The notes below the pieces were generated by a model. That model did not search any database and had not been told where the DNA came from. It saw only the letters and a program-made list of their open reading frames with translations. Below, one piece after another: positions 1 through 42,293 of a DNA stretch of 42,293 bases (positions within the stretch are counted from its first letter, which is position 1; each line of letters begins with the position of its first letter). This stretch comes from Thermoanaerobaculia bacterium (lineage in GTDB: Bacteria > Acidobacteriota > Thermoanaerobaculia > Multivoradales > JAHEKO01), in the NCBI GenBank assembly GCA_945787575.1, contig CALZKB010000033.1, positions 1-42,293 on the forward strand, read 5' to 3'. The translations under genes and the position numbers were made by a program.

Positions 1-185
1 TCGACCCGATTCGCGACGACGAGAACGTTGGCGTAGTCGGTCCAGAGCGCGGGATCGCGAGGCTGGTCGTCGAGCTGCTTCTCGAGGGCGGCGAGCGCTT
101 GGTCGAGTGAGCTCGCAGGGAGGTCGGCCGAGGCTGCGATCGAAACGGTCGATACGAGGAGAAGAAGACAGGCGATCGGTTTCAC
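1..185 (-). CDS. secreted protein, N-terminal part only (TPR-like start)
   Basis: This is a partial gene that runs off the left edge of the window. The start is a GTG whose bases overlap the TGA of the upstream gene (GTGA), so the two are translationally coupled. The first 61 residues begin with a typical signal peptide: Lys-Pro, then a hydrophobic core and a probable cut after ASA near residue 21. After it comes a helical stretch containing DQALAALEKQL and DPALWTDYANVLV, which resembles the start of a tetratricopeptide repeat. It is probably exported to the periplasm. The family cannot be settled from this fragment. Confidence 0.6.
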   Translation of the reverse strand, partial: MKPIACLLLLVSTVSIAASADLPASSLDQALAALEKQLDDQPRDPALWTDYANVLVVANRV

Positions 186-784
186 GGCGTCTCCTGGGAG
201 CGCTGGGGCTTGAAGGTCACGGTCTTGGCGTTGCGCCCGACGGGTTTGGCCTTCAAGCTGCGCCTCCCGTCGGTCTCGATCACTCGGAACTGCACCGACG
301 AACAGCCGGTGCGCTTCCGGATTTCGGTGACCTTCGTATCGAGGAACTCTCGGAATCCCTCCATGCTGGTATTGTGCCCTTCAGCATTCTTGAAGAGCTC
401 GCTGTAGAGCCGGCGGACGGCGTTGCTGCCGCGTTCGCTGCCGGCGACGACTGCTTCGATCGGCTTGCGCTCGGCGAGCACCCTCGCCTGCTGGTTGCGA
501 ACCCGACGGTCGAAAAGCTCGTTGTAGCTCGTCAGCTGGGCAGCGAGCGTCGACAGCCGAAAGCGGTCTGCGGTGGCCTGCTTGGGAGCCGACCTCAGGT
601 TGGCGATCCGCGCCGCCAGCTCGTCTCGAAGGGCTTGGGGTGGTTGGTCGCGCTCCCCACCGAGGAATCGTGCGTATTCGACCTGCAGCCGTCGAATATC
701 TTGGGCGAGGCTGTCGAAGGCGCTTTGATTGCGGAGGGAGTCGGGCACTTTCTCTTCCGAGAGCTGTCGTCGATCGAGGGGCAT
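182..784 (-). CDS. MXAN_5187 C-terminal-domain-like protein
   Basis: About 200 residues, with no signal peptide or membrane segment. Residues about 20-95 are helical and charged, with the pattern DIRRLQVEYARFLGG, then RDELAARIANLR, then DRFRLSTLAAQLTSYNELFDRR. This resembles a small uncharacterised domain found in Myxococcus and Acidobacteriota proteins (MXAN_5187 C-terminal type); I recognise it by pattern only. The C-terminal half has a possible nucleic-acid or protein-binding basic tail (SLKAKPVGRNAKTVTFK). A longer frame with a TTG start at 841 exists, but its first 19 residues look unrelated. A TATACT element 9 bases before the ATG at 784 supports the shorter start. The stop overlaps the next gene's start. 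Function unknown. Confidence 0.7.
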   Translation of the reverse strand: MPLDRRQLSEEKVPDSLRNQSAFDSLAQDIRRLQVEYARFLGGERDQPPQALRDELAARIANLRSAPKQATADRFRLSTLAAQLTSYNELFDRRVRNQQARVLAERKPIEAVVAGSERGSNAVRRLYSELFKNAEGHNTSMEGFREFLDTKVTEIRKRTGCSSVQFRVIETDGRRSLKAKPVGRNAKTVTFKPQRSQETP

Positions 785-793
785 CCTCAGCGG

Positions 794-799
794 AGTATA
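794..799 (-). promoter_or_regulatory. candidate -10 element, leaderless start of the 182-784 gene
   Basis: TATACT lies on the minus strand 9 bases before the ATG at 784. Transcription starting 6-9 bases downstream would begin at or next to the ATG. No -35 element is evident. It fits the TAnnnT-start pattern seen at several other genes here. Confidence 0.45.
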
Positions 800-874
800 C
801 GGTTCAGGGTGTCTTTGCGCCCATCGAATCGTCGGGGACAAGGCGTCGGAAATGAGGATCCCGCCTGCGAATCA

Positions 875-880
875 TAGAAT
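875..880 (+). promoter_or_regulatory. candidate -10 element, leaderless start of the pilR-like gene
   Basis: TAGAAT is followed by 6 bases and the GTG start at 887. There is no Shine-Dalgarno sequence. The same hexamer with 6-7 base spacing stands before the pilD start (12852) and the UbiA-family start (36119). Confidence 0.5.
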
Positions 881-886
881 GACCGC

Positions 887-2191
887 GTGGGTGAAGGGCG
901 GATTCTGGTCGTAGAGGACCGAGCCTCGCTGCGCAAGATGTTCGAGCACGCGCTGGCGGGCGAGGGCTACGAGGTCGTCACGGCTGCCGATGCCGAGTCC
1001 GCATTCGCCACCCTTGCGGGGGATCCCTTCGACCTCGTGCTGACGGATCTCAAGCTGCCGGACGGATCGGGACTCGACGTCGTCGTCGCATCCCGCAAGG
1101 CGCGAGCCTCGACGCCGGTCTTGGTGCTCACCGCCTTCGGCACCGTCGGGACGGCGGTCGAGGCGATGAAGCTCGGAGCGACCGACTTCCTCGAGAAGCC
1201 CGTCGAGGTCGAGGATCTCTTCGACCTCGTCGAGTCCCTCTTGGCCGATCCGGTTCGCGGCGCCCGGTTCGAGACCGGCCGCGGAACGACGATCATCGGA
1301 TCTCATCCCCACCTTCGAGCTGCGCTGCGACTGCTCGAACGGGTCGCGCCCACGAACAGCACGGTGCTGCTGACGGGTGAGAGCGGAACCGGCAAGGAGC
1401 TCTTCGCGCGAGCGCTGCACGAGCTTTCGGGACGTGCCGACCGGTCGTTCGTGGCGGTGAACTGCGCGGCGATTCCCGAGTCGTTGATCGAGAGCGAGCT
1501 TTTCGGTCACGAGAAGGGCTCGTTTACCGGGGCACACCGTCGCCGAGCCGGCCGTTTCGAGATGGCCGAAGGGGGGACCCTGTTCCTCGACGAGATCGGC
1601 GACCTCGGCCTCGCCGTGCAGAGCAAGGTGTTGCGAGTGATCGAGGAGCGCAACTACGAGCGCATCGGCGGTCGAGCCACGCTCGAGGCCGACGTGCGAC
1701 TGGTGACCGCGACGAATCGAGACCTCGAGAAGATGGTGGAAGAGGGCAACTTCCGCTCCGACCTCTTCTTTCGCCTCGATGTCTTTCCGATCGAGCTGCC
1801 GCCTCTGCGCGATCGACCTGGCGACGTCGCCCCGCTGGCGCGGCATCTTCTCGGACGTCTGGCGGATCGTCATGGTCGCCAAGCGCCCGAGCTCGAAGCG
1901 GACGCCGTCGCCCTCCTGGCCGGCCAACCCTGGCCGGGAAACGTGCGTCAGCTGGCGAACGTCCTCGAGCGCGCACTGATCCTCTCGGAGGGTCCTACTC
2001 TCAGAGCCGGAGAGTTCGCGGGTCTCGTCGTTGCCACGGAGGACGACGAGCGACGAGCGGTCGAGGAGGCGCTGCGGTCGAGCGACGGCGACAAGCGGCG
2101 CGCCGCCAAGCTTCTCGGCGTGAGCTACCGTACCCTCCAACGAAGGGTGCGGAAGCACGAGCTCGAGGGGTTTCCGAGGTATCGAGACTAG
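887..2191 (+). CDS. pilR: NtrC-family sigma-54 response regulator, PilR-like
   Basis: A 434-residue transcription activator. The receiver domain (residues 5-118) has the phosphoacceptor Asp54 in [10 protein letters not shown], acidic residues near 10-11 and the LEKP lysine at 104. The AAA+ domain has Walker A GESGTGKE at 164-171, the sigma-54 contact loop GSFTGA at 211-216 (the family consensus is GAFTGA), Walker [10 protein letters not shown] at 231-239 and the R-finger region. A Fis-type helix-turn-helix closes the protein (about 385-425: [17 protein letters not shown]). It faces the minor pilin operon, and two sigma-54 promoters lie ahead of pilin genes, so I infer that it is the PilR partner of the kinase at 10622-12085. 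The PilR assignment rests on context; an NtrC-family activator is certain. Confidence 0.93.
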
Positions 2192-2262
2192 CAGCGCAAC
2201 GCAGCAGGCGCGGGTAGATCCGCCGTTGCAGCCGGCACGGGGTGAGAAAGGCAGGCTAGCTG

Positions 2263-2997
2263 CTAACCGTCTGGCGGCGAGTCGTCCGGTCTGGGGGGAG
2301 GTGACTGCCCGAGATCGAGATCGAGGCTCGAGACCGTCGTCTTGACGGCGCCGAGGGAGTACGCGTCACGAAACTGGAGACTGAAGGTCGTGCTCTCCCC
2401 CGGCCGCAGCGACTTGCGGACGGGATCGGTGCGCTGGGTTCCGACGACGGCACCGTCGTTGTCGAAGACGCTGACCTCGACCGAAATGTCGGCGGCGAAC
2501 GAGTTGCCGTCGTTGCGCAGAGTGCCGAAGACTCGACGTCCTTCTCCGTCGGCTGGCTCGTCGTCGTCCCAGGCGATCACCCGCACGCCGGTCGAGGTAG
2601 TTGGCGCGGCGGTCGTTTCCGCGGGCGTGCCGTCGGCGCTCTCGGTCCCCCCGGCGCGGGCGTCGACGGTTGCTACCTCCTCCGAGGAGGCCGGGCTGTG
2701 AGCGACGTCGCTGTCGGTGATGACGATACGAGCCTTCTTGGGTTGGGCCGACGCCGGCTGAGTTTGGGCCGCGGGCTCCGCCAGCCGGCGCCGTTCGGTC
2801 GCCTCGAAGTCGACGTCGTCGACGCGCAGCGCCTCCAGGCCGCCGCCGGCGCGGGTGAAGACGATCACCCGCCCGCGGCGCTCCCATCCACCATCGGTCT
2901 CGATGACGGTGCCGTCGGTGGTGACGATCACGTCGGCCGAGATCGCGACAGCCAGTGCCGCGCCGAAGAGAAGAGCAAGGCCCACTGCACGTCGCAT
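2263..2997 (-). CDS. secreted FxLYD-like domain protein at the end of the pilus operon
   Basis: 244 residues with an N-terminal signal peptide (MRRAVGLALLFGAALAVAISA). A short beta segment (DVIVTTDGTVIETDGGWERR) comes first, then a low-complexity Ala/Thr/Pro/Glu linker at about 85-140, then a beta-sandwich module at about 150-225: VFGTLRNDGN, a central VEVSVFDNDGAVVG strand pair and SLRPGESTTFSLQF. That order matches FxLYD/DUF3426-type extracellular domains. The tail is Pro/Asp-rich. It starts 13 bases after the pilY1 stop with a GAGAGGGA ribosome site, so it is the last gene of the fimT-pilY1 operon. A role as a periplasmic or surface pilus accessory protein is inferred from position only. 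Confidence 0.75.
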   Translation of the reverse strand: MRRAVGLALLFGAALAVAISADVIVTTDGTVIETDGGWERRGRVIVFTRAGGGLEALRVDDVDFEATERRRLAEPAAQTQPASAQPKKARIVITDSDVAHSPASSEEVATVDARAGGTESADGTPAETTAAPTTSTGVRVIAWDDDEPADGEGRRVFGTLRNDGNSFAADISVEVSVFDNDGAVVGTQRTDPVRKSLRPGESTTFSLQFRDAYSLGAVKTTVSSLDLDLGQSPPPRPDDSPPDG

Positions 2998-3010
2998 CGA
3001 TCGTCCCTCT

Positions 3011-6000
3011 CTAGAAATCGCGGAAGCTCTTTTCTACCACGCAGATGGGCACGGGGGCGATGAAGTCGATGCCGGTCCCGGAGTTCCGGGTCTTGACGTC
3101 GATCCGGTATCCGGGCGGGAAAGTGCAGTTGCCCGGGAACTGAGTCTTCAGTCGGTCGCGAATGAACTTCAGCCTGCTGTCCAACGCGTCGATGACCTGG
3201 ACCGTGTCGTCGTCCGGCGGCGGGTTCTTCGTCTGAGACTGCTCGGTGAACGGAGACGATACCAGGCCCTCGACCGTGACGAAGCGCACCAGATCGTCCA
3301 CGCTGCTGATGTCGGGATCGTCCGAGAGCAGGCCGTCGGCGTTGGTCGTGAAGACTCCGTAGATGTTGCTCACGCCCTTCTCCCGGCAGAGTGACGCGTC
3401 GTCGATGACGACCGGGCCATCGGGATCGGGAATGAAAGTCGAGAAGAAGAGAATGCCCGAGAGCGCGAACGGCTCCGCGATGAGCCTCTCGTCCAGGGCG
3501 AGCTCGAGCCACCACCCCTCACCGGGCTTCAGGAGATTCGTGTCGCCGAGCGTGGAGGAGGTCGGCGTCAGCGCGGTCAGGGCGGCGCTTGCCGGGGAGA
3601 AGGGGACGTACGCAGGTGACATGATGGTGGCCGGAGTCACGTTGTCGACGAAAGTGAAGAAGCGACCCGTCGGATCCTGTCGCTGGAAGATGTTCTCCCG
3701 GTTTCCGGTGCCCAGAGCGACTGCGTAGCGGTTGAACTCCGACAGGAAGATGACCGACGGCCGGAAGAAGATCGGACGGACCTCGGGAGGAATCGTCGCG
3801 GGGTCGGTGGTCTCGAGAATGACGAAGGGACCGAAGTCCGGATCGGTGATACGGAGGAGGCTGCGACTGACCACCGTCGCGTCCTGAGCGGTCTCGGTGA
3901 CGTTGACGAGCGTGGCCTCGGGGTATTTCGGATCGGAGCCGCCCACGTCGAGCGGGTCGAGCGTGATGCGGTAGAGCAGACCGAGCGAGGTCCCGAAGTA
4001 GACGGTGTCGATGTAGCCGTCGAAGTTGGTGTCGACCGCGGCCGGCTCGGCCGCGACCGCACCCATCACCGGCCGCTTGTAGATCGCTTCGCCCGTTTCG
4101 ACGTCGATCAGGTAGATGAAATTGCCGCGCTGGTAGGGCGCGTCGGGATCGAAGCCGCCACCGATGATCATCACGTAGCGATCTTCGAGAGTCGGATCGG
4201 GGCCTTCGCAGCCGGTGAGACAGATCTGGATCCGGCCGATATTGGGGTTCGACCACGCGAAGGCGAGATCGACGAAGCCGTTGTCGTCCTCGTCCAGCCG
4301 GACGCCGTCGATCGAATCGGTGAACTCCCACAGGGTCGAGGCGAAGGCGATCGGTCCACAGCCGGCGACCGCCGGCGTAATGCCGTCCACCGTGCGCAGG
4401 CAGTCGGGGACGTCGCTCGCCGACGGAATCGGCGATTCACCGGCGGGGGGAATCGGCAGCGGATCGGGCTGGGTCAGGTCGAGCGCGTAGTAGCCCGAGG
4501 TCGGGTGGTCGGTGGGCGACTCGCCGTCGTCGGGATTCGAGTCCGCCGGACTGGAGAGATCGCCGCGGTCCTCGGGCGGGACGTTCCCGCCTTCGCGCAG
4601 GCCGCCGATGAGCACGGATCGCCACTCGCGATCGTCGGCGTTCGGTGGGTTGGCCAACGAGTCGACGCCGTCGTGGATCGGGTCGATTCGAACGTCGGTC
4701 GCCTGGGTGCGACCGTCGACGGTGAAGCGATGGCGGGGAAGACTCTCCGCCAACTCGCGGACGGTGGGCATCGCGCTCCGCGGCATGCTGGCGAACAACT
4801 CGAAACCGGTGCCGTTGTCGTAGATGCACGGGCGCGGATCGTTACGCAGCGGAACCTCCCGGCAGACGCCGGCGTCGAGGCCGTGGAGCATGCCTCCGTT
4901 GGCGCCGAAGAGAAGAATGCGCCGGCGGAAGGCGTGCTCCATCGCGAAGTCTCGATAGCCGTCGACGTCGTCGAGAAAGTAGAGGAGGTTGCCGGGAGCG
5001 GTCAAGAACAGCGGGTCGGAGTGGAAGATGTCGGTCAACACATAGTCGATCGGCACCGGGAAATCGTCGTTCAGCGGCGTCGTCTTGACGCTCAGGGTGA
5101 AATCGATGACCGCGTTGGCGGCGGTGCGAGCGGGATCGTGGGTGGCGGAGTCGAGCGGATCGAAATCGAGATCGAAGCCGCGCCACAGATCGAACTCCTG
5201 GGCGAGCGGCGTGGAGCCGGCGACGGTCTCTTCGAAGAAGTGCCTTCGGCGAGGCACTCCGCCGTCGAACTCGGCGTAGTAGACCCGCCGTTGGCCGACC
5301 AGATCGCCGATCGGGTCCCCCGGGTTGATCTGGTTGTTGACGATGACGTCGCCGGCCTCCCACAAGAGACACGCCGACGGATCGTCGGTCGGATCTTCGA
5401 GATCGTCGGGCGGGCAGATCCGGGAAGTGTCCGGCTCGTTGTCTTCGTTGATCGGCACCGGCTTGAGAAAGGCGTTGACTCGCCCGATCCAGTTGGAGCG
5501 CTCGGCAACGGGAGTGAAGTCGCTCAAGAAGACCTTGTCCGCGGCCTCCGCTTGAACCGAGGGAACCGAAGCGGTCGCGAACGCGGCGGGAGCCGGCCGG
5601 ATCTGATCGAGAATCGAGACCAGGGCGTCGATCAGCTCCTGCTGGTTCTGCGGGTAGATGACGCCGGGTCCGTTCTCGCTGTCGATGTCGCCGTCGAGAT
5701 CGTAGTCTTCGTCACCGGTTCCGCCCGTCGAGGCCATGCAGCGGAGCGAACGATTGGGGCGGGCGGGGTTGGTCACGACCGGCCACTCGTCCGGAGGCAG
5801 CCCGGGGGTGTCGCTCGGAATACACAGCGGCTCGCCGCCGCCCTCGCAGCAGGTGACGTTGGGGACCTCGTCGGTCGCGCCGGAGCAGCGCGGTAGATAT
5901 GGGATGTGGGGCGGGACGCCGAAGGCGACGACGAACGTCTCGACCCCGAGCGAGCTGAACAGCTCCGTGGTGCCGTCGGTGGCGCACGGGTCGTCGCTGT

Positions 6001-7375
6001 CGCAGGTGCTCTGATTGCCGTCGGTAACGATGATGAGATAGGTCTCCCGACAGGCGGCACTCGGATCGTTGTTGGCCGCGACGTTGACCCACCCGGTAAC
6101 GCCCTCCATGTAGTCGTAGAACGACTTGACCGAGGTTCCGATCGGGGTCGAGCCGAAGGCGAGAATCGGCTTCTCCCGCGCATCGTCGAGGAGGAGTTTG
6201 TTGGTCGGATTGAGGTCGTCTTCGAAGTACGTCGCGACCCGGAAATCGGGATCCGCGGCGGGAGTGAGCACCAGGTTCGGAGCGAGGCGCTCGAGGATGG
6301 TCTGCTGGTTGGTCTTACGCCAGTCGATCGGCACCACGTCGCCCAAATCGAGCAGGCCCGGGAAGTCGGGGTCGGCAACCGTCTCCTGGCGCAGGTTCTG
6401 AGAATCGAAGATGTCCTGGGGCGTGTCGGTGTTGGCATCCCAGTTTCTGCAGGTATTCGTGGCCGGTCCGTCGCTGGCGGTTCCCTGGCTGAAGAAGCCA
6501 GCCTGGTAGGGGCCGCGATCGGTCCGGAACTCCCAATTGTCGAAGTCCGTCACAAAACCGAAATCGACGTCCACGGTCTCTTCTTGATCCCAGCTCCCGC
6601 AGCCGGCGTCCAGACAGTGGCGTTTTCGGATCTGGTACTCGATGACCGGGTCGCTCAGGTGGTTGGAGGCGATCGCGAGCGCCGTGAACCGGATCTCGTA
6701 GTTCTCCCCGACCGCGTGAACGTAGAAGGTCCGGCTCGCGTCGTTACCCGAGTTCAACTCCGGCGTGTGCTTCGGCCATGCCTCCATCCGCTGCCGGTCC
6801 CACTGGATCGCGAGGTCGGCCGGAGTAGCGGGGGCGCACCCGATGAGCCGGTCGTCGCCATTACCGGTCGTGCAATCGAAGGTGGCGCCAAAGGTATGAA
6901 GGTCGCCTGCGACGAGCGGTGGGCCGTTGTCCCGCCCTCGTGGGTACGGGCCCCAACCGGGGATCATCGGGCCATCCTCGAGCGCCTCGTAGATCCAGTG
7001 CTTGCGCAGCAGGCGGACCTCGTCCTGGTTGAAGGTCGCGAAGCCGACGTGGAGGTCATTCGTCTCCTCAATGACCTCGTACATCGCTGCCTTGGCCTGA
7101 TAGAGCTTGGAGCTCGGGTGATCACCGGCGCCCGGGACCCAACAGCTGCCGCTGGGGCAGAGGTAGTCGCAGTCGCCGGCGTCGAAGTCCTCTTGGGTGC
7201 ACTGTGCACTCCAATGCATGGAGCCCGAGGTGTCGAACAGGAAGAACACGGTGGGGATCTCCTCGAAACCGGAGATCAGGCGGCGATCGTCGGCGCTCGC
7301 TGGCGCTGCCGAGATCGTGGCGATCAACACGACCGCCGAGAGGAGGAAGCGAGAGTTCAGTGACTGGATCATCAT
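3011..7375 (-). CDS. pilY1: PilY1-like type IV pilus adhesin/assembly protein
   Basis: 1454 residues with a signal peptide (cleavage near ASADD, residue 30). A von Willebrand A domain begins at about 40 with the metal-site motif DTSGS at 48-52 and continues to about 600. It is interrupted by Cys-rich insertions (CTQEDFDAGDCDYLC at 59-73) suited to periplasmic disulfides. The C-terminal half is the PilY1 beta-propeller: GANGGMLHGLDAG, YVMIIGGGFDPDAP and NFIYLIDVETGEAIY are repeat strands. Two Ca2+-loop-like motifs occur, DEDDNGFVD near residue 1025 and DTNFDGYID near 1110; the latter matches the regulatory calcium loop of known PilY1 proteins. PilY1 caps or primes pili together with minor pilins and can act as an adhesin. 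It follows pilX by 18 bases with a GGAGAA ribosome site. Confidence 0.93.
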   Translation of the reverse strand: MMIQSLNSRFLLSAVVLIATISAAPASADDRRLISGFEEIPTVFFLFDTSGSMHWSAQCTQEDFDAGDCDYLCPSGSCWVPGAGDHPSSKLYQAKAAMYEVIEETNDLHVGFATFNQDEVRLLRKHWIYEALEDGPMIPGWGPYPRGRDNGPPLVAGDLHTFGATFDCTTGNGDDRLIGCAPATPADLAIQWDRQRMEAWPKHTPELNSGNDASRTFYVHAVGENYEIRFTALAIASNHLSDPVIEYQIRKRHCLDAGCGSWDQEETVDVDFGFVTDFDNWEFRTDRGPYQAGFFSQGTASDGPATNTCRNWDANTDTPQDIFDSQNLRQETVADPDFPGLLDLGDVVPIDWRKTNQQTILERLAPNLVLTPAADPDFRVATYFEDDLNPTNKLLLDDAREKPILAFGSTPIGTSVKSFYDYMEGVTGWVNVAANNDPSAACRETYLIIVTDGNQSTCDSDDPCATDGTTELFSSLGVETFVVAFGVPPHIPYLPRCSGATDEVPNVTCCEGGGEPLCIPSDTPGLPPDEWPVVTNPARPNRSLRCMASTGGTGDEDYDLDGDIDSENGPGVIYPQNQQELIDALVSILDQIRPAPAAFATASVPSVQAEAADKVFLSDFTPVAERSNWIGRVNAFLKPVPINEDNEPDTSRICPPDDLEDPTDDPSACLLWEAGDVIVNNQINPGDPIGDLVGQRRVYYAEFDGGVPRRRHFFEETVAGSTPLAQEFDLWRGFDLDFDPLDSATHDPARTAANAVIDFTLSVKTTPLNDDFPVPIDYVLTDIFHSDPLFLTAPGNLLYFLDDVDGYRDFAMEHAFRRRILLFGANGGMLHGLDAGVCREVPLRNDPRPCIYDNGTGFELFASMPRSAMPTVRELAESLPRHRFTVDGRTQATDVRIDPIHDGVDSLANPPNADDREWRSVLIGGLREGGNVPPEDRGDLSSPADSNPDDGESPTDHPTSGYYALDLTQPDPLPIPPAGESPIPSASDVPDCLRTVDGITPAVAGCGPIAFASTLWEFTDSIDGVRLDEDDNGFVDLAFAWSNPNIGRIQICLTGCEGPDPTLEDRYVMIIGGGFDPDAPYQRGNFIYLIDVETGEAIYKRPVMGAVAAEPAAVDTNFDGYIDTVYFGTSLGLLYRITLDPLDVGGSDPKYPEATLVNVTETAQDATVVSRSLLRITDPDFGPFVILETTDPATIPPEVRPIFFRPSVIFLSEFNRYAVALGTGNRENIFQRQDPTGRFFTFVDNVTPATIMSPAYVPFSPASAALTALTPTSSTLGDTNLLKPGEGWWLELALDERLIAEPFALSGILFFSTFIPDPDGPVVIDDASLCREKGVSNIYGVFTTNADGLLSDDPDISSVDDLVRFVTVEGLVSSPFTEQSQTKNPPPDDDTVQVIDALDSRLKFIRDRLKTQFPGNCTFPPGYRIDVKTRNSGTGIDFIAPVPICVVEKSFRDF

Positions 7376-7393
7376 CGTTCTCCGTAGTTCGGG

Positions 7394-7978
7394 CTAGAGG
7401 GCGAGCTTCTCGGCGAGAGTCGCGCGGTCGAGGCGGTCGAGCGGAAACAGCGAGGAGGCCGGCACCTTCCACGGTTGAATGTCGATGGTGGCGGCGACCC
7501 GGCGTTGGGTCACGGTGTCCGCGAGGTTCTGGCGTTCGCCGGTCGATGGCAACGCGATGTTGGTGCGCTGATAGGAGACGTCACGGTAGGCGCCGGCGTT
7601 GTTGATCTCGCAGAGGTTGCAGGGCGCAAGCTGGAGCGGCATCAGGGGGCCGACCGAGACCCGGCTGCGAGTGAGCGGGGTGGCGAGCGCACCGGGAGCC
7701 TCGTTGAGGATGTAACTGTTGTTGTCGTCGTCATTGGGGTCGTAGAGGTAGTCACTCGCCACCAGCACCCGCGCAGCGCCGACGCCGATACCGGAATCGC
7801 CGGTATAGAAGGTCCTCTCCAGGACGCGTTCGTTGAAACCGATCTGGCTTTCGGTGTTGGTGATGAGTGCGAGAGACAGACCCAGAAGGGTCATGATGAC
7901 GAGGATCAGCAGGCTCACGAGATAGGCGCTGCCGCGCTCGCGAACGATCGGTCGGCGCTTCGACAGGGAGTTCATCAT
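7394..7978 (-). CDS. pilX: PilX-like minor pilin
   Basis: 194 residues. The N-terminal hydrophobic segment follows RERG (SAYLVSLLILVIMTLLGLSL, about residues 17-36), the layout of the PilX N-terminal domain, and lacks the FTLxE sequence of ordinary pilins as PilX proteins do. Two Cys residues in CNLCE may form a small disulfide loop. The start ATG overlaps the pilW stop (ATGA). Minor pilins of this set prime pilus assembly at the inner membrane and recruit PilY1. Weak conservation outside the N-terminus is normal for the family, so the name depends on the operon context as well. Confidence 0.85.
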   Translation of the reverse strand: MMNSLSKRRPIVRERGSAYLVSLLILVIMTLLGLSLALITNTESQIGFNERVLERTFYTGDSGIGVGAARVLVASDYLYDPNDDDNNSYILNEAPGALATPLTRSRVSVGPLMPLQLAPCNLCEINNAGAYRDVSYQRTNIALPSTGERQNLADTVTQRRVAATIDIQPWKVPASSLFPLDRLDRATLAEKLAL

Positions 7979-9372
7979 AGGTTCCTCAGATCGGCGATGG
8001 TGGTCAGCAGGAGGCGGCGACGCGCTCGGCCCTCGATGTTGTTCACGGGGTCGGCGGAGTCGCCCGGATAGGCGTGATCCTCGATCGCGGTGATGACCGG
8101 CGCCGCATAACCGCTGTCGGGACGGGCCGCCATCGCGAGGCTCGTCACCCGCGCGTAGTAGAGGCGGGGGCGTGGCTGCGACGCCGAGAAGATCGGCGGA
8201 TTGCCGCCGGCTGCCGGCTGCGGCGTCCAGGGGAGACTTCCGAGAGCGGTGGTGTCGCCGGCGGCATTGAACAGCCAGTCGTCGGTGGCGGTGTCGCCGG
8301 TCGGTTCGACGTCGGCGTCGAAGATGATGTCGTCGGCTCCGGTGTTGTCCGGATCGAACGCGAAGAAGCCGTTGGTCGTATTCGAGCCGTCGAAGCTCGA
8401 GTCGAATCCGAGGGCGACCTGGAGGTCGTATATGTTGTCGGCGATGTCGTTTTCGAAGCCGTCCACTGGGTGGTCGACCTCGGTCCCCGGGAAGAAGCGA
8501 GCGCGCGACAGTCGCGGCGCGGTGCCGTCCTCCGGATCACGGATGTAGTAGCGATACTCCTCGAGCAGCGCGATCATGCCGACGCCGCTCAAGGCTCTCG
8601 GCGGTAGCCAGTTGGGATGGTTGAGAGGGTCCCCGTCGGGGAACACCCCGTCCGCCGAGAGCAGAGAGTAATCCGCCCCGTAGGTACCGCCCGTCGTGAA
8701 GGCGATCGTGATGGTGATCTCGTTGTTCGGGTCGGGAACGTAGGGATCCGGCACGTTCGAGCCCCCGGGGTTCAGCTCGGCGACGCCGTAGATCTCGTCC
8801 GACAAGTTGCTGACGAGGAGAATGGCGTCGGTCCGGTTGGCGTTGACGGCCTCGACGATCGCGGTCATGTCCTGCATCACGTCGCCGTTGACGTGGCTGG
8901 AGACGACGATCGCTCCGGCGCCGGTGCCCGAATCGAAAGTGAAGGTCGTCGGATCGGTCGAGTTGACGAACAGCGGCGGCGAGTTGAAGTGGCCGCGGAC
9001 GGTGAGCACGTCGGTGTCCTCGACGACCAGCGGCGAGCTGTTGTCGCCGACCGCGAGCCGCTGATTGCCGCTCGGCGTGTTGTTGCGGACTTCGATCGCG
9101 GGCGTGATCGAGGCCGGCCCGGAGTTGGGGTCGGTGCCCGGGACGTGGAAGCCGACCAAGCCGCCGCGTCCCGCCATGCGCAGATTGCGCAGCAGGTCGC
9201 GCTGGGCGACCCGGCCGGACTGCTGGAGGTCGGACTGGTGAAGCTGTGCCCGCGACAGCTTGTTGGTGTAGTTGAACATCGTCATGGCGCCGCCGAGTAC
9301 CAGGGCGACGAGCAGCAGTGACACCAGCAGTTCGACCAGCGAGAAGCCCGCTGCGGTCGTGCGTTCACGCAT
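7975..9372 (-). CDS. pilW: PilW-like minor pilin
   Basis: 465 residues. The class III signal peptide MRERTTAAG is followed by FSLVELLVSLLLVALVLGG, with cleavage after Gly9 and Glu at mature position 5. The frame stays open upstream to 9612, but that extension is Arg-rich shadow sequence of pilV. The ATG at 9372 starts 2 bases after the pilV stop and has a GAGGGGG ribosome site inside the end of pilV. The long C-terminal part is Asp/Asn/Thr-rich beta sequence, large for a minor pilin but usual for PilW. The stop overlaps the pilX start. It probably bridges the pilin-like priming complex and PilY1. Confidence 0.9.
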   Translation of the reverse strand: MRERTTAAGFSLVELLVSLLLVALVLGGAMTMFNYTNKLSRAQLHQSDLQQSGRVAQRDLLRNLRMAGRGGLVGFHVPGTDPNSGPASITPAIEVRNNTPSGNQRLAVGDNSSPLVVEDTDVLTVRGHFNSPPLFVNSTDPTTFTFDSGTGAGAIVVSSHVNGDVMQDMTAIVEAVNANRTDAILLVSNLSDEIYGVAELNPGGSNVPDPYVPDPNNEITITIAFTTGGTYGADYSLLSADGVFPDGDPLNHPNWLPPRALSGVGMIALLEEYRYYIRDPEDGTAPRLSRARFFPGTEVDHPVDGFENDIADNIYDLQVALGFDSSFDGSNTTNGFFAFDPDNTGADDIIFDADVEPTGDTATDDWLFNAAGDTTALGSLPWTPQPAAGGNPPIFSASQPRPRLYYARVTSLAMAARPDSGYAAPVITAIEDHAYPGDSADPVNNIEGRARRRLLLTTIADLRNL

Positions 9373-9374
9373 GG

Positions 9375-9926
9375 CTAGAACCCCCTCAGATCGACGAGAT
9401 CGACCCGGCGACCGGCGCCGAGCGGACTGTCGATCTCTCGTTGTCCCTCGGCCGTCACGATGAGCTGTCGGATATGGACGAACGCGTCCAGCTGCTCGTT
9501 GCCGATGGCGTATCCCGTCACCGGGTTCTTGAAAGTCGGATCGCCGGCCTTGGTGTCGCCGTCGTAGATTTCGTTGATGTTGTACTGCTGGACGACCGAG
9601 GTCCGTACCCATGAGGGATCGCCGCTCGGATCCACGCTACAGTTGTAGGGCTCCCAGGAGCCGTCTTCGTAGCTCAGGCAGGTCTCGACCTCGGTGTCGC
9701 CCAGGTCCGGTCGCACCATCGGACGATCGAGCGGCAGCGGGTAGAGAAGCTCGGCACCCGATCGCGAGTAGTTCGTCGACTGGGTCGACTCCTTGCCGTG
9801 CACGTTCTGGATGATCGAGTTGGTGAACAGCGGCATGATGCCGACCGTGATGATGAGAATCAGGGCGGCGGAAAAGACCGCCTCTACCAGTGAGAAACCA
9901 GCCCCGTCGGGGTGTCGTCGGTTCAT
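9375..9926 (-). CDS. pilV: PilV-like minor pilin
   Basis: 183 residues from the ATG at 9926. The leader MNRRHPDGAG is cut by PilD before FSLVEAVFSAALILI; Glu is at mature position 5. The start overlaps the fimT stop (ATGA) and has the strong ribosome site GGGAGGAGA 5 bases upstream, which rules out the longer frame beginning at 9956. One Cys pair (ETCLSYEDG and YNCSVDP) may form a disulfide. It is part of the minor pilin priming complex and is expressed with fimT and pilW. Confidence 0.88.
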   Translation of the reverse strand: MNRRHPDGAGFSLVEAVFSAALILIITVGIMPLFTNSIIQNVHGKESTQSTNYSRSGAELLYPLPLDRPMVRPDLGDTEVETCLSYEDGSWEPYNCSVDPSGDPSWVRTSVVQQYNINEIYDGDTKAGDPTFKNPVTGYAIGNEQLDAFVHIRQLIVTAEGQREIDSPLGAGRRVDLVDLRGF

Positions 9927-10453
9927 GCGTTCTCCTCCCAAGCGCCGTCCTCCCAATTGAGAAGCCGCATCCTCGCGGTGCTCGCGGGTTCGAGCATCAG
10001 CTCGATGAAGTGATACTCGTTACCGAGCCGGAACGCGCCGGATTTGTCGGCCGAGCCGTCCGGCGCAAAGATCACGAAAGCTCCGTCGCCGTTGGTGTCG
10101 AAACCCTCGAAGGCGGGGTACGCGGCGTTGGGTCCAGCAAACTGAAGCCCCCCGGGCAGCACATAGTTGGTGCGCAGCATCGAGGCGTCGGTCGGGTCGT
10201 CCCCTTCGAAGATCTGGAGGCGGTGGTTGAAGCGCGCCAGAACCGTGTAGTTGCGGCCTTCGCTGATCGCCTTGAAGCGGGCGCCGCGCATCAGGGAGAG
10301 CACCTCGCGACCGCCCTGCTTGAGCTGGATCTCCTTGCTGATCTCCCACAGCGCCGGACCGCCGATCGCCAAGCCGAGACCTATGACCGCGACCACCACC
10401 AGCGCTTCGACGAGCGTGAATCCCCGGTGTCTTCGGTGCATCCTGCCGACCAT
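9923..10453 (-). CDS. fimT: FimT/GspH-type minor pilin
   Basis: 176 residues from the ATG at 10453, preceded by the purine-rich ribosome site GGAGGAGGAAGG. The leader MVGRMHRRHRG is followed by FTLVEALVVVAVIGLGLAIG (cleavage after Gly11, Glu at mature position 5). The middle has the GspH-like pattern LMRGARFKAISEGRNYTVLARF. A DTNGDG sequence (about residues 128-133) looks like a Ca2+-binding loop. FimU/FimT-type pilins connect the minor pilin complex to the main pilus. It is the first gene of the operon and stands 48 bases downstream of the predicted sigma-54 transcription start. Confidence 0.88.
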   Translation of the reverse strand: MVGRMHRRHRGFTLVEALVVVAVIGLGLAIGGPALWEISKEIQLKQGGREVLSLMRGARFKAISEGRNYTVLARFNHRLQIFEGDDPTDASMLRTNYVLPGGLQFAGPNAAYPAFEGFDTNGDGAFVIFAPDGSADKSGAFRLGNEYHFIELMLEPASTARMRLLNWEDGAWEENA

Positions 10454-10511
10454 CCTTCCTCCTCCGTCCGCGTCGTGAGGTGGCGCGAGCTGCGCCGACC
10501 CTATCTTGAGG

Positions 10512-10527
10512 AGCAAGCGACGTGCCG
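10512..10527 (-). promoter_or_regulatory. sigma-54 promoter (-24/-12) of the fimT-pilY1 operon
   Basis: On the minus strand the sequence reads CGGCACG-TCGC-TTGCT, against the consensus TGGCACG-N4-TTGCW. Only the first base differs, and GG and GC are exactly 10 bases apart. The -12 C at 10513 puts transcription start near 10501, 48 bases before the fimT ATG. The upstream extension TCCAATT is nearly the same as at the pilA site. Confidence 0.82.
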
Positions 10528-10615
10528 AATTGGAGAGAACCGCTCTAACTGATCGAACCAAAAGAGTTGAGCACTTCCGCCCGGCCCGATGAGTGTCTCG
10601 CCAGGGGCCCGGAAT

Positions 10616-10630
10616 GTTACGTTAAGTAAC
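10616..10630. repeat. 15-base palindrome overlapping the pilS stop
   Basis: GTTAC-GTTAA-GTAAC has 5-base arms flanking a central AT-rich pentamer. It covers the TAA stop of the kinase gene and lies about 90 bases upstream of the fimT -24 element, a distance where an activator could bind. It may be chance. Confidence 0.25.
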
Positions 10631-12085
10631 GATTATGCCAAGCGGAAGCGCGGCGACGGCGACCGTGCCACCTCCCTCGCGGCCCCGGAGGTTCAAGGTT
10701 CCGCCATGCAGCTCGAGGATGCGTTGCGCCAGCGGCAGGCCGAGACCGATGCCGTCGGGACGCGAGGTGGCGAACGGCTCGAACAGCCGCTCGACATCAC
10801 CGGCCGGCAGTCCCGGACCGCGGTCGGCGACCTGGATAGTCAGGTGGTCGGCAGTCCGGGTGAGAGCGAGCTCGAGCGGTTCGGCGGACTCCGATTCGCG
10901 ATTCGCCTGAGAGCCGTTGCGCAGCAGGTTGCGCAGCGCCCGTTCGAGAAGTTGGCGATCCGCCCGAATCCGCAACCCGGTCTCGAGCTCGTTCCGCACT
11001 TCGACCGGCGGGCCGTCGAGGGCCGGATCGCCGGCGAGATGAGCGGCGAGATCCACGAGGGGGAAAGTCTCGAGCTTCGCCTCGGGGCGGGCGAAGGAGA
11101 GGAAGTCCTCGACCACCCGTTGGAGCCGATCGCTCTCGGAGCGGATCTCGCCCAGGTAGTCCTCGATCGAGTCGCCGTCGGAGTGGCGCTCGATCAGGGT
11201 GAGGTAGCCACGCAGCGCCGCCAAGCTGTTGCGCAGCTCGTGGGCGAGCCCGGCCGACATCCGACCGAGCTGGGCCAGGCTCGAGGCCCTCTGCTGCTCG
11301 TCGGAGCGGCGGCGCGCTTCGGTGAGATCGACGAAGAGCGCGAGTCGACCGCGAATCGTTCCGTCATCGCGTCGCAAGCGATGGGTCGTCAGCCCGAGAG
11401 TGAGGGGGGTCCCGTCGGGCTTGAGAAGCTCGAGCTCTCGGCGGGAAACGCCTTCGCCCTCCGTGGACTCGTCCTCGAGCAGGGCCACGAGCTCCGGATA
11501 GTCCCGGCAGTACTCTCCGATTTGCGGTCGGTCGTCGGCGGGCGGCGGCAGCAGCAGCAGCTCGCCGCCGACCGGGTTGACGGCGAGGACGCGACGGGAG
11601 TCGTCCATCAGAAGGACGCCGCTGTCGAGGCTCGATCCCAGCGCTCGCTGGAGCGCGGCGATCTCTCGTTCGTCGGGCTCCTCTTGGCCACCCTTGGCGA
11701 GAGCCGCGATCGCGCGCTCGAAGGTGGAAACGAGAAAATCGACCTCGTCCGTGCTCGCGCTCTCTTCGATGGCGGCGACACCCTTGGCGCGGTCGAGCAG
11801 CGCTTCGAACGGCGTCACGAGATGACGGAGATAGACGAGCATGAAGAGGACGAGTGCGACGTTGACCGGAACGACGACCCAGGTAAGGCGCTGGACCAGG
11901 GCCTGCTGACGATCGAGCTCCCGTGCGAGGGCTCCGCCGGTTTCGTCAGGCGCACGGCCGAGCTCGTCGATCGCGCCGCGATAGGCCAACAACGTTACCG
12001 TCGACACGAGAACGAGAAGCAGCAGGACGAGCGGCAGGAGGATGGATACCTCTCGGACCAATCCGATCCTCGGTGGCCTCTTCAC
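10622..12085 (-). CDS. pilS: PilS-like sensor histidine kinase
   Basis: 487 residues from the GTG at 12085, which overlaps the pilD stop (GTGA). There are two membrane segments (about 14-34 and 68-86) with a short, roughly 33-residue periplasmic loop, a HAMP-like linker (87-131) and a PAS domain (about 143-256: GVLLMDDSRRVLAVNPVG). The dimerisation/phosphoacceptor helix carries His282 in SAGLAHELRNSLAALRG, and the ATPase domain has the N-box NLLRNGSQA, DRGPGLP and the G2 box GIGLGLPLA. It should autophosphorylate and pass phosphate to an NtrC-family regulator, most likely the one at 887-2191. The short sensor loop fits sensing of pilin in the membrane, as known for PilS, but that is inferred. 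Confidence 0.9.
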   Translation of the reverse strand: MKRPPRIGLVREVSILLPLVLLLLVLVSTVTLLAYRGAIDELGRAPDETGGALARELDRQQALVQRLTWVVVPVNVALVLFMLVYLRHLVTPFEALLDRAKGVAAIEESASTDEVDFLVSTFERAIAALAKGGQEEPDEREIAALQRALGSSLDSGVLLMDDSRRVLAVNPVGGELLLLPPPADDRPQIGEYCRDYPELVALLEDESTEGEGVSRRELELLKPDGTPLTLGLTTHRLRRDDGTIRGRLALFVDLTEARRRSDEQQRASSLAQLGRMSAGLAHELRNSLAALRGYLTLIERHSDGDSIEDYLGEIRSESDRLQRVVEDFLSFARPEAKLETFPLVDLAAHLAGDPALDGPPVEVRNELETGLRIRADRQLLERALRNLLRNGSQANRESESAEPLELALTRTADHLTIQVADRGPGLPAGDVERLFEPFATSRPDGIGLGLPLAQRILELHGGTLNLRGREGGGTVAVAALPLGIIVT

Positions 12086-12852
12086 AGCAGCCGCAGGTAG
12101 GCGTCGACGATCCGACCCTGACTGAACAAGGCGACGAGTGCACCGATCGCCAAGAAAGTGCCGAACGGCAGCTTCGAGCTCATGCCCAGGCGTCGCAGCG
12201 CCATCATGGCGACGCCGAACAGAGCGCCGGCCAGGGCGCCGGCAAGAAGCGACAACGCCACCCCTTTCCAACCGAGGAACGCACCGATCATCGCTATCAG
12301 GTTGACGTCTCCGAGTCCCATGCCCTCCTCTTCACGGATCCAGTACCAGACGTTGATGAGAAGAATGAGCAGGCCGGCGCCGACGAGGGTGCCGAGGACG
12401 GCATCCAAGAAGGTTACGCCCGCGATCCACGGTTGCAGCGCCAAGCCGAGGGCGACCGCCGGCAGCGTGATGCGGTCGGGCAGCAGAAGGTGCTCGAGGT
12501 CGATCAGCGCCAATGCGAAGAGCAGGCTGCAAAAGACTGCTGCCACCGCCGCTTGGAGCGACCAGCCGAAGGTCGCGAAGCAGCTCCAGAACAACCCTGC
12601 CGTGCCGAGCTCGACGAGCGGGTAGCGCAAACCGATCCGGTGGCCGCAGTGACGGCATCGTCCGCGCAGCCAGAGGTAGCTCAGCACCGGGATGTTGTCG
12701 AGTGCCCGGATCGGCGTTGCGCAGTTCGGGCAGGCCGAGCGCGGTCGGACCGTCGAGATCCCCCGAGGGATCCGATGAACGACGACGTTGAGGTAGCTGC
12801 CGGTGATCAGGCCGAGGGCGATCGTCGAGAGCGCCTTGAAAAGGGGTGGCAC
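12082..12852 (-). CDS. pilD: prepilin peptidase / N-methyltransferase PilD
   Basis: 256 residues. The N-terminal methyltransferase part has the zinc-binding pairs CPNC and CRHC around residues 41-71. The A24 aspartyl protease part has the first catalytic Asp in ALIDLEHLLLPD and the second in GMGLGDVNL, both at membrane-cytoplasm borders, within about seven hydrophobic helices. It cuts leader peptides of PilA, FimT, PilV and PilW and methylates the new N-terminal residue. The start codon is a GTG with TAGAAT 6 bases upstream. It is coupled to pilS by a 4-base overlap, an uncommon pairing that ties pilin processing to the sensor kinase. Confidence 0.95.
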   Translation of the reverse strand: MPPLFKALSTIALGLITGSYLNVVVHRIPRGISTVRPRSACPNCATPIRALDNIPVLSYLWLRGRCRHCGHRIGLRYPLVELGTAGLFWSCFATFGWSLQAAVAAVFCSLLFALALIDLEHLLLPDRITLPAVALGLALQPWIAGVTFLDAVLGTLVGAGLLILLINVWYWIREEEGMGLGDVNLIAMIGAFLGWKGVALSLLAGALAGALFGVAMMALRRLGMSSKLPFGTFLAIGALVALFSQGRIVDAYLRLL

Positions 12853-12858
12853 AGCCGG

Positions 12859-12864
12859 ATTCTA
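12859..12864 (-). promoter_or_regulatory. candidate -10 element, leaderless start of pilD
   Basis: TAGAAT ends 6 bases before the GTG at 12852. Its first three bases are also the stop codon of the preceding gene, so part of the match could be chance. Confidence 0.4.
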
Positions 12865-13263
12865 CTCGCGTGGCTCGCAGGCGGTTCCGGGGCGCTCGAG
12901 GTCGAGCTCCGGCCCCAAGGCACGCCGCATCTCGGCGCCGGCCGATACGCTCTCCTCCGCCGGGTGACGCAGCTCGATCGTGGCTGCCGCGCGCGCAGGC
13001 ACCGAATTGATCGAAGCTGCGGCTTCGAAAGCTACGATCTCGAGATCGTGGGCGCTCGATCGAGCCCAACGAGAGAGGCGGTCGAGACCGCGAATGAGCA
13101 GGTGGGGAGCCGAGTCCGGGTTCGGGTTGGCACTGTGGCCCGGCCGTCCGGTGGCTACGACCTCGACGATCTCGCAGGAAAGACCGGGGCTGCCGGTCGG
13201 GGGAGCGTCGAGATCCGCCGCCATCGCGGATGCGGTCAGTCCGAGGGCGACGAGCCACTGCAT
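12862..13263 (-). CDS. small secreted protein resembling a stand-alone M20 peptidase lid domain
   Basis: 133 residues from the ATG at 13263. A short signal peptide ends near AMA-ADLD (residue 16). The remainder reads like the lid/dimerisation domain of aminoacyl-histidine dipeptidase (PepD, M20 family): a strand leading into TGRPGHSAN (PepD has a GGHSG motif), the helix SAPHLLIRGLDRL, the strand DLEIVAFEAA, then INSVPARAAATIEL (PepD: RNAIPREA). No catalytic domain or metal ligands remain, and no companion fragment lies beside it. It has its own candidate -10 element (TACACT) and sits between the pilA terminator and pilD. It could be a regulatory or scaffold domain, or a decayed relic. Two other M20 genes are nearby (14128-15546, 33889-35229). 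Confidence 0.6.
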   Translation of the reverse strand: MQWLVALGLTASAMAADLDAPPTGSPGLSCEIVEVVATGRPGHSANPNPDSAPHLLIRGLDRLSRWARSSAHDLEIVAFEAAASINSVPARAAATIELRHPAEESVSAGAEMRRALGPELDLERPGTACEPRE

Positions 13264-13270
13264 CGACGAG

Positions 13271-13276
13271 AGTGTA
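13271..13276 (-). promoter_or_regulatory. candidate -10 element, leaderless start of the lid-domain gene
   Basis: TACACT stands 7 bases before the ATG at 13263, and no Shine-Dalgarno sequence is present. It lies just downstream of the pilA hairpin, so this gene probably has its own transcript. Confidence 0.45.
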
Positions 13277-13315
13277 AGGCAGCCGCCGGCAGAAGTCCTG
13301 CTGCTAGACGAAAGC

Positions 13316-13344
13316 GCGGCGTCGCCCCCACCGGGCGACGCCGC
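13316..13344 (-). terminator. hairpin downstream of pilA
   Basis: A perfect 12-base GC-rich stem (13316-13327 with 13333-13344) with a 5-base loop stands 22 bases after the pilA stop. On the minus strand it is followed by GCTTTCGTCT, a weak U-tract. It probably ends or stabilises the abundant pilA message and keeps it out of the lid-domain and pilD genes. Confidence 0.65.
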
Positions 13345-13366
13345 AGACAAGAAGACGCCGTCGAGA

Positions 13367-13909
13367 CTAGTTGCCGACCTGGGCGCCCGCCGGGTAGGCC
13401 ACGAAGAAGCCGTCGGCCCAAACGATATCCGTGTCGTAGGCGGTGGTGACGAACGGACCGACCGTGTAGTCGGTGCCCTCGAACGAGTCGTCGCGACCCG
13501 GGCTGCGAATACCCATGACCTGGCTGCCGAGCAGCTGGGAGGAGTTCAGACGGTACTCATAGTCGTTACCCCAGCCATCCTTCGGCGGCACGGTCTGGAT
13601 GTAGAAGAACGTGCTACTTGGGAACAGTGTCGTCTGCAGTGTAGTCGCGTCGATAGTGGTCCCGAAGGAGAAGTCGAAGGTCGTGGCGCCGGCGGAGGCT
13701 GCGCCGACCTGGTCGGTGAGCCAGGAGAACCAGGCGCCGCCAACGTTGCGCATGTCGCCGACCGTGCGCTTCTGCTTGGCTTTCTGCAGCGCGTCGAGCA
13801 AGTTTGGAATCAAGATCGCGGCGATGATGCCGATGATGGCGACCACGATCAGCAGCTCGATGAGCGTAAAGCCCTTCTGGCCGCGACGGCGATTAAGAAC
13901 ATTCATCAT
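13367..13909 (-). CDS. pilA: major type IV pilin PilA / GspG-like
   Basis: 180 residues. The leader MMNVLNRRRGQKG is cut before FTLIELLIVVAIIGIIAAIL (Gly13/Phe14, Glu at mature position 5). The conserved N-terminal helix continues through IPNLLDALQKAKQKRTVGDMRN. The globular part (about 60-180) has no Cys, so there is no disulfide D-region; it ends with a GspG-like DGWGNDYEYR motif and aromatic beta strands. It stands alone between a sigma-54 promoter and a hairpin, with ribosome site GGGAGG 9-10 bases upstream, as expected for the most highly made subunit. The GspG likeness leaves open a pseudopilin role, but the sigma-54/PilSR context favours the major pilin. Confidence 0.9.
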   Translation of the reverse strand: MMNVLNRRRGQKGFTLIELLIVVAIIGIIAAILIPNLLDALQKAKQKRTVGDMRNVGGAWFSWLTDQVGAASAGATTFDFSFGTTIDATTLQTTLFPSSTFFYIQTVPPKDGWGNDYEYRLNSSQLLGSQVMGIRSPGRDDSFEGTDYTVGPFVTTAYDTDIVWADGFFVAYPAGAQVGN

Positions 13910-13971
13910 TAGTTGCTTCCTCCCGAAAAGGTTTGATGTCGTTGACGGAGTCCATTCCGACAGCCCACCTG

Positions 13972-13987
13972 TGCACAGGTCGTGCCG
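13972..13987 (-). promoter_or_regulatory. sigma-54 promoter (-24/-12) of pilA
   Basis: On the minus strand: CGGCACG-ACCT-GTGCA. GG (13986-13985) and GC (13974-13973) are exactly 10 bases apart; two other positions differ from TGGCACG-N4-TTGCW. Transcription would start near 13961, giving a 52-base leader. It is preceded by TCCAACT, as at fimT (TCCAATT), and by an AT-rich stretch. Confidence 0.75.
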
Positions 13988-14127
13988 AGTTGGAAGTTAT
14001 TTGTTTTGAGTAAGTTAGGGTTGAGGTAGGGCCGTGCAAAGTGCCACACTGCGTCAGGCTGGGTGACGATATCTGTCAGCTGTAGGGCTCCCCGTGAGCT
14101 CTCAGCGTCCCGCCGGACTTCTGGAGG

Positions 14128-15546
14128 TCAGCGCGACGCCAGTTCGCTGACGGTGTCCACGTACAGCTCGAGCCCGGCCACATAGCCGGGCAAGTTGATT
14201 CGCTCGTTGGTGTCGTCGGCTCGAAAGGACTCGGTGTTGAAGATGACGAACGGCGAGAAGCCGTAGGAGGGGATGCCCGCTTCTCGAAAGAACCGCGCGT
14301 CGGTCGCGCTCCAGGAGAGAAAGTACGGACCGACGGTCGCATTCGGGAACTTCGCGACGAGCTTATGCTCGAGAGTTCTGTAAATCCAGCCGTCGATCGG
14401 GCTGCCGCCGGAGGCGCCGATCGCCGGGCCGAACTGGACGTCCAGCTCGTGGGTCGCCCACGGCGGCAGGATCTCGGCCAAGATGGTCTCGAGATCGCTC
14501 CCCGGCAAGAGATGAGCGATCAGCTTCATTTGGAAGCTGCCGTCGGTGAGCTGTTCGACGCGGAAGGGGACGACTTCGTCGAGAAACAGCGATCGAAGGT
14601 AGGGCGGCATGCCGCGGAAGTCGGCCGGCGTGATCGTGCCGGCGAGGACGCTGTCGAGACGCCTCACGAGCGCTCCATCCTCACGGGTTGGTGCATAGGC
14701 GTCGAGGAAGCGAACGACCTCCGGCACGACCTTCGGCGCTCCGAGTCTCCGCTGGCGGCTCCGGAGGAGCTCATAAAGGCTCTCCAGTGGTTCTCGCGTG
14801 GCTGCACAGGCGACGCCTTCCGCGTAGCGCTTCTGAGCCGCCTCGATGCCCCAGAACTTGATCTCCGAGACGCTGATCGGCTCGACCATGCCGCCTTCGG
14901 TCAGGACCGCTGCGAAGCGGGAGACGAGCTCCGGCCGAAAGCGCAGGATCCAGCGCGTCCCGAAGTAGCTGCCTTTCTCCTCCCCGGAAGTCGCCAGGAA
15001 GATCACCGAGCGCTTGGACGGCTTCTTGCCCTCGACGAGGCTGCGCATCGCTTCGAGCTGGGCGATCGCGAGACTCTTCATGTCGAAGACGCCGCGGCCG
15101 TAGAGAAACGGCGGGTCGATGACGCCTTCGAACGGAGGGTATTCCCACTGCTCGGCGTTCGGTGCGTGAAAGACGTCGATATGGTTGTGCAGAACGATCG
15201 CCTCCGGGCGCTCTCCCTCGAGGATCGCCCACACGTTGGCGTGACCGTCTCCGATCTCCTCGACGACCGGGTCGAGGCCGATCGCCGCGAGTTGGTCGGC
15301 GAGGAAGCGAGCCCCCTCGCTTTCGACGACGCTGGTGTCGATGCGGACGTAGCTTCGGAGCAGGTCGACCGACCGCACCTCCCGCCACTCCTCGACCGTG
15401 CGGGCCGCCTCCTCGAGGGGGCCGAGCGGAACTCGCAGACGCGCGACCAGCGCCGCGACCGCTGCGATCGCGATCACGACACTCGAATAGAGGGCGACCC
15501 GGGCGGTGCGGCGGAGGCGGCGTTCGAACGGAGAATAGTGGGACAC
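14128..15546 (-). CDS. M20-family metallopeptidase, membrane-anchored
   Basis: 472 residues from the GTG at 15546 (an in-frame ATG at 15633 would add 29). One N-terminal membrane segment (about 17-37) anchors a periplasmic catalytic domain. Metal-site motifs are present: LHNHIDVF, GRGVFDMKS (bridging Asp) and TSGEEKGS (catalytic and metal Glu pair), with a late GFSPF segment and an H/N-containing DDTNERI. The lid region (WGIEAAQKRYAEGVACAATREP) lacks the usual G-H-S motif. It probably cleaves a peptide or acyl-amino-acid bond outside the cytoplasm. It is paralogous to the gene at 33889-35229 (shared WGIExxQKR and YGFSPF). The frame stays open upstream to 17121, but that is antisense shadow of the glycosyltransferase gene. 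Confidence 0.87.
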   Translation of the reverse strand: MSHYSPFERRLRRTARVALYSSVVIAIAAVAALVARLRVPLGPLEEAARTVEEWREVRSVDLLRSYVRIDTSVVESEGARFLADQLAAIGLDPVVEEIGDGHANVWAILEGERPEAIVLHNHIDVFHAPNAEQWEYPPFEGVIDPPFLYGRGVFDMKSLAIAQLEAMRSLVEGKKPSKRSVIFLATSGEEKGSYFGTRWILRFRPELVSRFAAVLTEGGMVEPISVSEIKFWGIEAAQKRYAEGVACAATREPLESLYELLRSRQRRLGAPKVVPEVVRFLDAYAPTREDGALVRRLDSVLAGTITPADFRGMPPYLRSLFLDEVVPFRVEQLTDGSFQMKLIAHLLPGSDLETILAEILPPWATHELDVQFGPAIGASGGSPIDGWIYRTLEHKLVAKFPNATVGPYFLSWSATDARFFREAGIPSYGFSPFVIFNTESFRADDTNERINLPGYVAGLELYVDTVSELASR

Positions 15547-15576
15547 GATCGGATCTCGGCTCGCCTCGCGGTCCGA

Positions 15577-15583
15577 TACTGTA
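15577..15583. promoter_or_regulatory. candidate bidirectional -10 element
   Basis: TACTGTA reads TACTGT on the plus strand and TACAGT on the minus strand, between the divergent M20 gene (start 15546) and GT-C gene (start 15718). It could serve either. If the minus-strand promoter is used, the ATG at 15633 cannot be the M20 start. Confidence 0.3.
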
Positions 15584-15717
15584 GCAGCCCGTGGCGGTAG
15601 CGCCGGGGGCGAGGAGAGACCGGTGCGACTCATCGACGGCGAACGACAGAGCAGACCAGACTTGCCTTTCGGCCGCCGACCGCGAAGCTCCTGGCGACGG
15701 CCAGACGGAGCCTCGGC

Positions 15718-17292
15718 ATGACCGCGGCGGCCCGCCGATCGGCTGCCGCGGCCGGCAGGCGAGAGACTCTCGTTCCCGCCTTGCTCGCCGCGGTGGGCTG
15801 TGTCGCCTACGTCGTCACCGCGTATCGCCTCGTGGGCGACTTCGGCCTCCCCCTCGACGACGGCTATATCCATCTTCAGTTCGCCCGCAACCTCGCCGCG
15901 GGGCATGGACTCTCGTACGAGAGCGGCCGACTGGTGGCCGGTTCGACGGCGCCGCTGTGGACCGCCCTTCTCGCGCTGCTGGGCTTTCTGCCCGGCTCGC
16001 CGGTGCTGTGGGCTCAAGGTCTCGGAGCCGCGCTCTTCGCGTTGGCGATCGCGCCGGTCGTCGGTCTCGCCGAGGATCTCGGCGCCGGCCGGGGGCTCGC
16101 GGCCTTTGCGGGGTTGATGACGGCGACGACCGGCCCCTTGGTCTGGGCCGCCGTGTCCGGACTCGAGATTCCGCTCTTCGTCTTGCTCAGCGTGTTCGGC
16201 GTCCGGCGTCACCTGAGAGATCGCCAGCAGTCGAGCGGCATCGCCACTTCGCTGCCGATTCTGGCGTTGGCGGCGTTGGCGCGTCCAGAGGGCGCCCTGC
16301 TGCTCGGCCTCGCGACGTTCGACCGCTGGCTCGCGCACGACCGCCGGCCGCGCGCCACATGGCGCTCGCTCTGGCCGGGGGCCGCGGTCGCGGCACTCGT
16401 CATCGTGCCGGTCGTCCTGTTCAACTCGGGGATCTCCGGCTCGCCGTTGCCGACGACCTTCGCCGCGAAAGGTGCGGGCTGGCATCGCGCGACGCCCGAT
16501 CTGAAGTATCTCCACACCGTCTTCGGCATTCTCTTTCGCTCCCAGCCCTACCTGACGTGGCTGGCGGCCGCTGGGGTGGTGGGTCTGTTCGTTCCGAGGG
16601 AGCGGGCGCAGGCTCACGGCTTCCTGCCCGCCGCCTGGTGCGTCGGCTTGCCGATCGCCTATTCGATCATCGGTTCGACCGAGGCGCCGCTGGTCGGCAA
16701 CTTCGGCCGCTACTTCTACCCGCTCTTCCCCTTCGTCAGGCCGAACCTCGCGAGCCCTCCGGCGCTCGACGCCCTGCTCGGCAGGAATCCGACCCTCCCC
16801 GCCAGGGTGCTGATCGCCGCCTTGGCGCTTGTCATGTCGATCCCGTCGCTCGGGCATCTCGTCGATCTGGCCGGTCGATTCAGCCAGAACGTGCGCAATG
16901 TCCAAGACGGCGACGTGGCGGCGGCCCGTTGGCTGGCCGCCCGACTGCCGCCGGAGGCGATCCTCGCGGTCAACGACGTCGGAGCGCTCAAGTTCATGCT
17001 TCCCGAGCATCGAGTGCTCGATCTGGCGGGCATCGTCACACCGGAGCTCGCCGTGTACACTCGGGTCGCGCTCGCCGCGGGGAGACCTCGAGGAGACGGA
17101 GTCCGAGCCTACCTCGCGCAAGCGAGGCCCGACTACCTCGTCATCTTCCCGCGGTGGTTCCCGATCCTGTTAGCCAACGAGCCTCGCTATCGACCGGTCA
17201 AGGAGTTCGTCGTGCCCGACAACGTAACCCTCGGTGGAGATCGGGTCGTCGTCTTCGAGACTCCGTGGACCCGCGGGCGGTTGGCGCCGTGA
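15718..17292 (+). CDS. GT-C-type polytopic glycosyltransferase, AftB-like signature
   Basis: 524 residues with about ten hydrophobic helices. The first loop after helix 1 carries the GT-C acidic pair in LDDGYIHLQFARNL (Asp47, Asp48), followed by AGHGLSYESG and GSTAPLWTALLA (75-86). This run of motifs is typical of polyprenyl-phosphate-sugar-dependent transferases related to mycobacterial AftB. LARPEGALL follows in mid-protein. A C-terminal soluble domain (from about 400) has the pattern ILAVNDVGALKF. It should move a sugar from a lipid-phosphate carrier onto an acceptor on the outer face of the inner membrane; donor and acceptor are unknown. The stop overlaps the start of the next gene (GTGA), so it is co-translated with a DegT aminotransferase. 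Confidence 0.82.
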   Translation: MTAAARRSAAAAGRRETLVPALLAAVGCVAYVVTAYRLVGDFGLPLDDGYIHLQFARNLAAGHGLSYESGRLVAGSTAPLWTALLALLGFLPGSPVLWAQGLGAALFALAIAPVVGLAEDLGAGRGLAAFAGLMTATTGPLVWAAVSGLEIPLFVLLSVFGVRRHLRDRQQSSGIATSLPILALAALARPEGALLLGLATFDRWLAHDRRPRATWRSLWPGAAVAALVIVPVVLFNSGISGSPLPTTFAAKGAGWHRATPDLKYLHTVFGILFRSQPYLTWLAAAGVVGLFVPRERAQAHGFLPAAWCVGLPIAYSIIGSTEAPLVGNFGRYFYPLFPFVRPNLASPPALDALLGRNPTLPARVLIAALALVMSIPSLGHLVDLAGRFSQNVRNVQDGDVAAARWLAARLPPEAILAVNDVGALKFMLPEHRVLDLAGIVTPELAVYTRVALAAGRPRGDGVRAYLAQARPDYLVIFPRWFPILLANEPRYRPVKEFVVPDNVTLGGDRVVVFETPWTRGRLAP

Positions 17293-18410
17293 GCGAGCGG
17301 CTCACGGTTCCCGCGTTCGATCTCGCACGCGCCGCCCGCCGAATCGAAGGGCCGCTGGCCGACCGTTGGGCTCGCCTCCTGGAGCGCACCGCATTCGTCG
17401 GCGGAGAAGAAGTCCAAGAGTTCGAGGAAGCCTTCGCGTCGTTTCTCGAAGTCCGGGCGTGCGTCGGAGTCGCCAACGGCACCGACGCCCTCGTGCTGGC
17501 GCTCGAGGCGCTCGGGGTCGGCCCTGGAGACGAGGTGATCGTCCCGAGCTTCACCTTCATCGCGACCGCCGCGACCGTTGCCTGGCTGGGCGCAGTCCCG
17601 GTATTCGCCGACGTCGATCCGGCGACGCTGAACCTCGACGTCACCGACGCGGCGCGCAGGGTCACCCCGAAGACCGTCGGCGTCGTCGGTGTCCACCTCT
17701 ACGGCTGCCCGTTCGACGTGCGGGCGTCGCTCGAGCTGTGTGCCGAGCACGACCTGTGGCTCGTCGAGGACTCGGCGCAGGCCCACGGGGCGCGGTTCGA
17801 GAGTCGGCGGGTCGGCGGATTCGGCCGGCTGGCCACCTGGAGCTTCTATCCGTCGAAGAACCTCGGCTGTTTCGGTGACGGTGGCGCCGTGACCACCGAC
17901 GATCCGGAGCTCGCCGCCCGAGTTCGGCTGCTCGCCAACCACGGCGCGACAGGTCGCTACCGACACGAGCGGGTCGGGCTCAACAGTCGGCTCGACGCTC
18001 TCCAAGCGGCCGTGCTCAACTGTCGACTCCCGCTGCTCGACGAGGACAACGCCACCCGTCGGCGGATCGCCGACCGCTACCGTTCCGCTCTCGCCGGCGT
18101 GGGTGGGATCGACGCCCTCGCCGAGCCGGTCGACGTCGAGAGCGTCGTGCATCAGTTCACGGTGCGGAGCGAGCGCCGGGATGCGCTGCAGGCGTCGCTC
18201 GCGGAGCGAGGGGTCGGTTCGGCGGTTCACTATCCGACGCCGCTGCACCTCCAGCCGGCATTCGCCGGGCGCGGCGAGCCACCGGCGCTGCCCGCGGCCG
18301 AGGCCGCCGCTCGCGAAGTGCTGTGCCTGCCGGTGTTCCCAGAGCTCAGCGACGCCGAGATCGACGTGGTGATCTCAGCGCTCGTCCACTTCGCCGGCAC
18401 TGGCGAGTAG
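17289..18410 (+). CDS. DegT/DnrJ/EryC1 (StrS) family sugar aminotransferase
   Basis: 373 residues from a GTG overlapping the previous stop. It is a PLP fold-type I enzyme of the nucleotide-sugar aminotransferase class: the cofactor loop GVANGTDALVLAL (60-72), VPSFTFIATA (85-94), the acidic EDSAQAHGA (160-168) that contacts the pyridine nitrogen, and Lys190 in SFYPSKNLGCFGDGGA, which forms the Schiff base. The late HYPTPLHLQ motif is typical of FdtB/DesV-like members that act on 3- or 4-keto sugars. It should transfer an amino group from glutamate to a keto nucleotide sugar. Its 3' end overlaps the convergent gene by 36 bases. Regiospecificity cannot be read from the sequence. Confidence 0.9.
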   Translation: MSERLTVPAFDLARAARRIEGPLADRWARLLERTAFVGGEEVQEFEEAFASFLEVRACVGVANGTDALVLALEALGVGPGDEVIVPSFTFIATAATVAWLGAVPVFADVDPATLNLDVTDAARRVTPKTVGVVGVHLYGCPFDVRASLELCAEHDLWLVEDSAQAHGARFESRRVGGFGRLATWSFYPSKNLGCFGDGGAVTTDDPELAARVRLLANHGATGRYRHERVGLNSRLDALQAAVLNCRLPLLDEDNATRRRIADRYRSALAGVGGIDALAEPVDVESVVHQFTVRSERRDALQASLAERGVGSAVHYPTPLHLQPAFAGRGEPPALPAAEAAAREVLCLPVFPELSDAEIDVVISALVHFAGTGE

Positions 18411-19898
18411 GGCGAGATCGAAGTCCTGGTCACCGAGCGTCACGAGATGCTCGGCGGGCGCGAAATCGTCACGCAGCTCGATCAGGTCGGCGGTCTCGTA
18501 CTGCCAGTCGGTCAGATCGCGGACAATCTCGGTCAACGGCATGGGGAGATCCTCGGCGGCGGCCGTCGCGGCTCGTACCTCGAGCTCGGCTCGCGAGGGT
18601 TGTGGCGAGTCGTTGGCGACGAGCAGCACGTTCCCCGCTCCGCGGACCTTGAAGACGAGGGTCGTGCGGAAGCTCTCGCGGAGGGTGTGAAGAAGGGAGC
18701 GGGAGAAGGGATCTTCGAGTCCCGCCGCCAAGTTGAGGGCGACGGAACCTTGCGGGGTGAGGTGGTCGCGGGCGACCGCGAAGAACTCCCGGGTCGTCAG
18801 ATGAAAAGGGACGGCGAGGCCGATATAGGCGTCGACGTAGATGAGGTCCCAGGTGAGGGAGCTCCGATTCAAGAACTGGCGGCCGTCACCGATGTGTACG
18901 CGGTCGCCGTCGTCGGGTCGCCAAAAGCCGAACTGCTCGGCCATTTCGGGTACCGCCGGATCGAGCTCGACGTAGTCGACGACGAGGCCGGGGGCGGCTC
19001 GGTGCAGGACCCGAGAGACGAGGCCGCCACCCATGCCGATGGCAAGGACGCGTCGGAGCCGGGGTGTCGCCAGCAGCGCCGCGCCCGCGTAGTGGATGTA
19101 GCGAGAGGCGATCTCGCCGGAGTCCAGCCAGATGGCGGACTGGGTGACCCGGTCGCTGCGCAAGTAACGGGCTCCAGCGCGGTCGAAGATCTCGAGCGTC
19201 TGGTAGGCGGTGCCGCGGACGGCGACGACCTCTTCGGAGCGAGCTCCGCCGTCGTCGCGGACGGCGAAGACCGCGAGGGCGACGAGAATCGCGAGCGCGG
19301 GCTCCCACGGTCGCCGCATCTTGTCGGCGAGGGAGAGCGCCGCCGTGGCCCCCGCGCCGAGCGCCAACGCGGCGAGGATCTGCGTCACCGGGAAACGAGG
19401 AATCGCGACGAATGTGCACAGCAAGGTCCCGGCGAGAGAGCCGACGGTGGAGACGGCGTAGATCCGGCCGCTCGTCTTGCCGAGGCGCGCGAGATCGTCG
19501 GCGGCGAGCCGGATGACGAACGGGGAGACCATGCCGAAGAGGACGCCGGGGACACCGAAGAGCAAGGTGCACGCGAGCAGCGTTCCGCCCGGAGACGCGG
19601 CGGTCAGGTCAGCGACGGCGCGCGTCACTTCGGCGCTCCACAGCCGCAGCGCGAGAAGCCAGAGGGCGCTCAGCAGGAGCAATCGCCCGAGCGCGGCCAG
19701 CGAGGGATGACGATCGGCGAGCCGCCCTCCCCAGAAGTAGCCGAGCGACATCGAAGCCAGGAACACGCTGATGATCGAGCCCCAGACGTAGACGCTGTTG
19801 CCGAAGTAAGGGGCTAGAATCCGGCTGGCGAGGATCTCCAACGCCATCAAGAGCGCGCCGCAGAGACCGGCGAGGAGAGGGAGGATCATTCGGGTCAT
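18375..19898 (-). CDS. membrane-bound spermidine-synthase-like protein (fused transporter-like and SAM-fold domains)
   Basis: 507 residues. Residues 1 to about 215 form six or seven membrane helices that begin like this fused family (GALLMALEILASRILAPYFGNSVYVWG, in overlapping pieces). The rest is a spermidine-synthase fold: LAIGMGGGLVSR (nucleotide loop), VELDPAV, HIGDGRQFL, DLIYVDAY and VPFHLTTREFF. Polyamine-specific residues are not obvious, so the product is uncertain. Such fusions are common in bacteria and mostly uncharacterised. Its ATG at 19898 and an ATG of the divergent gene share the bases CATG; a second Met at codon 4 is an alternative start. Its 3' end overlaps the aminotransferase gene by 36 bases. 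Confidence 0.85.
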   Translation of the reverse strand: MTRMILPLLAGLCGALLMALEILASRILAPYFGNSVYVWGSIISVFLASMSLGYFWGGRLADRHPSLAALGRLLLLSALWLLALRLWSAEVTRAVADLTAASPGGTLLACTLLFGVPGVLFGMVSPFVIRLAADDLARLGKTSGRIYAVSTVGSLAGTLLCTFVAIPRFPVTQILAALALGAGATAALSLADKMRRPWEPALAILVALAVFAVRDDGGARSEEVVAVRGTAYQTLEIFDRAGARYLRSDRVTQSAIWLDSGEIASRYIHYAGAALLATPRLRRVLAIGMGGGLVSRVLHRAAPGLVVDYVELDPAVPEMAEQFGFWRPDDGDRVHIGDGRQFLNRSSLTWDLIYVDAYIGLAVPFHLTTREFFAVARDHLTPQGSVALNLAAGLEDPFSRSLLHTLRESFRTTLVFKVRGAGNVLLVANDSPQPSRAELEVRAATAAAEDLPMPLTEIVRDLTDWQYETADLIELRDDFAPAEHLVTLGDQDFDLALLASAGEVDER

Positions 19899-19920
19899 GG
19901 GCTTTCTCGAGGGGCGGGCT

Positions 19921-21402
19921 ATGGTAGCTCAGGTCGCGCTCGCGTTCAGCTGCGTGGCGCTCACCGTGGTCCCCTTCCTCGGCATCGACCTGGTGCCCAG
20001 TACCGATCTGCCCCAGCACCTGGGCCAGATGCGCCTCTTCGAGCGTGCCTGGAACGATCCCGCCAGCGGGCTCACCATCCAGTGGGGCACCCCCTACTGG
20101 CTGGTCTACGCAGTGGTGGCCGTCGCCTGGGTCGCGCTCCCCCCGCTGGCGGCGGCGTGGGCTGCCGCCTTGGGGCTTCTCGTGCTGCAAACGGTGTCGA
20201 TCCAGATCCTCGGGACGGGCCTCGGGCGGCCGCTGGCGGCGAGGGCGCTGGCCACCGCGTTCGTCTTCAACCAGCTCTTCTACTGGGGATTCCTGAACTT
20301 CCAGTTCGGCTGGCTGCCGTTCGTCGCCTGGTTCTTGGTCAGCCGCCGACGCCCAGGCGAGGGCGAGGCGGCATGGAAAGAGCCGGTGATCTTCGCCGGT
20401 CTGGCGGTCGTCCTCTACCTCTCTCACGCGCTTTGGTTCGCCCTCGCCGTGGCCTGGTTGCCGCTCGAGGCCTGGCTCAGCGGCCGCCGGCGCGAGGAGC
20501 TCGGCCGGCGCCTGGTCGGGTTGGCGCCGGTCGCCTTGGCCGCCGCCGGCTGGTTCATCCAGGTGCGCTCGTCGAGCTTCGCGACCGGCGCCGAGTGGGG
20601 CCTTCAGCAGTTCAGTCGCATCGACTTGCGGTCGATCGTGCTCGGAGCGCTCGGCGGGGTCCGGCACCCGGTGGAGTTGATCGTCGTGATCGCCGCGCTG
20701 CTGTGGATCGCGCTGGCCCTCGTCGCCCATCGCCGGGAGCCCTGGCTCGGCTGCGATCGCTACCTCGCGACTCTCACGCTCGTCTTCGTCGTGCTCTACG
20801 CGGTGTTGCCGGACAAGTACGTCAACACCATTCGCTTCAGCAGCCGATGGCTGCCCTATCTGTTCATCACCGCCTTGCTCGCGGTCGGTCGCCCGCCGTT
20901 GGGCAAGATCGGCCGAGCGGCCGTGGCCGGCCTGTTGCTGGTCGCTCTGGTGGCGACGACCGCCGTTGCGTGGCGAGGCTTCGAGGAGACGGAGCTGGCC
21001 GGCTTCAGCGAAGCGCTCACGGCGCTGCCCGACTCGCCGCGCCGGGTTCTGGGCCTCAACTACCTCGAGGAGAGCCGCTATCTCTGGGTTCGACCGTTCA
21101 GGCAGAAGTTCGCCTGGGCTCAGGTCGCGAAGCGTGGGGAGCTGAGCTTCTCGTTCGGCTACTTCGCGACGAGCCTCGTGGTCTACGACGACTTGGATCG
21201 AGTGGTCTGGACGCGCAACCTCGACAACTACCCGGAGCTCCTGCAAGCGACCGATTTCGAGCACTTCGATTTCGTGTTGGTTGGGGGCGGTCCGGACGCC
21301 CATGCCCGAATGAGCCGCTTCCCGGAGCTGGCGGCCGTGACCTCCGGCGGCCTCTGGCGGTTGTACCAGGCGGCAGCCGGTGGCGCTCCCGAGCAGCCTT
21401 AG
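19921..21402 (+). CDS. polytopic membrane protein, GT-C-like
   Basis: 493 residues from the ATG at 19921, chosen because GAGGGG lies 6 bases upstream; an ATG at 19897 would add 8 residues and coincide with the opposite gene's start. About ten hydrophobic helices span residues 1-345. An acidic loop follows helix 1 (STDLPQHLGQMRLFERAW), placed like the GT-C catalytic Asp, with a possible second motif in GTPYWLVYAV. A soluble C-terminal part (from about 350) contains RRVLGLNYLEESRYLW. Membrane location is certain; sugar transfer is inferred from the fold pattern and neighbours. It is followed within about 60 bases by a methyltransferase gene. Confidence 0.75.
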   Translation: MVAQVALAFSCVALTVVPFLGIDLVPSTDLPQHLGQMRLFERAWNDPASGLTIQWGTPYWLVYAVVAVAWVALPPLAAAWAAALGLLVLQTVSIQILGTGLGRPLAARALATAFVFNQLFYWGFLNFQFGWLPFVAWFLVSRRRPGEGEAAWKEPVIFAGLAVVLYLSHALWFALAVAWLPLEAWLSGRRREELGRRLVGLAPVALAAAGWFIQVRSSSFATGAEWGLQQFSRIDLRSIVLGALGGVRHPVELIVVIAALLWIALALVAHRREPWLGCDRYLATLTLVFVVLYAVLPDKYVNTIRFSSRWLPYLFITALLAVGRPPLGKIGRAAVAGLLLVALVATTAVAWRGFEETELAGFSEALTALPDSPRRVLGLNYLEESRYLWVRPFRQKFAWAQVAKRGELSFSFGYFATSLVVYDDLDRVVWTRNLDNYPELLQATDFEHFDFVLVGGGPDAHARMSRFPELAAVTSGGLWRLYQAAAGGAPEQP

Positions 21403-21445
21403 TACCACCGCTTCAGAGAGGCGGGAGGCGACCGGGGCCTTCCGC

Positions 21446-21451
21446 TATGCT
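21446..21451 (+). promoter_or_regulatory. candidate -10 element before a methyltransferase
   Basis: TATGCT stands 10 bases before the ATG at 21462 and contains the alternative ATG at 21447. If it is a -10 element, only the downstream ATG is transcribed. Confidence 0.4.
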
Positions 21452-21461
21452 CGCGAGACCG

Positions 21462-22355
21462 ATGCCTGCCGCGACCTCTCCCGAGCCCCAGACGGTCGAC
21501 CCACGCGCCTACTCGAACGCACTCGAGCGCCTGGACAATGGGGTTTGGAGCTCCGGAACGGGCGTCGAGCTGTCCTATCCCGAGGACGGCAATGAGCAGT
21601 GTCTGGCAGTCGAGGAGGGGTCGTTCTGGTTCCTGCATCGCAACGCCGTGATCGTCGATACCCTCCATCGGCATCCACCGCCGGGCCCGCTCTTCGATGT
21701 CGGTGCCGGCAACGGCTTTGTGTCGATGGCGATCCACGAGGCCGGTCTACCGGTGGTGGTGATCGAGCCCGGCCCCAGAGGCTCCGCCAATGCCAGGGCC
21801 CGGGGACTCGACCCGGTGATTCAAGCTTCGCTGGAGGGTGCCGGCTTCGCACCGGGCTCACTGCCTGCGATCGCGTTCTTCGACGTGGTGGAGCACGTCG
21901 AAGACGACCTTGGACTACTGACCCTGGCGACCGCTCTGCTCGAGCCCGGAGGGAGGACCTATCTCACCGTGCCCGCCCACCGCTGGCTGTGGTCCGAGGA
22001 CGACGAGCGAGCGGGCCACTTTCGCCGCTACGACCGGCAGAGTCTGACTCGGCTGTTGGCCAAAGCGGGCCTGACGGTCGAGTGGGTCTCGCACTTCTTC
22101 GTGCCGTTGCCGCCGCCGATCCTGCTCTCGCGAGTATGGCTGGCGCGGTTCAGGCAGGAGGGGTGGAGCGCGACTCGAGCGGTGGCTCAGCACGATGTCC
22201 GATCGAGTCGGCTGTCGCCTCTCTTGGCTTGGGCGCTCGCCCTCGAGCGCCGGTGGCTCGATCGCGACCGCGCTCTGCCGTTCGGTTCCAGCCTGATCGC
22301 GGTCGCCCGTCGAAGCGGAGGCGAGGCGGCGGGGAATCGCCCGAATGTCCGGTGA
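21462..22355 (+). CDS. class I SAM-dependent methyltransferase
   Basis: 297 residues. A Rossmann methyltransferase fold is shown by FDVGAGNGFVSMAI (motif I, about 78-91), VVVIEPGP (motif II) and IAFFDVVEHVEDD (motif IV, about 137-149). This is the UbiE/Coq5-like layout common in small-molecule and sugar methyltransferases. A WLWSEDDERAGHFRRYD segment (about 184-200) is typical of a polysaccharide-cluster subgroup. A hydrophobic patch, FVPLPPPILLSRVWLA, near residue 215 may bind membrane. The next methyltransferase gene overlaps by 11 bases, so the two are likely made together. The substrate is unknown. Confidence 0.85.
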   Translation: MPAATSPEPQTVDPRAYSNALERLDNGVWSSGTGVELSYPEDGNEQCLAVEEGSFWFLHRNAVIVDTLHRHPPPGPLFDVGAGNGFVSMAIHEAGLPVVVIEPGPRGSANARARGLDPVIQASLEGAGFAPGSLPAIAFFDVVEHVEDDLGLLTLATALLEPGGRTYLTVPAHRWLWSEDDERAGHFRRYDRQSLTRLLAKAGLTVEWVSHFFVPLPPPILLSRVWLARFRQEGWSATRAVAQHDVRSSRLSPLLAWALALERRWLDRDRALPFGSSLIAVARRSGGEAAGNRPNVR

Positions 22356-23007
22356 TGCCGGCCGCGCCCACTCGGATGCGGGCCTGAAGCGGTTGTTGCT
22401 TCTGCCGGCGATCTACAGCGGGCTTCAGCGCTTGCTCGGCGCCGAGCGCTCGCGGGCTGTCTTCAGCCGCGACTACATCGCCGCGCAGCCGGGAGACTCC
22501 GTTCTCGACCTCGGCTGTGGCGCCGGGGATATCCTCCCCCACCTGCCAGAGGGAGTGCGCTACACGGGGATCGACATCAACCCCTCCTACATCGAGAGTG
22601 CCGCCGCTCGATTCGGCGCCAGGGGTCACTTTTTGGTCGGCGACGTTGCCGAGCTCGACCCGGTCAGTGTCGGAGGGCCGTTCGATCGCGTCCTGATGGT
22701 GGCGCTCTTGCATCATCTGGACGGCGCCGAAGCCGAGAGCCTACTCGCGAGCGCGGCGCGACTGCTTTCGCCTGGAGGGTCGGTCGTGACCTTTGACTGT
22801 GTCCTCGTTGAGCGTCAGCCTCGTATGGCCCGATTCCTGATCGAGCGGGACCGTGGGCGGCGGGTTCGGACCCCGGAGGGCTACCGAGCGGTCCTCGGCC
22901 GTGAGTTCGAAAAGGTCGAAGACGAGGTCCGACACGATCTCCTGCGGGTGCCCTACACCCACTACATCGCGCGCGCTTCGCGGCCGCGTCTTCGACGAGG
23001 CTCCTAG
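22345..23007 (+). CDS. class I SAM-dependent methyltransferase
   Basis: 220 residues. Motif I is VLDLGCGAGDILPHL (53-67), then YTGIDINPSYI (motif II), GDVAEL and DRVLMVALLHHLD (motif IV). The C-terminal part (VRTPEGYRAVL and RVPYTHYIARA) resembles small ubiquinone/menaquinone-type methyltransferases. It begins within the end of the previous methyltransferase and ends in a 4-base overlap with the convergent membrane gene. Tandem methyltransferases suggest two methylations on one glycolipid or glycan; this is inference. Confidence 0.85.
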   Translation: MSGDAGRAHSDAGLKRLLLLPAIYSGLQRLLGAERSRAVFSRDYIAAQPGDSVLDLGCGAGDILPHLPEGVRYTGIDINPSYIESAAARFGARGHFLVGDVAELDPVSVGGPFDRVLMVALLHHLDGAEAESLLASAARLLSPGGSVVTFDCVLVERQPRMARFLIERDRGRRVRTPEGYRAVLGREFEKVEDEVRHDLLRVPYTHYIARASRPRLRRGS

Positions 23008-24716
23008 TCGCTGACGAAGACGTCGCCACCGGGCAGCAACGGCAGGTCGCTCGGCAGGCGATCGAGAGTCGGTCCGATCCAGGCGATGACGGCGCCGGAA
23101 TTCGGCAAAGCGATCGAATGCTCCCCGCGTTCGAGGCTCACGGTCGTTCCCGAGGGAACTTCGGAGCCGTCGATGGCGATCGCCTCGCCGCCCGGCGACA
23201 GGACGACGTAGCGCCCGCTCCGATGCACGCGGTGGCTCTCGGCGAGCGGCCCACCGAGTACATAGAGGTTGCGGCTGATGGCCGTGTAGCGCTCGCCCAT
23301 GAAGCTCCGGTCGGCTCGGCCGAGCCAGCCCCAACGGTAGTTGGTGATCAGCACCGGCGGCGCCTCGGCCGCCATCAGCTCACGAAAGGAGGTTCGCTCT
23401 CCGAGTCGGTAGGAAGGCATGAACAGCGAGTGGAGCATCCAATCGCGGCCTGGCGGCCTCCGCGTGAGCACCAGGCCGGCGGCGTCGAGGACCGGATCTT
23501 CGGGCGACGTGAGTGCCTCGGCAGCCTCGATATGAGCGCGTTGTGCCGAGCCACTCACGCGGCCGATGTGGCCTTCGCTGGTGTTGTAGATGAAGCTGCC
23601 GATGCAGGAGAGCGCCGCGATCACGGCTAGCGCCCAGCGCGCTCCGCGATCGGCGAGGCGCCATAACGAGCCGAACCCGTCGACGGCGGCGAGGAAGAGG
23701 AACGGAATGAGATGAACCAGGTTGTAGGTGTAGGGCACCGGGTTGAGAAGCAGCACGACGAGCATCAGCACTAGCCAGACCGCCGTCACGATCGACGGCC
23801 CCTCGCCGCTCCACCCTTTCCGGCGCGGCTCCCAGGCGAGCCGCACGATCGATCCCGCCGCGAGTGCGGTCAAGTGGGGAACGGAGGAGAGCAGCTCCAG
23901 CAAGCGGCCCCATGGCGAGAACCGGCTCGCGGCGGCGCCCGAGCGGCCGAGCTGGGTCATCTGCTGGATGAAGTCGTCGCCGATGCCGCCGACGGCGAGG
24001 AGACCCATGCCGCCGCCAATTCCCGCCGCGATTCCCGCGACCGTCCAGCCGGCGGCCGCCAACCATCTCGGGCGGGCGCGGCCCCAATACGCCGCCGCCG
24101 CGATCAGCACCAGCCCCGCCGGCCAGACCAACAACGCCTTGAAGGAATTCATCTGCATCCAACCGGCGAGCAGGCCGGCGAGGAAGAACGCGCCGCTGCC
24201 GGCGGACCCACGCGCGGCTCGCTGGGCGAGCGCAAAGAGGCCGAGCGAGCCGGCGAGCATCAACACGTCGTGGCGAATCTCGAAGCCGTGACGCCAGAAC
24301 GGCTCGACCAGGGTCGCGGCCACCAGAGTGGCACTCACGGCCAACCAGCCGCGCGTGCGCGGAGCGAAGAGAGCGATCAGAACCAGGTCGAGGATGAAGA
24401 GTGGCAGAAAGAGCGCCCGCATCTTGAGCAGGATCGTCCAGCTGTCTCCGCCGGCGCCGGCGACCCACGACAAGGGGACGACGAACGGGGAGTAGTAATT
24501 GAGATAGTCCGGAAGGTCGTGGATGCCGAGCAAGGCGGCGTTGTAGGCGACCTGGATCTCGTCGACGTGAAAGTAGCGGTCGAGAGCGAGGGGGATGAGC
24601 TGGTTCGAGACCAGCAACGTCCAGAACGCCAGCAGGATGAGGGCGAGCACCAGCTCCCTGCGGCCTCGGGCCGGGGTCGATCCGCCATTCTGCGGCTGGG
24701 GCTTCGAAACCGTCAT
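23004..24716 (-). CDS. GT-C-type polytopic membrane glycosyltransferase-like protein
   Basis: 570 residues from the ATG at 24716 (an in-frame start at 24758 adds 14 basic residues). Helix 1 (about 22-45) is followed by a loop with the acidic signature RYFHVDEIQVAYNAALL, the place and style of the GT-C catalytic Asp-Glu, then NYYSPFVVPLSW. FWRHGFEIRHDVLML lies near helix 4. About ten helices precede a soluble C-terminal domain (from about 400), which ends in a small beta-sandwich-like part. It probably transfers a sugar from a lipid carrier in the periplasm. It is divergent from the GT2 gene at 24827, which could make such a carrier-linked sugar. Confidence 0.8.
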   Translation of the reverse strand: MTVSKPQPQNGGSTPARGRRELVLALILLAFWTLLVSNQLIPLALDRYFHVDEIQVAYNAALLGIHDLPDYLNYYSPFVVPLSWVAGAGGDSWTILLKMRALFLPLFILDLVLIALFAPRTRGWLAVSATLVAATLVEPFWRHGFEIRHDVLMLAGSLGLFALAQRAARGSAGSGAFFLAGLLAGWMQMNSFKALLVWPAGLVLIAAAAYWGRARPRWLAAAGWTVAGIAAGIGGGMGLLAVGGIGDDFIQQMTQLGRSGAAASRFSPWGRLLELLSSVPHLTALAAGSIVRLAWEPRRKGWSGEGPSIVTAVWLVLMLVVLLLNPVPYTYNLVHLIPFLFLAAVDGFGSLWRLADRGARWALAVIAALSCIGSFIYNTSEGHIGRVSGSAQRAHIEAAEALTSPEDPVLDAAGLVLTRRPPGRDWMLHSLFMPSYRLGERTSFRELMAAEAPPVLITNYRWGWLGRADRSFMGERYTAISRNLYVLGGPLAESHRVHRSGRYVVLSPGGEAIAIDGSEVPSGTTVSLERGEHSIALPNSGAVIAWIGPTLDRLPSDLPLLPGGDVFVSD

Positions 24717-24772
24717 CCGTCTTCTGTACCCGCGCCGCCGGCCGTTCGCCCTTGCCACCGACTCCGGAAGGC

Positions 24773-24778
24773 TATTAT
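24773..24778 (+). promoter_or_regulatory. candidate promoter of the amino-sugar operon
   Basis: TATTAT, with TTGCCA 15 bases upstream (24752-24757), lies about 49 bases before the ATG at 24827. The leader would hold the GGAGG ribosome site. The spacing is shorter than the usual 17 bases. Confidence 0.35.
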
Positions 24779-24826
24779 GACCGTGCCCGAGAGGTGGTTG
24801 CGCGCCGAACGGGATGGAGGCAGGTG

Positions 24827-25792
24827 ATGAGGGAAAGGGCCGTGGAACTCTCGATCGTAACGACGCTCTACCGCTCCGGCCGCTATATCGAGGAGTTCTA
24901 TCGGCGCGCGGTCGCCGCGGCCGAGAAGCTCGGACGGTCGTTCGAGCTGGTGTTCGTCAACGACGGGTCGCCCGACGAATCGCTGGCGCTGGCGCTCGCC
25001 GTCGCCCGCTCGGACCCGCGGGTGACGGTCGTCGACCTCTCTCGGAATTTCGGTCATCACATGGCCTTCATGGCAGGGCTCGATCATTCGGCCGGTGAGC
25101 GCATCTTCTTCATCGACGTCGATCTCGAGGAGGAGCCGGAATGGCTGGCCGACTTCGACAGGGAGCTCGATCGGAAGGCGGCCGACATGGTCTACGGATT
25201 CCAGCACGAGCGTGCCGGAGGCTCCTTCCGGCGATGGAGCGGCAAGCTCTTCTACGGTCTCTTTAACCGAGTTTCGGACCAGCCGATCCCTGAGAACCCG
25301 TGCACCGTGCGCCTTCTGAGTCGCCGTTACGCGAACGCCCTACAGGGGCTGCGCGACCGCAATCTGTTCCTTGCCGGCAACTACGCTTGGGTCGGTTTCG
25401 AGCAGGTCGGTATGCCGGTGGTCAAGAAGGTCCGCGCTTCGCGATCGTCGTACGGGTTGATCCACTTGATGCGGCTGTTCGTCAACGCGGTCGTCTCGTT
25501 CTCGGCCGCGCCGCTCAGGACGATCTTCTTCGTCGGTCTGGCGATCTCGAGCCTGTCCGGCCTGCTTGGCTTGATCTTTCTGGTACAGAAGCTCCTCGAT
25601 CCGAGCAAGGTGGCCCTGGGCTGGGCATCCGTGATGGTCTCGATCTGGTTTCTGAGCGGAACGCTGATCTTCATCTGCGGCATCCTCGGCCTCTACATCG
25701 GCGCGATCTTCGCGGAGACCAAGCATCGACCACCCTACGTCGTACGAGCCGTGCACCGGCTGGAAACGACGGAGGAGACGGGCGAGGCATGA
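24827..25792 (+). CDS. GT2 polyprenol-phosphate glycosyltransferase (ArnC/GtrB-like)
   Basis: 321 residues. The start at 24827 has a GGAGG ribosome site 6 bases upstream, so the longer frame from 24752 is rejected. The GT-A domain opens with LSIVTTLYRSG, then FVNDGSPDES (45-52), LSRNFGHHMAFMAGLDHS and the metal site FIDVDLEEEPE (95-105). Two C-terminal membrane helices (about 225-250 and 265-290) follow, the layout of enzymes that load a sugar onto undecaprenyl phosphate on the cytoplasmic face. It is the first of five genes joined by 4-base overlaps. The sugar is unknown; the downstream WecE suggests an amino-dideoxy sugar. Confidence 0.9.
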   Translation: MRERAVELSIVTTLYRSGRYIEEFYRRAVAAAEKLGRSFELVFVNDGSPDESLALALAVARSDPRVTVVDLSRNFGHHMAFMAGLDHSAGERIFFIDVDLEEEPEWLADFDRELDRKAADMVYGFQHERAGGSFRRWSGKLFYGLFNRVSDQPIPENPCTVRLLSRRYANALQGLRDRNLFLAGNYAWVGFEQVGMPVVKKVRASRSSYGLIHLMRLFVNAVVSFSAAPLRTIFFVGLAISSLSGLLGLIFLVQKLLDPSKVALGWASVMVSIWFLSGTLIFICGILGLYIGAIFAETKHRPPYVVRAVHRLETTEETGEA

Positions 25793-26544
25793 GCCACGAT
25801 CCCCACGATCTCGACGGCCAGCGTTCGAGCTACCACGCCGGCTTCCGTTTCTTCGACGAGAATGCCCGTGCGCTCACCTGGTACGCCGAGCGACTCGTCG
25901 GCTGTCTGGCCCGCCGGGATTGCCGCTCGGCACTGAGCCTCGGAATCGGCCAACGGATCGTCGGTGGTCGGCTGATCGAGGCGACGCTCGCGGGGCGGCT
26001 CGAGCGTTACATGATCGTCGAGGGCTCGGCGACGGCTATCGAGGAGCTGCGCGCGGATGCCGTCGATCTCTCCAAGACGGAGTTGGTCGAGTCTTGGTTC
26101 GAGCGTTTCTCCACCGAGGCGCGCTTCGACCTGATCGAAATGGGATTCGTGCTCGAGCACGTCGACGAGCCGAGGGCGATCGTGGAACGTTTTCGAGCCT
26201 TCCTCAACCCTGGGGGCGTCTGCGCGATCGCGGTCCCCAACGCTCGTTCGCTGCACCGGCTGATCGGCTTCGAGGCGGGGCTGCTCGACGACGTCTACCG
26301 CCTGAGCTCCGAGGATCTCGCCCTGGGGCATCAGCGCTACTTCGACCTCGAGAGTCTGAGGTCGCTGGTGACCGCCGCCAAGCTCGACATCGAGGTCGAG
26401 GAGGGGATTCTCATAAAGCCGATCACCAGCGGTCAATTGAAAGCGCTCGACCTCCCTCCCGAGGTCTATCGAGGGCTGTTCGAGGTCGCGGTCGAGCTGC
26501 CGGCGATCTCCAACTCGATCTACATGGAAGCCGTCCGGCCGTGA
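25789..26544 (+). CDS. SAM-dependent methyltransferase-like protein with degenerate motif I
   Basis: 251 residues, starting in an ATGA overlap with the GT2 gene. The fold is recognisable from YMIVEGSATAIEEL (motif II, ending in an acidic residue), FDLIEMGFVLEHVDEP (motif IV region) and LNPGGVCAIAVPNA. Motif I reads ALSLGIGQRIVGG and lacks the usual acidic residue and full glycine pattern. The C-terminal half (LALGHQRYFDLESLRSLV) is like sugar methyltransferases of polysaccharide clusters. It may methylate the operon's sugar, or bind without catalysis. Confidence 0.75.
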   Translation: MSHDPHDLDGQRSSYHAGFRFFDENARALTWYAERLVGCLARRDCRSALSLGIGQRIVGGRLIEATLAGRLERYMIVEGSATAIEELRADAVDLSKTELVESWFERFSTEARFDLIEMGFVLEHVDEPRAIVERFRAFLNPGGVCAIAVPNARSLHRLIGFEAGLLDDVYRLSSEDLALGHQRYFDLESLRSLVTAAKLDIEVEEGILIKPITSGQLKALDLPPEVYRGLFEVAVELPAISNSIYMEAVRP

Positions 26545-28232
26545 CTGCGAGCCCGGCGCGGCGGCCGTCGGCGGTTGCCGTATTGATCCTCTCGGGCGGC
26601 GGCTTTCAGGGCCTCGGGATCGCTCGAGCTCTGGGGGGAGTACCGGACGTGCGGATCGTCCTCGCCGACAACGGAGCCCAGCCGCTGACGGGGCTGTTGG
26701 CCGACGACGTCGTACGCCTCCCCGATCTGGCCGATGTCGAGGCCTTTATGCGAGCGCTGCGAGAGACCTGCCGGCGTCTCGAGGTGCGGCTGATCATGCC
26801 CGCCACCGAGCACGAGCTGGCGATTCTCGCGGGCGCTTCTCCGAGGCTCGAGAGAGAGCTGGGGCTCAAGGTGGCGGTCAGCGCACCCGAGGTCTTCGAG
26901 CGCTTCGGCGACCGCGCCGCTCTGCTCGACGAGCTCGGCCGCCTCGCGGTACCGAGACCGCCGACCGTGAGCTTGGCCTCGGCCGGCGAGGCGGACCTTC
27001 CGCTGCTCGGCAGGCCGCGCCGCTCCAGCTGGGGAGGGCGATCCCACGTCGTCGTCCGGACCGCCGACGAGCTGGCCGCCGCGCGGCGAGATGACCGCGG
27101 CGACCGACTGTGGACCCCGTTTTACGAGGAGTTCGACGAACTGTCGCTCGACTTCGCCATCGGCTTCGATGGCGAGCTGTCCCCGGTGGTCGTGCGCGAG
27201 CGGGTGCGCACCAGCGGGGGTTTCTGCGTAGTGGCCGCCGGCAGGGACGGCGGAGAGGTCGAGGAGTACGCGCGCCGCGTCGCCGCGGAGCTCGCCCGCA
27301 CCGGAGGCCGTGGACTGTTCAATCTGCAGTTCCTCTTGACCTCGGAGGGACCCCTGGCCTCCGATCTGAACCTGCGCTTCGGGACCTCGGGCGTCTTTCC
27401 TCTCGGGGTGGGAGCGAATTTCATGCAGTTCCTGCTCGATTCGGCCACCGGCCGATCGCCCGCAGCACGGCCGGCGACAGGCAGGGGAGTCCGGATGTAC
27501 CGGCCGTTGGTCGAGCGCTTTCTACCCGATGATTCGCTCGCCCTTGACGGCTTGGTGTTCGACCTCGACGACACTCTCCTCGATCAGAAGGCGTGGATCG
27601 TCGGCAAGCTCGAGCTGCTCTGGCAGGCGATGGCCGACGAGCTGCCGCCGCTCGAGATCTTCCGGCGAGCCGGCTGGGAGGCGATCGAGAACGGCGAGCA
27701 GGCGGTGACCCTCGACTCGATGATCTCCAGACTGGGGCTGTCGACGGAGCTGAGAGAGCGGATGATCGACACCTACCGCGCGGCGGCACCGAAGAGCGCA
27801 CCCCTCTACGCCGACGTCCGCGGCGCCCTGGCCGCTCTGCGGGCAAGAGGACTCAAGCTGGCGCTGGTGACCGACAATCCGCCGGAGTCTCAACGTCAGA
27901 AGCTCGAGGCCGCCGGCATCACCTCGGCTCTCGACTGCGTCGTCTTCACCCGCGAGATGGGCGCCGAGAAGCCGGATCCGGCGGGGGTTCGACACGCCGC
28001 CGAGATCCTGGCGATCCCCCCCGCGCGGCTCGGATTGGTGGGGGACCACCCCTTGCGCGACGGTGAGGCAGCGCTCGCGGCGGATCTCGGACGCTTCTTC
28101 TGGATCGAGCGGCCGGGTAGCTTCGCCAGCGTCTCGCCGACCCTCGTGCGCGACCTGCGCCCGGAGCTGTGGGCCGTCACGGTCCGGATTCGCGACCTGC
28201 GAGAGCTCCAGGAGGCGGTGAGACCGCGATGA
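26541..28232 (+). CDS. fusion of an ATP-grasp ligase and a HAD-family phosphatase
   Basis: 563 residues from a GTG that overlaps the previous stop. Residues 1 to about 320 form a carbamoyl-phosphate-synthase-like ATP-grasp unit: the N-terminal Rossmann part LILSGGGFQGLGIARAL, then LIMPATEHEL, RFGDRAALLDELGRLAVPRPPT and the metal-loop segment SDLNLRFGTSG (275-284), where the usual Glu is Asp. Residues about 335-540 are a HAD hydrolase: nucleophile DLDDT (341-345), motif II LVTDNPP, motif III Lys in GAEKPDP and motif IV LVGDHPLRDG. ATP-grasp enzymes activate a carboxylate as an acyl phosphate and join it to an amine; HAD enzymes remove phosphate. In this operon they could aminoacylate or acylate an amino sugar. 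The fusion is complete and in frame. Confidence 0.85.
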   Translation: MTASPARRPSAVAVLILSGGGFQGLGIARALGGVPDVRIVLADNGAQPLTGLLADDVVRLPDLADVEAFMRALRETCRRLEVRLIMPATEHELAILAGASPRLERELGLKVAVSAPEVFERFGDRAALLDELGRLAVPRPPTVSLASAGEADLPLLGRPRRSSWGGRSHVVVRTADELAAARRDDRGDRLWTPFYEEFDELSLDFAIGFDGELSPVVVRERVRTSGGFCVVAAGRDGGEVEEYARRVAAELARTGGRGLFNLQFLLTSEGPLASDLNLRFGTSGVFPLGVGANFMQFLLDSATGRSPAARPATGRGVRMYRPLVERFLPDDSLALDGLVFDLDDTLLDQKAWIVGKLELLWQAMADELPPLEIFRRAGWEAIENGEQAVTLDSMISRLGLSTELRERMIDTYRAAAPKSAPLYADVRGALAALRARGLKLALVTDNPPESQRQKLEAAGITSALDCVVFTREMGAEKPDPAGVRHAAEILAIPPARLGLVGDHPLRDGEAALAADLGRFFWIERPGSFASVSPTLVRDLRPELWAVTVRIRDLRELQEAVRPR

Positions 28233-28945
28233 AGTGCGTCATTCTGCAGCCGTCCTACATTCCGTGGCGGGGCTACTTCCACCAGATCCGCGAGGCCGAC
28301 ATCTTCGTCTTCTACGACGACGTCCAGTTCGACAAGCACGGGTGGCGCAACCGCAACCGGATCCCCACTCGATCGGGTCCACTCTGGTTGACCGTGCCGG
28401 TGCTTGCGTCCGATGCCCCCGCGACCGGTCTGCCGATTCACGAGGTGCAAATCAACTGGGACCGGGCCTGGAACCGGAAGCAGTGGCGCACGATCGAGCA
28501 GAACTACTCGAAGGCGCCTTTCTTCGCTCGCTATGCGCCGGAGCTCGAGAGGTTCTTCGAGGGGCGACCGGAGCTGCTCGTCGATCTGACGATCCCGCTG
28601 ACCGAGTGGGCGGCCGCCGAACTCGGCGTGTCCGACACGCGATATCTTCGTTCGTCTCAGCTAGGCATTCCCGGGCACCGGACCGAGCGCCTGCTCGCAA
28701 TCCTGGATCATCTAGAGGCCGACAGTTACCTATCGGGTCCGTCGGCGCGCGATTACCTCGACGAGGCGGCTTTCGTCGACGCGGGGATCGAGCTGACCTA
28801 CATGGACTACGACTATCCTCCCTACGAGCAGCTGCACCAGCCGTTCGAGCCGCAGGTCTCGATCATCGACCTGCTTTTTCTGAAGGGCCCGGAGGCCCCT
28901 CGCTGGATTTGGGGCGTCGAATCCGGCGCCCAGGCCGATCGATGA
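28229..28945 (+). CDS. WbqC-like family protein
   Basis: 238 residues, starting in an ATGA overlap. The N-terminus MKCVILQPSYIPWRGYFHQI, then DIFVFYDDVQFDKHGWRNRNRI, is the hallmark of the WbqC family found in O-antigen and glycan clusters. Further family features are WRTIEQNYSKAPFF and the C-terminal LSIIDLLF-like segment (VSIIDLLFLKGPEA). It is soluble, with no signal peptide. WbqC proteins are thought to help modify the amino group of amino sugars, but to my knowledge no reaction is firmly established. Its position between an ATP-grasp protein and WecE fits a step that uses the WecE amino product. Confidence 0.92.
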   Translation: MKCVILQPSYIPWRGYFHQIREADIFVFYDDVQFDKHGWRNRNRIPTRSGPLWLTVPVLASDAPATGLPIHEVQINWDRAWNRKQWRTIEQNYSKAPFFARYAPELERFFEGRPELLVDLTIPLTEWAAAELGVSDTRYLRSSQLGIPGHRTERLLAILDHLEADSYLSGPSARDYLDEAAFVDAGIELTYMDYDYPPYEQLHQPFEPQVSIIDLLFLKGPEAPRWIWGVESGAQADR

Positions 28946-30093
28946 CCGACGGACGAGAGCTCGCACCGATCCCGTTCAACCGCCCCTGTCTCGTCGGCAG
29001 GGAGCTCGAGCACGTGGCCGACTCGTTCCGGCGCATGCAGATCTCCGGTGATGGGTATTTCACCAAGAGGTGCCAGGAGCAGCTGTCCAGCTTCCTCGGT
29101 GGCGCCAGTGTGCTGATGACTTCCTCCTGCACCCACGCCCTCGAGATGACGGCGTTACTGCTCGACTTGGGACCGGGCGACGAGGTGATCCTGCCCGCGT
29201 TCACGTTCGTCTCGACAGCCAACGCCTACGCGCTGAGGGGGGCGACACCGATCTTCTGCGACAGTCGGCCGGACACGCTGAATCTCGACGAGCGGTTGCT
29301 GCCCGATCTCGTGAGCGAGCGGACCCGGGCAATCGTGCCCGTTCATTACGCGGGGGTGGCGTGCGCGATGGACGAGATCTGTGAGCTCGCGGACGAAAGT
29401 GGGATCTCGGTCATCGAAGACAACGCTCACGGTCTATTGGGGCACTATCGAGGCCGGCCTCTGGGCACCCTTGGGCGCCTCGCGACCCTGAGCTTTCACG
29501 AAACCAAGAACTTCACCTCCGGAGAAGGCGGGGCGGTGGTGCTCAACGATCCGTCGTTGATCGACCGGGCGGAGATCCTGCGGGAGAAGGGCACCGATCG
29601 TAGCCGGTTCTTTCGAGGCGAAGTCGACAAGTACACCTGGGTCGACGTCGGTTCGAGCTACCTGGCGTCGGACCTGCTCGCCGCCCTCCTGCTGGGGCAG
29701 CTCGAGGCTGCCGAGAAAGTCCAGGCCCGGCGCGAGTGGATCTGGAGCTCCTATCGCACCGCACTCGCGGACTGGGCGCCCGACCACGGAGTGACCTTGC
29801 CGTTCGTTCCCGAAGACTGCCAGACTTCTCACCATCTTTTTCACCTGCTATTGCCCGATGTGGCGAGCCGCGATCGATTCATCGCTCATCTCAGCAGTCG
29901 CGGCATCCAGTCGGTCTTCCATTACGTACCGCTGAACTCCTCGCCGATGGGAGAGCGCTTCGGCGCTCGTGCCGGCGACTGCCCGGTAGCGGAAGACGTC
30001 GCTGCGAGATTAGCGAGACTTCCGCTCTTCTACGATCTCGACGAATTCGATCTCGAGCGCATCGCCGGTGCCGTGTGCTCTTTCCGACCCTGA
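28942..30093 (+). CDS. wecE: dTDP-4-amino-4,6-dideoxygalactose transaminase (WecE/RffA)
   Basis: 383 residues, starting in an ATGA overlap with wbqC. It follows the WecE pattern closely: GDGYFTKRCQ (37-46), TSSCTHALEM (60-69), LPAFTFVSTANAYALRGA, VPVHYAGVACAMDEI, Lys189 in SFHETKNFTSGEGGA, and REKGTDRSRFFRGEVDKYTW in two pieces. The family converts dTDP-4-keto-6-deoxy-glucose plus glutamate to dTDP-4-amino-4,6-dideoxygalactose (Fuc4N). The active-site stretch IEDNAHG has Asn where most members have Ala. The 3' end overlaps the convergent HTTM gene by 64 bases. No rmlA/rmlB lies in the window, so the dTDP-keto sugar must come from elsewhere. Confidence 0.92.
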   Translation: MTDGRELAPIPFNRPCLVGRELEHVADSFRRMQISGDGYFTKRCQEQLSSFLGGASVLMTSSCTHALEMTALLLDLGPGDEVILPAFTFVSTANAYALRGATPIFCDSRPDTLNLDERLLPDLVSERTRAIVPVHYAGVACAMDEICELADESGISVIEDNAHGLLGHYRGRPLGTLGRLATLSFHETKNFTSGEGGAVVLNDPSLIDRAEILREKGTDRSRFFRGEVDKYTWVDVGSSYLASDLLAALLLGQLEAAEKVQARREWIWSSYRTALADWAPDHGVTLPFVPEDCQTSHHLFHLLLPDVASRDRFIAHLSSRGIQSVFHYVPLNSSPMGERFGARAGDCPVAEDVAARLARLPLFYDLDEFDLERIAGAVCSFRP

Positions 30094-31427
30094 ACCTGCG
30101 GGGGACGGCAATCGGCGAGTCCAGCAAGCCTGGCGGCCCCGTCGCGGACGTCGATCGTTCCGGCGAGACGCCAAGGCGTAGCCGCTTCTCGATCATCGAG
30201 CTCAAAGTCGAGCGCCAGCTCGCTGAGGGTGACGTTCTTGCAGTAGACATCGACCACACCCGGTTCGAGATCGTGTGAGGCGAACCAACCCCGTAGGTAG
30301 CGCAGCTGGGCACCGGGTCCTTCCCGGGTGCCGCGTGCGAAGAAGCCGAGCAGCTTCCAGTATCGGCCGGAGACCTCCGGGTAACCGTCCTCGGAGAAGG
30401 AGGGTATCGAGATCTCTCGCCCGCCGACGCGGGTGGTGAATCGCAGAATCGGCCCCGAGAGGCGGAAGTGCCAGTCGAGAAACAGAGGATGGCGGGTGGT
30501 TCCGAGGATCGCGCTGAGGGGATTGGTTAGGCCGATCGGCTGGGCGGCGAGCCACACCTGGCTAGCGACCAGACCGGAGATCAGAAGCGCTGAACCGTAG
30601 GTCGCCAAGCGAGAATGCCGGCGAGGCACGCTCCCGACCCTCGCGCGGCCGTTGACCGGCAGGTAGAGCAGGAGCAGGGTTGCAAAGGCGAGGCCAAACA
30701 GCGGCAGCGGGAAGAACACCGCCGATCCGACGTGGAGCGCCAGTCCGAGCGCGAGCCAGAGCGATCGCGTGCCGCGAACCACGATCAGCGGAAAGAGCAG
30801 CTCGTAGACGAGGGCCGAATAGGTGAGCGTCTTCATCAGCACCGCCGACTCGGCCCAGTCCGGCAGCATCCCGGTCGAGAAGTGCGGCAAGGCGGCACCC
30901 AGCCAGAAGGCCGAGCCGCCGAGCCAGATCTCCGACTGGAGCTTGAACCAGACCGAATCCCAGTAGGCGAGGGTGATGGCGACGGTGAGGAGCGCGACGA
31001 ACCATCCGGGCGCTCGATCGGCCGCCACCGACCGGCGGCGCCCGTCGACGGTCCACCGCTGGGGAAGGGGCGCGAAGACGAAGAGGAACTCGAAGTGGAT
31101 GAAGATCTTGTCGAGGTGATAGGGATCCTGGCAGAGGCCGAAGAGCAACCGCAACAGGCAGGCGTTGAGAACGAGAGCGACCCGGGTGACAACGCCGACG
31201 AGGACCGCCGAGGTCAACAGGAACGCGGCGGCGAACAGCGAGTGCACGAGGACCGGTGGATAACCCTCGAACGCCACCGACCTCCAGCCGTAGAGCCTCG
31301 CGAGCGCCACCAGCAGCACACCGTGAAAGAGCACACGAACGAGGCTCAGGCTGGTCAGCGAAACGTCGGCATCGAGGAGGCGCCGGAAGTCGTAGCGCGC
31401 GCGAGGAGCGGGGCGAGAGTCTGGCAT
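30030..31427 (-). CDS. HTTM (vitamin-K-dependent carboxylase-like) membrane protein
   Basis: 465 residues with about seven hydrophobic helices in residues 30-290. SLVRVLFHGVLLVALARLYGW at the start, HLDKIFIHFEFLFVFAPL, the helix-loop VWFKLQSEIWLGGSAFW and SALVYELLFPLIV match the HTTM domain, shared with vitamin-K-dependent gamma-carboxylase. The C-terminal soluble part (about 330-465) has the pattern YWKLLGFFARG. The catalytic activity of bacterial HTTM proteins is mostly unknown. The last about 20 codons are antisense to the end of wecE. The ATG at 31427 has no ribosome site; a TAAGCT hexamer lies 12 bases upstream. Confidence 0.82.
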   Translation of the reverse strand: MPDSRPAPRARYDFRRLLDADVSLTSLSLVRVLFHGVLLVALARLYGWRSVAFEGYPPVLVHSLFAAAFLLTSAVLVGVVTRVALVLNACLLRLLFGLCQDPYHLDKIFIHFEFLFVFAPLPQRWTVDGRRRSVAADRAPGWFVALLTVAITLAYWDSVWFKLQSEIWLGGSAFWLGAALPHFSTGMLPDWAESAVLMKTLTYSALVYELLFPLIVVRGTRSLWLALGLALHVGSAVFFPLPLFGLAFATLLLLYLPVNGRARVGSVPRRHSRLATYGSALLISGLVASQVWLAAQPIGLTNPLSAILGTTRHPLFLDWHFRLSGPILRFTTRVGGREISIPSFSEDGYPEVSGRYWKLLGFFARGTREGPGAQLRYLRGWFASHDLEPGVVDVYCKNVTLSELALDFELDDREAATPWRLAGTIDVRDGAARLAGLADCRPPQVQGRKEHTAPAMRSRSNSSRS

Positions 31428-31433
31428 GGGAGG

Positions 31434-31445
31434 TAAGCTAGCTTA
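31434..31445. repeat. 12-base perfect palindrome between divergent genes
   Basis: TAAGCTAGCTTA lies 6 bases upstream of the HTTM start and about 160 bases before the sulfatase-fold gene. It could be an operator or chance. Confidence 0.35.
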
Positions 31446-31509
31446 GTCGCTGCTCCTCACCTCGCTCCGTGAGCTCGGTTGTCGTTGGGGCCTCGCCTGC
31501 GGGTCCGTC

Positions 31510-31527
31510 GTCGGGCTTGCGCCCGAC
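31510..31527. repeat. short perfect hairpin in a divergent intergenic region
   Basis: GTCGGGC and GCCCGAC flank the tetraloop TTGC. No T-run follows on either strand. It lies about 80 bases upstream of the start at 31607; role unknown. Confidence 0.35.
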
Positions 31528-31593
31528 AAGGGGCGCCTTGAATCCGTCACAGAAGCGGCTCGCCGGTCTCACGGCCGCGCCGGAAGCCTTCGA

Positions 31594-31599
31594 TATGAT
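31594..31599 (+). promoter_or_regulatory. candidate -10 element, leaderless start of the LtaS-like gene
   Basis: TATGAT stands 7 bases before the ATG at 31607. It contains two earlier in-frame ATGs (31595, 31598), which would not be transcribed if it is a -10 element. Confidence 0.45.
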
Positions 31600-31606
31600 G
31601 CCGCGC

Positions 31607-33508
31607 ATGACGAGTCGGCCCGGTCCGTCGCGCATCTCGAGACCGTGGCCGGTCGTGGCGATCCACGGCGTGTTTCTGCTCGCCCTCCTCGTCTTCTTCC
31701 GAATTCACAAGGTCGTCTTCTCCGAGCTCTCACCCGCGCCCCTCGCCTGGTTCGCGCTCTTCCTTCCCGATCTCGGGTTCGTGCTGATCTTCGAGTGCTT
31801 CTGGCTCGTCGTCAGCCGCGGCCGCGCTTCGCGCTGGTGGCGAACATCGCTCCACTCCAGCCACGCCGTCGTCTACCTGTTCGTGGTCCTGGCCCATCAC
31901 TTCTTCCTCAACACCGGCTACCGGATCCCCTTCGATCTGGCGGCCTACGCGGTCGCCAACCTGCGCATGCTGCGCGACCTGCTCATGGTCACGGGAGGCG
32001 GCGACCTCTGGCGCGATCTCGCCGTGGCGGCGGTCGCCTTCGGCCTGGCGGTCGCCCTGCCGCGGATTCCGCGGTTGGCCGCGCGACCCGCTCCGCACAG
32101 GTTCCTTTTCCCTGCGGCTATCGGGATCGGGTTGGTGCTATTGGCGGCGTCACCGCTCGAGGAACCGCAGCTGCGCAACATCTCGCGCAACGACCTCCTC
32201 GCTTTCGCCGCGAGCGCCATCGACGCTTCGCAGCCGGGCGCGAGCGTAGGTCCGCTCATGACCCCGCCCGATGGCCTCTACCGCGCTCCCCGTCTCGAAC
32301 CTCGACGGACCGGCAGCCGGCCCAACATCGTCCTCATCCTCCTGGAATCGACCGGAGCGCAGGCGGTGGGGACGGACTTCTCTGCCGGGCTGACGCCGAA
32401 CCTGGAGGCGATCGCGGCCGAAAGCGTGATCGTCGAGCAGGCCTACGGCACCGTATCCCATACCTCGAAGGCGCTCGTCGGGCTGCTGTGTGGAATGACC
32501 CCCCGGCTCGACCTCGAGATCGTCGAGTCGCTCGAGGGCAACCTGCCGATCCCCTGCCTGCCGACGCTCCTCGGCAACTTGGGATACCGCACGGCGTTCC
32601 TGCAGACGGCGCTCGCCAGCTTCGAGAACCGCCCCGGCCTGGTGGCTAACCTCGGCTTTCAGTTCGGCGCCTATCAAGAGACCCTCGAGCGGCCGCCGTT
32701 TCAGAAGATGGGTTACTTCGGCCTCGACGAGTTCGCGATGATCGAGCCGGCGCTGCGGTGGACGGCGAGCGATCGCCCGGAGCCGTTCTTCCTCACCCTA
32801 TTGACGATCTCCCCTCATCATCCCTACGAGACCCCGGGCGTGAACCCGGGGGACGCGGAGAACGAGGAGCTCTATCGGGACACACTGCGCCACCAGGATC
32901 GCTTCGTGGGCGAGCTCTACCGGGGCCTCGAAGCCGCGGGCGCGCTCGAGAACACCCTGCTCGTCATCATCGGGGATCACGGCGAGGCGTTTGGCGAGCA
33001 CCAGCTCTTCGAGCATGACGCCGTGCCCTACGAAGAAGTGGTCTGGACCCCCTGGCTGCTTCACGGTTCGGCGCTCGTGGGAGAGCCGCGCCGGATCGGC
33101 GGATTGCGAAGCCACCTCGACTTCCTGCCGACCGTCCTCGAGCTCCTGGGTGGCGACTGGGAAGGGCTGCTTCCGGGCAAGAGCTTGCTCGCCACGGCGG
33201 GCCACGAGCGGGTGATCACCTCCTGCTGGTACCGTAACCACTGCCTCGGAATGCGCCGCGGAGACCGCAAGGCGGTCTACAAGTTCGGGCACGGACCGAC
33301 CGAGCTGTTCGACCTGGAGCGCGACCCGGCGGAGCGCCGCGACCTCGCCGCGACCCTGACCGCTCAGCAGTACGAGAGCCTGGAAGCGGAGATGCTCGCC
33401 TTCAAGCTGTCGATCGACGCCTTCTGGGCTCGCTACCCGGTCGCCGACGGTCCCCCCAGCTGGTGGGAAGAGGAGGCCGAGCTCAGCGGCGGCGGCGCGA
33501 CCCCGTGA
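31607..33508 (+). CDS. LtaS/sulfatase-fold membrane phosphoglycerol-transferase-like protein
   Basis: 633 residues. Five N-terminal helices (about 15-190) are followed by a periplasmic alkaline-phosphatase-fold domain. Active-site motifs are NIVLILLESTGAQAVG (metal Glu), the nucleophile Thr in GTVSHTSKALVG, HHPYETPG, and IIGDHGEAFGEHQLFEH (Asp-His metal pair). A C-terminal DLERDPAERRDL motif is typical of sulfatases. Members with this membrane layout move phosphoglycerol or phosphoethanolamine from phospholipid onto glycans or lipids. The long frame from 31469 is not supported, because 46 upstream residues are non-conserved-looking and a -10 element lies at 31594. The acceptor is unknown. Confidence 0.88.
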   Translation: MTSRPGPSRISRPWPVVAIHGVFLLALLVFFRIHKVVFSELSPAPLAWFALFLPDLGFVLIFECFWLVVSRGRASRWWRTSLHSSHAVVYLFVVLAHHFFLNTGYRIPFDLAAYAVANLRMLRDLLMVTGGGDLWRDLAVAAVAFGLAVALPRIPRLAARPAPHRFLFPAAIGIGLVLLAASPLEEPQLRNISRNDLLAFAASAIDASQPGASVGPLMTPPDGLYRAPRLEPRRTGSRPNIVLILLESTGAQAVGTDFSAGLTPNLEAIAAESVIVEQAYGTVSHTSKALVGLLCGMTPRLDLEIVESLEGNLPIPCLPTLLGNLGYRTAFLQTALASFENRPGLVANLGFQFGAYQETLERPPFQKMGYFGLDEFAMIEPALRWTASDRPEPFFLTLLTISPHHPYETPGVNPGDAENEELYRDTLRHQDRFVGELYRGLEAAGALENTLLVIIGDHGEAFGEHQLFEHDAVPYEEVVWTPWLLHGSALVGEPRRIGGLRSHLDFLPTVLELLGGDWEGLLPGKSLLATAGHERVITSCWYRNHCLGMRRGDRKAVYKFGHGPTELFDLERDPAERRDLAATLTAQQYESLEAEMLAFKLSIDAFWARYPVADGPPSWWEEEAELSGGGATP

Positions 33509-33888
33509 CCGGAGGTCCGGCCCTCGCCTTCGACCCGGCAGGCGGCTTCACCACCCCGATGCTCCCGCGTCCACCCCGTCGCCGGGGGACCCGTGCCCCC
33601 GGGTAGCAATGTTGGCTGATGGTTGTGTCGCGCGTCCGAAGAAATCAGGCGAAGAAGCCCTCTTTCCCAGACTGGCCAGCCCGTCCCAACCCCAGTCTGG
33701 GAAAGACCCCTTCTTCGCCTTGACAGTTCGGGAAGGTGCAGGTGCTCCCAAGATCGCTCTAAGCAGGCTGGTCCAAGCCCGTAGGAAAGTCCCTCGTCCT
33801 TCGAGAGCTCTTTTGGCTCCTGAGCTGCTGAGGTCGAACAACCGTCGAAGCATTCGCTTCCGCCCGAAAGCGCTCGAGAGAACGAGGG
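33509..33888. other. 380-base intergenic region with a long inverted repeat
   Basis: No convincing gene is seen. Short frames here (plus-strand 33609-34013, minus-strand 33548-33853) lack motifs, are Arg/Ser-rich, and run across the palindrome. The main content is the inverted repeat at 33648-33719. GC-rich runs near 33580-33604 look like ordinary spacer. Confidence 0.6.
33648..33719. repeat. 72-base imperfect inverted repeat (REP/MITE-like)
   Basis: Two 28-base arms (33648-33675 and 33692-33719) are complementary except for three adjacent positions, which form an internal bulge; the loop is 16 bases. The outer stem is 10 bases (left arm begins GGCGAAGAAG) and the inner stem 14 bases (left arm ends CTTTCCCAGACTGG). 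A short flank may extend pairing with one extra base. It stands between a sulfatase-fold gene (+) and an M20 gene (-), so it could also act as a bidirectional terminator. Confidence 0.75.
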
Positions 33889-35229
33889 CTAGTGTCGGGC
33901 CACCCAGCTTTCGACCACCTCGCGCATCAGCTCAGTGCCGTTCTCGAAGGCCTCGAGGGGGATTCGCTCGTTGGCGGCGTGCACGGTGGCGGTCACCGTC
34001 GAGTCGAGGATGAAAGGGGAGAAGCCGTAGGCGGGGAGCTCCCGACGGCGGAAGAAGCGCGAATCGGTGACGCCCGAAACCGTCTGCTCCACTACCGGCG
34101 CCTTGCCTCCGAGCACCTCGCGAAGAACTTCGACGATCTCGTGGTCGAAAGGACTAGCGGCGACCGGCGGTGCTTCGAGGAGGATCTCGACCGCGGCTTC
34201 GGGGCCGAGAGCGCTGCGCACCTGTTCGAGCTTGCGGGCGGCGTCGCTCTCCGGCAGCAGGCGGAGGTCGATCGAGGCGCGGGCCGAACCGTCCGGAAGA
34301 CGCTCGAGCTCGTTGATCTGGAGCGAGTCGATGAAGTAGCTCGCCATCCCCGGCAGCAGCGAGAGGAGCGGACCGGACGGCTCGATGTGGCGATCGAGCT
34401 CGGTGAAAATCGCCCGCCAATGATCGTTGTAGTAGGGCGCGAGCCCGGCGAAGACGCGCCGGTTGGTGGGAGTGACCTGCCACTCGAGAGGCTGCTCCAG
34501 GAGGCGCGCGAGGGCGATGATCAACGACTCGGAGTGGTCGGCCGTGACCCGCAGCCAGAGCGGGCGCTTTTGGCTCGTCTCGATGCCCCACCAGTGCAGG
34601 CGCCCCTGGAAACCTCGGTTGACGCCTCCTTCGTTGAGCACCGCCGCGACCTCGCTGAACAGCTCGGGGCGCTTCGCCAGCCAGCGCTCCGCGCCGATCT
34701 CCCCGCCCGACTCCTCGCCGGCCGTAGCGAGAACCGCGACACCGCGATGCCGCGGCGAGCCGGAGCGCTCGAGCGCGACGAGGGCGGCGAGGTGCGCAAT
34801 CCCCAGCCCCTTGGAGTCGATGGCGCCGCGGCCCCAGATGGAGCCGTCTCGCACGATTCCGGCGAACGGCTCGACGTCCCAGTCGGCGCCGGCCGGCACG
34901 ACGTCGGTGTGATGAAGGAGCAGCAGGGTTCGCGTCTGCGTTCCGTCGTCCGCCGGCAACGTGGCGAGCCAGCTCGATCGGCCGTCGCCGACGTCGAGCC
35001 GCCGAGTTTCGATCGCGGTCCCGGCGACGAGCGACTCGAGATACTCCACCGCCGAGTCTTCGTTACCCGGCGGCTCGGTGGTGTCGATGCGCAGGTAGTC
35101 CTGCAACCACGTGGCGACTTCCGAGAGTGGCTCTTCGACCTGCCGCGAGTCACAGGCGAGACCGGCGAGGAGCAGGGCTTGGACGACGACCAAGCCGGTA
35201 GCTCTGCCGAGCGCCGAAGATGCGCCCAC
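33889..35229 (-). CDS. M20-family metallopeptidase, probable lipoprotein
   Basis: 446 residues from the GTG at 35229; an ATG at 35268 would add 13 and overlap the UbiA gene by 22 bases. The N-terminus has a hydrophobic segment ending in LLAGLAC-DS, a plausible but imperfect lipobox. M20 motifs: LLHHTDVVP (metal His and catalytic-support Asp), WGRGAIDSKG (bridging Asp), TAGEESGG (Glu pair), LNEGG and a late ATVHAANERI His. It shares WGIETSQKR and YGFSPF with the gene at 14128-15546, so the two are paralogues. The lid histidine motif is weak (VTADHSES). It probably acts on peptides or N-acyl amino acids at the cell envelope. It lies 17 bases after the UbiA-family gene, likely co-transcribed. 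Confidence 0.87.
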   Translation of the reverse strand: MGASSALGRATGLVVVQALLLAGLACDSRQVEEPLSEVATWLQDYLRIDTTEPPGNEDSAVEYLESLVAGTAIETRRLDVGDGRSSWLATLPADDGTQTRTLLLLHHTDVVPAGADWDVEPFAGIVRDGSIWGRGAIDSKGLGIAHLAALVALERSGSPRHRGVAVLATAGEESGGEIGAERWLAKRPELFSEVAAVLNEGGVNRGFQGRLHWWGIETSQKRPLWLRVTADHSESLIIALARLLEQPLEWQVTPTNRRVFAGLAPYYNDHWRAIFTELDRHIEPSGPLLSLLPGMASYFIDSLQINELERLPDGSARASIDLRLLPESDAARKLEQVRSALGPEAAVEILLEAPPVAASPFDHEIVEVLREVLGGKAPVVEQTVSGVTDSRFFRRRELPAYGFSPFILDSTVTATVHAANERIPLEAFENGTELMREVVESWVARH

Positions 35230-35246
35230 GGGAGTCTTCGCTGGGG

Positions 35247-36119
35247 TCAGCCGACGTAGACGATCCAAATCACCACGCCGCCCCAGAGAGCTATGTTGAC
35301 GAGGAACGGGCCATCTCGAAGGAGCTGCTCCGTCGGGTTGCGCCGTTCCGCCTTCTGGTAGATGAGATAGAGATAGCGAAAAATGCCGAAGAGCATGAAG
35401 GGGATGGTGTAGATCAGCTGTCGATCCCCAAAGCGCGCGACGTTTTCAGGGGCGACGGCGTAGAGCGCGTAGGAGAGCACGCTCGAGGCGGTCACGACGT
35501 TGACCATTTGATCGAGGAACGTGGGGCTGTACTTGGCGAGCACCTGGCGCTGCCCACCTGCCTGTTCGGCCATTAAGATCAGCTCGTGCCGGCGTTTCGA
35601 GAGGGCGAGCAGGAGCGAGACGAAGATCGTGCACAGGAGCAGCCACGCCGACACTTCGACCTCGACGGCCGCGCCGCCGCCGACCACCCGCAAGACGAAG
35701 CCGACGCTGATGATGAGCACGTCGAGGATCACGACCCGTTTGAGTCCACTGGAGTAGAGCAGGTTGAGAGCGAAGTAGATGGCGATGATCACCGCGACCC
35801 GCGAACCGAGCGGCCAGGCGACCGCCAAGGCAACTCCGACGAGCACAGCTGCAACGACGACGCCGGCGGCTGGCGATACAGTACCGGTCGCGAAGGGACG
35901 GTGGCGCTTGAGCGGATGTCGACGGTCTTCTTCGCGATCCCGGATGTCGTTGATGATGTAGACCGCGCTGGAAGCCAGGCAGAAGGCGGCGAACGCCCAG
36001 GAGGCACGCACGAGCGAGGGGCGATCGAACAGCGCGCCGGCGAATACCAGCGGCGCCAGGACGAAGACATTCTTGACCCACTGATGGGGTCTCAAGGCGC
36101 TCAGTAGACCGAGAAGCAT
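35247..36119 (-). CDS. UbiA-family prenyltransferase, decaprenyl-phosphate phosphoribosyltransferase-like
   Basis: 290 residues from the ATG at 36119; two earlier Met codons exist, but TAGAAT lies 7 bases before this one and the family typically starts just before LRPHQWVKN. Eight or nine helices. The first Asp-rich motif NDIRDREEDRRHPLKRHRP (57-75) and the second region YSSGLKRVVILDV, followed by GFVLRVVGGG, are the pattern of mycobacterial Rv3806c/DPPR synthase. That enzyme joins phosphoribosyl pyrophosphate to a polyprenyl phosphate, the first step to a polyprenyl-linked ribose or arabinose. A function outside actinobacteria is inferred. It could supply the GT-C transferases in this window. 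Confidence 0.9.
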   Translation of the reverse strand: MLLGLLSALRPHQWVKNVFVLAPLVFAGALFDRPSLVRASWAFAAFCLASSAVYIINDIRDREEDRRHPLKRHRPFATGTVSPAAGVVVAAVLVGVALAVAWPLGSRVAVIIAIYFALNLLYSSGLKRVVILDVLIISVGFVLRVVGGGAAVEVEVSAWLLLCTIFVSLLLALSKRRHELILMAEQAGGQRQVLAKYSPTFLDQMVNVVTASSVLSYALYAVAPENVARFGDRQLIYTIPFMLFGIFRYLYLIYQKAERRNPTEQLLRDGPFLVNIALWGGVVIWIVYVG

Positions 36120-38508
36120 GAAGTCCATTCTACGCAATCAATCCGAGACGAGCCGATTCGTCCTGACCTGGATTCTCCCGGTGATGGCGCTGATGTCGGT
36201 CGTCGTGCTTCCGCTCGCGACCGGCAGTCGAACGCTCTTCCAACGCGACGTGCTCAACACCCATTACGGGATGAAGTGGGCCCAGGCTCAAGCGATGAGC
36301 GAAGGGCAACTGCCGATGATCGACGTCTACCGTGCGGGCGGGCAGCCGCACCTCGGCAACCCGAACACGGTGCCCCTCTATCCCACCAATCTGCTGTTTC
36401 TGGTCGGCGAGACCTTATGGGCGATGAACGTCCACTTCTGGCTTCACTGGCTGCTGGCGCCGTTCGCCGGCTATTGGCTCGGCAGGGTGTTGCGAATGCG
36501 GCGGGAGGCGGCGTGGGCCGCCGGCGCGATCTACGCGACGAGCGGCTTCTATCTGTCGACCCTGAATCTCTACAACCTGGTGGCGGTCGCCACCCTGGCT
36601 CCAGCTTTTTTGGCGGCGGGACTGGAGCTCTCGGAACCGGAGCACCGTCGCCGCGCCTTCGTCGCCGGCGCCGTGCTCTGGGCGCTGATGATCCTCGGCG
36701 GCGACCCGGTCACGGCGGCGATCAGTCTGTTGGCGACCGTCGGGATCGTCGCTGTGCACCGCGGCCGGCGCTATCCCTGGATCGCGGCGGCAGCGTCGAT
36801 CGCGCTGGGCACCGTGCTCGCGGCCCCTCAGTGGGTCGAGCTACTGCGGATCCTGAGTTTCTCCTTTCGAGGATTCTGGGGTTACGGAGTGGATTTGGCG
36901 ACCACCGGCGGCTGGCGGCCTCTCGACGCCGTCGAGTTCTTGATCCCATTTCCGTTCGGTCTTCCCAACCTCAGCTATTGGGGGCAGCACCTGCACGCGG
37001 ACCAAGTGCCGCTTTTCTTCACGCTCTATCCGGGCATGCTGGTGCTGGCGCTGCTGGCCGCGGCGCGTCGCGGAGCCGACCGCACATTCCTCTGGGCGTG
37101 GGGGCTCGTCGGCGTGAGCCTGTTCATCGCGCTCGGCGAGGTCAACCCCGTGGTCGTCTTCTTCACGAACCTTCCGGGCGCCTCGCTGCTGCGGATCCCT
37201 GCCAAGTTCTGGAGCCTGATCACCCTGGGAGCGTCCGTTCTGTGCGGCATCGCGGTCGAGTCGCTCTTCGCGGCCGAGGGTCGCCGCCGATTGGCTCGCA
37301 GCCTGGGCGCGCTGGCGCTCCTGCTGCTCGTCATCTGGGGGGTCATGAGCGCCTTCCCGGAAGCGGTCGACAGCCGGTTGCTCGGGCTTTTTCCGGAGCG
37401 GGCCACGGAGGCCGCCGTCACCGCGGAGCGTCTGCGCTGGGCGGGCTCGAGCTTTCTCAATCTGCTCCTGATCGTGCTGCTTCTGATCGCCGTGCGCCTC
37501 GGGCGGCGAGCGCCGAGGGCGGCCGCCGCGCTGCTGCTCGCCCTGCACGTGGCGATGCAGCTGTTCCTGCTGCGCCCGGTGCTCGAGACCGACGAACGGT
37601 CGGTCTACCTCGAGCGGCCCGCGCTTCTCGACTGGATCCCGGCCGGCTCGCGAGTGGTCTACGCGGAGAAGAACGATCTGTTTGGACCGACGACGATCCC
37701 GGCGGGCTCCTACCCCAATACCAGCCTGATCTGGCGCGAGCGAGAGATGCACAGAGACCTCTCACCCTGGTCCGGCATTCGCGGCGGGCTTCTCTACGAG
37801 CTCAACCTGTCACCCGAGGGGCTCGATTCCTTCCTCACCCGGGCGACGGCGCAATCGTTGGTCGGCTTCGATTCCGACCTGTTCCGAATCCGGGTTCTCG
37901 AGGCGACCGGAGTGAACTACCTGATCATCAAGCGCGAGCTGGATGAGTCCGCACTGGGGCGCGTCGAGCTGACGAAGACCCGACCGACGGGGGGAGGATC
38001 GCTCTACATCTACCGCCTGCCGGCCGCGGCGGGGACCCTCGAGCTGGTCGGCCAGATGCGCGGCTCGGCGAACCTCAACGAGGCGCTGGGCCCGATGCTG
38101 CACCCCACCTTCGACGCGCGCCGGCAGGTCGTGCTGGCGGGCGAGCACGAGCCGCTCTCGGGCGAGTCGGGAAGCGCGCGACTTCTCGCTCAGCGGGGCG
38201 ATCGATTGGAGATCGAGGTCGAAGCATCCAACCCGGCGGTGCTCGTAGTCCAGCGAACTCACCTGCCGATCTATCGGGCGACGATCGATGGCGAGCCGAC
38301 GGCGCTTGCCGCCGCCAACCTGCATCGGATCGGTGTCGAGGTCCCGGCGGGCAGCCACGTGGTAAAGATCCAGATCGATCGCCGGCCCTGGTTCGCCTCG
38401 CTCGCCGCGGCGCTCTTCGCGGTGGTGCTCCTGGCATCGGTCGCCCGCCGTGGATTGCCGCAGTTTCTTCTTAGGAGAACGAGCCCGCGCCGGGGGGATG
38501 CTTGCTAA
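36118..38508 (+). CDS. YfhO-like large polytopic membrane protein
   Basis: 796 residues. About 12 hydrophobic helices lie in residues 15-500, then a beta-rich soluble domain, and a last helix near 765-785. The first loop (FQRDVLNTHYGMKWAQAQAMSEG) with the following RAGGQPHLGNPNT and PLYPTNLLF is the pattern of the bacterial YfhO family, which is GT-C-like. LRIPAKFWSLITL is another family feature. In Bacillus, YfhO acts in glycosylating lipoteichoic acid; here the acceptor is unknown. Its ATG at 36118 overlaps the start of the divergent UbiA-family gene, so both promoters sit inside the opposite coding start. Confidence 0.85.
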   Translation: MKSILRNQSETSRFVLTWILPVMALMSVVVLPLATGSRTLFQRDVLNTHYGMKWAQAQAMSEGQLPMIDVYRAGGQPHLGNPNTVPLYPTNLLFLVGETLWAMNVHFWLHWLLAPFAGYWLGRVLRMRREAAWAAGAIYATSGFYLSTLNLYNLVAVATLAPAFLAAGLELSEPEHRRRAFVAGAVLWALMILGGDPVTAAISLLATVGIVAVHRGRRYPWIAAAASIALGTVLAAPQWVELLRILSFSFRGFWGYGVDLATTGGWRPLDAVEFLIPFPFGLPNLSYWGQHLHADQVPLFFTLYPGMLVLALLAAARRGADRTFLWAWGLVGVSLFIALGEVNPVVVFFTNLPGASLLRIPAKFWSLITLGASVLCGIAVESLFAAEGRRRLARSLGALALLLLVIWGVMSAFPEAVDSRLLGLFPERATEAAVTAERLRWAGSSFLNLLLIVLLLIAVRLGRRAPRAAAALLLALHVAMQLFLLRPVLETDERSVYLERPALLDWIPAGSRVVYAEKNDLFGPTTIPAGSYPNTSLIWREREMHRDLSPWSGIRGGLLYELNLSPEGLDSFLTRATAQSLVGFDSDLFRIRVLEATGVNYLIIKRELDESALGRVELTKTRPTGGGSLYIYRLPAAAGTLELVGQMRGSANLNEALGPMLHPTFDARRQVVLAGEHEPLSGESGSARLLAQRGDRLEIEVEASNPAVLVVQRTHLPIYRATIDGEPTALAAANLHRIGVEVPAGSHVVKIQIDRRPWFASLAAALFAVVLLASVARRGLPQFLLRRTSPRRGDAC
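36127..36132 (-). promoter_or_regulatory. candidate -10 element, leaderless start of the UbiA-family gene
   Basis: TAGAAT, 7 bases before the ATG at 36119, with no ribosome site. It lies inside the first codons of the divergent YfhO-like gene. Confidence 0.5.
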
Positions 38509-38544
38509 CATCGCCGCCGACGGATCGTGGCGCAGGGAAGACCA

Positions 38545-40080
38545 ATGGCTGAGAGGCACAAGCCGTTCGATAAGGTGTTGATCGCCAACCGAGGCGAGAT
38601 CGCGGTGCGCATCCTCCGCGCGTTGCGCGAGCTGGGAAAGCGCTCCGCCGTCATCTACTCGGACCCCGACCGGGCCGCCCTTCCGGTGCTGTTGGCCGAC
38701 GAGGCCTACCGGATCGGTGGCGCGCCGTCGACCGAGAGCTACCTCCGAGCGGAGGCGATCGTCGAGCTCGCTCGGGAGATCGGAGCGGACGCCATCCACC
38801 CGGGCTACGGCTTCCTCGCCGAGAACGCCGACTTCGCGCAGCGGTGCGCCGACGGAGGCGTCAAGTTCATCGGCCCACCGCCGTCGGCGATGGCCGCCAT
38901 GGGCTCGAAGATCGAAAGCCGTCGACTGATGAGGAACGCCGGGGTTCCGGTGGTGCCAGGGGGCGACGATCCCTTGCCCTCCCAGGAGGAAGCGGCTGCG
39001 TTCGCCGAAGAGATCGGCTATCCCGTGATGATCAAGGCGTCGGCCGGTGGAGGGGGCAAGGGGATGCGGCGGGTGGAGTCGCCGGCGGAGCTGTCGGCGG
39101 CCTACCGAGCGGCGCGCTCGGAAGCGGCGGCGAGCTTCGGAGACGACGCCGTCTATCTCGAGAAGTTCGTCGAGCGACCGCGCCACGTCGAGATCCAGAT
39201 CCTGGCCGACGAGCATGGCAACGTCGTCTCCCTCGGCGAGCGCGAGTGCTCGCTTCAGCGCCGGCATCAGAAAGTCGTCGAGGAGGCGCCGTCTCCGGTC
39301 GTGGGACCGGATCTCCGGCAACGGATGGGTGAGGCGGCGGTGAAGGCGGCGCAGGCCGTCGGCTACTCGAACGCCGGGACCGTCGAGTTCCTCCTCGATG
39401 CCGACGGCAACTTCTACTTTCTCGAGATGAACACCCGGCTGCAGGTCGAGCACCCGATCACCGAGCTGGTCACCGGTGTCGACATCGTGAGGTCCCAGAT
39501 CGGTATCGCCGAAGGGGAGCCGCTCGACGAGCGACTTGCCGCAATCGAGCCGCGAGGGCACGCGATCGAAGTTCGCCTGTATGCGGAGGATCCGTGGCGA
39601 GGGTTCGCACCGTCGCCCGGCAAGATCGTGCGCCTGAGGCTGCCCGAAGGGCCGGGAGTTCGCAACGACTGCGGGGTCTACGAGGGTGGGGAGGTCACCA
39701 TCCACTACGACCCGATGATCGCCAAGCTGATCGCATACGGCGCGGATCGCGAGGAAGCGATGGATCGGCTCGGCCGGGCGCTGGCGGAGCTGCGCGTCGA
39801 CGGCATTCGCACGACGGCACCGCTGTTCCAGGCCCTCCTTGCCGACGAGGACTTTCGTGCCGGCCGGCTCGATAACGACATGCTCGACCGGAAGCTCGCC
39901 GCCGGAGAGCTGAGCCTGACGCCACCGCCCCACCTGCGCAAGCTGGCGATCATGACGGCGGCGCTCGAACATCTCGAGCGGGGCGGCCGCAAGGCCGCGG
40001 AAGCCAAGCTGCAGGGGCAGCGCGATCACTGGCGCGAGGCCGGCCGACGAGACTCTCTGAGAGGAAGTGGATGGAACTGA
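38545..40080 (+). CDS. accC: biotin carboxylase subunit of an acyl-CoA carboxylase
   Basis: 511 residues from the ATG at 38545, which has AGGGAAG about 7 bases upstream; a GTG at 38527 would add 6. Signatures: KVLIANRGEIAVRI, GYGFLAENADFA, the glycine-rich ATP loop KASAGGGGKGM, ERECSLQRRHQK and EMNTRLQVEHPITE. It carboxylates biotin on the carrier protein with ATP and bicarbonate. It is longer than the 450-residue AccC of E. coli; the extra C-terminal 50-60 residues are helical and precede the carrier gene, which overlaps by 10 bases. The acyl-CoA substrate (acetyl, propionyl or methylcrotonyl) depends on a carboxyltransferase not in the window. Confidence 0.95.
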   Translation: MAERHKPFDKVLIANRGEIAVRILRALRELGKRSAVIYSDPDRAALPVLLADEAYRIGGAPSTESYLRAEAIVELAREIGADAIHPGYGFLAENADFAQRCADGGVKFIGPPPSAMAAMGSKIESRRLMRNAGVPVVPGGDDPLPSQEEAAAFAEEIGYPVMIKASAGGGGKGMRRVESPAELSAAYRAARSEAAASFGDDAVYLEKFVERPRHVEIQILADEHGNVVSLGERECSLQRRHQKVVEEAPSPVVGPDLRQRMGEAAVKAAQAVGYSNAGTVEFLLDADGNFYFLEMNTRLQVEHPITELVTGVDIVRSQIGIAEGEPLDERLAAIEPRGHAIEVRLYAEDPWRGFAPSPGKIVRLRLPEGPGVRNDCGVYEGGEVTIHYDPMIAKLIAYGADREEAMDRLGRALAELRVDGIRTTAPLFQALLADEDFRAGRLDNDMLDRKLAAGELSLTPPPHLRKLAIMTAALEHLERGGRKAAEAKLQGQRDHWREAGRRDSLRGSGWN

Positions 40081-40574
40081 TCGTCAAGCACTCCGACGGC
40101 GAGATGAAGGTCAAGATCGAGCGTCGCGGGGGTGAGTTCAACGTCCAGATCGGTGATCAGTCCTACGTCATCCTCTCGGCCGAAGCGATGAGCGGCGTGC
40201 GGAGCCTGCTGGTCGCGGGAGAGCAGTTCGAGGTGGCGGTGCGAAGTCTCGGTGAGGATCGCTACGAGGTGACGAGCTCCGGCGGCGTCGAGACGGTGCA
40301 GGTGCAGGATCCTCTGACCGCACTGGCGGAGGCCGCTCACGCCGGCGAGGAGGACGGTCAACGGCGGCGAGTCGACGCCAACATGCCGGGCAAAGTCACG
40401 GCGGTGATGGTCGAAGAAGGCGCCGAGGTGACCGCTGGCCAGGGAATCGTCGTGCTCGAAGCGATGAAGATGGAGAACGAGATTCAAGCCGAGCGTGACG
40501 GCGTCATCAGCAAGATCCACGTCGAGGCCGGGCAGGCGGTCGAAGGCGGCGACCCGCTCTTCGAGCTCGAATAG
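40071..40574 (+). CDS. biotin carboxyl carrier subunit with an N-terminal BT-like domain
   Basis: 167 residues. The C-terminal biotinyl domain (about 98-167) carries the biotinylated Lys in LEAMKMENEI and starts at NMPGKVTAVMV. The N-terminal about 90 residues are beta-rich (VKIERRGGEFNVQIG, YVILSAEA, RYEVTSSGG) and resemble the linker barrel of propionyl/methylcrotonyl-CoA carboxylase alpha chains. It has no Ala/Pro-rich N-terminal linker of AccB type. The start overlaps the biotin carboxylase gene by 10 bases. It is the partner of that subunit. Confidence 0.93.
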   Translation: MELIVKHSDGEMKVKIERRGGEFNVQIGDQSYVILSAEAMSGVRSLLVAGEQFEVAVRSLGEDRYEVTSSGGVETVQVQDPLTALAEAAHAGEEDGQRRRVDANMPGKVTAVMVEEGAEVTAGQGIVVLEAMKMENEIQAERDGVISKIHVEAGQAVEGGDPLFELE

Positions 40575-40591
40575 GGAGCTCGAGCGGCTTC

Positions 40592-41584
40592 TCAGAAGAG
40601 GCTTCCTACCGCCTTCACGACCTCCTCTGCCCCGATCTCCTTCATGCACTTGTGGTGGAAGAGCGGGCAACGCCGCCGGAAGCACGGCGAGCACCAGCGA
40701 TTCCGGGTGATCACCACGTGCCCCTCTCCGGCCGGAGCGGTTCGGCCGGGGTCGGTCGGTCCGAAGAGCGCGGCGCAGCGGACGCCCACCGCGGCCGCCA
40801 GGTGCATCGGACCGGAGTCGTTGGTTACGAGCACGCGATGGTGGGCAAGGACGGCGACGAGGTCGGCGAGATCGAGGTCGGGACCCACCACGGGATGGAG
40901 CTTGCCGGTCTCCTCGTGCAGGCGCACCGCCAGCCAGACCTCCTTGGGGCCGGCGAGGATCGTGAGCTGGACCCCGGGGTCTTCCCTTCGCAGCCGACGC
41001 GCCGTCTCCTCGAACTGCTCCCGGGGCCAGCGCTTGGAGACGCCGAACTCGGCTCCCGGGAAGAGGCCGACGATCGGCCCGCGGTCGGGATCGATGCCGG
41101 CGCGGGCGAGCAGCTCGATACCGCGCGCTCGGCGTTCCTCGGTGAGCGGGAGTCGAGGCACCCAGTCGGCGGGTGGCGCCACGTCCATCGCGACGAGAAG
41201 AGGCGCGTAATCCTCGACCTGATGGTGGCGACGGTCCGACCGCGCCACGGCCGGCTCGAGCAACCATCGACGGAAGCCGCCGGGATACCCCCAGCGTCGC
41301 GGGATGTCCGCCCGCCGGGCGAGCCAGGCGGAGCGGAAGCTGTTGGGTAGCAGCACCGCCTCGTCGTAAGCTCCGCCGGCAAACGCCTCAAGGGTCGAGC
41401 GGTCGGTGCCGGCGGCACTGGCGGTGGCGACGCTCGGAACCAACTCGAGGAGCGGAATCAGGTGAGGCCGCGCCACGACGTCGACGGTCCTCCCGCTGGC
41501 GGCAAGGGCGTCGATCACCGGCAAGGCCATGATCGTGTCACCCACCCAGTTGGGCGCGTGAACGACCGTGCGCGAAGCCGTCAC
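40592..41584 (-). CDS. waaF: GT9 ADP-heptose:LPS heptosyltransferase, WaaF type
   Basis: 330 residues from a GTG that overlaps the stop of the upstream acyltransferase (GTGA). NWVGDTIMALPVI near the N-terminus, PGAEFGVSKRWP in the middle, VTNDSGPMHLAAA (nucleotide-heptose binding) and ALFGPTDPGRTAP are GT9 features. The Cys/His-rich segment with CSPCFRRRCPLFHHKC near the end is typical of heptosyltransferase II. It adds heptose to the LPS inner core on the cytoplasmic face. The frame stays open upstream to 42169, but that extension is antisense-like shadow of the acyltransferase gene. Confidence 0.93.
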   Translation of the reverse strand: MTASRTVVHAPNWVGDTIMALPVIDALAASGRTVDVVARPHLIPLLELVPSVATASAAGTDRSTLEAFAGGAYDEAVLLPNSFRSAWLARRADIPRRWGYPGGFRRWLLEPAVARSDRRHHQVEDYAPLLVAMDVAPPADWVPRLPLTEERRARGIELLARAGIDPDRGPIVGLFPGAEFGVSKRWPREQFEETARRLRREDPGVQLTILAGPKEVWLAVRLHEETGKLHPVVGPDLDLADLVAVLAHHRVLVTNDSGPMHLAAAVGVRCAALFGPTDPGRTAPAGEGHVVITRNRWCSPCFRRRCPLFHHKCMKEIGAEEVVKAVGSLF

Positions 41585-42293
41585 TGCTGTCTCCAGCGGT
41601 CGTGCATCCACAGCCACAGCTCCGGAGCCCGACGGATCTCGGCTTCCACGGCCGCCATGTAGCGCGACGTCAAGTCGCGAATGGGATCGCTCGAAGAGAC
41701 GTGGGGGTCGAGCGGAGGTCTCGCGACGATGCGATAGGCGCCGCCGGCGGCCGGGTAGACGAACAGCGGGACGACTGGTGCTCCCGTCTTGGCGACGAGC
41801 CGAGCCACCAGGTTGGTCGTGAGCGCCGGTTGGCCGAAGAACGGAACGGTGACGGCGTCTCGCGGCCGGACTCGTTGGTCGACGAGAACGATCAGGTTGG
41901 TGCCCGAAGCGAGCGCCCGGGTGAGCGCCCTTGCCGCGCCATGCTTGGTGATGATCTCCAGCCCGAAGCCGGACCGAGAGCGGTTCACCAAGCGCTCGAG
42001 GTGCGGGTTGTCGAGGGGCCGGGCGAGGGCCGCGACCGGAGGGCGGTAGAGAGCCAGCGTGCGGCCGAGGAGCTCCCAGTAGCCGAAGTGAGCGGTCATG
42101 AAGAAGGTCGCTCGTCCGGTTTCGCCAACGGTGACGTGCTCCCATCCCTCGAGGGTCCAGCGCTGACAAAGCTGCTCAGGGCTGAAACGATCCCAGGAGA
42201 GGAGCTCCGCCGCCTGCGAGGTCATCTGACGAAAGGCGCCGCGGGCGACTTGTTCGCGCTCGCCCTCCTCGAGCTCGGGCATCGCCAGCTCGA
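41581..42293 (-). CDS. lipid A biosynthesis acyltransferase (LpxL/HtrB family), 5' end outside the window
   Basis: Partial: the frame continues past the right edge, and the first visible residues ELAMPELEEGER match an internal region of the family, so the true start lies beyond 42293. The acyltransferase motif HX4E appears as HFGYWE, followed by ARPLDNPHLERLVNRSR, LVDQRVRPRDAVTVPFFG and the late ELWLWMHDRWR. It transfers a fatty acyl chain to the lipid A precursor at the inner membrane. It is coupled to waaF by a 4-base overlap. The precise position acylated cannot be read. Confidence 0.9.
   Translation of the reverse strand, partial: ELAMPELEEGEREQVARGAFRQMTSQAAELLSWDRFSPEQLCQRWTLEGWEHVTVGETGRATFFMTAHFGYWELLGRTLALYRPPVAALARPLDNPHLERLVNRSRSGFGLEIITKHGAARALTRALASGTNLIVLVDQRVRPRDAVTVPFFGQPALTTNLVARLVAKTGAPVVPLFVYPAAGGAYRIVARPPLDPHVSSSDPIRDLTSRYMAAVEAEIRRAPELWLWMHDRWRQQ

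Follow-up and report, generated by a model that had tools for sequence, protein, structure and literature searches.

A putative Arn-like amino-sugar operon with an exchangeable N-acylation slot in a Thermoanaerobaculia bacterium

Five consecutive genes at positions 24827-30093 of contig CALZKB010000033.1, from a bacterium that is uncultured, encode a GT2 glycosyltransferase, a methyltransferase, an ATP-grasp::HAD fusion, a WbqC family protein and a WecE-type aminotransferase, which raises the question of what these enzymes would make together and which of them would decorate the sugar nitrogen. The whole stretch that was analysed (42,293 nucleotides) is called the window here. All five genes point in one direction, and direct reading of the sequence displayed a four-base stop/start overlap at each of the four junctions: ATGA at 25789-25792 (GT2/methyltransferase), GTGA at 26541-26544 (methyltransferase/ATP-grasp::HAD), ATGA at 28229-28232 (ATP-grasp::HAD/WbqC) and ATGA at 28942-28945 (WbqC/WecE). 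The operon is real and tightly coupled, as an earlier note had claimed from these ATGA/GTGA overlaps, and profile searches confirmed the domain names of all five genes. No flippase was identified among the operon genes, and an ArnA-type formyltransferase was absent from the five according to Pfam/NCBIfam profile searches. The block GT2-methyltransferase-(ATP-grasp::HAD) recurred in a genome from another family of the same phylum (L047), with WbqC directly upstream of GT2; the gene block is therefore not a chance arrangement. The five-gene order, which the earlier note had proposed to look for in other genomes, was recovered there in part only, as WecE was outside the operon and a WecE-like gene (L189) was located on that contig at a distance of about 21 kb.

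The aminotransferase gene (28942..30093, + strand) exceeded both curated WecE cut-offs (NF008687, 522.6 bits, cut-off 375; TIGR02379, 478.8 bits, cut-off 434.85), so that its earlier designation as WecE-type is correct. It also displayed a Pfam DegT match of 294 bits, matches to WecE structures at E about 1e-124 and a conserved SFHETKN segment, features of a WecE/RffA-type enzyme of 4-amino-4,6-dideoxyhexose synthesis. RmlB is encoded elsewhere in the genome (471 bits, cut-off 365). The first gene (24827..25792, + strand) matched PF00535 at 84 bits and displayed two C-terminal hydrophobic segments by hydropathy (residues 221-257 and 262-299). It matched sll0501 structures over its full length (E 1.6e-49) and ArnC structures at E 1e-33, in agreement with the lipid-carrier-loading type initially assigned to it. 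Its scores were below the equivalog cut-offs of PgfS (180.6 bits vs 500) and ArnC (125.5 bits vs 529); judged by sequence, it belongs to the polyprenyl-phosphate GT2 type (GtrB/ArnC/PgfS, sll0501-like) and is an equivalog of neither PgfS nor ArnC. The SAM-dependent methyltransferase (25789..26544, + strand; Methyltransf_23, 45 bits) had homologues at four WbqC loci (L047, L108, L109 and L113) and near WbqC on plasmids of Tateyamaria and Rhizobium. When it was considered as an NmbA-like N-methylase, the nearest PDB matches were two uncharacterised proteins.

A divergent gene (23007..24716, - strand) precedes the operon and is separated from it by a gap (24717..24826) that is likely a shared promoter region. 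Pfam and NCBIfam searches gave no match for its product. The AF2 model (pLDDT 70.9) displayed the GT-C fold of membrane glycosyltransferases: its top 48 structural matches were all GT-C enzymes or GT-C-containing complexes, among them the OST catalytic subunit (Z 23.8) and ArnT (Z 21.8 over 427 residues). Residues D52-E53 were invariant among six homologues, and in L185, L186 and L109, three further genomes, a homologue adjoined both GT2 and a gene of the WecE family. Model and neighbourhood support a GT-C fold, as had been proposed for this gene, with a predicted use of lipid-linked sugars. Two further class I methyltransferase genes lie beyond it on the + strand. The first (22345..23007; Methyltransf_25, 65 bits) converges on the GT-C gene, and its membership of the pathway is uncertain. 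The second is located further upstream (21594..22355, start approximate; Methyltransf_23, 52 bits) and has homologues at three WbqC loci (L009, L047 and L049).

The ATP-grasp::HAD fusion (26541..28232, + strand, GTG start) is a predicted acid-amine ligase and phosphatase, with an ATP-grasp domain at about residues 10-320 and a HAD domain at 336-530. The HAD part was clear (HAD_2, 74 bits) and displayed all its motifs, DxD, T/S, K and GD..D, as FDLDDT, TDN, EKPDP and GDHPLRD. Pfam matches of the ATP-grasp part were below cut-off (PylC-like_N, 23.1 bits, cut-off 27; ATPgrasp_Ter, 22 bits), and PRK12767 reached 89.4 bits against a curated cut-off of 390; a TupA-like ATP-grasp domain was not matched, the domain being PRK12767-like instead. 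The fused homologue of L047, which is 39% identical across its length, passes PylC-like_N and ATP-grasp_3 and conserves the HAD catalytic positions. Metal-binding residues Q263, D275 and N277 were kept in the ATP-grasp domain, with an E to D change (DxN), and the nucleotide-binding lysine position was occupied by R (GRP) in both fused members; since both are changed at usually conserved positions, their activity may be altered.

The fused form was found in only two of 396 genomes, a count of lower confidence because three candidates were scored per genome with a strict threshold, which missed weaker pairs such as the unfused one of L093. Adjacent unfused ATP-grasp and HAD genes were found seven times (L064, L093, L193, L196 and L199-L201), in genera including Leisingera, Palleronia, Ensifer and Roseibium, and three of these pairs were close to a DegT aminotransferase. 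At L193 a PglC-like transferase gene lay on one side of the pair and a LegC-like aminotransferase gene on the other, a position that belongs to the PglD acetyltransferase. The fusion derives from this recurring gene pair and, as a natural fusion, would join ligase and phosphatase in a single step.

The position of the fusion was compared across about 70 WbqC loci, in which GT2, WbqC and WecE-like enzymes recurred together while the acylation slot varied. The slot was occupied by a formyltransferase (L009 and L010; also L011, there without GT2), a GNAT (L046), a hexapeptide acetyltransferase (L051, with the GT2-methyltransferase-X-WecE order of the window), an acetyltransferase (Azospirillum, L165) or ATP-grasp/HAD. 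Because formyl- or acetyltransferases replace it in related loci, the placement of the ATP-grasp::HAD protein in the N-acylation position is supported. Two loci (L185 and L186) combined WecE with GT-C and GT2, and neither WbqC nor an ATP-grasp gene was detected up to 20 kb away. These are literally the clusters that the earlier note had named as contradicting its proposal; they are read here as module swapping and not as a refutation. Such exchanges of formyl, acetyl and ATP-grasp/HAD enzymes beside a constant core show how bacterial surface amino sugars come to differ in their N-acyl group.

The WbqC protein (28229..28945, + strand) is a clear member of PF08889 (253.5 bits, cut-off 21.3) and its AF2 model was confident (pLDDT 93.7). 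The best structural match was BshC, the bacillithiol cysteine ligase (4wbd, Z 14.2, rmsd 3.1), with 217 residues aligned over nearly the whole length of WbqC, and class I tRNA synthetases were also matched. The model thus assigns WbqC to the Rossmann-core/HUP fold of BshC. Foldseek used alone gave no significant match, nor did WbqC match the BshC profile PF10079. Sequence homology between the two families was not detectable, as profile comparison, including that of N-terminal cores, gave no signal relative to 150 column-shuffled controls. A relationship to PanC, suggested by motif resemblance, was likewise discarded: the profile comparison was empty and the structural score (Z 6.8) was far below that of BshC. 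On the strength of the model, WbqC may work like BshC, while being a BshC goes beyond fold likeness; such a fold points to an independent ligase.

WbqC occurs widely among the gene clusters of surface glycans; no published function was found in the literature searched. Immediately adjacent to it were 17 PIG-L deacetylase genes and 13 DegT genes, each of them co-directional; both families are enzymes that create free amino groups. Together with the modelled fold, these neighbours make WbqC look like an enzyme that links amino sugars to acids or amino acids. In 26 of 76 WbqC loci, neither DegT nor PIG-L was detected within 4.5 kb, and other roles may therefore exist. The glycyl-Qui4N of E. coli O121 may be a WbqC precedent; a Proteus WbqC query matched no E. 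coli DNA.

Taken together, the operon is probably responsible for making a 4-amino sugar, modifying it at the nitrogen and placing the product on a lipid carrier that serves its export. The reading preferred here, at a probability of about 0.5, is that of an Arn-like amino-sugar module with exchangeable N-acylation, in which WbqC and ATP-grasp::HAD both amidate; substrates, order of the two ligations and acceptor are predictions throughout. WecE would transaminate a nucleotide-linked 4-keto-6-deoxy sugar, probably a dTDP sugar made with the RmlB encoded elsewhere, and the resulting 4-amino group would then be amidated. The ATP-grasp domain would couple an acid via an acyl phosphate, the acid most likely being phosphorylated (3-phosphoglycerate or a phospho-amino acid, for instance), after which the fused HAD domain would remove the phosphate. 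WbqC would also form an amide, as a second enzyme using the free amine; in loci with both, it would probably attach an amino acid that is then capped either by the ATP-grasp::HAD product or by a formyl or acetyl group. After methylation by the methyltransferase, GT2 would attach the decorated sugar to polyprenyl phosphate, and the GT-C enzyme would transfer the sugar to an acceptor at the external face of the membrane. A more specific version is offered tentatively: WbqC would be a compact amide ligase, similar to BshC and class I synthetases, that couples amino acids or related acids to amino sugars in many bacterial surface-glycan loci, acting here before ATP-grasp::HAD adds and dephosphorylates a second unit, which would leave the lipid-linked 4-amino sugar with a decoration of two residues.

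A single acylation is the most serious competitor, though a rather improbable one: ATP-grasp::HAD alone would make the amide, as PglB2 does in making a glyceramido sugar (PMC6959607), and WbqC would serve in nucleotidyl transfer, activation or scaffolding. WbqC is indeed repeatedly accompanied by formyl- and acetyltransferases, by which the amine would already be acylated, and nucleotidyltransferases are also members of the HUP fold, but these reached only Z about 8 against 14.2 for BshC, a clear margin, and the tight pairing with PIG-L deacetylases points to a step requiring a free amine. A shared acylation step, with ATP-grasp::HAD and WbqC as its two halves, as the earlier note had assumed, is quite unlikely. 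Both share an operon in the window and L047, and L093 combines WbqC with an ATP-grasp/HAD pair; however, such a pair was near WbqC in only three of about 70 loci, and several pairs (L064, L193 and L196) belonged to loci without WbqC. As WbqC is also found without ATP-grasp, alongside WecE and GT2, the two do not form one obligate enzyme: the N-acylation position of ATP-grasp::HAD stood, and the dedicated partnership did not. Synthesis by the fusion of a precursor for the methyltransferase or WbqC (e.g. carbamoyl- or acyl-phosphate, or a dipeptide), and not action on the amino sugar, would suit the NCBI name 'carbamoyl phosphate synthase-like' of its ATP-grasp part and the residue changes relative to canonical members, but is improbable given its acyltransferase slot in the window and L047 and the PglC-like and LegC-like genes around the unfused pair of L193.

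The Arn-like reading, with two amidations, can finally be compared with known systems. Like the Arn pathway (4-amino-arabinose on lipid A; ArnB, ArnA formyltransferase domain, ArnC and ArnT), the operon with its divergent gene combines an aminotransferase, predicted N-acylation, GT2 and GT-C, and in Arn a GT2 loads undecaprenyl phosphate and a GT-C transfers within a single module. ArnC and ArnT were among the close structural relatives, and the sister loci L009 and L010 encode a formyltransferase. The window differs in having WecE, not ArnB, and ATP-grasp::HAD with WbqC, not formyl transfer, while ArnD is absent from its operon. The Fuc4NAc branch of enterobacterial common antigen (WecE, WecD and WecF) shares the WecE-type aminotransferase, above curated cut-off, and the GNAT of L046 occupies the WecD position; the window operon lacks an acetyltransferase and has a polyprenyl-phosphate GT2 and a GT-C, not WecF-type transfer. 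The PglB2 domain of Neisseria is an ATP-grasp. Exchange of the PglB domain there changes the 4-amino acyl group, PglB2 leading to a glyceramido sugar (PMC6959607); a swapped acylating domain would likewise alter this group in the window, although PglB2 is fused to a phosphoglycosyltransferase and its sugar is UDP-linked and of bacillosamine type. In the Campylobacter jejuni HS:2 capsule, the ATP-grasp amidoligase Cj1438C uses a phosphorylated partner and the HAD enzyme Cj1435 then removes the phosphate (PMC11800379). This ligase-then-HAD logic would be common to both, whereas Cj1438C is a TupA-like ATP-grasp, the two proteins are separate, and the sugar supplies the carboxylate, the amine coming from serinol-P or ethanolamine-P (PMC11800379). 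Given these two precedents, the pathway logic is not wholly new, and calling it undescribed, as had been done, was too strong. Finally, BshB precedes BshC in bacillithiol synthesis and, as with MshB/MshC of mycothiol, a PIG-L-type deacetylase exposes the amine to which a Rossmann-core enzyme adds an amino acid (PMC4360819). BshC is twice as large as WbqC and the two display no detectable sequence homology, but the WbqC fold and PIG-L adjacency fit this scheme, and the BshC match combined with the deacetylase/aminotransferase pairing yields a directly testable prediction of a WbqC ligase.

The window is contig C33 of a draft genome that measures 5.6 Mb in 484 contigs and is 97.5 % complete. Its five operon genes run head to tail from 24827 to 30093, and the four-base overlaps described in an earlier note were present at each junction. 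Family scans likewise confirmed all family labels of that note: GT2 (84 bits), class I methyltransferase (45 bits), ATP-grasp::HAD (74 bits for the HAD part, weaker for the ATP-grasp part), WbqC (253 bits) and WecE, which exceeded both curated cut-offs. The ATP-grasp::HAD gene (+ strand, GTG start at 26541) carries both domains in a single unbroken frame, and a homologue from a different family within the phylum, 39 % identical over its length, has the same fusion.

The collection of WbqC loci drew on named genomes, on plasmids and on a set of 396 genomes of the phylum, in which 70 carried the gene. The recurring core of these loci consisted of GT2, WbqC and a WecE-like gene, and their variable part was the acylating gene. 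This slot was occupied by a formyltransferase in L009 (Chloroflexi MAG), L010 (Acidobacteria MAG) and L011, a GNAT in L046, a hexapeptide acetyltransferase in L051 (where the window's GT2-methyltransferase-X-WecE order was kept), an acetyltransferase in Azospirillum (L165), and ATP-grasp::HAD in the window and L047. Such exchange beside a constant core is the strongest support for amino-sugar acylation as the candidate role of the fused protein. Clusters with GT2 and WecE and lacking both ATP-grasp and WbqC, which the earlier note had named as evidence against its pathway, do exist: L185 and L186 combine GT2, WecE and GT-C genes, and neither of the other two was detected within 20 kb. They are taken here as another module variant and not as a refutation. 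In L186, the GT-C and GT2 genes are followed by an AMP-binding enzyme (11500-12600; PF00501, 223 bits), possibly a further acyl-activating slot filler.

The fused gene was rare, being found in two of 396 genomes (in a search limited to three scored candidates per genome) and only once among 193 genomes of the class of the second carrier. Unfused neighbouring ATP-grasp and HAD genes occurred in L093, L193 and L196, the last from the window's own order, and on plasmids of Leisingera, Palleronia, Ensifer and Roseibium; given this recurrence, the window gene is most simply read as a fusion of a pre-existing pair. Its HAD domain displayed the full set of catalytic motifs and its ATP-grasp domain retained Q263, D275 and N277; in both fused members, R replaces the nucleotide-binding lysine of relatives and D replaces their E, changes that could affect activity. 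Bacillosamine pathways show the gene order PglC-PglD-PglE, and the L193 pair, with a PglC-like sugar transferase on one side and a LegC-like aminotransferase on the other, sits in the middle place of the PglD acetyltransferase.

The AF2 model of WbqC, built from 40 sequences, was confident (pLDDT 93.7). Foldseek gave no significant match with it; a structural aligner ranked BshC first (Z 14.2, rmsd 3.1, 217 residues), covering the entire model, followed by class I LysRS (Z 11.3), other synthetases (about 8.5), nucleotidyltransferases (7.9) and PanC (6.8). By profile comparison, neither BshC nor PanC was related to WbqC in sequence. The gene neighbours PIG-L and DegT agree with a BshC-like fold. 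Among 24 PIG-L matches counted around WbqC in fetched loci, 17 directly adjoined it, although this bin covers roughly 4 % of the sequence examined up to 8 kb away. All adjacent PIG-L (17/17) and DegT (13/13) genes were co-directional with WbqC, and the PIG-L assignment was confirmed by Pfam in the six cases scanned. One or both lay within 4.5 kb of 50 of the 76 WbqC genes, counts that are not independent since some genomes are related. PIG-L/WbqC pairs were seen in roughly nine of the phylum's families, as well as in Mycobacterium branderi and a Vibrio phage. Contrary to the earlier note, WbqC is not a fixed companion of the ATP-grasp protein.

At 5324-6738 of L166, from the Vibrio phage V-YDF132, a gene annotated as BshB-type deacetylase shares one base with a WbqC-like gene whose annotation is hypothetical (Pfam WbqC, 67.6 bits), possibly forming a viral two-gene amino-sugar modification cassette. 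All 40 genomes searched in the window's order have a true BshC (one of them at G000:C37:23433-24407, L139), and bacillithiol-type thiols look universal there. Two consecutive genes, annotated as glycosylase or exo-alpha-sialidase and as hypothetical, separate WbqC from GNAT and methyltransferase genes in Tateyamaria (L197, 6707-8634) and Rhizobium CIAT894 (L198, 6762-8698); in L109, a comparable pair (8755-10685) matches GH32 weakly.

The closest structures to WecE were dTDP-4-amino-4,6-dideoxygalactose transaminases (E 8e-125), and its 4-keto substrate can be supplied, as the genome encodes an RmlB above its cut-off. Full-length matches to structures of sll0501 and ArnC were obtained for GT2, which has two hydrophobic segments in its C-terminal part. 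According to curated models it was no equivalog of PgfS or ArnC, so the sugar handled may differ from theirs. The divergent gene (23007-24716, - strand) had no Pfam match. The predicted model of its product (pLDDT 70.9) gave GT-C enzymes or GT-C-containing complexes as its best 48 structural matches (ArnT, Z 21.8 over 427 residues). Three of its five homologues, all from one family of the phylum, adjoin GT2 and WecE-family genes (L185, L186 and L109). The GT-C identity suggested earlier is thus well supported by modelled structure and neighbourhood.

Elsewhere in the window, a second DegT aminotransferase gene (17373-18383, + strand, 381 bits) lies within a reading frame that stays open as far back as 15591; this extension overlaps an opposite-strand peptidase ORF (14131-17121), and translation probably begins close to 17300. 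A gene for a 465-residue membrane-like protein without Pfam or NCBIfam match (30033-31427, - strand) faces the end of the operon in convergent orientation and shares about 60 bases with WecE. Directly after the operon region lies an LtaS/phosphoglycerol-transferase-like membrane enzyme with a sulfatase domain (31469-33505, + strand), perhaps another surface-glycan modifier. At 38527-40574 (+ strand), a biotin carboxylase gene runs into an overlapping downstream gene for a biotin carrier protein.

In the proposed pathway, WecE would most likely produce the amino sugar, WbqC and the ATP-grasp domain would form the amide(s), and HAD would dephosphorylate. Methylation would come next, then loading onto polyprenyl phosphate and GT-C transfer. 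The analysis establishes the families, the folds, the gene coupling and the exchange at the acylation slot, whereas substrates, ligation order, methylation site and acceptor are our inferences; the ATP-grasp substrate would be a phosphorylated acid, with 3-phosphoglycerate as first candidate. The broader value lies in the prediction for WbqC, whose place beside PIG-L follows the same logic as BshB (deacetylase) and then BshC (cysteine ligase); BshC activity in vitro had not been demonstrated as of 2015 (PMC4360819). Ligase/phosphatase chemistry of the fused enzyme is plausible by analogy: in Campylobacter, the ATP-grasp domain Cj1438C couples a sugar acid with an amine that carries a phosphate, which the HAD phosphatase Cj1435 then takes off (PMC11800379), and in Neisseria a PglB2 domain was proposed to place glyceroyl, not acetyl, on the 4-amino group (PMC6959607). 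With an Arn-like overall plan and such precedents for its acylation logic, the operon varies a known theme.
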